A DNA stretch of 45,119 nucleotides from a virus. Under the pieces are notes generated by a model. It saw only the letters and a list, made by a program, of their open reading frames with translations. It had not been told where the DNA came from and did not search any database. Location: the IMG/VR virus record IMGVR_UViG_3300043409_000185, positions 1 to 45,119 of that record. One strand, written 5' to 3'. The position numbers and the translations under genes are program-made. This document shows, one piece after another, positions 1 through 45,119 of this stretch; position 1 is the stretch's first letter; every line of letters starts with the position of its first letter.

Positions 1-742
1 GGGGCACTAGCTCCTTTACGCATACTCAAGTCACCACCGACTGTTGTTAGTGCAGGGGCACTAACTCCTTCATGCATAGTCAAGTCACCACCGACTGTTG
101 TTAGTGCAGAGACAATAGCTCCTTCATATATATCCGCATTGCCACCCACTGTTGTTAGTGCAGGGGCACTAGCTCCTCTACGTATAATTACATAGCCGCC
201 CACTGTTGTTAGCGCAGGCGCACTAGCTCTTCCATGTATAAACATATCGCCACCCACCGTTGTTAGTGCAGAGACAATAGCTCTTTCATTTATAATTGCA
301 GTGCCACCCACTGTTGTTAGTGCAGGGACAATAGCTCCGTCATATATACTTGCATCGCCGCCCACTGTTGCTAGTGCAGGGACACTAGCTCCTTCATATA
401 TATCCGCATTGCCACCCACTGTTGTTAGTGCAGGGGCACTAGCTCCTCTACGTATAATTACATAGCCGCCCACTGTTGTTAGTGCAGGGACACTAGCTCC
501 TCTACGTATAATTACATAGCCGCCCACTGTTGTTAGCGCAGGCGCACTAGCTCTTCCATGTATAAACGCATCGCCGCCCACTGTTGTTAGTGCAGGGACA
601 CTAGCTCCTTCATTTATACTTGCATAGCCGCCCACTGTTGTTAGTGCAGGGACACTAGCTCCTGTATCTATACTCGCATCGCCGCCCACTGTTGTTAGTG
701 CAGGGACACTAGCTCCTTCATATATATCCGCAGTGCCACCCA
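1..742 (-). repeat. 54-bp tandem repeat array encoding 18-aa ALTTVGG solenoid units
   Basis: The core CTGTTGTTAG recurs with an exact 54-bp period at 41, 95, 149, 203, 257 (one base changed), 311, 365 (one base changed), 419, 473, 527, 581, 635 and 689, with a degenerate first unit at about 743. Each unit encodes 18 residues of the pattern ALTTVGG-x3-I-x2-GASxP on the minus strand. A block starting at 121 reappears almost unchanged at 391 (offset 270 = 5 units), so units were duplicated in groups. The array continues past the left edge. Regular spacing of Leu, Val, Ile and Gly suggests a beta-solenoid. Confidence 0.95.
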
Positions 743-3700
743 CAGCTTTTAAGTTGGGCGCAGCTTCATTTATGATCACATCATCATTTACTACAATACC
801 CCCGTCAGCATCTACATAAACCTTTGTTCCTTGTGCAGCGTAATACCTCTCAGCTAACCCAATGCCATTAATTCTTGCGTAGCCTCTACTTTTTTCAACG
901 AGTTCGCCAGACGCAACCTTTTCTTTTATCATGGCTGTAAACTGTGATTTTCTTACCGCTTTTGTTATGTCCCCTTTAGTTTGCCCCGTCATGTTCTTTA
1001 TCTTTCCAGAATCTACGAGGTTAGTGATCTCCTTTATGTATTTTGTGGGGATGCTACGGTCATTCTGTGGACCTTGTATCTCTTGTACTTCATCCCCCTC
1101 AAACCTAATAGCCACTTGTGGTTTTTTATCATCTACATATACCCAGAAATCACCCTTCTGTATATATGGAGCCGCCATAGTAGATCTAGTACACCAACCC
1201 GTACAACTTAACGATTGCACTGCAGCTACTCGCTCATCAAACTTAGGATCATTTCTGTCAGTCTGCGGTATCTTTCTCCATCCAGTTGTTGCATCACCAA
1301 GCTCAACTAGGTCTTTAGTGGCATCTACTAGCGCAGATTGATATGCAGTAGCAAACTTAATATTCTCCCCCTGCTTAAACTTTGCGTATACCTGTCCTAG
1401 CGCATTAGCATTTAGTGGCGCACCCGTATCAGGCTTATCAGTTCGCATTGACTTAAGCAGGCTAGATATTACATAGTCTCTCCAGAATGGATCTTTTTTC
1501 ATCTCTGGGTTTACATTTTCTAAGTAGTTCTTCCATTCTTTTATGTTAGCTTTCCGCTGGCTTGCGACTGTATCCAGTATTTCTTGTATCCCTTTACTCT
1601 TATTACCTGTCTTGTATTCCTGTATTGCGTGCTGTATATCAGGTGGATAGGCGTTAATATCGTCGTTGGTTAGACCTTGCATGTATGCAGCGCCATCAAA
1701 ATCAGGGACATTCTTTATTTGATCTTTATAGTGTTCTTCAGCCGCTTCTGTTGCTTGGTCTATTGTTTTTATATTCGCAAAGTTAATACTCTTGTTAGCC
1801 TCGGTAAATAAAACCCATGATTTAGCTGACCCGGTAGCTTTCATCCTATCTACTTTTGCTGATACTAAAACATTACCCCCTTCTAATTGCCTGCCCCTAC
1901 CTTTATTTGTGCCCTCAACAACAAAGTTTTTAGCCGCGTTCAGAAGTTCATTAACTTCTTTATCTGTTGGGTTAGTGATACCTAGGCGCTGTAAGAACTG
2001 ACGCACAATATTCTTTATCTGTTGCCACACAGACTGCAGTGCTCTGTCACCTTGCATATCCGCAAGTACTTCTTCGACCGCCGTAGCCTTATCTAAGCCT
2101 TCTTTTATCTTAATATCCGCTGCTCTTTGTATCGTTGGGTTTTGATCGTAGATACGGTTCATCGTCTTGGTGTAAGCACTACCTAATACCGCACGTAGTC
2201 CATAGTGCCCTAGGGCCTCATGAGCAACTGTAACTAGAGTATCTCTAGCATCAGTAATGTTGTCTGCTATCAGATATACTTTTTTTGTTCGTGGGTCAAA
2301 AATGCCCTTCGGAGTTACCTCTTCATCAAGGCGGGCTTGTACATGTGCAGGTAGGTCGCTGACACTTTGTACGACACTAATATCAGGAGCGTTGGCCCAC
2401 TTAGCTGAGATAGCATCAACTGCCTTTTTAACGTCAACTGCTTGTATACCCTGTGTACCCTTTGGAGCAGTACGGTATAGGTTATCGTTACCTTCTGCGT
2501 CTTTAATATCTTGCTCTAAGTCTGCAGATACTTTTGTACGTTTGGCTCCAAGTCTTTCCCTTGCTGCGGCTATGCGTTCATCCCGTTTATCCTGTTCCTC
2601 CTCAGTAAGTAGCTTTTCTTCCGCTTTAGGCGCAGGTTGTACTTTAGGCGCAGTAGATTTAGGCGCAGGTTGTACTTTAGGCGCAGGTTGTACTTTAGGC
2701 GCAGGTTGTACTTTAGGCGCAGTAGGTTTAGGCGCAGTAGGTTTAGTAGCTGCTTTTGCTAGTGCACTAGGTTGCGTGACTTTTCCCACATTAGAAACTC
2801 TAGCAGGTCCCGCACTGCTAACCACTCTTGGTATGTTAGGCGCTTTAACACTGGGCGTAGCGGTAATGACGGGTCCTGTAGATACTGGAACGCTTCCGTT
2901 AGTTGGGCCGCTGATAGGTTCTGCACTCGCTTTGTTACTGCTTGTTTGTCCATCTGGGGCTCCCTGAAATTCTGGTCTCTTTAAGAACTCAGTTATGTTT
3001 GTTTTTACCTCTGGGGCTACTCTAGGATTTATAGCGTGCTTTTGTAACTTAGCCGCTACCCGCTTAGCAGCAACTGGGTCTGATATATCCTCACCAATTA
3101 TGCTGTTTTCACCCCTAACAATTACGGCGTTCTTGTTTATGCCTAAGTTTGCGGTAGTGTTAGGATCAATTACAAACGCAGGCTTAAAATCTGGGAGTTC
3201 CGCAGTTAATGCTTTGAATTCTTGCAGATCTTGCTGGCTAGGTAAAACCCCTCTCTGTTTGTCATTGTATAACTCTTGTAGACGGACTAACTTTTGCTGT
3301 TGTTCTTCTACCTCACTCTGCCCCCTCTTTTCAGCAAAGAACTTTTGTTGCTCAGGAGTAAGCTCAGTTGGGGTTTCCTGACCCGGTACTTGTATAGGCC
3401 CCGGTGCAGGTGTTTGTGGTGGGGTGTAAATAGCTCGAGGCGGGGTGTACCCTTGTTCAAACGAGGTAAGCCCTTTCTGGTCCTCGAACAAATCCGCTTG
3501 GGCCTTATTTACTATAGGGGGAGCACCTTGCTCTGCACCCGGGGGTATCGTTTGCTGCGGGACATTAGACGGTTGCAGTGCAAACTCTGGTCTACGTTGT
3601 TCTTGCCCTTCTACTACTTCTAGCGGCTTAGGAATAACTTCTTCTGTAGCACTAGCAATATCAGGAGTAGCTTGAGTCGCGTAGTACTCATCCTCTCTAC

Positions 3701-4991
3701 GCTTTATAATGTTTAACTTGTTGATTTCTTCAGTCGATAACAGTTCACCCGAAGCTAGAGCCTTCTGTAGTATGTCTATGTGTTGCTGGTCAAAGTAATG
3801 CTGCTGCTCTGGGGTTATCCCTTCCTGCGCTTCAACCTCACCTAAGACAACGCCTCTTCCTGTGCTTTTGCGGTACAGTTCTGGGTCTTGCTCAGCCTCT
3901 TGGTCATGGCTTGTTTGTATTTCATTCTGTAGTGCGTCTATTTTTTTTAGCGCGGCTTTTCTTTCTTCTTCTCTAGCCTCTTCTCTGCCCTTAGCACCAA
4001 TGCCACTAACCCCACCAGTTACACCTGAGATACCCCCACCGGCTACTGCACCCCGTACTCCTGACTCAACTAGACGATTAAACTCTTTGCTACCCCATAC
4101 ATCTTTGTTATCCCCGACAAACTTCTCAGCCATAATACTAATGGCTTCTTGCCCAGCTTCAGTCGGTCCTTCGGTTGCCACCCCAGTTATACCACCTGCT
4201 AAAGCAGCTCTAATCATTCCGGGCTTCATACCGGATTTCTCTAGTATCTTCTCTATAACCCCCAGTTTCATGCCGGGAGTAAATTGTCTTAATATGTATG
4301 CAGGGAATATTGAATCAAGTGCGGCAGAAACGGAGCCTGCGAGTACAGAAGCACCCGGAGCCATCTGCCCAGTTTCTTCGTATATATTCTGGAATACTTC
4401 GGGAGTATTTAGTGCAAAGGAGCCAAGGTACGCCCCACCAATTTGACCCGCCCTAGCTGCCGTAGCAGCCGCAGCACCAGTTAACCCCCGGGCAGCTAAC
4501 ATACCACCGCCTATTCCGGGTACTAACGCAGTAGCTAAGTTTGGTATTTGTTCAGCCGCAGTTTCAGCGGCAAATGGAAGGTAATCACTAGGGCCTTTAA
4601 CGTCGCCTAGTGTTGGGTATCTTGCAGGGTATTTCTCTTGGATTTCTTGTTGGGTAGCAGCAGCTTCTTCCATCTGCCTTTTAGCATAGTCATCTGCGCC
4701 AACCGTCTTAGCAGCTAGTGCGGGTAGTACGTCAGCTAGTAGTGATCCTGTTTGCTTAGCCCCACGTATAACCGCACTGCCCATCATCTTGCCAAACCCG
4801 GGCTCTTCTGCGGGTTCAGGTTCTTCAGCTAGGGATAAACCAAAGCGTTGTTGGATTGCATTTCTTGTTGCTTCGTTAGCAGAAGTATAGTCTTTGTCAC
4901 CCGCTGAATACTTATCAAAGATAGCCTGTTTAGTAGCGGCATTAGCATTGATATAATTTGGGTCGTTGCGTATTTCTAGCAGCGTTGGCAT
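1..4991 (-). CDS. Giant multidomain virion/polyvalent protein with HExxxH motif and C-terminal solenoid repeats (3' end off window)
   Basis: The frame is open from the ATG at 4991 to the window edge (1,663 codons), so the real protein is longer. I infer a giant internal-virion or injected polyvalent protein. Order seen: Asp/Asn-rich N-terminus; Ala/Gly-rich hydrophobic stretch about residues 140-290 containing TEGPTEAGQE, like membrane-active parts of phage internal proteins; Pro/Gln-rich middle; Lys-Pro-Ala linker with APKVQP repeats (about 750-790); a zincin-like HEALGH (H924, E925, H929) with EEVLAD at 973-978; a Cys/Trp block GWCTRS near 1266 followed by AIRFEGDEV; then 18-residue ALTTVGG repeats to the edge. 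The HExxxH...EExxAD pair resembles the zinc site of dipeptidyl peptidase III (HELLGH/EECRAE) but nothing else of that family is visible. It starts three bases after the preceding stop. Domain assignments are from motif reading only. Confidence 0.85.
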   Translation of the reverse strand, partial: MPTLLEIRNDPNYINANAATKQAIFDKYSAGDKDYTSANEATRNAIQQRFGLSLAEEPEPAEEPGFGKMMGSAVIRGAKQTGSLLADVLPALAAKTVGADDYAKRQMEEAAATQQEIQEKYPARYPTLGDVKGPSDYLPFAAETAAEQIPNLATALVPGIGGGMLAARGLTGAAAATAARAGQIGGAYLGSFALNTPEVFQNIYEETGQMAPGASVLAGSVSAALDSIFPAYILRQFTPGMKLGVIEKILEKSGMKPGMIRAALAGGITGVATEGPTEAGQEAISIMAEKFVGDNKDVWGSKEFNRLVESGVRGAVAGGGISGVTGGVSGIGAKGREEAREEERKAALKKIDALQNEIQTSHDQEAEQDPELYRKSTGRGVVLGEVEAQEGITPEQQHYFDQQHIDILQKALASGELLSTEEINKLNIIKRREDEYYATQATPDIASATEEVIPKPLEVVEGQEQRRPEFALQPSNVPQQTIPPGAEQGAPPIVNKAQADLFEDQKGLTSFEQGYTPPRAIYTPPQTPAPGPIQVPGQETPTELTPEQQKFFAEKRGQSEVEEQQQKLVRLQELYNDKQRGVLPSQQDLQEFKALTAELPDFKPAFVIDPNTTANLGINKNAVIVRGENSIIGEDISDPVAAKRVAAKLQKHAINPRVAPEVKTNITEFLKRPEFQGAPDGQTSSNKASAEPISGPTNGSVPVSTGPVITATPSVKAPNIPRVVSSAGPARVSNVGKVTQPSALAKAATKPTAPKPTAPKVQPAPKVQPAPKVQPAPKSTAPKVQPAPKAEEKLLTEEEQDKRDERIAAARERLGAKRTKVSADLEQDIKDAEGNDNLYRTAPKGTQGIQAVDVKKAVDAISAKWANAPDISVVQSVSDLPAHVQARLDEEVTPKGIFDPRTKKVYLIADNITDARDTLVTVAHEALGHYGLRAVLGSAYTKTMNRIYDQNPTIQRAADIKIKEGLDKATAVEEVLADMQGDRALQSVWQQIKNIVRQFLQRLGITNPTDKEVNELLNAAKNFVVEGTNKGRGRQLEGGNVLVSAKVDRMKATGSAKSWVLFTEANKSINFANIKTIDQATEAAEEHYKDQIKNVPDFDGAAYMQGLTNDDINAYPPDIQHAIQEYKTGNKSKGIQEILDTVASQRKANIKEWKNYLENVNPEMKKDPFWRDYVISSLLKSMRTDKPDTGAPLNANALGQVYAKFKQGENIKFATAYQSALVDATKDLVELGDATTGWRKIPQTDRNDPKFDERVAAVQSLSCTGWCTRSTMAAPYIQKGDFWVYVDDKKPQVAIRFEGDEVQEIQGPQNDRSIPTKYIKEITNLVDSGKIKNMTGQTKGDITKAVRKSQFTAMIKEKVASGELVEKSRGYARINGIGLAERYYAAQGTKVYVDADGGIVVNDDVIINEAAPNLKAVGGTADIYEGASVPALTTVGGDASIDTGASVPALTTVGGYASINEGASVPALTTVGGDAFIHGRASAPALTTVGGYVIIRRGASVPALTTVGGYVIIRRGASAPALTTVGGNADIYEGASVPALATVGGDASIYDGAIVPALTTVGGTAIINERAIVSALTTVGGDMFIHGRASAPALTTVGGYVIIRRGASAPALTTVGGNADIYEGAIVSALTTVGGDLTMHEGVSAPALTTVGGDLSMRKGASA

Positions 4992-4994
4992 CTG

Positions 4995-6470
4995 CTACTT
5001 CCCAGCTAAAAGGGGATTACTTTTATTTACTTCCCCTCCACCCCCACCCCCACCGCTCACCCATTGCTGCCTAGCGGCTTCTAGCTTAGCCGCACTTAGT
5101 CCTTTAAACTCAGGCTGATATTGTACCGTTTCGTACCATAATTTCTCCCGGTTGAGCTTCTGCTCTTCACTAAAGTCGCGCCCACCTCTTCCTATATTGG
5201 CAAATTCTAGTGCAGCGGCTTTCTGCTCCGGGGTTGAATTTGGATTTGCATACACTTCAAAGGGGGTAATGTTCTTATCCAGTCTTCTGGATGTTGCCCC
5301 AATTCTTGCTGCAGCCAAATGGCCCTCCACCTGCATTTCCGCTACTTCTAAGGCTCTCTTGTTAGTTAGCTGGTTGTTCATAATATCGGCTGAGATCTTA
5401 TACTCGCCCTGCTCCAAGGCTTGTTCACCGCGTTTAATAGCAGCAAGGTCTTTAATGTCCTCCTTGGTGGTTTTCTTATGCGCTTCAATTTGCTGGGCGT
5501 AGGCTGAGAACCCCTTAGACAGAGCCTCACCAATATTAACTAAGGCAAATGGGGACTTACCTGCCATCATTTCTGCGCCTGTGTATCCTACAGTTCTATA
5601 CAGCAAGTCCTTTTTATTCTTAGCTATTGATTCTGGAGTATCTACTAACCCCGTAGTATCAGCAGGTGTTCTAGTTGGCAACTTAAGTAGGTTCATTCCT
5701 TGCTGTGCAAACTCGTCACTTGCTGGTGCTCCTTGTTGTGCCATTGCCGATAGTGGCCCTGCTGGTGCTGGTTTGGTCTCACCAATCTTTTCTCTAGCTT
5801 TAACCACAGCTAATGGTGCTGCAACTGCGGGTGCTGCGGCAGCTTCAGGTGAATCCATGATTGGGGGTAAACCCCCGGAGGGACCTTGATTTTGGGTATA
5901 GTCTCGGTTTGGCCTATACGCTTGAGGTTCAAACATTGGCCTAGTATTAGCACCTCTAGCCTGTTCTGCCTCTAGTTGGAACGCAGCTAGTTCCGCATCA
6001 ATTGGGTCCCGTGTTTCATACTCTTTTTTTACCCTTCCACCCTCATCAAATGCAACTATTCCGCCGGTAGCAAAGTTGTCCTGATTGTACTTCTCGCCGG
6101 GTCTTGGGATACTCATTAGACCACCATGTGCAGCAGATATAGCAGCGGCAGACTGTGGGGCTTGGGCTAACTGGGGCATGTGCATACGTGCAGCTATCTC
6201 TTGCCGTGCGCCACCGGGGGCTTCTTGTGCGCCATTACCGGGTACGCCATTACCGGGGGCTACCCCAGCTAGTTGAGTTTTTGGGGCAAACACATCATTT
6301 GCTACCGTGGATCCGGGGGGCTTGTTAGCAGAGAGCACAATACGGTCTATCATCATTCCAGCCATAACCGCATCTAGAGGACTAATCTCCCCCATCTGAG
6401 CCATCTGCTGCAACTGTGGTTTAGAATATTTAGTAGCTAACGAATGTATTTGATTAGAACCGGGAATCAT
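4995..6470 (-). CDS. Putative internal virion protein, Ala/Pro/Gly-rich (491 aa)
   Basis: No catalytic motif is recognised. The N-terminus is compact and predicted helical, the middle is Ala/Pro-rich, and there are GGIVAFDEGG and GGLMSIP motifs of the kind I associate with virion proteins of uncultured marine phages. The C-terminal third is charged and helical (residues about 330-450), and a run of seven glycines lies close to the end. Start supported by AAGGGG seven bases upstream of the ATG. It sits between two other low-complexity virion-type genes, and the start of the giant protein follows its stop by three bases. By position and composition an ejection or internal-core protein is the best guess; a tail-associated role is possible. 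Confidence 0.7.
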   Translation of the reverse strand: MIPGSNQIHSLATKYSKPQLQQMAQMGEISPLDAVMAGMMIDRIVLSANKPPGSTVANDVFAPKTQLAGVAPGNGVPGNGAQEAPGGARQEIAARMHMPQLAQAPQSAAAISAAHGGLMSIPRPGEKYNQDNFATGGIVAFDEGGRVKKEYETRDPIDAELAAFQLEAEQARGANTRPMFEPQAYRPNRDYTQNQGPSGGLPPIMDSPEAAAAPAVAAPLAVVKAREKIGETKPAPAGPLSAMAQQGAPASDEFAQQGMNLLKLPTRTPADTTGLVDTPESIAKNKKDLLYRTVGYTGAEMMAGKSPFALVNIGEALSKGFSAYAQQIEAHKKTTKEDIKDLAAIKRGEQALEQGEYKISADIMNNQLTNKRALEVAEMQVEGHLAAARIGATSRRLDKNITPFEVYANPNSTPEQKAAALEFANIGRGGRDFSEEQKLNREKLWYETVQYQPEFKGLSAAKLEAARQQWVSGGGGGGGEVNKSNPLLAGK

Positions 6471-6483
6471 TTTGTACCCCTTA

Positions 6484-7584
6484 TTAGTTAGTGCTTAGGC
6501 CCGCTGTACCCAATGCGGCTAGTCCAGCCCCTGCAAGCTGCGAAGACATTGACGGTGGAGTTGCATACGTGGTTGCTGTTGAACCCATCTGTAGTGGCAT
6601 GCCACGAACCAAGTTCTGGTAGTAGCCCAACTGCTCCATTGGGTAGTCACGTTGCCGTAAGAAGTCAGCATACGCTGTATCTTGTTGTTGCTGTTGTAGC
6701 CCTTGTTGCTGAGCACCCACGTTGTACTGACCTTGAAGCCTCTGAAGATTAGCAGCTTGCTCTGCTGAACCTAACTGACCTAGGGCTTGAGCCCCACTAA
6801 TACCCGCTTGTATCCCACCCATCCCTTGCTGTACCAAGCCTCCGTAGCCACTCAAACCAGCTTGTAGCCCCTGCATACCCATTTGCCCTAGAGCTTGCTG
6901 ACGAGCCATTGCCGCTGAGTAGGCGTTTTGTAGCCCTTCCTGCTGGATCTTATTCTGTGTGAACCCTAGGTTTCTTTCGCGTTCAGTACTTGCAAGTAAC
7001 TGCCTAGCCCCGCCATATGTACCTTGTTGTGCTGCAGACAGGTTACTTACTAACTGACCTTTCTGAGCATCACGGAGGGCTTGCTCTTTCTGCACATCCA
7101 CCACATTCTGCATGAAGGGAGACATATAGGCAGACGGATCGGAAAACATTGCCCCAATACCTGCACCAGCAGTCCCATACCCCATACCCGCGCCTTGCAT
7201 AACCCCCGGTATTCCAGCAGATAACCCCTGTGCCCCAGACTCTAGCCCCATCATTGTGGCACCACCTAGCCCAGCACCCGCTGCACCAAATTGACCCGGA
7301 GTTCCTAACCCTAAAGTTTCTTGCTGCGCTGCTTGTTGGGCATCAGAAAAACCCGCTATACGTTGCCCTTCATACGGGGTGTATGGGCGGTAGGACTGAG
7401 CCTGTGCCCGTGACATTATGTCTTGTACGTAGGGCTCAGCATAGGCAGGTAGATTGCTCTGGGTAACAGTGGACGAAGTTTGAGCTGGCATACTGCCACC
7501 TTTATACAACTTAACTCTGCCAGCTTCTAGCTGGAACCCTCTTACATCTGGCCCGTCATTAAACTCAAAATTTGTATATGCCAT
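6484..7584 (-). CDS. Putative virion protein, Gln/Gly/Ala-rich (366 aa)
   Basis: Begins with a conserved-looking block (SNLPAYAEPYVQDIMSRAQ, then YRPYTPYEGQRIAGFSDAQQ) followed by long Gly/Ala/Gln-rich predicted helical sequence with near-repeats such as GMGGIQAG and GLQAGLSG, and a polyglutamine patch (QQQGLQQQQQ) near residue 300. I recognise the opening block as common in uncultured marine phage structural clusters but know no assigned function. GTGGAG upstream of the ATG is a good ribosome-binding site. It lies 13 bp from the next gene downstream and two bases after the GNAT-like gene, in a single block of late virion-type genes. Internal virion protein is an inference from context. Confidence 0.7.
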   Translation of the reverse strand: MAYTNFEFNDGPDVRGFQLEAGRVKLYKGGSMPAQTSSTVTQSNLPAYAEPYVQDIMSRAQAQSYRPYTPYEGQRIAGFSDAQQAAQQETLGLGTPGQFGAAGAGLGGATMMGLESGAQGLSAGIPGVMQGAGMGYGTAGAGIGAMFSDPSAYMSPFMQNVVDVQKEQALRDAQKGQLVSNLSAAQQGTYGGARQLLASTERERNLGFTQNKIQQEGLQNAYSAAMARQQALGQMGMQGLQAGLSGYGGLVQQGMGGIQAGISGAQALGQLGSAEQAANLQRLQGQYNVGAQQQGLQQQQQDTAYADFLRQRDYPMEQLGYYQNLVRGMPLQMGSTATTYATPPSMSSQLAGAGLAALGTAGLSTN

Positions 7585-7586
7585 GA

Positions 7587-7999
7587 TTACTCCACAGGTA
7601 TCTCAAAAAATATTCCTTTATGCGTAGCGCCTTCTGGTCCAAAGATCTTTAACCAGCCCGCCCGCCCTATAGACTCTATAACTCCACAATTACAATCCTT
7701 AGCAAACCTTTGTAGCATTAGCAGCATGGGGGTTTTCCATTTCAACCCTTCAACACCACCAATAAAGTTAAGCACTAAGGCATTAATCCTTGGGTAGCCA
7801 ACTACCTGAGTAACCACCGCCCCATACACCCCGTCATTGTCATAAGCAATCCACAACTGCCTTGAGCCATCTAGGATAACTGCCTTTATATCCTCTGTTT
7901 TGTACCTTCCGTAACTATACTCTGCTGCCTTATCCATGTACCCTTCAATTCCACCCCATACCGACTCTACATACTCAGGAAGAATTAAAGATATTTTAA

Positions 8000-8003
<4 letters not shown>
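7587..8003 (-). CDS. GNAT-like small phage protein (T7 gp13-type)
   Basis: A 138-residue protein with the pattern of the small GNAT-fold proteins found in the internal-protein cluster of podoviruses (T7 gp13 is the same length and lies in a similar place). Seen: WIAYDNDGVYGAVVTQV (beta strands 4-5 of an acetyltransferase-like core) and the C-terminal block GVIESIGRAGWLKIFGPEG. The canonical acetyl-CoA loop (Q/RxxGxG/A) is not evident, so activity is doubtful and a structural or assembly role is more likely. Its ATG overlaps the stop of the upstream gene (ATGA), indicating translational coupling with it. Confidence 0.65.
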
Positions 8004-10050
<2,047 letters not shown>

Positions 10051-10075
<25 letters not shown>

Positions 10076-10686
10076 AATAGGTCTCCTTTACATTGCAAAA
10101 ATTCCTGATAACTACCGATAGTCAATTCCTCTATGGCCTTGTCAGGATCGGTTTCTTCCGTCCCGCAGATCGTTGTCCACACAGTATCTTCATGCGTAAA
10201 CCCAGCACGCTTGATCCCAGCGGGTGACTCAAACATTTCGCCCGATTTCATGCGCTTCCAGCCGTCCTCAGTCAATACTGAAATATCGCCCTTTACCACA
10301 ATATTTACCTGCTTGTATTTGTGCATCTTACCGATGATTATAGTGCCTTTTGGCGATGTCATTTCACGAACATATACTTTATTACCAAAGCAATGGCGTA
10401 TTGGAAGCTCAACTTGTGGCATCTGCAATAATACAGCTTCAATGGCAAACAGCTTCTCGATCATGTCGCCACTCATCGCACTCATAACGGTAGTAAATTC
10501 TACCATTTCATTCGCTGTACTTTGGGGATCTACTAGCTGTAGGCTCATAGTGGCATTATCCTCGTCTGCATTTATTTCATTCGCTGTACTTTGGGGATCT
10601 ACTAGCTGTAGGCTCATAGTGGCATTATCCTCGTCTGCATTTATTTCATTCGCTGTACTTTGGGGATCTACTAGCTGTAGGCTCAT
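10051..10686 (-). CDS. Cupin-fold phage protein with triplicated N-terminus
   Basis: After residue about 60 the sequence reads as a cupin: KGTIIIGKMHKYKQVNIVVKG, then SVLTEDGWKRM and the conserved SPAGIKRAGFTHEDTVWTT block. Phage cupins of this type usually have HxH in the first motif; here it is HKYKQ, so a metal site is probably lost or altered. The first 69 residues are three identical 23-residue units (starting MSLQLVDPQS), each encoded by a 69-bp direct repeat carrying its own GAGG site and in-frame ATG. Any of the ATGs at 10686, 10617 or 10548 could be used; I give the most upstream. Role unknown; lies between the jelly-roll protein and the internal-protein cluster. Confidence 0.7.
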
Positions 10687-10711
10687 AGTGGCATTATCCT
10701 CGTCTGCATTT
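10505..10711. repeat. 69-bp direct repeat, three identical copies
   Basis: Units start at 10505, 10574 and 10643 and appear identical over 69 bp. They keep the reading frame of the cupin gene and each contains a GAGG motif and an ATG, so the translation start module itself is triplicated. The array abuts the 21-bp array exactly at 10711/10712. Confidence 0.95.
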
Positions 10712-10774
10712 AAACGTCAAGGTATTGCTGATAAACGTCAAGGTATTGCTGATAAACGTCAAGGTATTGCTGAT
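10712..10774. repeat. 21-bp direct repeat, three identical copies
   Basis: Units at 10712, 10733 and 10754 are identical 21-mers beginning AAACGTCAAGG. The unit furthest right contains the stop codon (minus-strand TGA at 10761-10759) of the jelly-roll-like gene, so the end of that gene has been copied twice into the following intergenic space. Confidence 0.95.
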
Positions 10775-11640
10775 ACAAACTGCAATGAAGCTATAACCCC
10801 GGGAGACTGTGGAATGGTGGGGGTAGACCCAGCAACTATAGTTGCAATAGTAACCGCCGTATTACTTCCATGCCACATAATCTCTATAAAGTCAGCAGCC
10901 GCTAATTGAATCATATAACTTAATGCCGCAATAAGCTGACCATCTACCCCACCATGACTACTGGGGACTGTAAAGATGCTGTTACTGTCGGCTATACCTG
11001 CTCCAGTAGGAGTGGTTGCGTTCTTCCTAAACCATATATCAATGTCATGAGCCGCAGTGTCAGTATTAATAAACTGAGTGCTGAACAGTAAAGTATATAT
11101 CCCTGCATCAGTCACAGTTAGCTTAGTTGCCATCGCCCCAGTTAAAGCTCTTGAGGTTACTGTTTGAGATACAGAGACAGTATACGTCCCTACACCCCCA
11201 CTTGAACCTGTTAACTGAACAACAACATAAGTATTTGCAGAAACCGTAGTGCCCGCTATTAACATCCCCGGAAATATAAGCCCTGTTAATCCAGAGGCTA
11301 CAGTTAGAACAGTTAATGCTATTGAGCCTGTAAACGCTGCTGATCTAGAGGCAACCGATACCCCGTTAGATATGTCCGTTGTGGCAAGGCGCATCGGGTA
11401 TTCAGTAGTTACATCCCCACCAGCTTGATTAGTGGTGTCGTAAAACGAGCCACAAGGTAAAGTAACTTCCAACCCAGACCCTATGAAATCCCCTGTAAAT
11501 GAATCAGCCTGCAGTGGAGTACGTGAGTCTAGCTGACTGAAGTAAATACCTAGTACCCGTATAAGCTGCGTGCTGTACTCTTGACTGTATTTCGCCGGAG
11601 GTACTGGCAACGGTGGAGCTTTGAACCGCGTCATCCCCAT
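10759..11640 (-). CDS. Virion protein with jelly-roll-like C-terminus and inserted Ig-like tail domain (293 aa)
   Basis: Three parts can be read. Residues 1-95 (PPAKYSQEYSTQLIRVLG...) are the conserved start of a common marine phage virion protein. Residues about 98-172 form a separate domain (FTGSIALTVLTVASGLTG ... GGVGTYTVSVSQTVTS) of the type repeated in many phage tail proteins. The last 120 residues (GIYTLLFSTQF, DIDIWFRKN, HGGVDGQL, DFIEIMWHG) look like a TNF/C1q-type jelly roll. Likely a tail spike, fiber or head decoration. Its ATG overlaps the stop of the 630-aa gene by one base (TAATG). Confidence 0.7.
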   Translation of the reverse strand: MGMTRFKAPPLPVPPAKYSQEYSTQLIRVLGIYFSQLDSRTPLQADSFTGDFIGSGLEVTLPCGSFYDTTNQAGGDVTTEYPMRLATTDISNGVSVASRSAAFTGSIALTVLTVASGLTGLIFPGMLIAGTTVSANTYVVVQLTGSSGGVGTYTVSVSQTVTSRALTGAMATKLTVTDAGIYTLLFSTQFINTDTAAHDIDIWFRKNATTPTGAGIADSNSIFTVPSSHGGVDGQLIAALSYMIQLAAADFIEIMWHGSNTAVTIATIVAGSTPTIPQSPGVIASLQFVSAIP

Positions 11641-13532
11641 TATCTTCTCCCGCTTGGCCTAGCGTCTACCCGGGGGCTACCCATCTGCCACTTAACCCCT
11701 ATGTCAGTAGAACTTATCTTTAATGCCATCTGTCTTGCACGGGCACGGATGAATACTTGGTTTGTATACTCGTCCACTGTTGTTTCTATAACGTCCTTGG
11801 AGTCTGAAGCATCCTCACTATACGGGCTACCGGGGAAACTACGTGGCCTAAGTGTCAATACCGCAGTAGGCGTTGGGTTTGCAGTCCTATCAGACCCATT
11901 AAAATTAACATCAGGTATTATCCGCTTGGTTAGCATGAGCTTATCGCCATCTTCTATATCTATGTCGTTTGACTGGATATAGGCTTCCATACCTAGAACA
12001 CCATCATCAACCCCGTATTCATGGTTGTATATGTACCCCACCTCAGTAGTAACATCATAGGTAACAGCCTGTGGATAAGTACGCAGAGCGCTATCGTTCC
12101 AAGCTGTACGCTCTATTGTGCCGTAGTACCAAATTTGTTCGAGGTAGTTATATATGGCGTAACTATCATTAATGTCGCTGTTCTTGCTTGGGTAGAACCA
12201 CCATACTTCATGGAACCCTTCGTTAGTGCCACATACAATTTGTGGAGCTTGGTTATAGTTTAAATTCTGGAAGATATGGTTACGCAGTGTGCAAGGGAGT
12301 GTCTCAACCCGTCCAGAGTAAGCGTAAAACTTATCCTGCCCCATCCAGAACGTAACATTATTTGCGGAGATAACTGCACGGGGGGAAATAATTGAAATAT
12401 TATCTGCGTACTCCTGTATCCCAAATACATCCGTTGTGCCTAAAAATTGCAGGGTATACAGGTTAGAATCTGTCCAAACGAGTATTTCTTGGCGTGATGG
12501 CAACGCCCGTATAATCCTAGACCCACGAGATATACGCAAAAACCCTGCAGAATTAGTAACAAGCGGGTTCCAAATAGTCGGTTCAGCCTGATCTGACCAA
12601 CGAATAAGTAAGGGGTCAGAGTCTCCGCCACCATAAGGAGTACACCCAAATGCAAGTAAGTTCCTACTTTGTGGGGATGTAAGTACCTGCATAGCCTCAT
12701 CTGGTACATCAGTAGCCCCAACTAGAGAAGAAAGCAACACCGCCCTAGTAGTAAAATTAGGGGTAACCCCAGTACCACGTTCCCAGTAATAGATAGGGCC
12801 ATTACGTATGTTCATTACCAGATTGTTATTAAGCAGAGTGTCATCAATATTGTCAAAGAACCAATCCCGCTGTGAGTAATATATAGGAACTGTTGAACCT
12901 GCCCCCCACCCATTACGCGCCCAAGCACCCGCCCCAAAGCCATACCCAGCAGTCCTAATTGCATACCCCGGATGAATTTGAAACTCAGCAGTAATAGCAG
13001 TACCCCCACCAGAAGTAGTAGAAGTAGCCGTTGTAGTAACTGTGATTATAAAGTTATTAGCGTCGGTAACAGAGACAATAACAAACTCAGAATTTAGTTC
13101 CGATGCAGGTACTCCACCTACCGGCCCTGTTGCGCCAGAAAAGGTAACATAGTCCCCAGCAAGGGCTCCGTTAACGGCTATATTAATATTTACATTCTTA
13201 GAGCCATTTGTAGTATCAAAGCAATTATCTGTAACTGCCGTAGTAAAAGTTGCCCGCAACGGGGTTATGTCGTAAAAGTTTGTACCTGCTTCCACATAGA
13301 CTTTTTTGTTTGTGCCTAGAGCAAGTAAATCATCTTGGTACGAGGTCAACCAGTTCCATACCTGCCTACAAACCCCAATAACAGCCGTTGTTGAGTACTT
13401 TGCCCAACCCCCTACTTTTTCTGGGTACCCAGAACGAAAGCGTATCTTATCGCATTGCCACCAACCACCTTCACCTGAGTAGTTAGTTTGATCCCGGTTT
13501 ATTCCGGGTTTTAGTTGAATTTTATTAAGCAT
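11640..13532 (-). CDS. Tail protein, nozzle-like candidate (630 aa)
   Basis: The N-terminal pattern QLKPGINRDQTNYSGEGGWW, CDKIRFRSGYPEKVGGW and FYDITPLRATF is a well-conserved signature in uncultured podovirus-like genomes. Repeated short blocks with Trp and Gly (FGAGAWARNGWGAG, LIRWSDQAEPTIWNPL, EILVWTDSNLYTLQF, VTFWMGQDKFYAYSG) fit a beta-propeller, as in the tail nozzle of T7-like phages. A short Ig-like insertion lies near residues 100-160. The size is slightly smaller than T7 gp12 (794 aa). The nozzle assignment is inference; tail or baseplate-like structural protein is well supported by context. Confidence 0.65.
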   Translation of the reverse strand: MLNKIQLKPGINRDQTNYSGEGGWWQCDKIRFRSGYPEKVGGWAKYSTTAVIGVCRQVWNWLTSYQDDLLALGTNKKVYVEAGTNFYDITPLRATFTTAVTDNCFDTTNGSKNVNINIAVNGALAGDYVTFSGATGPVGGVPASELNSEFVIVSVTDANNFIITVTTTATSTTSGGGTAITAEFQIHPGYAIRTAGYGFGAGAWARNGWGAGSTVPIYYSQRDWFFDNIDDTLLNNNLVMNIRNGPIYYWERGTGVTPNFTTRAVLLSSLVGATDVPDEAMQVLTSPQSRNLLAFGCTPYGGGDSDPLLIRWSDQAEPTIWNPLVTNSAGFLRISRGSRIIRALPSRQEILVWTDSNLYTLQFLGTTDVFGIQEYADNISIISPRAVISANNVTFWMGQDKFYAYSGRVETLPCTLRNHIFQNLNYNQAPQIVCGTNEGFHEVWWFYPSKNSDINDSYAIYNYLEQIWYYGTIERTAWNDSALRTYPQAVTYDVTTEVGYIYNHEYGVDDGVLGMEAYIQSNDIDIEDGDKLMLTKRIIPDVNFNGSDRTANPTPTAVLTLRPRSFPGSPYSEDASDSKDVIETTVDEYTNQVFIRARARQMALKISSTDIGVKWQMGSPRVDARPSGRR

Positions 13533-13550
13533 ATAACCCCTTAACCCAAC

Positions 13551-13778
13551 TTAATCTTCATTTAATTGCTGACTGCTCTCTGACCCACCCTTGAAGACTT
13601 GATAGGGTTTCGGAGTTGACGTGGCAGGCTTGATAGTTTTCAAGAACAGTTTGGGCAACGGCTTCAACACCAACGGTTTCTTCATCAAGAGATCTGGAGG
13701 GGTCGGGAAGTTCATTGTTCGCGGCGCTGTCGTGGAGCATCCTGAAACCACCAGACAAAGTACAAGTATCTTGAACAT
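13551..13778 (-). CDS. o-spanin (Rz1-like outer-membrane lipoprotein)
   Basis: A 75-residue protein with a lipoprotein signal: hydrophobic MFKILVLCLVVSGC, lipobox VSGC with lipidated Cys14, followed by a Pro-rich mature chain (PTPPDLL, KPLPKLF, STPKPY). It is nearly fully embedded, in another frame, inside the i-spanin gene (13558-14055), the classic Rz/Rz1 arrangement. In the final lysis step it would join the i-spanin across the periplasm and fuse inner and outer membranes. The nested layout and lipobox together make this call strong. Confidence 0.9.
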   Translation of the reverse strand: MFKILVLCLVVSGCSTTAPRTMNFPTPPDLLMKKPLVLKPLPKLFLKTIKPATSTPKPYQVFKGGSESSQQLNED

Positions 13779-14055
13779 AAACTTTCACCTCTTTAATTAT
13801 CTCTCTGCTCTTGCCCTGCACAATTTGTACCCGGTCCACGTATTTTGTGATCGTTTTGTCTGAAACCACACCCTGTTTGATGCCTGTCTCAATGGTATGC
13901 CTCTGCGCCTCGATTGTAGCCTCATAGCAAGACGATACCCCCCATTTGTGACCTACGTATAGCCCCGCAGAAAATAATGCAGCAGCGAGCGTTGTAGCGA
14001 TAGCAATCTTAGTGCCTAATGATAAAGCCTGTACCCCTGCTATAAAGGGTATCAC
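13558..14055 (-). CDS. i-spanin (Rz-like inner-membrane protein)
   Basis: A 165-residue protein from the GTG at 14055, which overlaps the endolysin stop (GTGA) and so is coupled to it; an ATG at 14106 would add 17 residues inside the endolysin gene and seems less likely. One N-terminal membrane helix (TKIAIATTLAAALFSAGLYV), then a periplasmic, helical region (TKYVDRVQIVQGKSREIIKE) as expected of Rz. Contains the o-spanin gene in an alternate frame. Together they disrupt the outer membrane of a Gram-negative host. Confidence 0.85.
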   Translation of the reverse strand: MIPFIAGVQALSLGTKIAIATTLAAALFSAGLYVGHKWGVSSCYEATIEAQRHTIETGIKQGVVSDKTITKYVDRVQIVQGKSREIIKEVKVYVQDTCTLSGGFRMLHDSAANNELPDPSRSLDEETVGVEAVAQTVLENYQACHVNSETLSSLQGWVREQSAIK

Positions 14056-14462
14056 GGTACAAAAGTTCTCTTGCCGGAAAGCGGCTTCCTCGTTCCAAGA
14101 TGGCACCAGCCGGGAGTTGATACGCTGGCCTCTCTATACAAGTCGTACTTAATCAGTGCATCAGGCTTCTCATCCAGCCATTTATCTAGGTGCTCACCGT
14201 GGTCGTAAATATCCACAGCCATACCTTGCTTGTGAGCAGACTTAGATGACCCTGTTGTACTTGTAGGAAGTCTGAAGCCGCCATCCCCACCTTTCGAGCC
14301 CGATATTTGGGTTTTGGTCTTGGGATTATTAACTGAAATTTCCCCCGTGTCAGTGACAAACGCAGCTATCAGATTGTTAACTCGATACAACAACGTCAGC
14401 GCATTGAGGTTGTACTCCACAGGGTGAGCCTTATCGCCAAAGTAGTCCTGTAGCGTAATCAT
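14052..14462 (-). CDS. Endolysin, peptidase M15 family
   Basis: A 136-residue zinc peptidase of the M15 (D-Ala-D-Ala carboxypeptidase / L-Ala-D-Glu endopeptidase-like) type. The SxHxxGxAxD motif is at S75, H77, G80, A82, D84 (SAHKQGMAVDIYDH) and the second zinc histidine is in GWCHLG at H121. It would cut peptide bonds in peptidoglycan. There is no signal peptide, so it needs the neighbouring holin-like proteins for export. It overlaps the upstream small membrane gene (4 bp) and the i-spanin. Confidence 0.88.
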   Translation of the reverse strand: MITLQDYFGDKAHPVEYNLNALTLLYRVNNLIAAFVTDTGEISVNNPKTKTQISGSKGGDGGFRLPTSTTGSSKSAHKQGMAVDIYDHGEHLDKWLDEKPDALIKYDLYREASVSTPGWCHLGTRKPLSGKRTFVP

Positions 14463-14647
14463 CGTATCGCCTCATGTGAAAAGTACCTGAGAATCATGCT
14501 ACCAGCATTTGAGACAAACAGCATAACAGCATAGGTTCCTTGTGGAATCATCATCTGAAAAGTCCCAGCGGCAAGTTCAAGTAAACTGAGCAGCAACAGC
14601 ATTATGCCATTTAGCCAGAGTAGTTTGGAATTGCGCTTGCGTTTCAT
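14459..14647 (-). CDS. Small two-helix membrane protein, holin candidate
   Basis: 62 residues: basic N-terminus (MKRKRNSK), a hydrophobic helix (LLWLNGIMLLLLSLLELAAG) and a second (YAVMLFVSNAGSMILRYF). Size, two membrane helices and position directly upstream of the endolysin fit a class II-like holin, which would open the inner membrane for the endolysin. Start overlaps the previous stop (ATGA) and its end overlaps the endolysin start. Three other small membrane proteins precede it, so which is the holin is uncertain. Confidence 0.7.
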   Translation of the reverse strand: MKRKRNSKLLWLNGIMLLLLSLLELAAGTFQMMIPQGTYAVMLFVSNAGSMILRYFSHEAIR

Positions 14648-14820
14648 TGCCTACCACGTTCAAGAATCTTATCAATCCGCTGGTGCGCCTCGGACAACGA
14701 TTTTTCATTGTGTTCCATGCGAAGGTGCATCCCTCGAATATCAGCCCTGATGCCCCCGTAAATAGCAGCGCCAACCACGATTTGGCCTATGATCCAAATT
14801 AGTATTTGTGGTTCACTCAC
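14644..14820 (-). CDS. Small membrane protein with C-terminal coiled coil (lysis cassette)
   Basis: From the GTG at 14820 (overlapping the previous stop as GTGA) the product is 58 residues: one membrane helix (ILIWIIGQIVVGAAIYGG) then a charged helical tail (HLRMEHNEKSLSEAHQRIDK) likely to form a coiled coil. An alternative GTG lies at 14832. Its place in the lysis cassette suggests a holin, antiholin or accessory lysis protein. No family recognised. Confidence 0.65.
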   Translation of the reverse strand: MSEPQILIWIIGQIVVGAAIYGGIRADIRGMHLRMEHNEKSLSEAHQRIDKILERGRQ

Positions 14821-14978
14821 AAAATCACCCACGATACCAGCACCCCAAAGGAGAACGCAGCAACAAGAATACCCGTGGCGATTACGCCGGAATTATTGCG
14901 GTTTGCAAGCCGCCAAAGGAAGCTGTCAACTGCTACCTCCGTTTTGGTTTTATGGCTTACACGTTTTTTCGTTTCCAT
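14817..14978 (-). CDS. Small protein with C-terminal membrane helix (53 aa)
   Basis: ATG at 14978 has a strong GGAGG site five bases upstream. The product has a basic, soluble N-terminus (METKKRVSHKTKTEVAVD) and one C-terminal hydrophobic segment (GVIATGILVAAFSFGVLVSW). It is packed by overlap into the lysis cassette, immediately upstream of the other small membrane proteins, so a part in lysis timing is a fair inference. I do not recognise a family. Confidence 0.65.
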   Translation of the reverse strand: METKKRVSHKTKTEVAVDSFLWRLANRNNSGVIATGILVAAFSFGVLVSWVIL

Positions 14979-14989
14979 GTTACCTCCGT

Positions 14990-15244
14990 TTACCAGAAAA
15001 ACATTATTGCAACGCCTGCTCCAGTGCCAAGTGCCCAGAAGATCAGGTCCAAACGACTGCCAGCACCAAAGTCATACCACGGCCTATCCTGATCGTATCT
15101 TTGATAAATCTCCCGCACTAATCCAGTCGTGGCACTAATCAGAGCAGCCATCCACAACTCGGTAATGAACGAGAATCCGACGACTAGAGCCGCACCTGCG
15201 ATTATGTGAAGTGGCTGGTCTACGAAGTCTTTATTGATGGTCAT
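14990..15244 (-). CDS. Small two-helix membrane protein at head of lysis cassette (84 aa)
   Basis: I choose the ATG at 15244 (AAAGG six bases upstream, one base after the previous stop) over an upstream in-frame ATG at 15307 that lies in the previous gene. Two hydrophobic segments: PLHIIAGAALVVGFSFITEL and LDLIFWALGTGAGVAIMFFW, separated by a charged loop (REIYQRYDQDRPWYD). It could be the holin or a holin partner. Similar small proteins occur near endolysins of marine phages, but I know of no functional data. Confidence 0.65.
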   Translation of the reverse strand: MTINKDFVDQPLHIIAGAALVVGFSFITELWMAALISATTGLVREIYQRYDQDRPWYDFGAGSRLDLIFWALGTGAGVAIMFFW

Positions 15245-15245
15245 T

Positions 15246-15548
15246 TCAAACCTTTGGATACTTTGCTTTGATAGTGGCAACTGCTGTTTCCCAATTAACT
15301 GTACCATTTACATGGTCCCAATACTGCATATCTAGCTGGTCTGTTATTGGTGGGTAGGCATCAGCACGTAGTCTCTGATATTCTTTAGTGTCATATTCTG
15401 CCTGTAGTCTTACCAGTTCAGCATCAATCTGATCCTGTGTTACTGGTGCTTCAGTTGGAACGTACCAAGTGATGACGCCACCTGTAATAGCACCTTGAAA
15501 TTCAGGAACCAGCGAACGGATCGCGTCTACTACTCTGGGCTTTCTCAT
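15246..15548 (-). CDS. Conserved phage protein downstream of tail fiber (100 aa)
   Basis: Soluble, 100 residues. The second half carries the pattern RADAYPPITDQLDMQYWDHV then NGTVNWETAVATIKAKYPK, which I recognise as common in small proteins encoded just after tail fibers in marine phages; no function is assigned to it that I know. Overlaps the fiber gene by four bases (ATGA). Possibly a fiber chaperone or tip protein; this is inference from position only. Confidence 0.65.
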   Translation of the reverse strand: MRKPRVVDAIRSLVPEFQGAITGGVITWYVPTEAPVTQDQIDAELVRLQAEYDTKEYQRLRADAYPPITDQLDMQYWDHVNGTVNWETAVATIKAKYPKV

Positions 15549-16756
15549 GCTGCTATCTCCATTAAGATAATTGTGGATGTGCTATCCGTAGCGACATCAA
15601 CCATCTGAAAATACGCCTCGCCGCTACTTGATGTGGTGGTCGCCGCGCCTTGTGTTTTGTACACTGTGGCAGATGTGGTAGCAGGGGAGTCTAGGTAGTT
15701 AATACAAGCCCTGCCATGTGATATATAGATATTATCCCCCTGCCCAAAATCGTTCGGAGCAGCGCCCGCAGAACCTTCGGCTGGGGTGAATATAGTTGTA
15801 CTGTCTCTGCGAATGCGTATCCCAGCAGCCATCCCAGTACCAACGGTGCGCGACATGCCGTAGGACTGACTCACTAGCACTAAAATTTTACTGGTTGAAA
15901 AAAGCGGGGTAATTGTTGCTGTCAACGTAGTATCGGTATAGGTTGTGCTGGCAACAGTAGTCGGTGTATTAGTCGTGCCTTGTACGACTTGCAGAACTGA
16001 ACCAGTAGGTAAGCCAATCTTTGCGATGCCTTGGCTAGATGCAGTTAGCGTGGTGAACGTGCCCGCCGCTGCCGCTGTCCCGCCAATCGCAGGTGGTGAG
16101 GCTAGATAGGTAGAGAATCCTGTACCTGAGACCGTGGAGGATGCTGCTAGCGTGGTGAACGTGCCCGCCGCTGCCGCTGTCCCGCCAATCGCAGGTGGTG
16201 AGGCTAGATAGGTAGAGAATCCTGTACCTGAGACCGTGGAGGATGCTGCTAGAGTAGTGAACGATCCTGTTGAGCCAGAGATAGTTGTCCCAGTTATAGC
16301 CCCGCCAGAGATTGTAGCGGAGGGGGTAGTAATAGCAGGGGTATAGTTACCAGATGCTACGACATTAGTACCATCAGCATATACCATCGCTGTTTTACCA
16401 GTAGGGATAGTAACCCCAGTCCCCGCTGACGTCTTTACCCGGATACTTTGTCCACCAGTAGTGTTGTTCTCAACTATGTACGGCTTGTTAATTGTGGGGA
16501 CAATAAGATCCCTAGTGGCTGTTAAACTACCTACCGATGTACAGTTTATAATATAATTTCTAGCCACCTGTGTAGCATTGGTGTCCGTAAGGGATATAGT
16601 TAGATTCGTATCGGTAGTGAAACTAGCAGTCGCCCGCCCTGAGATAGATTCTTGTATCGCAGTACCAAGATTGGTATTGGTTGTAGTACCCCACGTACCA
16701 CTTTGGTCCCCAGTACCAATAAGTTCAAATTTAAGTGTTGAATAAGTACTCGCCAT
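15545..16756 (-). CDS. Tail fiber protein (403 aa)
   Basis: Starts with STLKFELIGTGDQSGTWGTT and NTNLGTAIQESISG, a conserved opening of tail-fiber-like proteins in aquatic phages. The middle has Ser/Thr/Gly-rich beta repeats, including two identical 34-residue units containing STYLASPPAIGGTAAAAG and a partial third. The C-terminal 160 residues (GSVLQVVQGTTNTP, KILVLVSQSYGM, TIILMEIAA) look like a globular beta domain that could bind the host surface. Next to another repetitive fiber gene, so the host-recognition apparatus seems to lie here. Confidence 0.75.
   Translation of the reverse strand: MASTYSTLKFELIGTGDQSGTWGTTTNTNLGTAIQESISGRATASFTTDTNLTISLTDTNATQVARNYIINCTSVGSLTATRDLIVPTINKPYIVENNTTGGQSIRVKTSAGTGVTIPTGKTAMVYADGTNVVASGNYTPAITTPSATISGGAITGTTISGSTGSFTTLAASSTVSGTGFSTYLASPPAIGGTAAAAGTFTTLAASSTVSGTGFSTYLASPPAIGGTAAAAGTFTTLTASSQGIAKIGLPTGSVLQVVQGTTNTPTTVASTTYTDTTLTATITPLFSTSKILVLVSQSYGMSRTVGTGMAAGIRIRRDSTTIFTPAEGSAGAAPNDFGQGDNIYISHGRACINYLDSPATTSATVYKTQGAATTTSSSGEAYFQMVDVATDSTSTIILMEIAA
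16049..16252. repeat. 102-bp direct repeat, two copies, inside tail fiber gene
   Basis: Copies at 16049-16150 and 16151-16252 look identical and keep frame (34 residues each); a diverged partial third follows. Typical of recent fiber-shaft lengthening. Confidence 0.9.
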
Positions 16757-16765
16757 AATTACTCC

Positions 16766-18769
16766 TTAGGTGTCTATTTCTACCCAAACAACGGTATTCC
16801 CATCGTTTACAGTTTGCCAATTTGGTGTCTGTGCATCATTTATATCTTGCCAATTTGGTGTCTGTGCATCATTTACAGCTTGCCAGCTTGGTGTCTGTGC
16901 ATCATTTACAGCTTGCCAATTCGGAGTTTGCCCAGTGTTAACTTGGCCCCAGACTAATACTACTCCGGTTCTACCTATGGCTGCAACCCCTATTGGAGTC
17001 ACAACTGCCCCAACTGCTACACTTACTGATCCAACTGCCCCTGTACCTGCAACACCAGTGGGGTTTATAACTACCCCCAACGCTACAGTAACTGATCCAA
17101 CTGCACCTGTGCCTTCAACACCAGTAGGACTTACAACAGCCCCCAATGCTACAACTACTGTTCCAACTGCACCTGTACCTGCAACACCAGTAGGACTTAC
17201 AACTACACTCTCATGTACAACTACTGTTCCAACTGAACCAGTGGCTTCAACACCAGTAGGACTTACAACTACACTCTCATGTACAACTACTGTTCCAACT
17301 GCACCGGTGCCTACAACGCCCGTTACAAGAACAATTACAGCCCCGGGTACATCAACTAAGACGGTTCCAACTGCACCTGTACCTTCAACCCCCGTGGGAC
17401 TTACAACAGCCTTACCCGTTACAGTAACTGTTCCAACCGACCCAGTGGCTTCAACACCAGTAGGACTTACAACAGCTTTAGCAACTACAGTAACTGATCC
17501 AACTGAACCCGTACCTGCTTCTCCCGTTACCCCTACAACAGCTTTAGCAACTACACTTACTGTTCCAACCGACCCAGTGGCTTCAACCCCAGTAGGACTT
17601 ACAACAGCCCCAGCAGCTACAGTAACTGATCCAACTGAACCAGTAGCTTCAACGCCCGTAGGACTTACAACAGCTTTAGCAACTACAGTAACTGATCCAA
17701 CTGAACCCGTACCTGCTTCCCCCGTTACAGGAACATTTACACTTACCCCGCCATCCTGACCCCAAGGGTTATCCCCCCAAGTATTTCGCCCCCACCCTGA
17801 ATTAACCGCCGCAGTAACTGTTACATTCCCAACTGCACCAGTGGCTACCTCACCCGTTACCCCCACAACAGCTTTAGCAACTACAGTAACTGACCCAACG
17901 TCCCCTGTACCTGCTTCTCCCGTTACATCTACAACCGCCTTGGCAACTACACTTACTGTTCCAACTGCACCTGTACCTGCAACACCAGTAGGGCTTGCAA
18001 CACCATTATGGTTTACAGTAACTGATCCAACTGCACCTGTACCTTCAACCCCCGTAGGACTTACAACAGCTTTAGCAACTACAGTAACTGATTCAACTGA
18101 ACCTGTACCTGCTTCTCCCGTTACACTCGTGGATACACTAACACCGGCTTTAAATGTTGCAACAGCAGTGGACCACACGTTTGTAGTGGATAATGTTGCC
18201 CCATAGTTAACTGAGGTAGTTGCGGAAGTAATCTTAGTCGCTAAGGCGGTATTATTCCTAGTTGCCGCATTACCACCAGTAGAAGCAGACTCCCCAATTT
18301 CTACAGCGCCATTATCGTAAGCACTCCACGTGTAGATATTAATATTACTAAACAGAGCTACAACAAGCTCATCAGCCTGTGCCAAAACCCCTGTTAACCC
18401 TGTAGTGCCTGCAGTACTACTACCAGTATTAAGGTTTGTTTTATCAAGAGGAGGATCCAGAACCCCCGACCATTCAGAAGCTACCCCAGCAAATTTATTA
18501 GATGCCGCAAGAGTAAAAGTCCAAGTAGTACCCTCGCTCCCAGATGCGATCTTGTAATATATTGCGGAATCAATACCCGCGCCATTCCCTCCATTAGTAG
18601 CAAGGGAAGAAGAATGAGGTACTGCTGAGACTGTGGTATTCCCCACCCACGAAAACCCAAATACAACAAGGTTTCCTGCTTTGGGGGCTACGGGAAAAGT
18701 AAAGGTTACACTGGTGCCAGCGGCACCCCCGTTAGTATTTCTCTGGCTTGTTAGTTCTGCAATTGCCAT
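16766..18769 (-). CDS. Repetitive tail fiber/structural protein (667 aa)
   Basis: Residues 1-210 form a beta-rich N-terminal domain (TSVTFTFPVAPKAGNLVVFG, ASEWSGVLDPPLD). From about 216 to 612 there are seventeen 22-residue units of the type PTGVEGTGAVGSVTVVAKAV, five before and twelve after a spacer rich in Trp-Gly (SGWGRNTWGDNPWGQDGG). The C-terminus has four 11-residue units (QTPNWQAVNDA), a motif I have seen in other phage structural proteins. The periodic Val/Gly pattern suggests an extended beta shaft or string of small strands. Upstream, an HNH-type gene separates it from the other structural genes. Confidence 0.75.
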   Translation of the reverse strand: MAIAELTSQRNTNGGAAGTSVTFTFPVAPKAGNLVVFGFSWVGNTTVSAVPHSSSLATNGGNGAGIDSAIYYKIASGSEGTTWTFTLAASNKFAGVASEWSGVLDPPLDKTNLNTGSSTAGTTGLTGVLAQADELVVALFSNINIYTWSAYDNGAVEIGESASTGGNAATRNNTALATKITSATTSVNYGATLSTTNVWSTAVATFKAGVSVSTSVTGEAGTGSVESVTVVAKAVVSPTGVEGTGAVGSVTVNHNGVASPTGVAGTGAVGTVSVVAKAVVDVTGEAGTGDVGSVTVVAKAVVGVTGEVATGAVGNVTVTAAVNSGWGRNTWGDNPWGQDGGVSVNVPVTGEAGTGSVGSVTVVAKAVVSPTGVEATGSVGSVTVAAGAVVSPTGVEATGSVGTVSVVAKAVVGVTGEAGTGSVGSVTVVAKAVVSPTGVEATGSVGTVTVTGKAVVSPTGVEGTGAVGTVLVDVPGAVIVLVTGVVGTGAVGTVVVHESVVVSPTGVEATGSVGTVVVHESVVVSPTGVAGTGAVGTVVVALGAVVSPTGVEGTGAVGSVTVALGVVINPTGVAGTGAVGSVSVAVGAVVTPIGVAAIGRTGVVLVWGQVNTGQTPNWQAVNDAQTPSWQAVNDAQTPNWQDINDAQTPNWQTVNDGNTVVWVEIDT
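16814..16945. repeat. 33-bp repeat, four copies (11-residue QTPNWQ units)
   Basis: The core TTGCCAATTTGG (with small changes) recurs at 16814, 16847, 16880 and 16913, a strict 33-bp period, encoding the C-terminal 11-residue repeats of the 667-aa protein. Confidence 0.9.
16936..18124. repeat. 66-bp degenerate repeat array (22-residue units)
   Basis: About seventeen units of 66 bp, diverged but aligned in frame, encode the central shaft of the 667-aa protein. A few units differ in length and the array is broken once by the Trp-Gly spacer around 17750-17820. Because of the repeat, the antisense strand also stays open for long stretches. Confidence 0.85.
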
Positions 18770-18784
18770 CGGGGGTGTGCCTAT

Positions 18785-19381
18785 TTATTCTAAGAATCGC
18801 TTAGCTTTAGGTTTTGTGATGGCAGTTATTATATCCATACCAGAAGCTAATCTACGATATACTGATCCGGCCTTTATGTTGTATATGTCACACCAATCAT
18901 ATAGACATTTAGTCACTCCGTTAATCTCTACCCATATGTTCTGTCGAGTGTTTCTTGATTGTGTATACCTAGTGGCCCATCGTACATTATCTATATAATA
19001 ACCTTTATTGTTATCTATTCTATCTAATGTATATTCCGAAGCAGGAGGTTCCCCTATATCTCTAGCGAACACTATAAAATCTGCCCATCTAGGGTCATAA
19101 GAGATCCCCCTCCCCCCATAATTAACATACCCCAAATTTTTAGGGTTATCACATCGAGATTTCATATTGCACCAAATCGTGTATAACTTACTATAGCGTT
19201 TCCTATGTGTAGCCCTATTCCCCGCTATACGTAAATGCCCACAAGATTTAGTTTTGCCGGTTCGTATTTGAGATGCTACAGCAATTGTTTCCGCCCCGCA
19301 TGAACATAACATCTTCCACAAAGGTTTGCCGTGTTTATTACGACCAACTTCAGCTATGAACTCTAATTCATGGAATTTCAT
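18785..19381 (-). CDS. Free-standing HNH-type homing endonuclease
   Basis: 198 residues. A Cys-rich N-terminus (CSCG, SCGH) is followed by the signature LYTIWCNMKSRCDNPKN, YGGRGI, and YTLDRIDNNKGYYIDNVRWAT, which is the conserved core of a phage and bacterial HNH/homing-type nuclease family. The C-terminal part (TKCLYDWCDIYNIKAGSVYRR) looks like a helix-turn-helix DNA-binding (NUMOD-like) segment. It has a very strong ribosome-binding site (AAGGAGG) and stands alone between two structural genes with 59 bp of its own leader, as expected of a mobile selfish gene. Confidence 0.85.
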   Translation of the reverse strand: MKFHELEFIAEVGRNKHGKPLWKMLCSCGAETIAVASQIRTGKTKSCGHLRIAGNRATHRKRYSKLYTIWCNMKSRCDNPKNLGYVNYGGRGISYDPRWADFIVFARDIGEPPASEYTLDRIDNNKGYYIDNVRWATRYTQSRNTRQNIWVEINGVTKCLYDWCDIYNIKAGSVYRRLASGMDIITAITKPKAKRFLE

Positions 19382-19440
19382 TATAGAACCCTCCTTGATA
19401 GAAAGATTCTATAATATCACGTAGACGCTACAAATGCAAT

Positions 19441-19866
19441 CTAACTTATCCTTATAATGGCATTTGAAGCATCAGCTACTGGGAACACAATAGTAAAATC
19501 CCCTGCGGTAGACGTCTTATCCGCACCAAAGGCTAATACAACAACGGCTTTGTTGGAAGCCGAGCTATTATAAATTAAAGCCCCATTAGCAGTGATTGTA
19601 GCCGAAGACCATGTAGTATCTGCAAAATCTGTGAGCGCCGTAGTCCCAGAAGTGGTTGGGGTTACGTTAGTAAGTGTATTACCTCCAGCTACATAGTTAG
19701 TCCCAGAAACTTCATTAGTTGCCGAATAAGCTGTCGTTGTCGCACTCATAGTAGCAGTTGATGTATACAACGCAATTTTGAACGTATTGGCGGCTAAAGT
19801 GAAGTTATGTGTTGCGGTAAGAATCTCTTGTTTAAAGCTAGTGCACATTGCTTGTGTAATTGACAT
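19441..19866 (-). CDS. Conserved phage structural protein (141 aa)
   Basis: Thr/Ala/Ser-rich beta protein with the pattern FKQEILTATHNF, NTFKIALYTSTATM, TAYSATNEVSGTNY and LIYNSSASNKAVVVLAFG, which recurs in structural regions of many tailed phages and prophages. I know of no firm function; a tail or head-tail component is likely from its place between the fiber and adaptor genes. Good GGAG site before the ATG. Confidence 0.7.
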   Translation of the reverse strand: MSITQAMCTSFKQEILTATHNFTLAANTFKIALYTSTATMSATTTAYSATNEVSGTNYVAGGNTLTNVTPTTSGTTALTDFADTTWSSATITANGALIYNSSASNKAVVVLAFGADKTSTAGDFTIVFPVADASNAIIRIS

Positions 19867-19878
19867 GATCCTGCTCCT

Positions 19879-20160
19879 TTAACCTAAAAGTTTAATTAAT
19901 TCAGGGTGCCCTGCATCCCGTAGTCTTGCTGCCATTGTAGTCCTATCGGACTTTACCGTTTCTTTCATATAGAATATTAGTACAGCTCTTATCTGATTTC
20001 TAAATGCTTCTGCTTGATCTCGTATAGCTGGATGACTTTGACTACCCACACTGATAATCTTGTCTAAGGCCCTCTCAGCTATTTCTTCTGGAGTAAACCC
20101 TCTATTATCTGTGGTGTGCACTTCAACAGACCCACCTAACAAAATACCTATCTCGCTCAT
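19879..20160 (-). CDS. Conserved small phage protein (93 aa)
   Basis: Mostly helical after an acidic, Gly-containing start: GFTPEEIAERALDKIISVG, HPAIRDQAEAFRNQIRAVL, then SDRTTMAARLRDAGHPELIK. This pattern is common next to adaptor genes in phages, with no function known to me. Its ATG overlaps the stop of the adaptor-like gene (ATGA), so the two are probably translated together and may form part of the connector. Confidence 0.65.
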   Translation of the reverse strand: MSEIGILLGGSVEVHTTDNRGFTPEEIAERALDKIISVGSQSHPAIRDQAEAFRNQIRAVLIFYMKETVKSDRTTMAARLRDAGHPELIKLLG

Positions 20161-20819
20161 CGTATTGGTGTCCTAAGTTGCCCATTTCTATATGTATCCG
20201 ACCTATTCTTACCTTCAGCCAACTGTTTAAGTATACTCATAGCTTCCGCATACCGGGTTGTATAATTCCCCAATACCTCTGGTTCATCTTTCATAAACGC
20301 TATTGCTTCCAGCAATGACCCGTACAACAACGCCGACTCAAAGTTATCACCAAGCCACGTAGTACTTGCAGTTACAATAGACTCTGGGTAGTAAAAATAG
20401 TGCAGCTCGGCTGTGTACGCATAATCCGGCGTAGGGCCTAGGATATATGAGTTTTGGTCAAAAATAGCGTAGTGCGTTGGTTTCCCTGTGCTAGTCGGGT
20501 TAGGGAATGACTCCCTAATAAAATTAACGTCCTTATCTAGCAAATAAGAGTAATCCCCAGATACAGGGTCTACGACCGCCAGAGAAAAGTTTGCAAGCCA
20601 GTCTGAGGGCACCGACAAATACTCATTACTAACAGTCATACTCCCAGTTACATTCTTTCTGAGTGCTGGAAGTTGAACAGAGTTATAGATACGTTCTTCA
20701 GCGTTACCTACAAATGTAGCAATCTGGGTTGCCGAAGTAAACGCCGCCGACGCGAGAGTATCTGGAAACTCGTTCTCGCAATAACCTTTAATCGCGGCTG
20801 TTAGCTGGGCGTAATTCAT
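20157..20819 (-). CDS. Phage adaptor (head-tail connector) protein
   Basis: 220 residues. The start (MNYAQLTAAIKGYCENEF), the ATFVGNAEERIYNSVQLPALRK helix region, LSVPSDWL and the C-terminal helices (LLYGSLLEAIAFMKDEPEVL, YAEAMSILKQLAEGKNRSD) match the phage adaptor protein family that sits below the portal ring. It lies with the related 304-aa gene in the head-tail joining region. Overlaps both neighbours by one to four bases. Confidence 0.75.
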   Translation of the reverse strand: MNYAQLTAAIKGYCENEFPDTLASAAFTSATQIATFVGNAEERIYNSVQLPALRKNVTGSMTVSNEYLSVPSDWLANFSLAVVDPVSGDYSYLLDKDVNFIRESFPNPTSTGKPTHYAIFDQNSYILGPTPDYAYTAELHYFYYPESIVTASTTWLGDNFESALLYGSLLEAIAFMKDEPEVLGNYTTRYAEAMSILKQLAEGKNRSDTYRNGQLRTPIR

Positions 20820-21013
20820 TACTTACCAACTTTTAACCTTGCGTGGTTCTTGCCCTTAGTAGCTGCACCAGTACCACGGGTTTTTTCAGTCTGGGTATTA
20901 GCCACGTTATTAGGGTAGCTGCTGTTCTTAAGGTCTACGCTGTATGGCTTTGGCTGGGTATACTTCTCGCAAGGATTAGCTGTATCCCCGGGAAAAAAGT
21001 TAAATTCACTCAT
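20819..21013 (-). CDS. Small conserved phage protein (64 aa)
   Basis: Hydrophilic, 64 residues, ending in TRGTGAATKGKNHARLKVGK, a basic Gly-rich tail that I have seen in small proteins of uncultured marine phages. Its stop overlaps the adaptor start by one base. A GGAG site precedes the ATG. Possibly a minor virion component. Confidence 0.6.
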   Translation of the reverse strand: MSEFNFFPGDTANPCEKYTQPKPYSVDLKNSSYPNNVANTQTEKTRGTGAATKGKNHARLKVGK

Positions 21014-21023
21014 TCTATACTCC

Positions 21024-21146
21024 TTAGATACCGGGTTTAGGAACTGATACAGGTACTTTACGAACCGATTTCTTCTGGTTAGCTACTTTAGCTAGGCCAC
21101 GACCTAGTTGTTTCATCTGCTTGTTAGTCTTTCCACCTTTAGCCAT
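21024..21146 (-). CDS. 40-aa basic peptide
   Basis: ATG at 21146 with GGAG upstream; product begins MAKGGKTNKQMKQLGRGLAK and ends with QKKSVRKVPVSVPKPGI. It has about a quarter Lys/Arg and no acidic residues. Similar MAKGGKTNKQM peptides occur in this position in uncultured marine phages. A DNA- or RNA-binding virion peptide is possible but not shown. Confidence 0.6.
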   Translation of the reverse strand: MAKGGKTNKQMKQLGRGLAKVANQKKSVRKVPVSVPKPGI

Positions 21147-21158
21147 TTTATACTCCTA

Positions 21159-21533
21159 TCAGGTTGTCGTTACTGTTACTGTTCCTACCTGCCCATTTGC
21201 AAGTAGATTATTATTTATATTTACTAATTCTAAGGCATTATTCAATCCTACTGGATTCCAACCCCATTGTATCACCCGACTACCCATATGGAAACTACCT
21301 GAAACTACGTAGCTTAAGTCCGGTCTTGGGTTACGCACCGCTTGAGGATCAGATACAGGGTACAACCCTAAAGACAACTGTGGTTGATCCGGTTCCCAGC
21401 AATTCTTGCAGACTAGGATATTGGTATTCTTAGTCTTTATCGTCAGCTTCTTCAGTTCTTTCAGCTTGTACCTAAACCCGCAGCGATCACACTCCGATAT
21501 GCTATTTTTGCCTGATGAATACTTAGAAGGCAT
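21159..21533 (-). CDS. Zinc-ribbon phage protein (124 aa)
   Basis: The N-terminal 50 residues hold a zinc ribbon, SECDRCGFRYK and VCKNCWEPDQPQ (C-x2-C ... C-x2-C), followed by DPQAVRNPRPD. This block is strongly conserved in many tailed phages. The C-terminus (SRVIQWGWNPVGLNNALELV) is beta-rich. Function unproven; its place in the connector region suggests a virion role. The start lies inside the end of the upstream HNH gene (11-bp overlap). Confidence 0.7.
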   Translation of the reverse strand: MPSKYSSGKNSISECDRCGFRYKLKELKKLTIKTKNTNILVCKNCWEPDQPQLSLGLYPVSDPQAVRNPRPDLSYVVSGSFHMGSRVIQWGWNPVGLNNALELVNINNNLLANGQVGTVTVTTT

Positions 21534-22188
21534 GTACCCACCTAGCCCCTTTACGTAAATTTTCTACTGCGGGTATTACTTGTAAATTCTGGGGCACATG
21601 CAGCCCAGAAACTTTTCTACCCTTTAGGGGGATTATATGGTCAACGTGCCAACTAAAGCCAAACATTTTTGTTCGAAGTTGGCTTAGCTCATACGCTTGT
21701 TCCACCACCCAAAAGTCATCCTCCGTTAGCCAAGCTGGTACTCTTAACAAACGAGCAACTTTGTTTTTTGCTTTAGCAGCGTTAGTAGCCCCGGGGTTTT
21801 TTTGGTCCCATTTGGCTCTCGCTAGCTTGCGGGCTTCTGGATTGTTAATTGCGTACACACGATCTTGCTGCGCTTTATGCTCTGCGTTTTTCATTGCCCA
21901 TTGCTTTTTTGAGCCTGAAATGTGTGCAGCATGACTCCTACGATATTCTTTTTGTGATAGCGCAATACAGGGCTTACATTCGTTACCCCGCATGGGGAAA
22001 GCATTTGTATCACGTGATCCGCCGCATGTATTGCAGGGCAACAACACGCGCTCTGGTTTAGGTATTAACGCTTTTTCCGCTTGCAATCTTAATCTACGAC
22101 CTTTACTCGCAGCAAGATATTTTGCTTTGTTTTGTAGATATTGTGCGCGGGCATATTTTTTACGGTCGCCCAAGTTTTTTATTGGCAT
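21523..22188 (-). CDS. HNH endonuclease (second mobile nuclease)
   Basis: I start at the ATG at 22188; an upstream in-frame ATG at 22254 lies within the adaptor-like gene. 221 residues: a basic helical N-terminus (GDRKKYARAQYLQNKAKYL), a zinc ribbon (PCNTCGG and ECKPC), Lys/Ala-rich helices, and a clear HNH core near the end, WHVDHIIPLKGRKVSGLHV then NLQVIPAVENLRKG (catalytic His in VDH, N, and final N). Its last codons overlap the start of the zinc-ribbon gene by 11 bp, so it is tightly wedged between two structural genes. Confidence 0.85.
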   Translation of the reverse strand: MPIKNLGDRKKYARAQYLQNKAKYLAASKGRRLRLQAEKALIPKPERVLLPCNTCGGSRDTNAFPMRGNECKPCIALSQKEYRRSHAAHISGSKKQWAMKNAEHKAQQDRVYAINNPEARKLARAKWDQKNPGATNAAKAKNKVARLLRVPAWLTEDDFWVVEQAYELSQLRTKMFGFSWHVDHIIPLKGRKVSGLHVPQNLQVIPAVENLRKGARWVHAF

Positions 22189-22198
22189 AATGCCCCTA

Positions 22199-23113
22199 CT
22201 AGGTAAATCCAACGCGTGGGGTAAGCCTGAGCGATGCCTTCTCTCGATCCTCATCGCTGGCTAGTTGCCATTGCTCATCATATGCTGCTTTCAAGACCTC
22301 AATCCGTTCTAGCCCGTTAGGTGCCTTCATTGCCAAATAAAACGCAAGTCCAGCAACAAGTGCCGGTAGTAATCTGAAAGGTATGTCTTGGGTATTAACG
22401 CCATTACCTGCATCTTGCATCCTACGTAGTCTCCAGTACACAAACGTGTAAGGACCCCCGCCATCACCCGTAGGCCAGACGTTTATATTTGGTAAGTTAA
22501 TACTTGTTACCGGTGCAGCGGTGTTATGTACTGCTGCTGTAGTCCCGTTCTGTGCCCGGAAGCAATACTGTAACTGGTCTCCAACAATGTTCTGGTACGT
22601 TATAGTCTCTGACCCAATATTGATAAACCCAACTGAGGGAAGACCGGCGGCAGATGTTACGTCGATTGTTGTGTCGGTTGCCGTTATACCTGCTGATAAC
22701 GTAGTATTTGCAGTAGACCTAGGGACTCCAGTTTGTCTATTGATCCAAACTTGTATTGGGCGCCCACTAGCGTTCTTGTTAGGCAGAGTTGAATATGTAG
22801 ACTCTGAAATACGGCTAATATTAATATCTTGTTGGTTAGATGCAGTACCCGTCCGAATTACATGATCTAGTAAATCTACTGTGTCTGTAGGGATTGCGTA
22901 GGATATTTGCCCATTTACAAGGTTTATCTGGCCTTGTTCAATCGTCCACAGGTTAATTCCACGGTTAGCCCATTCGATCATTAAGAGATTTAAAGACCTA
23001 CGTGCAGTACGCATATCGTAACCACTGCGTAATTCAACGCCGCACCTTTCAAATGCCTCTTCTACCAAGGAATTGAGATCTAGATTAAATGTCGTAACGC
23101 TTGAAGTTGTCAT
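22199..23113 (-). CDS. Tail tubular/adaptor-like protein with inserted domain (304 aa)
   Basis: N-terminal helical part (LNSLVEEAFERCG, RTARRSLNLLMIEWANRGIN LWT) and C-terminal helices (LPALVAGLAFYLAMKA, SDEDREKASLRLTP) match a tail-tube adaptor pattern of podovirus-like genomes. Between them, residues about 136-208 (TTIDVTSAAGLPSVGFINIG, then CFRAQNGTTAAVH) form a small beta domain that occurs as an insertion in many phage proteins. Function: probably joins the portal to the tail. The second HNH gene lies just downstream. Confidence 0.7.
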   Translation of the reverse strand: MTTSSVTTFNLDLNSLVEEAFERCGVELRSGYDMRTARRSLNLLMIEWANRGINLWTIEQGQINLVNGQISYAIPTDTVDLLDHVIRTGTASNQQDINISRISESTYSTLPNKNASGRPIQVWINRQTGVPRSTANTTLSAGITATDTTIDVTSAAGLPSVGFINIGSETITYQNIVGDQLQYCFRAQNGTTAAVHNTAAPVTSINLPNINVWPTGDGGGPYTFVYWRLRRMQDAGNGVNTQDIPFRLLPALVAGLAFYLAMKAPNGLERIEVLKAAYDEQWQLASDEDREKASLRLTPRVGFT

Positions 23114-23368
23114 CTAGCATTTCCATGCCCTAAGGCTTTTATTTATGCGGCTATCAGGATCATTCGCTGTTTTAGCTGAAGTCAACTTCTTCTTCATCCC
23201 AGACATTCTCGCACAGAATGACTTCTTACGACTACCACCTTCTGGCTGAGGAGCCTTCAATCCGGGCTTACCGGGGTTAGCTGCGTTATATGAAGCCCTA
23301 CCCTTAGCATTTAAGCCACCTTTTTCAGCCTTGCCTTCTTTTCGCGTCCATGCGGGGGTCTTAGCCAT
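23114..23368 (-). CDS. Conserved basic phage protein, DUF6321-like (84 aa)
   Basis: 84 residues, rich in Lys/Gly/Arg. The sequence MAKTPAWTRKEGKAEKGGLN, PGKPGLKAPQPEGGSRKKSF and NDPDSRINKSLRAWKC is one of the most conserved small proteins in aquatic phages (I recall it as DUF6321). No function is known to me. Ends one base before the adaptor-like gene starts and overlaps the next upstream gene. Confidence 0.75.
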   Translation of the reverse strand: MAKTPAWTRKEGKAEKGGLNAKGRASYNAANPGKPGLKAPQPEGGSRKKSFCARMSGMKKKLTSAKTANDPDSRINKSLRAWKC

Positions 23369-23594
23369 GCTTAAAGCCTTTCAGAGTTTCAGCCAACCTC
23401 GCTCTTTGACCCAGTTTACCGGGAGCCTTAGCTGCTTTAGCTAATTTACCCGTGGGGATAGTGTCCCCTTCCTTAACACCTAGTGACTTACGTAAGGACC
23501 CGGGTTTCTTGATAGCATCCTTAATCCAACCGCCCTTCTTACCTTTGGGCATCTTGGACTTCATGATGTCACCCATACCCCGGGACGGCCTCAT
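23361..23594 (-). CDS. Conserved basic phage protein (77 aa)
   Basis: KGGWIKDAIKKPGSLRKSLG and KLAKAAKAPGKLGQRARLAE are conserved in small basic proteins of many phages, often beside the DUF6321-like protein as here. The given ATG overlaps the upstream stop by one base; an internal ATG at 23564 is an alternative start. Role unknown; nucleic-acid binding or a minor capsid part is possible. Confidence 0.65.
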   Translation of the reverse strand: MRPSRGMGDIMKSKMPKGKKGGWIKDAIKKPGSLRKSLGVKEGDTIPTGKLAKAAKAPGKLGQRARLAETLKGFKHG

Positions 23595-23914
23595 TATATG
23601 GTTCTACCCTTTGTTTTACCGGTACGAGTAACGCCATCTGCAGCACGAACATAGCCACCAGCTTTAAGACCAGCGTGGGCTTTAGAAGCGGGTTTAGCAG
23701 CGTGTTTAGCTAGAGCTTTAAGCATGTTCTTGTGCATACCACCACCAGCCATTTTTACAGCACCACCTTTCTTGTACCCAGCCGCTTCCATCATTGCCTT
23801 GTTAGGCTCGTCCAACTCCGTAACAGTAACTGCCTTTTCAAAAGGCTTAAGCACCTTACCCTGCAATTCAGGGCCAAGTACCGCGCCATACCCCATATCA
23901 GCTAGTATGCCCAT
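23594..23914 (-). CDS. Lys/Gly-rich phage protein with KKGGAVKMAGGG motif (106 aa)
   Basis: The first 50 residues are helical with a mixed charge; the rest is Lys/Ala/Gly-rich with KKGGAVKMAGGGMHKNML and ends AADGVTRTGKTKGRTI. The same KGGAVKMA and KGRT(I/L) endings appear in the adjacent 321-aa protein, so the two are related in their tails. Shared short motifs suggest a common partner, perhaps the capsid or DNA. No recognised domain. Confidence 0.65.
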   Translation of the reverse strand: MGILADMGYGAVLGPELQGKVLKPFEKAVTVTELDEPNKAMMEAAGYKKGGAVKMAGGGMHKNMLKALAKHAAKPASKAHAGLKAGGYVRAADGVTRTGKTKGRTI

Positions 23915-24879
23915 TACAAAGTACGTCCTTTAGTTCTACCGCGTTGGGCTGCACCATCTCCACGAGAAGCAGAGGATTTAACTGAACCACCCCGTGCCAT
24001 CTTAACAACTCTACCCTTAGTCTTACCTTTGATTTCTGCACCGCCACCTCGTGCCATCTTAACTGCACCACCTTTCTTCATGCCAGCAGGTATAGCGGGT
24101 GCAATAGGGGCATTAACGCCAACAGGGGCACCGACACCAAGAGGACGACCCGGAACCACACCAGCAGGGGCACCAGCACCAAGAGGACGACCCATACCAC
24201 TAAAATCCCGACCACTCATCGCAGCGGCACGATCCAAACCACGCATTGCCCCGCCACTGTTAGACTGATCTGGCATACCATCAGGACGCCCCATACCAGC
24301 ACCAGCAGGACGACCTATGTCATTAAAATTCCTACCACTCATTGCAGCAGCCTGATCTAAACCACGCATTACCCCGCCTTGATTTGCTTGATCCGGCATA
24401 CCACCTACAGCCATCTTCTTAACTTTTTTGTTCATTATAGGGTACTCTTTAGTTTTATCGCGTTGAGCTGCGCCGCCCTTTTTCATCATTGGCGTAGCTG
24501 GTGCTACTGGTGGGGTTATTGCAGGAGGCACTCCAGCAGCTTTAGCCTCAAGCATCTTGTCTGCTAACTTATGCGCTACAGACTTAACCTTAGATAAAGG
24601 ATCTTTACTCTTAACTTTTTTGTTCATTATAGGTTCCTCTTTAGTTTTACTACCTGCGCGGGCAAAGCCACCTTTAGCCATTTTCTTCTCCCCCCTGTAG
24701 CCCTCATCAGGAGAAGGAGCTAAGTTTTGGTCTGGAAAATCAGGCTTAGTGTCACTCTTCTTAGTACCCCTATAACCCTCATCAGGAGAAGGAGCAAAAT
24801 TCTGATCGGGAAAATCCCTCTTAGGCTTAGGTTTAGGCTTAGGCGCGGTGTTAGTTGGTTTGTGTGATGGTGTGTGCAT
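23914..24879 (-). CDS. Low-complexity Lys/Gly/Pro-rich phage protein (321 aa)
   Basis: Built from duplicated modules: DFPDQN(F/L)APSPDEGYRG twice at the N-terminus, (K/E)EPIMNKKVK-type blocks, two copies of GGxMRGLDxAAAMSGR with GMGRP-type linkers, and repeated KKGGAVKMARGG, closing with QRGRTKGRTL. Most of it should be disordered and strongly basic. Probably a virion-associated protein that binds nucleic acid or decorates the head; this is inference. Overlaps the next gene by one base. Confidence 0.65.
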   Translation of the reverse strand: MHTPSHKPTNTAPKPKPKPKRDFPDQNFAPSPDEGYRGTKKSDTKPDFPDQNLAPSPDEGYRGEKKMAKGGFARAGSKTKEEPIMNKKVKSKDPLSKVKSVAHKLADKMLEAKAAGVPPAITPPVAPATPMMKKGGAAQRDKTKEYPIMNKKVKKMAVGGMPDQANQGGVMRGLDQAAAMSGRNFNDIGRPAGAGMGRPDGMPDQSNSGGAMRGLDRAAAMSGRDFSGMGRPLGAGAPAGVVPGRPLGVGAPVGVNAPIAPAIPAGMKKGGAVKMARGGGAEIKGKTKGRVVKMARGGSVKSSASRGDGAAQRGRTKGRTL

Positions 24880-24889
24880 GATTTATCCC

Positions 24890-25198
24890 CTATCCGTAGA
24901 AGACAACTACAGAAGTTGTAGTAGTTACAGTCCCGTGAAGGTTTGTGCCTACTAAAATCCCTTCCCCGGGCATAATTATATAGTTTGCGCCACTAGCGGT
25001 AGAAGCAGGGGTATTCATAGTTAGCAATACTTTTCCCCCTGAACCCCCATCTCTAAAAACAACTGATCCCGCAGAAGCACCACTTACGTAATACAGCCCC
25101 TTAATTCTTAACCTAGTCAAATCATTAGGGCTACTGGCATTATCAGTAACCTGACCGGTAGCAGTTAACGGGGCAGACGCTAAGACGTCATATTGCAT
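24890..25198 (-). CDS. Small beta-rich structural protein (102 aa)
   Basis: Pattern LRIKGLYYVSGASAGSVVF, DGGSGGKVLLTMNTPA and IIMPGEGILVG fits a compact beta protein of a kind found near capsid genes in aquatic phages; a head decoration or trimeric spike protein is plausible. No signal peptide or catalytic motif. Follows the fiber-like 161-aa gene by 14 bp. Confidence 0.65.
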   Translation of the reverse strand: MQYDVLASAPLTATGQVTDNASSPNDLTRLRIKGLYYVSGASAGSVVFRDGGSGGKVLLTMNTPASTASGANYIIMPGEGILVGTNLHGTVTTTTSVVVFYG

Positions 25199-25212
25199 AG
25201 TGACCCCCTAAA

Positions 25213-25698
25213 TTAAGCGGTGCGTGAAAAAGTATACGCGGTTGCGCTAGAGAACATAAGAGTGAAGCGTCCTTGCCCAGTTATGCCTGAAGGTACAGTG
25301 AGTAAACCAAACGCTACCTCTGCTCCAGCATCTTCTGCACCTGCCGATAGGATGCCATTTACTGCAACCGCTACTGTAATGGTGCTTGCACCAGCAGTGT
25401 TGTCGATATAGAGTTGGTGAATAGTTCCTTGTACCGCGCCTAACGCAGCCCCTAAAAGTGTACCTGTAGGAAGTGTGATTGTAGTAGCTGCTGCGGAAGT
25501 GGATTTTATATACCCAGTTGCAACTTGTGCTGCGGTTGCCGTTGCAGTAGCGTTGATCGATACGGGGGTGTGTGTTACTACGCCAATAGCCGTTGAACCA
25601 GTTAAATTGCCTATTACGTTACCCGTGAAGGTACCCGTTACGCTACCAACAAAACCATTTGAGGACGTGACTGGGCCGGAGAATGTAGTTGATGCCAT
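25213..25698 (-). CDS. Fiber-like/decoration structural protein (161 aa)
   Basis: N-terminal 40 residues have short V-T-G-x-F-T-G-N-V-x-G-N-L-T-G repeats as in fiber shafts, followed by a Thr/Ala-rich beta domain (TTITLPTGTLLGAALG, IHQLYIDNTAGASTITVAV). Likely a short capsid or tail fiber. Separated from the capsid gene by the mobile endonuclease VII-type gene and a 122-bp spacer carrying a weak promoter-like sequence. Confidence 0.65.
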   Translation of the reverse strand: MASTTFSGPVTSSNGFVGSVTGTFTGNVIGNLTGSTAIGVVTHTPVSINATATATAAQVATGYIKSTSAAATTITLPTGTLLGAALGAVQGTIHQLYIDNTAGASTITVAVAVNGILSAGAEDAGAEVAFGLLTVPSGITGQGRFTLMFSSATAYTFSRTA

Positions 25699-25795
25699 GA
25701 TATTATTTCCTTTGTGTTATAGCACATATGCCCATACAGTCTCTATAACGTCTGCCAAGCCAGTCTGTATGAGTCGGGGTTCTTGGATTATTTAC

Positions 25796-25824
25796 GTTTT
25801 AGCACTTTATTTGGGGGGTGTCAA
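25796..25824 (-). promoter_or_regulatory. Weak leftward promoter-like sequence after endonuclease VII-type gene
   Basis: Reading leftward: TTGACA (25824-25819), 17 bp, TAAAAC (25801-25796). The -35 is perfect and includes the TGA stop of the endonuclease gene; the -10 is poor. It could restore expression of genes beyond the insertion. Confidence 0.35.
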
Positions 25825-26666
25825 GTGTACCTTTCTATGTATAAAGCAGCCTTTCTCAGTATGTCAGGATTGTCCTTAAATCCGCCAAGCGCCCTGTTAC
25901 AAGCAGTGCATAGCAACGCCCTTATCTTCCCAGAAGAATGGCAGTGATCTACTGGCATGTGACTTGGAATTCCCTTTGCATCTACACTTGTTCCAAGCTC
26001 TCCGCATATTGCACACTTGTATTCTTGTGATAGCGCCATAGACTTATAATCTTCAAGTGTTATCCCATACATCTTCTTAAGATCTGAATTTTTGGCCTTA
26101 TCGGGATTGGCCTTTCTCCATTTTCTTGCGTACTCTGCTTTGTCTGTGCTGTCTACAGTCTCTTTCCACTGCCAGTTAGTAGGGCCTAGTTGCTGAGAGC
26201 TATCTACTCTACGCAAATGATGGCGCTCTGGCCTATCTCCCACACACTCTACAAATGCCCAAAAGTCATCAGTCCATTCCTGACACATAGGAGCACTAGC
26301 CTTACGCCTATGCCAATAATATGTTTGATATAAAGGATGCTTTTCTCTTGCGCCCCAATCTAAATTTCTAGGTTGCTCAACTTTCCCATGCCTAGAATAT
26401 CTAAATAGATGCTTCTCACAGAGCCCAGACTTTAGAGTTTTCTGCCTATCTGTACATCCACTGATACTACATATGGGGTGGGTAGACTTGATATGCGCCC
26501 TATAGTGAGTGGCGCACAATTGACCCCTGTATGACTTACTTTTGCATCCCACAATAGAACAAGGAGAAGCTGTTGCCAGCCTCTCCTGCTCATAGTGCTT
26601 TCTACATAGACCGCTAGAAAATACTGAATTACCACAACCATCAAAACTACATTCTACATATTCCAT
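25821..26666 (-). CDS. Mosaic endonuclease VII-family mobile gene with three zinc fingers
   Basis: 281 residues in three parts. Residues 1-90 hold three similar C-x4-C-x9/11-C-x2-H fingers (C6/C11/C21/H24; C36/C41/C51/H54; C66/C71/C83/H86). Residues 105-170 look like a decayed copy of the core of the HNH gene at 18785 (WTDDFWAFVECVGDRPERHH and TNWQWKE versus the LDRIDN...NVRWAT block). Residues 195-281 are an endonuclease VII domain: KKMYGITLEDY, C218-x2-C221, VDHCHSSGKIRALLCTACN (D240, H241, C253, C256), GGFKDNPD. Inserted between the capsid and fiber genes with its own promoter-like sequence; probably a homing-type gene rather than the phage's resolvase. Confidence 0.85.
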   Translation of the reverse strand: MEYVECSFDGCGNSVFSSGLCRKHYEQERLATASPCSIVGCKSKSYRGQLCATHYRAHIKSTHPICSISGCTDRQKTLKSGLCEKHLFRYSRHGKVEQPRNLDWGAREKHPLYQTYYWHRRKASAPMCQEWTDDFWAFVECVGDRPERHHLRRVDSSQQLGPTNWQWKETVDSTDKAEYARKWRKANPDKAKNSDLKKMYGITLEDYKSMALSQEYKCAICGELGTSVDAKGIPSHMPVDHCHSSGKIRALLCTACNRALGGFKDNPDILRKAALYIERYT

Positions 26667-26694
26667 AAAACCCCCAAATATTTAGTCTGGGGTT

Positions 26695-26723
26695 AGTGTA
26701 TCGTGTAGTCCCTTAGTTGTCAA
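26695..26723 (-). promoter_or_regulatory. Leftward promoter-like sequence for endonuclease VII-type gene
   Basis: Reading leftward: TTGACA (26723-26718), 17 bp, TACACT (26700-26695), 29 bp before the ATG at 26666. The -35 contains the TGA stop of the capsid gene. Suggests that the mobile gene has its own promoter. Confidence 0.4.
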
Positions 26724-27628
26724 GCCCCAGCTGATCCAAACATACCCAACGGGTCACTCCAACCAAAAGAGTAACGCTCACGAGCCTTGTATCTAACATT
26801 CCCGGTATCGAAATCCCCATCCATAGAGGTACCTAGTGGGGAGCGAATGAAGTGCTTCAGGCCGTTAGGGACATCGGTGGTCAGGAACCAAGCATTGGTA
26901 TCGGTCAAGAAGTGGTTTACACAGTAACCTTCAGGAATCGAACCATTGTTCTTCAAGGCATTGATGTCGTTGTCAGCAGTGCTAACACGCAGTTCTGTTT
27001 CCAGAAGACGGGTTGCAACGAACATTAACGCAGGAGGAACAACTAGCTTGCGTGGCTTAGCAGCGATCAACAGACCACGCTCATCAGTCCAAGCAGCGAT
27101 CTGAATAACGGCGGCTTCCAAAGAAGTCTCGTTCAAATCGGCAGGGGTTGAAGGTTGGTTAGCATTGACGCCACCAGAAACCAATGGGTGTGAGGAAGAG
27201 AACAATGCAACTCCATCACCACCAACATAGCTAGAGCTAAATCCGTTGTTCAGGACCGCAGCAGCTTTGGTTTCTTTGGTGTAGCTCATAGCACGAGCCA
27301 AACCTTTGGTATAACGCGAGGACAAAGTATCGTAGAGGTTATCTTCGATTGCTTCTTCCGTCAGCGAAAAGCCAAGGGCGATGGTTTCGTGGTTGTAACG
27401 TGAAGTCCAAGCTTCTTGGGCATTGTCGTAAGCGATGGCTGAGCCTTCGTTCTTGACTGGTGCCGCAGAGAACATTGACAACTTGGTTTCTTCTTCAAAT
27501 GAACGCTCAGAGGTCTCAGTTTCGTAGATCTCTTTGTGTTCTGCGCCGTATCGCTCATATTCATTACCGAACAATACATTCAGCCCCGGAAGGAGCTCTT
27601 TAAGCATCTGTGCACGTGAAATAGCCAT
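26720..27628 (-). CDS. Major capsid protein (Mu gpT-like, HK97 fold expected)
   Basis: 302 residues. The N-terminus MAISRAQMLKELLPGLNVLF and GNEYERYGAEHKEIYE, the central KGLARAMSYTKETKAAAVLN and GVALFSSSHPLVSGG, and the C-terminal FIRSPLGTSMDGDFDTG / YKARERYSFGWSDP match the major head protein of many aquatic phages related to Mu gpT. It follows the scaffold-like and head genes and is preceded by a good AAGGAG site. It would form the icosahedral shell. Its TGA stop is part of a TTGACA promoter-like hexamer. Confidence 0.85.
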   Translation of the reverse strand: MAISRAQMLKELLPGLNVLFGNEYERYGAEHKEIYETETSERSFEEETKLSMFSAAPVKNEGSAIAYDNAQEAWTSRYNHETIALGFSLTEEAIEDNLYDTLSSRYTKGLARAMSYTKETKAAAVLNNGFSSSYVGGDGVALFSSSHPLVSGGVNANQPSTPADLNETSLEAAVIQIAAWTDERGLLIAAKPRKLVVPPALMFVATRLLETELRVSTADNDINALKNNGSIPEGYCVNHFLTDTNAWFLTTDVPNGLKHFIRSPLGTSMDGDFDTGNVRYKARERYSFGWSDPLGMFGSAGA

Positions 27629-27641
27629 TTAATTGCTCCTT

Positions 27642-28256
27642 TTAGGCGTAAGCCAGACCAGTGGCGTTGTTATACTGATGAATACCAAAGTTGATCTTAA
27701 CGATCAATTCTGAGTAGGTCGTTGGTGATGGTGATGTTTCGGCAACAACGTCAATAACCCGTACTGGGAACGTGCTAGTAACCGCAGGTGAAGTGCTCAA
27801 CACTGAATACGATGAGTTACCTGTGGTGGTGCTTCCAGCAGTTGCCAGAACTGACATATTGGTACCAAGTGCATTTTTTGTAACTGTTGCCATTACTACC
27901 CCGCTTGAACAAACAGCTACTTTGAACAGGGTGTCAGGATCATCTGCAATAACCGCATAGATCTTGGTGCCTGAAACAATAGTTTGTGAGGCTGGGTAGA
28001 ACTGCGAACGAGTAGGTGTACCATTCGCTGCAGTGTAGAAACATCCCAAGAACACGCCAACAGGTGTGTTAGCAGTAGTTCCAGTATCTTTTTCAATCGT
28101 GCCACCAATAACTTTCTTTACAAAATCACCGTAAAAAATATTGGCGTTGTAACCACTTGCGATTTCCATGTTACGGGTAGAACCCGCAAACACTTGACCG
28201 CCAATCAGGTTTATAGGTAGAAACCCATAAGGCCCAGCTACGCTAGGGTAAGCCAT
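27642..28256 (-). CDS. Head-associated protein, decoration candidate (204 aa)
   Basis: Start MAYPSVAGPYGFLPINLIGG and QVFAGSTRNMEIASGYNANI are conserved upstream of the gpT-like capsid gene in uncultured marine phages. Predicted beta-rich, with FYGDFVKKV, IYAVIADDPDTLFKV and TYSELIVKINFG. The place immediately before the capsid gene and the size suggest a capsid decoration or stabilising protein; not proven. AGGAG lies before the ATG. Confidence 0.7.
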   Translation of the reverse strand: MAYPSVAGPYGFLPINLIGGQVFAGSTRNMEIASGYNANIFYGDFVKKVIGGTIEKDTGTTANTPVGVFLGCFYTAANGTPTRSQFYPASQTIVSGTKIYAVIADDPDTLFKVAVCSSGVVMATVTKNALGTNMSVLATAGSTTTGNSSYSVLSTSPAVTSTFPVRVIDVVAETSPSPTTYSELIVKINFGIHQYNNATGLAYA

Positions 28257-28279
28257 ATTAAACTCCTAAAAAGTTAAAG

Positions 28280-28729
28280 TTAACGTCCTTTTCCGAACGA
28301 CGCCGTAGATCTTTTCTCATTAAAGAGAGGCATCCGTGGGTCATTCTGTTTCATAAAGCTATTGTCCACCGACTCCATCTGTTTCTTAGTAACATCGGCA
28401 TAATAATCACTACGCTGCTGTACCAATTCTTCAGGTGTCTTACAGAGCAATAACCCGGAGATCTCGATATTGTCCTTATAGCGACTATTCGGATCTACTA
28501 ACAGTGAGAACTTAGGTTGTTCTTCAGCCTTGACGGGCTCCCAACCTTCTCGCATTTTTACTGAGAGGTTCTGTGGGTCTGCGCGTCCAAGTGTGGAGAC
28601 ACGAATCCAACGATATGCGTATCCCGGTTGTTTATCCGGTTCGGGTAACAACTCAGGCGGTGCCCACTGCTGGGGGCGTACCGTGGTGATACGGGTATCA
28701 AGTTCGCGTGCAAGTCTATTTGTAGTCAT
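28280..28729 (-). CDS. Conserved head-region protein (149 aa)
   Basis: Contains a strongly conserved-looking block: YAYRWIRVSTLGRADPQNLS, REGWEPVKAEEQPKF, NIEISGLLLCKTPEELVQQR, and the end KQNDPRMPLFNEKRSTASFG. I know this arrangement from the head gene cluster of uncultured marine phages, but not its function. It is located between the scaffold-like and decoration genes, one base after the former, so it likely takes part in head assembly. Confidence 0.65.
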   Translation of the reverse strand: MTTNRLARELDTRITTVRPQQWAPPELLPEPDKQPGYAYRWIRVSTLGRADPQNLSVKMREGWEPVKAEEQPKFSLLVDPNSRYKDNIEISGLLLCKTPEELVQQRSDYYADVTKKQMESVDNSFMKQNDPRMPLFNEKRSTASFGKGR

Positions 28730-28730
28730 T

Positions 28731-29708
28731 TTAGTTATTCTCCTTAGATGTCTTTAAAAATTCCTTAGCATAAGTTTCGGGAGTTATCCCTAGCTTCTTA
28801 GTTAACGCCATCTGCGACGCACTCAGTTTTATCCGTCTGGAGGATGTACTGCGAGTCGCTGGAGCAACTACATTTGATGACCTTGTTCCTGTGCGCGAAT
28901 CGGGCCTGCCGCCCCCGGTCGTCGTTTTTTCCTCATTCCCAAAATACTCTGGGAATCTTTTGTGCATTGTTTCGTCAATGGTGTCCCAGTACTTATCTGT
29001 GCCCACAAACTGAGGGCCATACTGCCGTACTAATCTTTGCTCTAGTCCTAAGGCCAACGCCGTCATTTCTTCATCACGTTGGAACCAAGTATTCTTATCC
29101 TTCCATGCTAGGGCCTTTGAATCCGGCTCTGGTACTACCCTAGAAGGTGTTGCTTCACTATATACACTACTATCTGTTTCCTGTAAAGAAGGTACATATT
29201 CTCTAGCTTTTTGGATCTTGTAATTTACTTCATTTAATTTGCTCTGAGCTTCTACAATACCGTCAGAATCTCCAGCCTCATAAGCATCTTTATACTGTTT
29301 TTTGGCTACCCCTAGTTCGAGTTCCGCCGATGCCTTGTACGTATCTAAGTAAGTTTTCTCACCCTCAAACAATGTTGTCTTGAGTTTCTTATTCTCCTCC
29401 AGCATACGCTTAGCAAAAGCCATAGCCTCGTTCTGTTCACGCATTGCCCGTTCTTTTTCACGGCGCTCATCGTGCCAGACCTTCTTCATCTGTTTAAGAC
29501 GATTTTTTACCTTGTCTGAATATTCTTCAAGCTCATCTTTCTCAAGCTCATCGACTAATTCTTTAGGTAAAGGTTGCCGCCCACGGTCTGCTGCGGGGGT
29601 ATCATCTTCTATCTCTATATCTAACTCATCTACTTCTTCCTTCTCTACAACTTGTTCCGCCTCGTCGGGGAACTCAAACTCGTCTTGTCCCGGTTTATCT
29701 TTAGACAT
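28731..29708 (-). CDS. Scaffold-like protein (325 aa)
   Basis: The acidic N-terminus (EFEFPDEAEQVVEKEEVDEL) is followed by long charged helices (KNRLKQMKKVWHDERREKER, FAKRMLEENKKLKTTLFEG) and a basic C-terminal tail (SSRRIKLSASQMALTKKLGI). This profile (acidic head, coiled-coil centre, small basic C-terminal helix-turn-helix that binds coat) and its place before the capsid gene are typical of a capsid scaffold. No protease motif visible. Confidence 0.75.
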   Translation of the reverse strand: MSKDKPGQDEFEFPDEAEQVVEKEEVDELDIEIEDDTPAADRGRQPLPKELVDELEKDELEEYSDKVKNRLKQMKKVWHDERREKERAMREQNEAMAFAKRMLEENKKLKTTLFEGEKTYLDTYKASAELELGVAKKQYKDAYEAGDSDGIVEAQSKLNEVNYKIQKAREYVPSLQETDSSVYSEATPSRVVPEPDSKALAWKDKNTWFQRDEEMTALALGLEQRLVRQYGPQFVGTDKYWDTIDETMHKRFPEYFGNEEKTTTGGGRPDSRTGTRSSNVVAPATRSTSSRRIKLSASQMALTKKLGITPETYAKEFLKTSKENN

Positions 29709-29759
29709 TTTAATACTCCTTATGTGTGGCTACGTGACTGCCATTAATACAAATTTGCA

Positions 29760-30173
29760 CTATGCGCGTGAGATGCCCCTTGGATCTTCTACTACAGCTT
29801 CCACGCTATCGTCGTTCATGATCCTAAACTCGCGCCCATGTATCTTCAAACGAGTACCCGAAGTTGGTCTGGCTAGAATAAAATCACCTACTTTGCACCA
29901 AGGTCCTGACGGGTAGCGTGTTTTGTCTGCATACGCATCTGGGCCCAACGCCATTACAAAGAACACGGTACTTAGTATTTCTTCATGACGCATTGAAACA
30001 TCAGACTTCAACAGCCCACTACTATACTTATCCTCAACTTCAGGAATCGTACATAGTATATGGTAGCCCGTTGGTTCTGGTAGTTGCTTTGCTTTCTCTT
30101 CTGCTGTTGCTGGTAGTACTGTTGCATCCAAATTATTGGGGTTTGTGCCAATAAGAATCTCGCCTTCAGTCAT
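29760..30173 (-). CDS. GroES-like co-chaperonin (Cpn10 family)
   Basis: 137 residues. The barrel pattern is clear: PEPTGYHILCTIP, STVFFVMALGPDAY, GPWCKVGDFILARPTSGTRL and HGREFRIMNDDSVEAVVED match GroES strands (GPG..., VKxGDxVLxxxyxGT, GxEYLIxxExDILAVV). Similar in idea to phage T4 gp31: it would cap the host GroEL and help fold the phage capsid protein. Placed among head genes, as fits that job. It carries a phage-specific N-terminal extension and lacks an obvious long mobile loop, so partner use is uncertain. Confidence 0.8.
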   Translation of the reverse strand: MTEGEILIGTNPNNLDATVLPATAEEKAKQLPEPTGYHILCTIPEVEDKYSSGLLKSDVSMRHEEILSTVFFVMALGPDAYADKTRYPSGPWCKVGDFILARPTSGTRLKIHGREFRIMNDDSVEAVVEDPRGISRA

Positions 30174-30351
30174 CAGATTTCTCCATTTGCTCTTTGAGGT
30201 CTTTTATTATATCCGCCGCAATGAGAAGACCCCTTACTACACCACAGCCCTGCTTGTACTCGTCAAAACTTCTGTTCCCTGTAGCTATATCGTCAACCAT
30301 GCGAGTTTTATGGTCCTCTAGCTTTTCTAGAATAAGGTCTAATACGTTCAT
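30166..30351 (-). CDS. Small helical protein between portal and GroES-like gene (61 aa)
   Basis: Helical and charged: NVLDLILEKLEDHKTRMVDD, FDEYKQGCGVVRGLLIAADI, IKDLKEQMEKSDD. It overlaps the portal stop by one base and the GroES-like gene by eight bases, so it is part of the head operon. Similar short proteins with a conserved C-G-x-x-x-G-L core are common near phage portals; function unknown. Confidence 0.6.
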   Translation of the reverse strand: MNVLDLILEKLEDHKTRMVDDIATGNRSFDEYKQGCGVVRGLLIAADIIKDLKEQMEKSDD

Positions 30352-32834
30352 TATTTACCTTTTGGTCTATTTTCTTTGTTAGGATTGTTCCTATTAGAGA
30401 TCTCACGCCCTATATCAACCCCCATACGAGTCCCTTCTAGTTCATGGGCAGCTTTAAGCTTTGCCTTTTCAGCACCTACTTTAGCCCCTAGTTGTAGACC
30501 CGCTATACGTTCTTTAGAAGCAATGCGAGCTTTTTCTATCTGTAACTGTTCAGTTTTAGCTGCCTGATCTGCTGCTGCTTTCTGTTCTTTTAGTGCTTGA
30601 TCCTGCTGGCTAATCTTTACTCCTTGTTGTTTTATTTGTAGCTCTTGTTGCTGCATTTGCACGATTGGATCTTGCAGTGCTTGTTCAGCTTGTTGTTGCG
30701 CTGCTAGGAATTTACTGTTTTGCAGTACCTTCTGTGCGGCAGCGGCAGCTAGACGAGATATTTGCACCTCCATCTCCTTGCTCATTTCTTCATCTGGTGC
30801 TGGGTAAGGCACACCAAGTTGTTCTTCGATCTGCTTCCTGTACTCAAAGGCAATGTGTTGTGCAATATGAGCTTGAGCTGCTGCCATAATTGACTGCGCC
30901 ATAGGGTTTTGCCCCATAGTCTGCATAATCATCGGATCTTGCATCGCGGCTGTATGTACTTGTATATGGGCTTGGTGGTCTTGGTATATGAACGCCTTGA
31001 CTGGCTTGCCTTGTAGCACCGCCATATTTTCAGATACTGGGTCAACCGGTTTCTGGTCTTCTTCCATTTTTACTAACTTATCAGCGTGCTTTATCCCCAG
31101 AACTCCTAACATCTGCCGATGTAGTAGTGGTAAGTCGTATAACTGAGGGGCTTGTTGGGCTAACTGCATAGCGGCTTGGTACTGAACTACTTTTTGAGAC
31201 ATTGTTGCTGCGTTAGGATCTGATACAGGGATCACATCACACATATCGTAATCAGCCTGCTTTGCCATACGCTTATCTTCGCCGGGCTCATAGTCATACG
31301 AATCAGGGGTGTAGTCTCTAATAATATCTCTTAAGAGCTTGAACTCCCGTTTCATCGAGTAGTGAATACGTGCCTGAACTGCTGACATCACCTTAAGCGT
31401 TCTTTCCAGTATTGCTAGGGTTGTACCTACTGGAGATTGTGCTGACATATCAGATACTTTCATGTCTGCTGCGCTTGCAAACCTACGGCCTTCATCCACA
31501 ATTTGATTCAACAACCCCATCAGGACCTGACTTGGCTCCTTGTACGGCAGGGTCATAATGTTATCTTTTATGGTGCCCGACGCTACATCTACATCACGGA
31601 ACTCACCCGGGGCTATCGGTGTATCGTCACCCTTTACACGTAGGCCCTTAGTCTTGAACCCCCCCGGCAAGTTAGACAACGTACCTGCATCTACTAACTG
31701 GCGGATCAATGAAGTGCTGGATTTAGCAAACGCCCCAATCAAGTGGATCAGACCGAAGGCATAGAATCCAAACCCGGGTATATAGTAGTAGTGCACAAAG
31801 TGATTCCGCTTCTGCTTCAGTTTGTCGTCTGGGTTCCAGTTGCGTCTGATAGCCAGTACTGTGTTACCTAATTTCTCAATAGTGACGATGTATGGCAGTG
31901 CAATCCCCGTTGGCTCTCCATCTTCATCCTCGTCCTCATACCCCGGCAGATCAAGGTCAACGTGCATCTCGAGTATCTTAAAGCGATCATCGGCTGACGC
32001 CCTGAACCCCAGTGTCTCGGCTATCTTCTTCTCAACTTCATCAAAGACATCTACTGGATCACCTAAGTCAACATCCCGGTAGAACCCAGCAACTTGTAGC
32101 CTACGCAGCTCATTCTCAGTCTTACGCATAACATGAGTTACACGGCCTGACGACTCTAAGCTAGACGCACCGTAAGGAACAACGATGTCCTCAGCAGGTA
32201 CAAACATAGCCACTTGGCGTTCTAGTGATGGGTCGTAATACACTTTCTTGAAGGCATTACCAGCTAGTCCCAAGCCCCATAACATTCTTTCATGCTCAGG
32301 CCGGTACTCAGGCATAACCTCGGTTAACTGGTAGTTCATATCTGCTTGCACACGTTCTGCAGCTTCCCGTTTCTCTGGGGTATCCTCACCTATGATCTCA
32401 GTCTTAACTGGACCCGCAGCAGGGAATGTCTCCATTATTGTCTCTGCTTGAAACTTAACCAACGCCTCACTTAGTAGTGGGTGGTGTACTCCGCAAGCCC
32501 CGGGCCACGGCTCTGTGCGGTCTTCTATCTTCATCCCCAGCAGCTCAAGGCCATCTACATAAGTCTGCATCCAGTCTTTTCTTGAGGCGATGTCATCATC
32601 AAAGTCGCCAACTAAGTCCCCAACTAACTCAGCCATTTCTCCTTCACTTAGCACCTCAGCTAAGTTCTCGTCGAACCCCCCCTCCTCTGGATCTGCTTTC
32701 CCAAGTTCTATCTCAAGCCCGTCCATGCTAATACGTACACCTTCTGGATCTTCGATCTCAATCTCAATATCCCCTTCTAGGTCATCTTGGGGAAGTCCTA
32801 GTGGTGCACGATGTATTGCTTTATCTATTGTCAT
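30351..32834 (-). CDS. Portal protein (827 aa)
   Basis: Forms the 12-fold ring through which DNA enters and leaves. Seen: acidic N-terminal 90 residues; the portal core with TEPWPGACGVHHPLLSEALV and FQAETIMETFPA, EHERMLWGLGLAGNAFKKVY, VPAEDIVVPYGA, FGLIHLIGAFAKSST; then a long Gln/Ala-rich helical C-terminus (about 650-800) likely to make the portal barrel or crown. This N-terminal signature is characteristic of portals in uncultured marine podoviruses. Order terminase, portal, small gene, GroES, scaffold supports the call. Larger than T7 portal because of the extensions. Confidence 0.88.
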   Translation of the reverse strand: MTIDKAIHRAPLGLPQDDLEGDIEIEIEDPEGVRISMDGLEIELGKADPEEGGFDENLAEVLSEGEMAELVGDLVGDFDDDIASRKDWMQTYVDGLELLGMKIEDRTEPWPGACGVHHPLLSEALVKFQAETIMETFPAAGPVKTEIIGEDTPEKREAAERVQADMNYQLTEVMPEYRPEHERMLWGLGLAGNAFKKVYYDPSLERQVAMFVPAEDIVVPYGASSLESSGRVTHVMRKTENELRRLQVAGFYRDVDLGDPVDVFDEVEKKIAETLGFRASADDRFKILEMHVDLDLPGYEDEDEDGEPTGIALPYIVTIEKLGNTVLAIRRNWNPDDKLKQKRNHFVHYYYIPGFGFYAFGLIHLIGAFAKSSTSLIRQLVDAGTLSNLPGGFKTKGLRVKGDDTPIAPGEFRDVDVASGTIKDNIMTLPYKEPSQVLMGLLNQIVDEGRRFASAADMKVSDMSAQSPVGTTLAILERTLKVMSAVQARIHYSMKREFKLLRDIIRDYTPDSYDYEPGEDKRMAKQADYDMCDVIPVSDPNAATMSQKVVQYQAAMQLAQQAPQLYDLPLLHRQMLGVLGIKHADKLVKMEEDQKPVDPVSENMAVLQGKPVKAFIYQDHQAHIQVHTAAMQDPMIMQTMGQNPMAQSIMAAAQAHIAQHIAFEYRKQIEEQLGVPYPAPDEEMSKEMEVQISRLAAAAAQKVLQNSKFLAAQQQAEQALQDPIVQMQQQELQIKQQGVKISQQDQALKEQKAAADQAAKTEQLQIEKARIASKERIAGLQLGAKVGAEKAKLKAAHELEGTRMGVDIGREISNRNNPNKENRPKGK

Positions 32835-32847
32835 AGCATGTCCTTAT

Positions 32848-34374
32848 TTAGTAATACCCTTCGAATCTGCGCCTGAACTGCCTTGGCTCATCTTCCTCAT
32901 CTAACAGAGTCTTGATATAGCCGCCTTTACGGAACCGCATTAGCGCAAGGGACACAGAATCCACATAATCGTCATGTTCGCCTGCAGGAAACGAAGCCAC
33001 TTCATCTATTACTTCTTCCGCCCAGTGTTTGTTGGGTGCCCATACTCTACCAGACGCAAATAAATCAGATACAGCGTTGAGTCTACTGATCTTATCATTC
33101 CCTTTAGTGGGTGTAAACTCTTGCACCGGGATGCCCATCGCCCTCATTTCATATATTAGCGGAGCACCCGAGGCTTTCTTCTCAATAATAATACTATCTG
33201 GTTCCCACTCTTTGTAATGTTCTATTGCTACTTTCTTAAGCCTTGGAAACTCCATTCTTTCTCGGAAGGCATTTAACAGTATAATATTAGCTTGCATTAT
33301 TCCTGCGTCATCCTCCTGATAGAACACGCCCCACGTAGTTAATGCTGAGTAATCCGCCCTTTGGGTCTTTTCAAACGCAGTATCCCAAGCCATTAGGGTG
33401 AATTCACACTCAGGTGGGTCCTCTTTCTCCCATATCTTCCACCACTCCCTCTTAACTATTGCTGCACCCTCACTTGTAGGGTTTTGCTGGTACTGAGCCA
33501 TCCATTTCGGGTTTGGCAACACTCTTTGTAGCGTTTGCAGCTCTTCTAGGGGCCAAAACTCAGGCCATAAAGGTGAACCTGATGGCAATATTGCTGGAAA
33601 CTCAATAACTTCCCACTCTTCTCCACCCCTTTGCGCCGAAGATTTAAGCACTTGGCCCACAAGGTCCCGTTTACTCCACCTTGTAGCTACAATAATTATA
33701 GCCCCACCCGGTTGTAGCCGCTGTCTAGGCCCCGAGGTGTACCACTCGTAAGTCTTATCGTAGATTTCTGGGCTATTCTCCGCTAACGCAGCCTCTTGTT
33801 CCGAGTGTGGGTCATCTATTATCAGCAAATCAGCGCCTTTACCCGTTACAGCACCCCCCACCCCGATAGCAAAGTAGTCTCCCCCCTTGTTTGTAGCCCA
33901 CCGACCTGCTGCTTTAGAGTCAGTCTGCAGTGCAACCCCGGGGAATATCCTCGTATACTCATCTTTATCCACTAAGTTACGCACCTTACGCCCAAATCCT
34001 ACTGCCAACTCAGCAGTATGGGACGTTTGGATAACCTTCTTATGGGGGTACTTGCCTAGAAACCACGCTGGCAGGAGATATGAGGCAAATTCTGACTTAG
34101 TATGGCGTGGAGGCATGTTGATAATGAGCCGTTTCAGCTCCCCACTAGCCACTCTTTCAAATGCTGAGGCCATCTTTGCATGGTGCCGCCCTGAGATAAA
34201 CGTAGGCCACACCTGATTAACAAACGCTATGAACTTCTCTTGGGCTAACTTCTTCTTCCTTAGTTCTTCTAACTTGCCTAACTCTGCTAACAGCCTTTCT
34301 TGTTCCGGCGCGGATAGCATTGGTAGTATGCTAGGTATATCTTTTAATGTAACGCTGTCAAATAACTCAGTCAT
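32848..34374 (-). CDS. terL: Terminase large subunit
   Basis: DNA-packaging motor with ATPase and nuclease halves. ATPase: Walker-A-like MPPRHTKS (residues 87-94), Walker B LLIIDD (183-188), coupling motif ATRW (230-233). Nuclease (RNase H-like): WDTAF with D331, IIIEKKASG with E398, and HDDYVDS with D468/D469. The Walker A is the deviant RHTKS form typical of phages with the L-terminase type seen in Mu- and P22-like relatives. I start at ATG 34374; a GTG directly before it (34377) is an alternative. Overlaps the small subunit gene by 8 bp. Confidence 0.92.
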   Translation of the reverse strand: MTELFDSVTLKDIPSILPMLSAPEQERLLAELGKLEELRKKKLAQEKFIAFVNQVWPTFISGRHHAKMASAFERVASGELKRLIINMPPRHTKSEFASYLLPAWFLGKYPHKKVIQTSHTAELAVGFGRKVRNLVDKDEYTRIFPGVALQTDSKAAGRWATNKGGDYFAIGVGGAVTGKGADLLIIDDPHSEQEAALAENSPEIYDKTYEWYTSGPRQRLQPGGAIIIVATRWSKRDLVGQVLKSSAQRGGEEWEVIEFPAILPSGSPLWPEFWPLEELQTLQRVLPNPKWMAQYQQNPTSEGAAIVKREWWKIWEKEDPPECEFTLMAWDTAFEKTQRADYSALTTWGVFYQEDDAGIMQANIILLNAFRERMEFPRLKKVAIEHYKEWEPDSIIIEKKASGAPLIYEMRAMGIPVQEFTPTKGNDKISRLNAVSDLFASGRVWAPNKHWAEEVIDEVASFPAGEHDDYVDSVSLALMRFRKGGYIKTLLDEEDEPRQFRRRFEGYY

Positions 34375-34987
34375 CACCTAACTCTGCCATCAAGGCTGTC
34401 GGTTCTAGTTCTAGCGCACTTTCAGTAATATCAGCAATACCAAGAACGTCATCTAGATCTGCTCCAATAGGTATAACATCAATTATGTCGGCATTAAGAA
34501 GCCGTTTAACCCGTTCCTTGATTGCGTTCTCTAGTTCGCTTGGGTCCTTATAATGTATGGTGATCTCGCTACGCTCTGTAAACAGACCTATATCACTATG
34601 CTTTCCTAGCAGCTCAAGGGCCTTTAGTTCAAACTTGGTATCCCCGCAGTTAGCAATCTCCATTAACTTATTAGTAATAGCACTTCGTGCGGAGACTACG
34701 TCCATTGCAAGTTGCTGCCCATACGTTCTTAGAAACGCGGCTGCGGCAAAAGCTGTATTCGGTGTATTTAGTGCGGAGATTTTCTTAGACTTGATTGCTG
34801 CTTTGAGCAATGCCTTCTCTTCTGCTGCGTCCCTAGCCGAGACTTCTAATTTTGCGCCAAGATCTACCTGTAGTTCAGCAGTGTTACCTGCAATAGCCAT
34901 TTCTTCAGCAAAAGTTGCCCCTACCTCATCCGACGTATTGTAGGGCATCGGTACTGATGCTGTGGGTTCTAAGCTAATTATAGGCAT
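34367..34987 (-). CDS. terS: Terminase small subunit
   Basis: 206 residues, directly upstream of and overlapping the large subunit gene. The central block SARSAITNKLMEIANCGDTK, ELKALELLGKHSDIGLFTER and SEITIHYKDPSELENAI is typical of small terminase subunits, which recognise the packaging site and load DNA on the motor. It is the first gene of the minus-strand late arm. I see no good Shine-Dalgarno sequence before the ATG at 34987, so initiation may be weak or start at the downstream ATG at 34948. Confidence 0.8.
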   Translation of the reverse strand: MPIISLEPTASVPMPYNTSDEVGATFAEEMAIAGNTAELQVDLGAKLEVSARDAAEEKALLKAAIKSKKISALNTPNTAFAAAAFLRTYGQQLAMDVVSARSAITNKLMEIANCGDTKFELKALELLGKHSDIGLFTERSEITIHYKDPSELENAIKERVKRLLNADIIDVIPIGADLDDVLGIADITESALELEPTALMAELGDD

Positions 34988-35008
34988 GTAAGAAGTTTGT
35001 TTAAGTGA

Positions 35009-35026
35009 ACTCCAGTGTGCTGGAGT
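35009..35026. promoter_or_regulatory. Inverted repeat over late promoter (operator candidate)
   Basis: ACTCCAG-TGTG-CTGGAGT, perfect 7-bp arms with a 4-bp centre. It overlaps the -10 box and the expected start of the putative leftward promoter, 22 bp before the small terminase start, so a bound protein would block transcription. No binding protein identified. Confidence 0.6.
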
Positions 35027-35052
35027 ATATGCAGCCTAATCTAAAAAGTAAA
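35024..35052 (-). promoter_or_regulatory. Putative leftward late promoter
   Basis: Reading leftward: TTTACT (35052-35047), 17-bp spacer, TATACT (35029-35024). Four of six and five of six matches to sigma-70 consensus. It points at the small terminase gene and so at the whole late arm. Weaker than the early promoters, which fits control by an activator or by the inverted repeat on top of it. Confidence 0.45.
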
Positions 35053-35063
35053 GTAAAAAATAT

Positions 35064-35081
35064 ATACCCCCCGGGGGGTAT
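35064..35081. promoter_or_regulatory. 18-bp perfect palindrome upstream of late promoter
   Basis: ATACCCCCCGGGGGGTAT is fully self-complementary and lies 12 bp upstream of the putative late -35 box. Position suits an activator or terminase recognition site. The six-C/six-G core is unusual in this moderately AT-rich region. Confidence 0.6.
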
Positions 35082-35230
35082 GAAATGGAAATGATGCCGG
35101 GGGGTGTTCTGGAGTGAGGGAGTGGGGGCTTGTGGATACGCTAGTAGGGCGAGGTATTAATTTGTAAAAAATGAAAGTGTAATGTGCAAAATAGTAAGTA
35201 TAGGGGCGAGATGTAACTAGATTTAGATTT

Positions 35231-35252
35231 GGGGGGTTGGGAGTGGGTGGGG
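35231..35252 (+). other. Predicted G-quadruplex motif
   Basis: On the plus strand four G-runs of 6, 3, 3 and 4 are separated by loops of 2 (TT), 3 (AGT) and 1 (T) bases, which meets the usual G3+N1-7 pattern. It lies about 115 bp upstream of the early promoter, in the non-coding switch region. Confidence 0.6.
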
Positions 35253-35340
35253 TTTGATTAGGTTTGTCCTAGTTTTTATATCGTTATTCTGTTTAGGTTT
35301 TAGATTTTTTGTGATAGTTCTCCCGATTGATCCAGCGCAT

Positions 35341-35355
35341 CCTAACAATGTTAGG
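35341..35355. promoter_or_regulatory. Dispersed 15-bp palindrome, copy 1 (perfect)
   Basis: CCTAACAATGTTAGG, perfect. Lies 13 bp upstream of the -35 box of the first early promoter, within the divergent intergenic region. Confidence 0.9.
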
Positions 35356-35368
35356 TTTATGATAAAGC

Positions 35369-35397
35369 TTGACATTGTGCCACAAATAAGGTATAAT
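35369..35397 (+). promoter_or_regulatory. Early promoter 1, sigma-70 consensus
   Basis: TTGACA (35369-35374), 17-bp spacer, TATAAT (35392-35397): a full consensus match. Start expected near 35404, giving a leader of about 45 bases before the gene at 35450. It would be read by unmodified host RNA polymerase immediately after infection. Confidence 0.9.
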
Positions 35398-35449
35398 GTT
35401 TATAAGTAGGGGCAATCTCGCCTCTACTTAATTACTAGGAGTCGCAAAC

Positions 35450-36025
35450 ATGAAAGCTAAACTAAAAACACCAGCCCCGATAGAATTGATTGTCACTAGT
35501 GTATCGCCCGCGCCTGTTGTGGATTTGAGTAATCTGCGGGTCGCTGTCGCTGAATCCCTTGAATCCAGTTATGGTGCTCAGCGTGTGTATGGTGCAGCGT
35601 TAAACTCTGTCCTTCCCCGTTTCTGGTTTGATGTCGAGCATACCATGACGGGCGAAACTGCCAAAGTGACTAAAGCGGAAAAGCTAGCATTATATGGGGT
35701 GCTAAAAGCAGCGAAACATTCCAACCCAAGCGTAATATGGGGACGGATTCGCAATTATGGGCGCGAAGCGTACCAGTTAACCGAAGCCGTAGCACGTCAT
35801 GCCAATATGACACCGGACGAAATAGCAGCGGAAAAAGCAGCTATTGAAGCGGAAAAAGCAGCTAAAAATGCTGGTAGTCCACGCAGTCCACTTTTACGCA
35901 ATACTGAGGAACTTCTAGCATTGTATAATTTTAATGCAAAACTGGAAGACATACCAGCGAAAGTAGTCGAAGCGCAAAAAGGCATTGTAATGGCACTAAC
36001 TGCCCTAGGTCACAAATTTTTATAA
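35450..36025 (+). CDS. First early-arm protein, function unknown (191 aa)
   Basis: Soluble and Ala-rich. Contains VAVAESLESSYGAQRVYGAA, a Lys-rich helix (TAKVTKAEKLALYGVLKAAK) and SNPSVIWGRIRNYGREAYQL, then EAEKAAKNAGSPRSPLL and the end ALTALGHKFL. The SNPSxIWxRIRxYG pattern appears in early proteins of other phages but I know no function. It is the first gene behind a consensus promoter, so it is likely made in quantity at once after infection, as takeover or anti-defence proteins are. AGGAG precedes the ATG. Ends in a hairpin with a GAAA tetraloop. Confidence 0.7.
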   Translation: MKAKLKTPAPIELIVTSVSPAPVVDLSNLRVAVAESLESSYGAQRVYGAALNSVLPRFWFDVEHTMTGETAKVTKAEKLALYGVLKAAKHSNPSVIWGRIRNYGREAYQLTEAVARHANMTPDEIAAEKAAIEAEKAAKNAGSPRSPLLRNTEELLALYNFNAKLEDIPAKVVEAQKGIVMALTALGHKFL

Positions 36026-36031
36026 CCTAAC
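36015..36031 (+). repeat. 17-bp direct repeat, copy 1
   Basis: AATTTTTATAACCTAAC occurs here across the stop codon of the 191-aa gene and again at 36399-36415 across the stop of the 55-aa gene. The second copy runs into a full dispersed palindrome; this one keeps only the left half. Confidence 0.85.
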
Positions 36032-36032
36032 C

Positions 36033-36052
36033 TCCCGCCCGAAAGGGCGGGA
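36033..36052 (+). terminator. Hairpin with GAAA tetraloop after first early gene
   Basis: Eight-base-pair stem (TCCCGCCC/GGGCGGGA) closed by GAAA, a stable GNRA-type loop. There is no U tract after it (ATTCTATAA), so it may be an attenuator, RNA stabiliser or partial terminator rather than a full stop; the next gene begins 20 bp further on. Confidence 0.6.
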
Positions 36053-36071
36053 TTCTATAAAGGACAATGCC

Positions 36072-36245
36072 GTGTTAAACACAACAGAAAAGACATTAAT
36101 AACCGAAACCTATGTAGACTATTTTCCTAAGCGTCCATGTAGCGATATACCCGAACTACTCGCCCATGCCGGGGCTCTCATCGAAGAAATAACACAGGAC
36201 AACGTAAAATTTCTAGTCTGGGATTTTATAGGCACAAAGATATGA
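36072..36245 (+). CDS. Small early protein, GTG start (57 aa)
   Basis: GTG at 36072 with AAAGGA eight bases upstream. Product starts MLNTTEKTLITETYVDYFPK and ends VKFLVWDFIGTKI; soluble, mildly acidic, no recognised motif. Its TGA overlaps the next ATG (ATGA), so the two small genes form a coupled pair. Confidence 0.6.
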   Translation: MLNTTEKTLITETYVDYFPKRPCSDIPELLAHAGALIEEITQDNVKFLVWDFIGTKI

Positions 36246-36409
36246 AACCAATTACAGTATGGCAGCGATTTTACCCCGCTACAAATACATGGGAGCATAA
36301 TCATATCAGCGATAATCATACGGAGTTAAATGCACCGATAGCTATATCAGACATTCAAAAATCATGCTGGAAAAATGCAATCTGGCGATACCATCACGAA
36401 TTTTTATAA
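36242..36409 (+). CDS. Small early protein (55 aa)
   Basis: Coupled by ATGA overlap to the previous gene. Product is rich in Trp, His and Asn (MKPITVWQRFYPATNTWEHN, CWKNAIWRYHHEFL). No family recognised. Followed at once by a dispersed palindrome and a strong terminator. Confidence 0.6.
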   Translation: MKPITVWQRFYPATNTWEHNHISDNHTELNAPIAISDIQKSCWKNAIWRYHHEFL

Positions 36410-36415
36410 CCTAAC
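36399..36415 (+). repeat. 17-bp direct repeat, copy 2
   Basis: AATTTTTATAACCTAAC, same as 36015-36031, again crossing a stop codon. Confidence 0.85.
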
Positions 36416-36424
36416 ATTGTTAGG
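36410..36424. promoter_or_regulatory. Dispersed 15-bp palindrome, copy 2 (perfect)
   Basis: CCTAACATTGTTAGG, perfect. One base after the stop of the 55-aa gene and five bases before the terminator stem. Confidence 0.9.
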
Positions 36425-36429
36425 TTTAA

Positions 36430-36457
36430 CCCCGCCCTGATCGGCGGGGTTTTTTTT
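36430..36457 (+). terminator. Rho-independent terminator
   Basis: Seven-base-pair GC stem (CCCCGCC/GGCGGGG) with a 6-base loop, followed by eight T residues. A strong terminator closing the first early transcription unit. Confidence 0.9.
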
Positions 36458-36506
36458 CGCGGTTTTTTCCGGTTTTCGGTCTTATCGTTACTCTGTTATG
36501 TCTTGT

Positions 36507-36558
36507 GTATTTGTATTTGAATTTGTATTTGAATTTGAATTTGAATTTGTATTTGTAT
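36507..36558 (+). repeat. 6-bp tandem repeat GWATTT
   Basis: Eight full units plus a partial: GTATTT, GTATTT, GAATTT, GTATTT, then three GAATTT, GTATTT, GTAT. The alternation of only two variants suggests slippage of multi-unit blocks. Confidence 0.9.
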
Positions 36559-36582
36559 GATAGTTTTATGATAGTTCCCACA

Positions 36583-36646
36583 CAACGACCCAACGCCCCA
36601 ACGCCCCAACGCTCCAACGACCCAACGCTCCAACACCCCAACGACA
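36583..36646 (+). repeat. 8-bp tandem repeat CAACGCCC-type, eight units
   Basis: Eight contiguous octamers share CAAC at their start and C at most ends (CAACGACC, CAACGCCC twice, CAACGCTC, CAACGACC, CAACGCTC, CAACACCC, CAACGACA). Almost no G-free strand bias breaks it. Iteron-like. Confidence 0.9.
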
Positions 36647-36662
36647 CAGCGTACCACCAAAG

Positions 36663-36677
36663 CCTAACATTGTTAGG
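36663..36677. promoter_or_regulatory. Dispersed 15-bp palindrome, copy 3 (perfect)
   Basis: CCTAACATTGTTAGG, perfect, in the non-coding region just after the octamer array. Confidence 0.9.
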
Positions 36678-37132
36678 TATAGGGAGGGTTAAATTCAAAA
36701 ACAGACATAGTAGGGCATAGGTTTTTAATTTGAACGCAGCCACAGACAGATTAGGGGCATTGCTGAGGATTCAGCCTATTTTAGCCCTAGTTTGCCCCAC
36801 ATTAACACCCCAAAATAACCCGTAATATTACGTGTAATAAAATACCACCCCCAAGACCCGCATGGATAGGCTTTGTAGCAATGTAAGGCGTTTTACCAAG
36901 TATAGCCCCCCTTTTTCAAAACCTACAACGTCTTTTAAGCACAAAGCAAAAAAGAGTAAATTTTAACGAAATTTGAAAATCCCCCCCTCACTATAATATT
37001 TACATTACAATATACTATACACACACACTACCTATTACATAGCCTGCTATCATTGAATTCATATTGTAATTTCTCGCGTAATTTTCCTGTTTTTGCTTTA
37101 TTACGCTATACATAAGGATAAGACCAATTAAC

Positions 37133-37161
37133 TTGACATAAACCCTTATTTGTGGTACAAT
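37133..37161 (+). promoter_or_regulatory. Early promoter 2, sigma-70 with extended -10
   Basis: TTGACA (37133-37138), 17-bp spacer, TACAAT (37156-37161) with TG one base before it. The surrounding sequence (ACCAATTAAC before, ATATATGTAAGTGGAGTT after) is nearly the same as at promoter 3 (39086), so the two are copies of one module. Confidence 0.88.
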
Positions 37162-37211
37162 ATATATGTAAGTGGAGTTATAGGTTATTTTTGATTGTAA
37201 ACCGAGCAATA

Positions 37212-37226
37212 CCTAACATTGTTAGG
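37212..37226. promoter_or_regulatory. Dispersed 15-bp palindrome, copy 4 (perfect)
   Basis: CCTAACATTGTTAGG, perfect. In the leader of promoter 2, beginning about 50 bp after the -10 box and 21 bp before the ATG at 37247. Confidence 0.9.
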
Positions 37227-37246
37227 TACTACTAAGGAGAAACAAA

Positions 37247-37423
37247 ATGAGCAAAATCACAAAAGCCCAGCAGCAAGCTATCAAGCGTAAGTTTGAGCGT
37301 GACGATCAGGGCATGACGTACTTACAGTTTCGGCGCAGTGTGAAGTATGGGTACGACTGCCTGATGGTGCGATGGTGCGGAATGTGGCTCGGCATCGAAA
37401 AAGACGGTTACACGCACTCATAA
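37247..37423 (+). CDS. Conserved small phage protein (58 aa)
   Basis: Starts with a basic helix (MSKITKAQQQAIKRKFERDD) and has the conserved core TYLQFRRSVKYGYDCLMVRW, then GMWLGIEKDGYTHS. This short protein is frequent in tailed phages, with no assigned function known to me. AAGGAG lies before the ATG. First gene of the second early unit. Confidence 0.7.
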   Translation: MSKITKAQQQAIKRKFERDDQGMTYLQFRRSVKYGYDCLMVRWCGMWLGIEKDGYTHS

Positions 37424-37431
37424 AGACAAAA

Positions 37432-37446
37432 CCTAACATTGTTAGG
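37432..37446. promoter_or_regulatory. Dispersed 15-bp palindrome, copy 5 (perfect)
   Basis: CCTAACATTGTTAGG, perfect, in the 39-bp gap between the 58-aa and 55-aa genes, just before the AGGAG of the latter. Confidence 0.9.
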
Positions 37447-37462
37447 ACACAGGAGATAAATC

Positions 37463-37630
37463 ATGACGGAAGAAGATTTTGAAGAAGCACACAAGATTAA
37501 AGAAAATCTTGCGGCGGAGATACATGCGATAGTTAATGTTGCTTTGTCTGGCAAATCGTCGGAAATGGATACACTAATACGCGAACTACTCGATGAGGAA
37601 TTCAGATTCTATACAAGGAGAACAAAATGA
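37463..37630 (+). CDS. Small acidic early protein (55 aa)
   Basis: AGGAG is placed well before the ATG. Product is helical and charged (EEDFEEAHKIKENLAAEIHA, SSEMDTLIRELLDEEFRFYT). No family recognised. The stop overlaps the next start (ATGA). Confidence 0.6.
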   Translation: MTEEDFEEAHKIKENLAAEIHAIVNVALSGKSSEMDTLIRELLDEEFRFYTRRTK

Positions 37631-37761
37631 ACCGACACGAGGAGTTTTTCCCACGACAACCACGCAAGCCATTCGAGCCTACACCGTGGCTAATAGTGCT
37701 TTTGATCGTAATGAGTATTGCTTTGGTATCAATAATTGATAACTGCGGTATAGCATCATGA
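37627..37761 (+). CDS. Small membrane protein (44 aa)
   Basis: Soluble Pro/Arg-rich start (MNRHEEFFPRQPRKPFEPTP) then one membrane helix (WLIVLLIVMSIALVSIIDNC). Overlaps both neighbours by ATGA, and has an AAGGAGAACAAA leader. Early single-span phage proteins often act at the host membrane (for example in superinfection exclusion), but nothing here shows that. Confidence 0.6.
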   Translation: MNRHEEFFPRQPRKPFEPTPWLIVLLIVMSIALVSIIDNCGIAS

Positions 37762-38084
37762 TGTGCGGCAAGCCGCACTCACAGAAACAGGACAAAACTA
37801 GAATCAGTAGCGTCCACAAGGTGGAGAGGGGTGGAGAGTTGTTGGGTTATTTTGGACACCAGCAGTACATCGTCTTCTATACCAACACCACGTGCCTAGT
37901 CTGGGATGATAAATTGCAGGTACACAAGTATCCAGAGCAGTACATAAGGGTTGATGCAGTTGACGAGATGGATGCCGCAATCAAGGGCATGGATAAGCTA
38001 AGAAGTTTGTACGGGGCTAACAATGTTAGGCTTGGAGGCAACAAAGATGAGTTAGGAGGCAACGGAGATTCACAAGAGAAGTAA
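37758..38084 (+). CDS. Early protein of unknown function (108 aa)
   Basis: Basic N-terminus (GKPHSQKQDKTRISSVHKVE), beta-rich centre (HQQYIVFYTNTTCLVWDDKL), helical MDAAIKGMDKLRSLYGANN, and a polar Gly/Asn-rich end. I do not recognise it. Translationally coupled to the membrane protein (ATGA). Contains a near-perfect dispersed palindrome (38016-38030) in its coding sequence. Confidence 0.6.
   Translation: MMCGKPHSQKQDKTRISSVHKVERGGELLGYFGHQQYIVFYTNTTCLVWDDKLQVHKYPEQYIRVDAVDEMDAAIKGMDKLRSLYGANNVRLGGNKDELGGNGDSQEK
38016..38030. promoter_or_regulatory. Dispersed 15-bp palindrome, copy 6 (one mismatch, in gene)
   Basis: GCTAACAATGTTAGG; only the first base differs. Encodes A-N-N-V-R in the 108-aa protein. 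Confidence 0.75.
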
Positions 38085-38112
38085 ATTAAAACTAAACCAC
38101 AGGAGAACTAAA

Positions 38113-39075
38113 ATGGCTTACGGACATACTTTTAGAGTGTACTCAAACAGGATAAAGACCTACGAGGAAGCACTAGCGCACGAGGCAGCAGTCAAGCCAA
38201 TACGTGGCAAGACTATTAAGCCACTGCATAGACGTAGGGATACTCACTTAACCATAAGGAAGCAAGATGTGTGGCAAGCCGCACTTTTGGGGCAGACGGA
38301 GACTGTCTTTGAGGGTGAGGAGGTTGTTATCCAGATGTACAACACGGACATCGTTAAGTACCGACCAAATGGCGACATATATGTGCAGATTGGTGGGTGG
38401 ATAAACATGGCTACGTGCCAAGTGCTGACTGACATACTAGGGGCTAACTTCAATAAGTATGACAACAAGATGTGGGTAAAGTGTGACATCCCAGAAAGTT
38501 ACAGTACTTATGCACTGCCAATAGATGCCCACGCACCCAATATATTTAGGGTGAACACGAGTAACACACTGGAGTTCCAGAACTACAAGTATCCAGAGGT
38601 GCATAACTTGAACAGGCAAAAGGCTAACATTGTTAGGAAGCAGTACAAGTCGTTCCGGCAATACCTGACTAATAACTTTAAGCTGCGTAGTGAGGATGGT
38701 GGGGTTACTTGTACCTTTGGGGCTGATGAGTTTTTGGAAGCGTTCAAACCCGATCAGGTATACGGCATACCTAATATACCCAATGTTCGAGTAGTAGGTA
38801 AGAAGTGGACTAACGAGAAAGCCGTAGCGGAGTACATGGCGTTAATAACTAACGATGGGCTTGGGCATAAGACTGAGGACTTCTATAAGGCGGTACTCAT
38901 GACTGTGGGTGCAGGTGGAGGCTACCGTAGACATAATGCCGTAGCCTTGAAACAGTTACTGAAGGTACTCGATGACTGCATACTCTACCATCACAGGGAC
39001 ACGGTGTTTGTAAAGAAGCAAGTAACCACAGGGGCTTGGGTTATAGATAGCTACTCCCGATTCATGGAGCAATAG
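38113..39075 (+). CDS. Early protein of unknown function (320 aa)
   Basis: Soluble, basic N-terminal half (FRVYSNRIKTYEEALAHEAA, IRGKTIKPLHRRRDTHLTIR), a mid section with VQIGGWINMATCQVLTDIL and KYDNKMWVKC, then AEYMALITNDGLGHKTEDFY and VGAGGGYRRHNAVALKQLLK. I have seen proteins of this type before the MoxR/VWA genes in uncultured phages but know no function. Leader ACAGGAGAACTAAAATG matches that of other early genes. A near-perfect palindrome lies inside it. Confidence 0.65.
   Translation: MAYGHTFRVYSNRIKTYEEALAHEAAVKPIRGKTIKPLHRRRDTHLTIRKQDVWQAALLGQTETVFEGEEVVIQMYNTDIVKYRPNGDIYVQIGGWINMATCQVLTDILGANFNKYDNKMWVKCDIPESYSTYALPIDAHAPNIFRVNTSNTLEFQNYKYPEVHNLNRQKANIVRKQYKSFRQYLTNNFKLRSEDGGVTCTFGADEFLEAFKPDQVYGIPNIPNVRVVGKKWTNEKAVAEYMALITNDGLGHKTEDFYKAVLMTVGAGGGYRRHNAVALKQLLKVLDDCILYHHRDTVFVKKQVTTGAWVIDSYSRFMEQ
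38623..38637. promoter_or_regulatory. Dispersed 15-bp palindrome, copy 7 (one mismatch, in gene)
   Basis: GCTAACATTGTTAGG; first base differs. Encodes A-N-I-V-R in the 320-aa protein. Confidence 0.75.
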
Positions 39076-39085
39076 ACCAATTAAC

Positions 39086-39114
39086 TTGACACGGACACTA
39101 TAATGTGGTACAAT
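39086..39114 (+). promoter_or_regulatory. Early promoter 3, copy of promoter 2 module
   Basis: TTGACA (39086-39091), 17-bp spacer, TACAAT (39109-39114), extended by TG. Flanks ACCAATTAAC and GTAAGTGGAGTT are shared with promoter 2. It drives the MoxR/VWA operon. Confidence 0.88.
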
Positions 39115-39167
39115 ATATATAGTAAGTGGAGTTGTACGTGTAAATTAAGAGAACCGGCAGGAGCAAG

Positions 39168-39182
39168 CCTAACATTGTTAGG
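39168..39182. promoter_or_regulatory. Dispersed 15-bp palindrome, copy 8 (perfect)
   Basis: CCTAACATTGTTAGG, perfect. In the leader of promoter 3, starting 54 bp after the -10 box, nearly the same distance as copy 4 from promoter 2 (51 bp). Confidence 0.9.
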
Positions 39183-39250
39183 TGTAGTAGAGAAGATGTA
39201 ACTAACCCAATTTGGGTTCAAGATGTACCTTAACTTAATGGAGACACAAA

Positions 39251-40318
39251 ATGGCTGAGATCAACTTTGGCAACACAGTATCACTGAAGCAAGCAGCAAG
39301 TATCATCATGTCCACACCAATGAACCGTTACCTATTACAAGGAGAGCCGGGGATTGGCAAGAGTAGTTTACTCAAGGTTATCGGTGAGCAGCTACCGACC
39401 CACGAGGTTGCCTATATAGATGTGCCCAACATGGACTTAGGTGATATAGCTATGCCTGTCATAGACCATGATAACAAAGTTACCCGCTACTACCCCAATA
39501 GTCGTTTCAAGATACATCTGGGTAAGCCAGTGTGCATAATGTTAGACGAGTACCCCAAAGGTGCTGAGCCTATTAAGAACATGCTTCACCCTATGCTAGA
39601 AGTAGCTAACCCACGGCTAGGGGATATACCCATGCACCCTGAGTCTATCGTGTTCCTAACAGGTAATCTATCCAGTGATGGAGTAGGTGATTCTCTCAAG
39701 GCGCATAGCAGGAATAGGATTATCCCATTAACAGTGCGGAAGCCTGATGCTGACGAGTGGCTAGAGTGGGCTGTCAATAACAACATAGAGCCAGTAGTTA
39801 TGGCGTGGGTCAAGCAGTTTCCTCATGCTATGGCATCCTATACAGACGGTACGCAGTCTGAGAATCCCTACATATATAACCCCAAGAAGGTGCAGATAGG
39901 CTTCGTTACCCCACGTTCACTCGAGCGAGTATCTAACATTGTTAGGGTGCGGGCACAGTTAGATACCGAGTCGCTACTGTGTGCTGTAACAGGTGCAGTT
40001 GGGGAGTCAGCGTCAAGGGATATGCAAGCCTTCATTGAGTATCAGAACCAGCTACCCACATGGGAGGCAATACTCAAATCGCCACAGACTGTAGATGTAC
40101 CTGATTCTGCTGGTGCGTGTGCGGTGCTTATCTTTGGAGCTGTGTCTAAGGTGGCTAAGGATAACATAGCATCCTTTATGCAGTACCTTGAACGCTTCGA
40201 ACCAGAGTGGCAAGCATGTTTCGCTATCAACATAGCCAAGAATCCAGCTAAGCAGAGCATAGCGTTTAGTAGCAGTGCGTTTGCTGCATGGGTGGCTAAG
40301 AATGAAGACCTGTTATAA
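39251..40318 (+). CDS. MoxR-type AAA+ ATPase
   Basis: 355 residues. Walker A GEPGIGKS (31-38), Walker B VCIMLDE (94-100), sensor 1 FLTGN (135-139), arginine-finger region SLKAHSRNRI (148-157), sensor 2 TPRSLE (220-225). These features and the partner gene (VWA protein next door) place it with MoxR-like AAA+ chaperones, which form hexamers and remodel a VWA-bound client, as in CobS/CobT and ChlI/ChlD chelatases. In the phage the client is unknown. It leads an operon of at least five genes with near-identical ribosome-binding leaders. Confidence 0.85.
   Translation: MAEINFGNTVSLKQAASIIMSTPMNRYLLQGEPGIGKSSLLKVIGEQLPTHEVAYIDVPNMDLGDIAMPVIDHDNKVTRYYPNSRFKIHLGKPVCIMLDEYPKGAEPIKNMLHPMLEVANPRLGDIPMHPESIVFLTGNLSSDGVGDSLKAHSRNRIIPLTVRKPDADEWLEWAVNNNIEPVVMAWVKQFPHAMASYTDGTQSENPYIYNPKKVQIGFVTPRSLERVSNIVRVRAQLDTESLLCAVTGAVGESASRDMQAFIEYQNQLPTWEAILKSPQTVDVPDSAGACAVLIFGAVSKVAKDNIASFMQYLERFEPEWQACFAINIAKNPAKQSIAFSSSAFAAWVAKNEDLL
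39932..39946. promoter_or_regulatory. Dispersed 15-bp palindrome, copy 9 (one mismatch, in gene)
   Basis: TCTAACATTGTTAGG; first base differs. Encodes S-N-I-V-R in the MoxR-type ATPase. Confidence 0.75.
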
Positions 40319-40339
40319 AACAACAACTAGGAGAACAAA

Positions 40340-41542
40340 ATGACTGAAGTTATCGAGGTTAGGGACGTAGAGGAACGCCGTCTTAAGAGGGCTAAGATAA
40401 GCCTGATGCGTAACCCGATGTTCGCATTGTGGCAAGGCATCATGATGGTAGGTAAGACTGAGATCTGTGACGATATACCCACAGCGTGTACGGATGGGCG
40501 TAACGAGTGGTACGGCAGGGAGTTCATCAAGTCACTAGATGACAAGGAGTTGTGCTTCGTAATACTGCACGAGAATATGCACAAGGCACTGAGGCACATG
40601 ACTACGTGGCGCAAGTTGTGGGATGAGGATGCTAAGTTAGCTAACTGTGCTTGTGACTACGTGATTAACCTGATGATCGTGGACATGGATACTAAGGAGC
40701 AGTTCATCTCAGTACCCCAGAAGGACGGCAAGCCACGTGCTCTCATTGACGGTAAGTTCAAGGGTATGAACAGTAAGCAGGTGTTCGACATACTCAAGCA
40801 GGAGCAAGCCGATGGCAAGGAGGGTAGGGGTGAGGGCTTTGATGAGCATGATTGGGAGGGTGCTAAGGGTATGTCTGAGGAGGAGTCAAAGACACTCGAG
40901 CGCGAGATAGACCAAGCCCTACGTCAAGGTCAGATTGCACATAAGAAGATATGTGGTAAGGGTGCGGGTGGCATGAACCGAGAACTAGGGGACTTACTTG
41001 AGCCACAGATAGACTGGCGTGAAGTGATGCGTGAGTTCGTTAAGTCTATATGTAGCAGTAAGGATGCCTCGTCATGGCGTAGGGTCAACCGTAGGTTCTT
41101 ATCTAGTGGTGTATATATGCCAACACTAATAGGGGAAAGCATCGGTAGCCTAGTCATAGGCATAGATACGTCTGGGTCTGTCGGTGTAAAGGAACTTAAT
41201 ACGTTCTTGTCTGAGGTGCAAGCCATAGCTAAGGATGTTAACCCCCAAAAGGTAGACCTTATCTATTGGGATAGCGAGGTGGCATCACATGAGGAGTACG
41301 ACACTTGCACACTACCTAACATTGTTAGTAGTACCAAGCCCAGAGGTGGTGGGGGTACTGATCCTACTGCACTACAGGACTACTTGATTAAGAACAACAT
41401 AGTACCTGAGTGTATCGTGATGCTAACGGATGGTGAGATAAGTGATTGGGGCACTGAGTGGAACGCACCAGTATTGTGGACTATCTGCGGTAACTCACGA
41501 GTGTATGCACCAGTAGGTAAGACTGTTCACGTTAACAACTAA
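40340..41542 (+). CDS. HExxH metallopeptidase-like / VWA-domain protein (DUF2201-type)
   Basis: 400 residues in two domains. The N-terminal part has HENMH (H77, E78, H81; zinc-type HExxH) followed by CACDYVINLMI (third-ligand region near D106), as in predicted metallopeptidases fused to VWA. A charged linker (about 150-200) leads to a VWA domain with the MIDAS metal site: DTSGS (276-280), GGGTD (338-341) and LTDGE (362-366). Such proteins pair with MoxR ATPases; the gene before it is one. Substrate and process are unknown; protein quality control, chelatase-like activation or host-protein remodelling are all possible. Confidence 0.85.
   Translation: MTEVIEVRDVEERRLKRAKISLMRNPMFALWQGIMMVGKTEICDDIPTACTDGRNEWYGREFIKSLDDKELCFVILHENMHKALRHMTTWRKLWDEDAKLANCACDYVINLMIVDMDTKEQFISVPQKDGKPRALIDGKFKGMNSKQVFDILKQEQADGKEGRGEGFDEHDWEGAKGMSEEESKTLEREIDQALRQGQIAHKKICGKGAGGMNRELGDLLEPQIDWREVMREFVKSICSSKDASSWRRVNRRFLSSGVYMPTLIGESIGSLVIGIDTSGSVGVKELNTFLSEVQAIAKDVNPQKVDLIYWDSEVASHEEYDTCTLPNIVSSTKPRGGGGTDPTALQDYLIKNNIVPECIVMLTDGEISDWGTEWNAPVLWTICGNSRVYAPVGKTVHVNN
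41315..41329. promoter_or_regulatory. Dispersed 15-bp palindrome, copy 10 (one mismatch, in gene)
   Basis: CCTAACATTGTTAGT; only the last base differs. Encodes P-N-I-V-S in the VWA protein. Confidence 0.75.
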
Positions 41543-41553
41543 GGAGAAACAAA

Positions 41554-41718
41554 ATGACTAAGACAAGAGAGGAATTGGTAAAAGCTATAGGTCTACTTCA
41601 GGCTGCTGCTGCTGCTAGGGTTGCTGCTGCTGCTGTTGCTGCTAAGGCTGATTGGGAGGCTTATGAGGCTGCTAGAGATGCTTTGAAGGCTTACGACAAG
41701 GAGAACACAAATGAGTAA
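41554..41718 (+). CDS. Small Ala-rich helical protein (54 aa)
   Basis: MTKTREELVKAIGLLQAAAA then repeated Ala (RVAAAAVAAKADWEAYEAAR) and KAYDKENTNE. It should be a single long helix or coiled coil. The middle is coded by repeated GCT triplets, so it may vary in length by slippage. AAGGAGAAACAAA leader. Overlaps the next gene by 8 bp. Unknown role within the MoxR/VWA operon. Confidence 0.65.
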   Translation: MTKTREELVKAIGLLQAAAAARVAAAAVAAKADWEAYEAARDALKAYDKENTNE

Positions 41719-41950
41719 GGTAATAATTGAGTTGGGGTATGACAAGTATCTACTGGATACTAAAGAAGCCGTAGACCTAGTAGATATTCTATCTAAGGCG
41801 GAGTTATACAAGGAGGTGTGGCACAAGGAGGAGGACGGCGGTACTACCTACCACGTGTACGAGCAAGACCGTGTAAAGAGTTCAATGTCAATCATGCCTG
41901 ACCATCTATGTCGGATGGCTAGGTTAGCTGGTAAACCACAGGAGAAATAA
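41711..41950 (+). CDS. Small protein in MoxR/VWA operon (79 aa)
   Basis: MSKVIIELGYDKYLLDTKEA and VDLVDILSKAELYKEV, then YHVYEQDRVKSSMSIMPDHL. A mixed alpha/beta fold is likely. Similar short proteins with a YHVY segment occur in phage early regions; no function known to me. Leader AAGGAGAACACAAATG. Confidence 0.6.
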   Translation: MSKVIIELGYDKYLLDTKEAVDLVDILSKAELYKEVWHKEEDGGTTYHVYEQDRVKSSMSIMPDHLCRMARLAGKPQEK

Positions 41951-41951
41951 C

Positions 41952-42806
41952 ATGGGAATCACATCAAGCGCAATGCTAGTAGAACTTAACCTAAGTGTAT
42001 GGACTGCTAGTAAGTTAGACAAGGCTGAGACAAGTAAGGTTACTACTAGCAACTCAGCAGTAAAGGGTGCAGCACAGGTACGTAAGAATCTTATGGCGGG
42101 TACATCCTACCGCAAGGACATAGCAGACTACGCAGCAGGGTGTAGGCTATGGCATAACTCTCGAACGCTACCGTGGGCTGAGAAGGGTGCGCGGCTCATA
42201 CCGACTAGCCTGTTCATGGACTACAAGAGTGAGGCTAATGTTAGGAGGGCTACGTTTGACAAGATGGTTAACGAGTTCATTACTGTATACCCTAGCCTTG
42301 TCCAGACTGCACAGAACTACTTAGTGGGGCTGTTTGATCCGGCTGACTATCCTGATGCTGAAGTAGTACGAAGCAAGTTCGGGTACAGGCAAGTGTTCTC
42401 ACCAGTGCCAGAGTCAGGGGACTTCCGACTACAGGTGGCTGACCAAGACTTACAAGAACTACGTGAGCAGTACGAGGAGTCATTCAATAGCCGGATTGCT
42501 GAGGCTATGCGTGAGCCGTGGGATAGGCTACATAAAACTCTTACGTCTATATCAAGCAAGCTGACTGACGTAGAGGGTGACGAGGAGAAGAAGCGGTATC
42601 ACGATACCCTTATCACTAACGCACAAGGACTATGCGCTATGTTGACGCACTTAAACATAACCAAAGACCCCAAGCTAGAGGATGCACGCCGTCAACTAGA
42701 ACTAACAATGTTAGGTGCTGACATGGAAATGATTAAGGAAGACCCCCATGTGCGTAGTGTTATGAAGGACAAGGTAGATAATATTCTTAAACAATTCGAG
42801 TGGTAA
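41952..42806 (+). CDS. DUF3150-like protein of the MoxR/VWA operon (284 aa)
   Basis: The N-terminus SAMLVELNLSVWTASKLDKA followed by a basic helical region (AAQVRKNLMAGTSYRKDIAD) and CRLWHNSRTLPWAEKGARLI resembles DUF3150, a family often encoded next to MoxR/CobS-like ATPases and VWA proteins in phages. The rest is helical and charged, with ELREQYEESFNSRIAEAMRE and a C-terminal coiled coil. Probably works with the ATPase and VWA protein, as adaptor or client; that is inferred from linkage. ACAGGAG before the ATG. Confidence 0.65.
   Translation: MGITSSAMLVELNLSVWTASKLDKAETSKVTTSNSAVKGAAQVRKNLMAGTSYRKDIADYAAGCRLWHNSRTLPWAEKGARLIPTSLFMDYKSEANVRRATFDKMVNEFITVYPSLVQTAQNYLVGLFDPADYPDAEVVRSKFGYRQVFSPVPESGDFRLQVADQDLQELREQYEESFNSRIAEAMREPWDRLHKTLTSISSKLTDVEGDEEKKRYHDTLITNAQGLCAMLTHLNITKDPKLEDARRQLELTMLGADMEMIKEDPHVRSVMKDKVDNILKQFEW
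42701..42715. promoter_or_regulatory. Dispersed 15-bp palindrome, copy 11 (one mismatch, in gene)
   Basis: ACTAACAATGTTAGG; first base differs. Read here in a different frame (L-T-M-L-G) from the other in-gene copies, so protein sequence does not explain it. Confidence 0.75.
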
Positions 42807-42816
42807 GGAGAACAAC

Positions 42817-43668
42817 ATGACGAGTTCAGACTATAAAGACGTAGCAATACTAGAGATGCCTAACATAGTAGTACGTATTGAAATAGATACTACGCTACCC
42901 GATGAGGCTTTTGGGGCTACAGCGGAGATGACACCCTACCTACTAGCCCTAGCTACAAAGAAACCTAACTGGAGATTCGTAGGTGTACAAGGCTGGCACA
43001 TACCGCATGATGAGGGTGGAAAGACATACGAGGCGTACAAGTTCAATGTATGGGAGGGTAAGTCTAAGCTAGGTAGTATATACACAGATAGGGGTAGGAC
43101 AAAGAATACAACTTACTACGCCGAAAACAATCGCATAATAAGGAAGCGAGAACGGGGTAGTGCTATGTTTACTACCAACGTAGCTAAGGCTGTTAAGAAT
43201 GTATGCAAGGAGTTCTACCCCGACACTAATACAGAGAGAATGGATGAAGCTATAAGTAGGTCACAAGGCATGATGCAGGATATAGTTGGTGATAAGACTC
43301 GGGGGCTTTCTAATAGGATAACAACGGTACTCAGAGGTTTGGAATCCTACGTGTTAGACAACTGGGAAACTATGTCTGTAATAGCTGCTAAGAATTGCCC
43401 AAAGGAGGTTAGCGAACTACCCTTAGCACGAGAGGAGAAGATAATAGCCGATGAGGTATATACCGCGTTTAAGAATAATGGAGGTACTCTAGTAGTTATA
43501 CACGGTAGTGATTACGTTACTTCTCAAGGTACGTATACCACGGACACATTACCCATAAAAATTAAACAGGGAGTGGGTATGCTTAAGTTAATAGAGGCGG
43601 GTCAGTGTATGCGAGGCATAGGGTTCAAGGTGAATGTAGATACATTTTATGTAATGGAGGTTTTATAA
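42817..43668 (+). CDS. Early protein of unknown function (283 aa)
   Basis: Soluble, alpha/beta. Contains VAILEMPNIVVRIEIDTTLP, KTYEAYKFNVWEGKSKLGSI, NRIIRKRERGSAMFTTNVAK, and a C-terminal part LVVIHGSDYVTSQGTYTTDT. I do not recognise a family, though the end has the look of a small beta domain. AAGGAGAACAACATG leader; last gene of the MoxR/VWA operon before the small ribbon-helix-helix-like gene, which it overlaps by one base. Confidence 0.6.
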   Translation: MTSSDYKDVAILEMPNIVVRIEIDTTLPDEAFGATAEMTPYLLALATKKPNWRFVGVQGWHIPHDEGGKTYEAYKFNVWEGKSKLGSIYTDRGRTKNTTYYAENNRIIRKRERGSAMFTTNVAKAVKNVCKEFYPDTNTERMDEAISRSQGMMQDIVGDKTRGLSNRITTVLRGLESYVLDNWETMSVIAAKNCPKEVSELPLAREEKIIADEVYTAFKNNGGTLVVIHGSDYVTSQGTYTTDTLPIKIKQGVGMLKLIEAGQCMRGIGFKVNVDTFYVMEVL

Positions 43669-43838
43669 TGAACGACAAGATGCTGAACGGCAGAGGTAAA
43701 GGTAAACGCAAGGCGTTAGTGCACGTTAGCGTGAGGCTACCAGAGGATGTAGTAGAGTTTTATACGCAGTACCCTAACTACACGAAGGCGATGCGGGAGG
43801 TACTAATTAAATATAAGGAGGAGCATGATAATGGCTAA
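43668..43838 (+). CDS. Possible ribbon-helix-helix DNA-binding protein (56 aa)
   Basis: I start at the ATG at 43668 (overlapping the previous TAA) rather than an upstream in-frame ATG at 43605. A basic N-terminus (RGKGKRKALV) leads to HVSVRLPEDVVEFYTQYPNY and TKAMREVLIKYKEEHDNG. The beta strand with alternating residues followed by LPEDVVEFY and a second helix is what CopG/Arc-type ribbon-helix-helix proteins look like. Such dimers bind palindromes, so it is a candidate for the protein that reads the dispersed palindrome. Not proven. Confidence 0.6.
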   Translation: MNDKMLNGRGKGKRKALVHVSVRLPEDVVEFYTQYPNYTKAMREVLIKYKEEHDNG

Positions 43839-44019
43839 AATAAATACTGATACATTTAAGGGGCATAATCCGTATCTCAATGCACCACGAGGTAGACCCA
43901 TAGGGTATAAGTCTTGTACTTGGCGGCGAGATGACAGGATACTTTCTGTGTGTTGCGAAGTAGTTGGGGTGTTGATATATATTCTTTTAGCAGCAGGTGT
44001 GGTATACATAGTAGTGTAG
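43831..44019 (+). CDS. Small protein with C-terminal membrane helix (62 aa)
   Basis: ATG at 43831 has AAGGAGG with a 9-base gap; the ATG at 43825 is too near that site. Product: polar N-terminus (MAKINTDTFKGHNPYLNAPR), Cys pair (SVCCEVV), then a membrane helix (GVLIYILLAAGVVYIVV). No family recognised. Overlaps the ribbon-helix-helix-like gene by 8 bp. Confidence 0.6.
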   Translation: MAKINTDTFKGHNPYLNAPRGRPIGYKSCTWRRDDRILSVCCEVVGVLIYILLAAGVVYIVV

Positions 44020-44118
44020 CGTAACTCCCAGTGTGCGGTGGTGCTATAACACACACAGTTTATATTAGCTGTACACTTTCGTGCTTGCGTGTCTCCCAGT
44101 GAAAGGATAAACCGACTC

Positions 44119-44138
44119 GCCCCCGTAAGGGGCTTTCT
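44119..44138 (+). terminator. Short terminator-like hairpin
   Basis: Stem GCCCC/GGGGC with a CGTAA loop, then TTTCTC. Short and with a broken T run, but it sits at the end of the operon and before the next promoter, so it is likely a terminator. Confidence 0.55.
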
Positions 44139-44143
44139 CATTG

Positions 44144-44158
44144 CCTAACATTGTTAGG
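44144..44158. promoter_or_regulatory. Dispersed 15-bp palindrome, copy 12 (perfect)
   Basis: CCTAACATTGTTAGG, perfect, between the terminator-like hairpin and promoter 4, starting 46 bp upstream of its -35 box. Confidence 0.9.
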
Positions 44159-44189
44159 CTGTCCCCAGAAAATATTTATTGTCTAGTGT

Positions 44190-44217
44190 TTGACAAACTC
44201 TAAAAGTATGCTATTAT
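44190..44217 (+). promoter_or_regulatory. Early promoter 4 for leaderless nuclease gene
   Basis: TTGACA (44190-44195), 16-bp spacer, TATTAT (44212-44217). The ATG of the next gene begins 7 bases after the -10 box, where transcription itself would start, so the mRNA should have no leader. Confidence 0.75.
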
Positions 44218-44223
44218 ATTTAC

Positions 44224-44532
44224 ATGGCTACTACCCCCGAAAAGAAAGTTAAAGATAAAGTAGTTAAGATACTTAAGGAACATGGTGTCTACTATTTCTT
44301 CCCTGCAACATTTGGTATGGGGCGCAGCGGTGTGCCTGATATTGTATGTTGCGTTGATGGTAAGTTCATGGCTATAGAATGTAAGGCTGGTGCTAACAAG
44401 ACTACTGCCCTACAGGATAGAGAGATAGCTGCTATCAATGCGGCGGGTGGTACAGCCTACGTAGTAAACGAAGACAACATAGATGCGGTCACTGGGTTCA
44501 TAAAGATAATGCGGGGTATATTAAATGACTGA
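44224..44532 (+). CDS. VRR-NUC domain nuclease
   Basis: 102 residues. PD-(D/E)xK core: SGVPDIVCCVDGKFMAIECK gives D39, E52, K54, followed by the conserved Q64 (TTALQDREIAAINAAGG). This fits the stand-alone VRR-NUC family (Holliday-junction or flap-type nucleases) common in phage replication modules. No Shine-Dalgarno sequence precedes the ATG, which lies directly at the expected transcription start of promoter 4. It opens the replication gene set that leads to the DNA polymerase. Confidence 0.85.
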   Translation: MATTPEKKVKDKVVKILKEHGVYYFFPATFGMGRSGVPDIVCCVDGKFMAIECKAGANKTTALQDREIAAINAAGGTAYVVNEDNIDAVTGFIKIMRGILND

Positions 44533-44574
44533 AGTTAGGGCGGCGATGATAGTTTCCACACAGGAGGTAATACA

Positions 44575-44832
44575 ATGAAACTAAATGAAGTAGTAGTTAA
44601 AGCACCAGCGAAGATGGTAGCAAGAAGTTTACGCGCTCATACCACAACCGATGAAAAGGCTTTCCTTGATAAGATAGGTACATATGGGATGCACGCATGT
44701 TTAAGTAGGCGTGGGTATATCGAGCAGTACATGCAAACAATACCCATGCGTGTAAAGTGGGAAGCCATAGATAAGTACGAAATAATAGAGCACTGCAAAG
44801 AACTTTTACTTAAATTAGGAGGTTCAAAATGA
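44575..44832 (+). CDS. Small early protein (85 aa)
   Basis: CAGGAGG upstream of the ATG is a strong site. Product is alpha-helical: KLNEVVVKAPAKMVARSLRA, TTTDEKAFLDKIGTYGMHAC, EAIDKYEIIEHCKELLLKLG. No family recognised. Overlaps the next gene by four bases (ATGA) in the nuclease-polymerase unit. Confidence 0.6.
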   Translation: MKLNEVVVKAPAKMVARSLRAHTTTDEKAFLDKIGTYGMHACLSRRGYIEQYMQTIPMRVKWEAIDKYEIIEHCKELLLKLGGSK

Positions 44833-45080
44833 TAGCCAAGAAGAAGATGGGTAGACCAGCGGGTGTGAAGAACAAAGCACCAGCAAGTTTTAAGGATGTA
44901 CGTGCAGAAGGTAAGTTACATGCAGAAGATGAACCTGTACAGCTAAATATGGATGAGCAAAGGTTAGCGCAACTGATTGAGCAACGGCAGGTAATACAAT
45001 CTTTAGAGCATCAAGCTATCGGCTATCGTGCAGTTATATCTTACCTAGAACATACCATAGCAAGCACAGTAGACAAGTAA
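44829..45080 (+). CDS. Small protein before DNA polymerase (83 aa)
   Basis: Starts with a basic KKKMGRPAGVKNKAPA, where GRPAGVKNK is an AT-hook-like GRP motif that may touch the DNA minor groove. The rest is helical with Gln/Glu-rich LAQLIEQRQVIQSLEHQA. Could be a DNA-binding accessory to replication. AGGAGG lies before the ATG. The next gene starts right after its stop. Confidence 0.6.
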   Translation: MIAKKKMGRPAGVKNKAPASFKDVRAEGKLHAEDEPVQLNMDEQRLAQLIEQRQVIQSLEHQAIGYRAVISYLEHTIASTVDK

Positions 45081-45119
45081 ATGGATCTTATAACATTGGA
45101 TTTTGAAACCTACTACTCT
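45081..45119 (+). CDS. Start of DNA polymerase with 3'-5' exonuclease domain (cut by window edge)
   Basis: Only 13 codons are present: MDLITLDFETYYS. The D-F-E triad is Exo I of DnaQ-like proofreading exonucleases and the string LDFETYYS opens family A DNA polymerases of many aquatic phages. An exonuclease without polymerase cannot be excluded. It begins directly after the previous stop, without its own clear ribosome-binding site, so it is probably coupled. Confidence 0.7.
   Translation, partial: MDLITLDFETYYS

Follow-up and report, generated by a model that had tools for sequence, protein, structure and literature searches.

The 45,119-nt virus record IMGVR_UViG_3300043409_000185 (the window) carries dispersed copies of a palindrome, CCTAACAWTGTTAGG, that is very probably the landing site for a viral regulator controlling early genes; we draw this from the facts that the word shifts in step across whole genomes and is kept inside coding genes. 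The system is conserved across relatives and is not a peculiarity of one genome. On balance, we think that the palindromes are probably operators of a phage-encoded dimeric regulator of the early region, with the product of the first early gene as the most likely binder.

Twelve sites confined to the early arm

Rescanning of the window reproduced the 12 copies reported in the first-pass annotation at the same positions (7 perfect and 5 with a single terminal mismatch; Table 1), with the core TAACAWTGTTA invariant across all 12, as well as a shortened relative, GCTAATGTTAGG, at 42234. All 12 sites lie within 35341–44158 (8.8 kb, the early arm), and the late arm (about 35–36 kb) has no copy of the palindrome, as had been claimed. 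The scan with shuffled controls that the annotation had proposed confirmed the enrichment: with up to three mismatches allowed, we observed 12 sites versus 1.47 expected, and 12 was reached by no shuffle. The pattern read backwards gave no match in the window.

The annotation placed every perfect copy outside genes; this holds for convincing genes, but a few weak ORFs do overlap perfect copies. Its argument that the in-gene copies use two reading frames stands, while its description of four of them as x-N-I-V-R was loose, given the residues at sites 6 and 10.

Table 1. Palindromic sites and associated features in the early arm of the window
Feature	Position	Strand	Details
Site 1, perfect	35341..35355	.	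Immediately 5' of -35 box, first early promoter
P1, promoter-like, first early gene	35369..35397	+	TTGACA-17-TATAAT, 12/12
First early gene, 191 aa, leading binder candidate	35450..36025	+	All-alpha family (predicted), homologues always with sites
Site 2, perfect	36410..36424	.	Immediately precedes intrinsic terminator
Intrinsic terminator	36428..36451	+	Immediately 3' of site 2
Site 3, perfect	36663..36677	.	Stretch apparently non-coding
P2, promoter-like	37133..37161	+	TTGACA-17-TACAAT, 11/12
Site 4, perfect	37212..37226	.	Leader, ~+51 from P2; shortly 5' of RBS of 37247
Site 5, perfect	37432..37446	.	Shortly 5' of RBS of 37463
Site 6, in-gene	38016..38030	.	Gene 37758-38084, reads A-N-N-V-R
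Site 7, in-gene	38623..38637	.	Gene 38113-39075, reads A-N-I-V-R
P3, promoter-like	39086..39114	+	TTGACA-17-TACAAT, 11/12
Site 8, perfect	39168..39182	.	Leader, ~+54 from P3
Site 9, in-gene	39932..39946	.	MoxR-like ATPase gene, reads S-N-I-V-R
Site 10, in-gene	41315..41329	.	VWA/metallopeptidase-like gene, reads P-N-I-V-S
Site 11, in-gene	42701..42715	.	Gene 41952-42806, reads L-T-M-L-G
Site 12, perfect	44144..44158	.	Flanked by terminator (44119-44133) and P4
P4, promoter-like	44190..44217	+	TTGACA-16-TATTAT, 11/12

Conservation and concerted change in relatives

Dozens of uncultured relatives carry, like the window phage, 10 to 25 copies each, and 1.05 Mb of MoxR-bearing relatives from IMG/VR contained 627 exact copies of the 13-bp core. 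A few outliers aside, these sites are confined to the same (early) arm, and neither replication genes nor the late arm carry them; in most genomes their spacing is more even than random.

Several genomes use an altered form of the site throughout (N2, N3, an A:T outer pair or CTAAC-N3-GTTAG), the variables being the spacer (1, 2 or 3 bases) and the outer pair (C:G or A:T). The form tracks the phage tree over long stretches and has shifted on it several times independently. Such whole-genome shifts are to be expected if the sites follow one trans-acting protein. Outer bases mix freely between half-sites (A and C are mixed in 12 of the 22 sites of genome L199), and the centre base on the coding strand (A 228, T 177) shows no strong strand preference; both observations point to symmetry at the DNA level.

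The in-gene copies of relatives use the same codons, which are retained although synonymous ones are free. Orthologous in-gene sites were kept in 22/25, 21/25 and 21/23 of the genomes that are site-rich elsewhere versus 8/22, 9/24 and 9/23 of site-poor genomes, and where a site was lost the same residues are often encoded by other codons. Site 7 is retained among homologues of the 38113–39075 gene that mostly share 22–34% identity. The conservation of sites where codons vary, which the annotation had put forward as a check, is borne out by this retention with synonymous codons unused. No comparable palindrome enrichment was found in pelagiphages, DSL-LC04, 023Pt, Caulobacter phage RW, two Roseobacter phages or a Manatee Spring phage.

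Placement at promoters and terminators

All four of the best promoter-like sequences in the early arm of the window have a site at about -73 to +54; early promoters are either bracketed by sites or have sites directly downstream. In relatives, where the promoter of the first early gene has two sites, they bracket it with a gap of 111–132 bp.

The position of intrinsic terminators peaks 16–22 bases upstream of the palindrome. GC-rich hairpins lacking a U-tract abut it upstream with a gap of 0 or 1 base (22 and 23 of 863 sites), compared with just 4 and 3 sites on the mirror, downstream side. A terminator immediately after the downstream site was considered as a general rule and rejected (3/32); hairpins precede the site instead. 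An Rfam search over site 2 and its terminator returned sub-threshold sRNA matches only.

The first early gene

Homologues of the first early protein were collected by protein alone, and sites were sought within 300 bp upstream of the gene and within 150 bp past its stop codon. An upstream site was present for 56 of 56 distinct homologues and a downstream site for 49 of 55, while shuffled DNA gave 2 matches in 824 kb. The window's own first early gene has one upstream site and none directly past the stop.

This protein is the most likely candidate binder and represents a new family, predicted to be all-helical; it matched no Pfam family, and a fold search against PDB and BFVD turned up no convincing hit to a solved structure or a BFVD model. 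One and the same 13-bp site goes with two of its subfamilies, which are about 20% identical. In several relatives the protein is slightly acidic, not what one would usually expect of a protein that binds DNA, and its perfect co-occurrence with the sites might reflect no more than the position of the main early promoter, a target of any early regulator.

Distant relatives have palindromes unrelated to that of the window, GGTTCAG-N-CTGAACC in Planktothrix phage Pag-Yong1 and TTTTCTTAG-CTAAGAAAA in L194. Both encode at the first-early position a protein of ~180 aa, flanked by the phage's own palindrome. We found no homology of these two proteins to the window's family, and no relatives of them in viral contigs beyond L194's own contig.

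A proposed operator network

The annotation suggested a dispersed site for a putative dimeric DNA-binding protein, and the link to early transcription together with conservation where codons are free supports this. In the operator network that we favour, a dimeric regulator would occupy 10–25 sites, one per about 500–800 bp, over roughly 9 kb: around or after early promoters, in leaders before ribosome-binding sites, by terminators and inside genes. We infer repression rather than activation. The bound regulator would lower initiation at early promoters, with repression of the first early gene's own promoter forming a feedback loop, and would probably impede polymerase along the operon during elongation, early expression being switched off as the lytic cycle proceeds.

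A bolder version, offered tentatively, is that the first early protein founds a group of all-helical, palindrome-reading regulators in lytic phages. It may silence its own promoter via the two bracketing sites and act as a roadblock, with polymerase halted at leader and in-gene sites, partly with the abutting U-tract-less hairpins; distant relatives may have exchanged protein and palindrome together, as a pair.

Other binders and other functions

The same operators could be read by a small Cro/HTH_3-like protein (76–84 aa) encoded beside a primase-like gene in the replication module, for instance at 15689–15919 on the minus strand of L327, which as a middle gene product would switch the early arm off; we regard this as unlikely. 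The protein matches HTH_3; 21 of 30 records encode it, as do all the complete genomes examined. The recognition helix of the protein, mostly SRQTVYNW, hardly varies, and neither does the half-site TAACA; the helix is altered in several genomes with altered sites (SKQT with form A1, ATRQ with form CT, SRAT or VTRQ in some with form C2). However, the correlation is imperfect, with SKQT in one C1 genome and SRQT kept in site-poor genomes; besides, there is no site near the protein's own gene, and the window record stops short of that region. The 56-aa protein encoded at 43668–43838, which the annotation named for a gel shift, is disfavoured: the likely contact strand of this RHH-like protein varies freely (VHVNLR, VYFPLR, LCTSLR) among genomes with an identical site, and the site-free L158 still has a close homologue.

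Somewhat less likely again is a scenario in which the phage has copied the network of a host transcription factor and this host factor binds the sites. Coordinated site shifts could then follow host changes; one site form is common to both subfamilies of the first early protein, and CTAACA-N-TGTTAG presumably resembles a TetR-type operator, which we take as a lead only. Yet the agreement of site form with the phage tree over long stretches speaks against it, and in a scan of 84,980 genomes the 119 stretches among the matches listed held only single, scattered copies in unrelated taxa. A host repeat of the HIP1-like iterated palindrome kind gained no support, with no clustered copies among these listed matches.

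A function as an RNA hairpin of early transcripts, protein-bound or altering mRNA stability or termination, is improbable. The computed fold is a 6-bp stem with a 3-nt loop (-4.4 kcal/mol), not the 5-bp stem and CAUUG loop of the annotation, and the abutting hairpins and the terminator peak upstream of the palindrome would suit such a role. Nevertheless, many sites lack a matching outer pair at no cost, the fold computed for the A1 form reaches just -0.8 kcal/mol and the identity of the centre base depends little on the strand. Moreover, the site upstream of the first early gene precedes the -35 box, so that the promoter of this gene does not transcribe it.

A role in partition, replication or packaging, part of which the annotation had listed, is very improbable: the even spacing recalls some centromeres, which typically hold many spaced palindromes, but no ParB-family protein was found in 20 records (which may be incomplete), replication genes and the late arm are avoided, and the association with promoters and leaders is strong. 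The suggested modification site is without support.

Comparison with known systems

The nearest published analogue is the set of palindromes in Cluster O mycobacteriophages (Corndog, Firecracker), which are 17 bp long and number 34 in Corndog (PMC4351075); in Firecracker we counted 25 in 31 kb. These sites too are symmetric, multi-copy, located both between and within genes, more concentrated in one arm and without meaningful orientation; they occur in phages without integrase, and a dimeric binder is inferred for them. They differ in sequence (TGTTCGG-N3-CCGAACA, with a spacer of 3) and belong to phages unrelated to that of the window. They were left unexplained in 2015, regulation of initiation being considered unlikely (PMC4351075), whereas sites of the window type go with early promoters and with one gene, and their form shifts across whole genomes.

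The annotation drew a parallel to the stoperators of L5. In L5 and Cluster A, >20 dispersed sites at promoters and in intergenic regions are proposed to stop initiation and elongation; each is an asymmetric 13-mer that a monomer recognises and that follows the direction of transcription, and site variants exist among relatives, as they do here (PMC9283540). The idea of a dispersed site regulating early transcription stands, and by analogy the system may work somewhat like stoperators; because of its symmetric sites and early-only placement it is not one of them. The window sites are perfect palindromes without strong orientation and lie partly in genes, while those of L5 are spread genome-wide. 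L5 is also temperate, while here we detected no tyrosine integrase in 22 records and no serine recombinase (resolvase) in 20, though records may be incomplete.

In the gal operon dual operators bracket the promoter, much as two sites lie ~111–132 bp apart around the promoter of the first early gene; unlike gal, the window system has many more downstream sites, and there is no sign of looping. Cluster K mycobacteriophages have start-associated sequences, as cited in PMC4351075. Pag-Yong1 resembles them in that 13 of its 19 early-side sites precede an annotated gene start by <40 nt; the window sites differ in being palindromic and not tied to start codons.

Dispersed symmetric sites, unexplained in Cluster O in 2015, have now become a direct binding question, with a large natural data set in which sites are kept in genes, shift together, are linked to promoters and always accompany one gene. 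The isolate Pag-Yong1 has analogous palindromes that are testable in culture. Our observations suggest that early shut-off of this kind is widespread among uncultured phages, probably from fresh water.

Conservation of the palindromes and shifts in their form

There is a strong case that the dispersed palindromes are regulatory sites. The twelve copies reported by the first-pass annotation, seven perfect and five with one terminal mismatch, were all recovered at their positions, and the late arm of the window contained none. Being an IMG/VR viral contig of 45,119 bases, the record lacks part of the genome. By its terminase, portal and capsid, the phage is close to Planktothrix phage Pag-Yong1, 023Pt_psg01, DSL-LC04 and pelagiphages HTVC023P/027P; the early arm encodes a MoxR-like ATPase and a VWA/metallopeptidase-like protein. 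Searches of 20-22 related records for tyrosine integrase, serine recombinase and ParB were negative, in keeping with a lytic lifestyle.

Coordinates of the features discussed
Record	Position	Feature	Observation
Window	1-740	Degenerate tandem repeats containing CACTGTTGTTAGTGCAGG, about twelve units	Probably part of a late structural gene on the minus strand
Window	35341-44158	Palindromes	All copies lie within this stretch
Window	35450-36025 (+)	First early gene	191 aa
Window	36394-36458	Site 2 and terminator	Rfam gave weak hits, below threshold, to bacterial sRNAs (two from betaproteobacteria); these probably reflect terminator shape only
Window	36410-36424	Site 2	Strong intrinsic terminator directly 3'
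Window	36510-36650	Simple repeats TTTGAATTTG and CCCCAACGC	In the non-coding DNA surrounding site 3
Window	36663-36677	Site 3	
Window	43668-43838	Gene of 56-aa protein	
OL906435 (Pag-Yong1)	8816-58473	GGTTCAG-N-CTGAACC	About 23 copies, mostly ~23 nt before annotated start codons
L194 (related locus)	6715-13135	Third, unrelated dispersed palindrome, TTTTCTTAGCTAAGAAAA-like	Seven copies, early arm

With a MoxR homologue as bait we collected 80 loci (1.05 Mb), in which the exact core CTAACAWTGTTAG occurred 627 times, whereas far fewer than one would be expected by chance. In complete relatives the sites occupy the corresponding stretch, which starts in the intergenic region on the terminase side and extends roughly to the VRR-NUC gene; they are almost absent from replication and late genes. 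About a quarter of the loci had few or no copies of the CTAACAWTGTTAG form; most of these have another one (CTAACA-NN-TGTTAG, CTAACA-NNN-TGTTAG, ATAACA-N-TGTTAT or CTAAC-NNN-GTTAG). On a MoxR and VWA tree such shifts had several separate origins, each affecting many sites per genome, as expected from a shared trans-acting binder and not from a dozen sites drifting independently. Three loci (L158, L181 and L184) keep the gene order of their relatives with palindromes almost absent, either lost or present in an unrecognised form.

Constraint on sites within genes

The MoxR, VWA and 41952 genes carry the site at identical codons in most relatives. Genomes were ranked as site-rich or site-poor by sites outside the tested gene, thus avoiding circularity. 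By raw counts that ignore kinship, the site was kept in 22/25, 21/25 and 21/23 site-rich genomes, respectively, as against 8/22, 9/24 and 9/23 site-poor ones. Codon identity given the same residue was 0.72-1.0 in the cores versus gene means of 0.50-0.53; flanking codons were mostly variable. Genomes with another site form often encode S-N-I-V by different codons. The 38113 gene retains its site across homologues that are mostly 22-34% identical.

Candidate binding proteins

We favour the first early protein as candidate binder by its linkage to the sites. Its family, found in 80 loci by a scan with protein sequence alone, comprises three subfamilies that are homologous by profile comparison. 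A site was present ≤300 bp upstream in all 56 distinct first early genes with enough upstream DNA, and within 150 bp downstream in 49 of the 55 with enough downstream DNA. Nearly all long records with several sites carry the gene; it is missing from G041, a record that may be truncated at its end. Five genomes (G004, G005, G006, G010 and G034) have two paralogues each. The predicted structure is all-alpha (mean pLDDT 90.6), and structure searches with it in PDB and BFVD returned no credible match. The best conserved segment, NPSxxWxRVR, lies between two helices and may form a helix-turn-helix, but many members of the family are slightly acidic.

The recognition helix favours another candidate, the conserved HTH protein of the replication module: this helix is conserved, and some of its changes match changes in the site. 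A host factor is a possible binder too. The 56-aa protein, proposed initially, is disfavoured.

Promoters, terminators and the nature of the element

Each of the four top-scoring promoter-like sequences in the window's early arm, which match 12, 11, 11 and 11 of the 12 consensus positions, has a palindrome close by, with centres at about -56, +51, +54 and -73 relative to the expected start; these are consensus matches and no proof of promoters, the total scan count not exceeding that of its shuffles. In relatives, two sites 111-132 bp apart often bracket the first-early-gene promoter. The promoter word TGTGGTACAATATA recurs about 50-60 nt before leader sites in relatives such as L125, L136 and L178.

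Judged from sequence, the palindrome would act as DNA rather than RNA, since the centre base on the coding strand may be A (228) or T (177), the outer bases of the two half-sites are freely mixed, the A1 form (A:T outer pair) makes a very weak hairpin and the site upstream of the first early gene precedes the -35 box. An RNA role may still hold for some copies, as GC-rich hairpins abut certain sites, on the upstream side only. At downstream sites of the first early gene (L374, L404, L388, L420 and other loci) these hairpins vary in sequence, lack a U-tract and end, again upstream only, exactly at the palindrome or one base before it. Upstream of other palindrome copies, intrinsic terminators are commonest at a distance of 16-22 bases.

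Known systems and distant phages

The sites had been likened to L5 stoperators, which are asymmetric and oriented (PMC9283540); the palindromes thus fall outside that class, and they may work in a similar way. Closest in anatomy are the Cluster O palindromes (PMC4351075). We found no paper on the palindromes of this phage group in the literature searched, most subscription journals lying outside its coverage, and none describing the GGTTCAG-N-CTGAACC copies of Pag-Yong1.

The first 50 kb of Pag-Yong1 contain GTTCAG-N-CTGAAC 18 times, and 13 of 19 early-side sites of a broader form lie ≤40 nt upstream of annotated starts. In both Pag-Yong1 and L194 the first early gene encodes an unrelated protein of ~180 aa with its own palindrome on both sides. 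These two cases suggest that protein and site were swapped as a pair.
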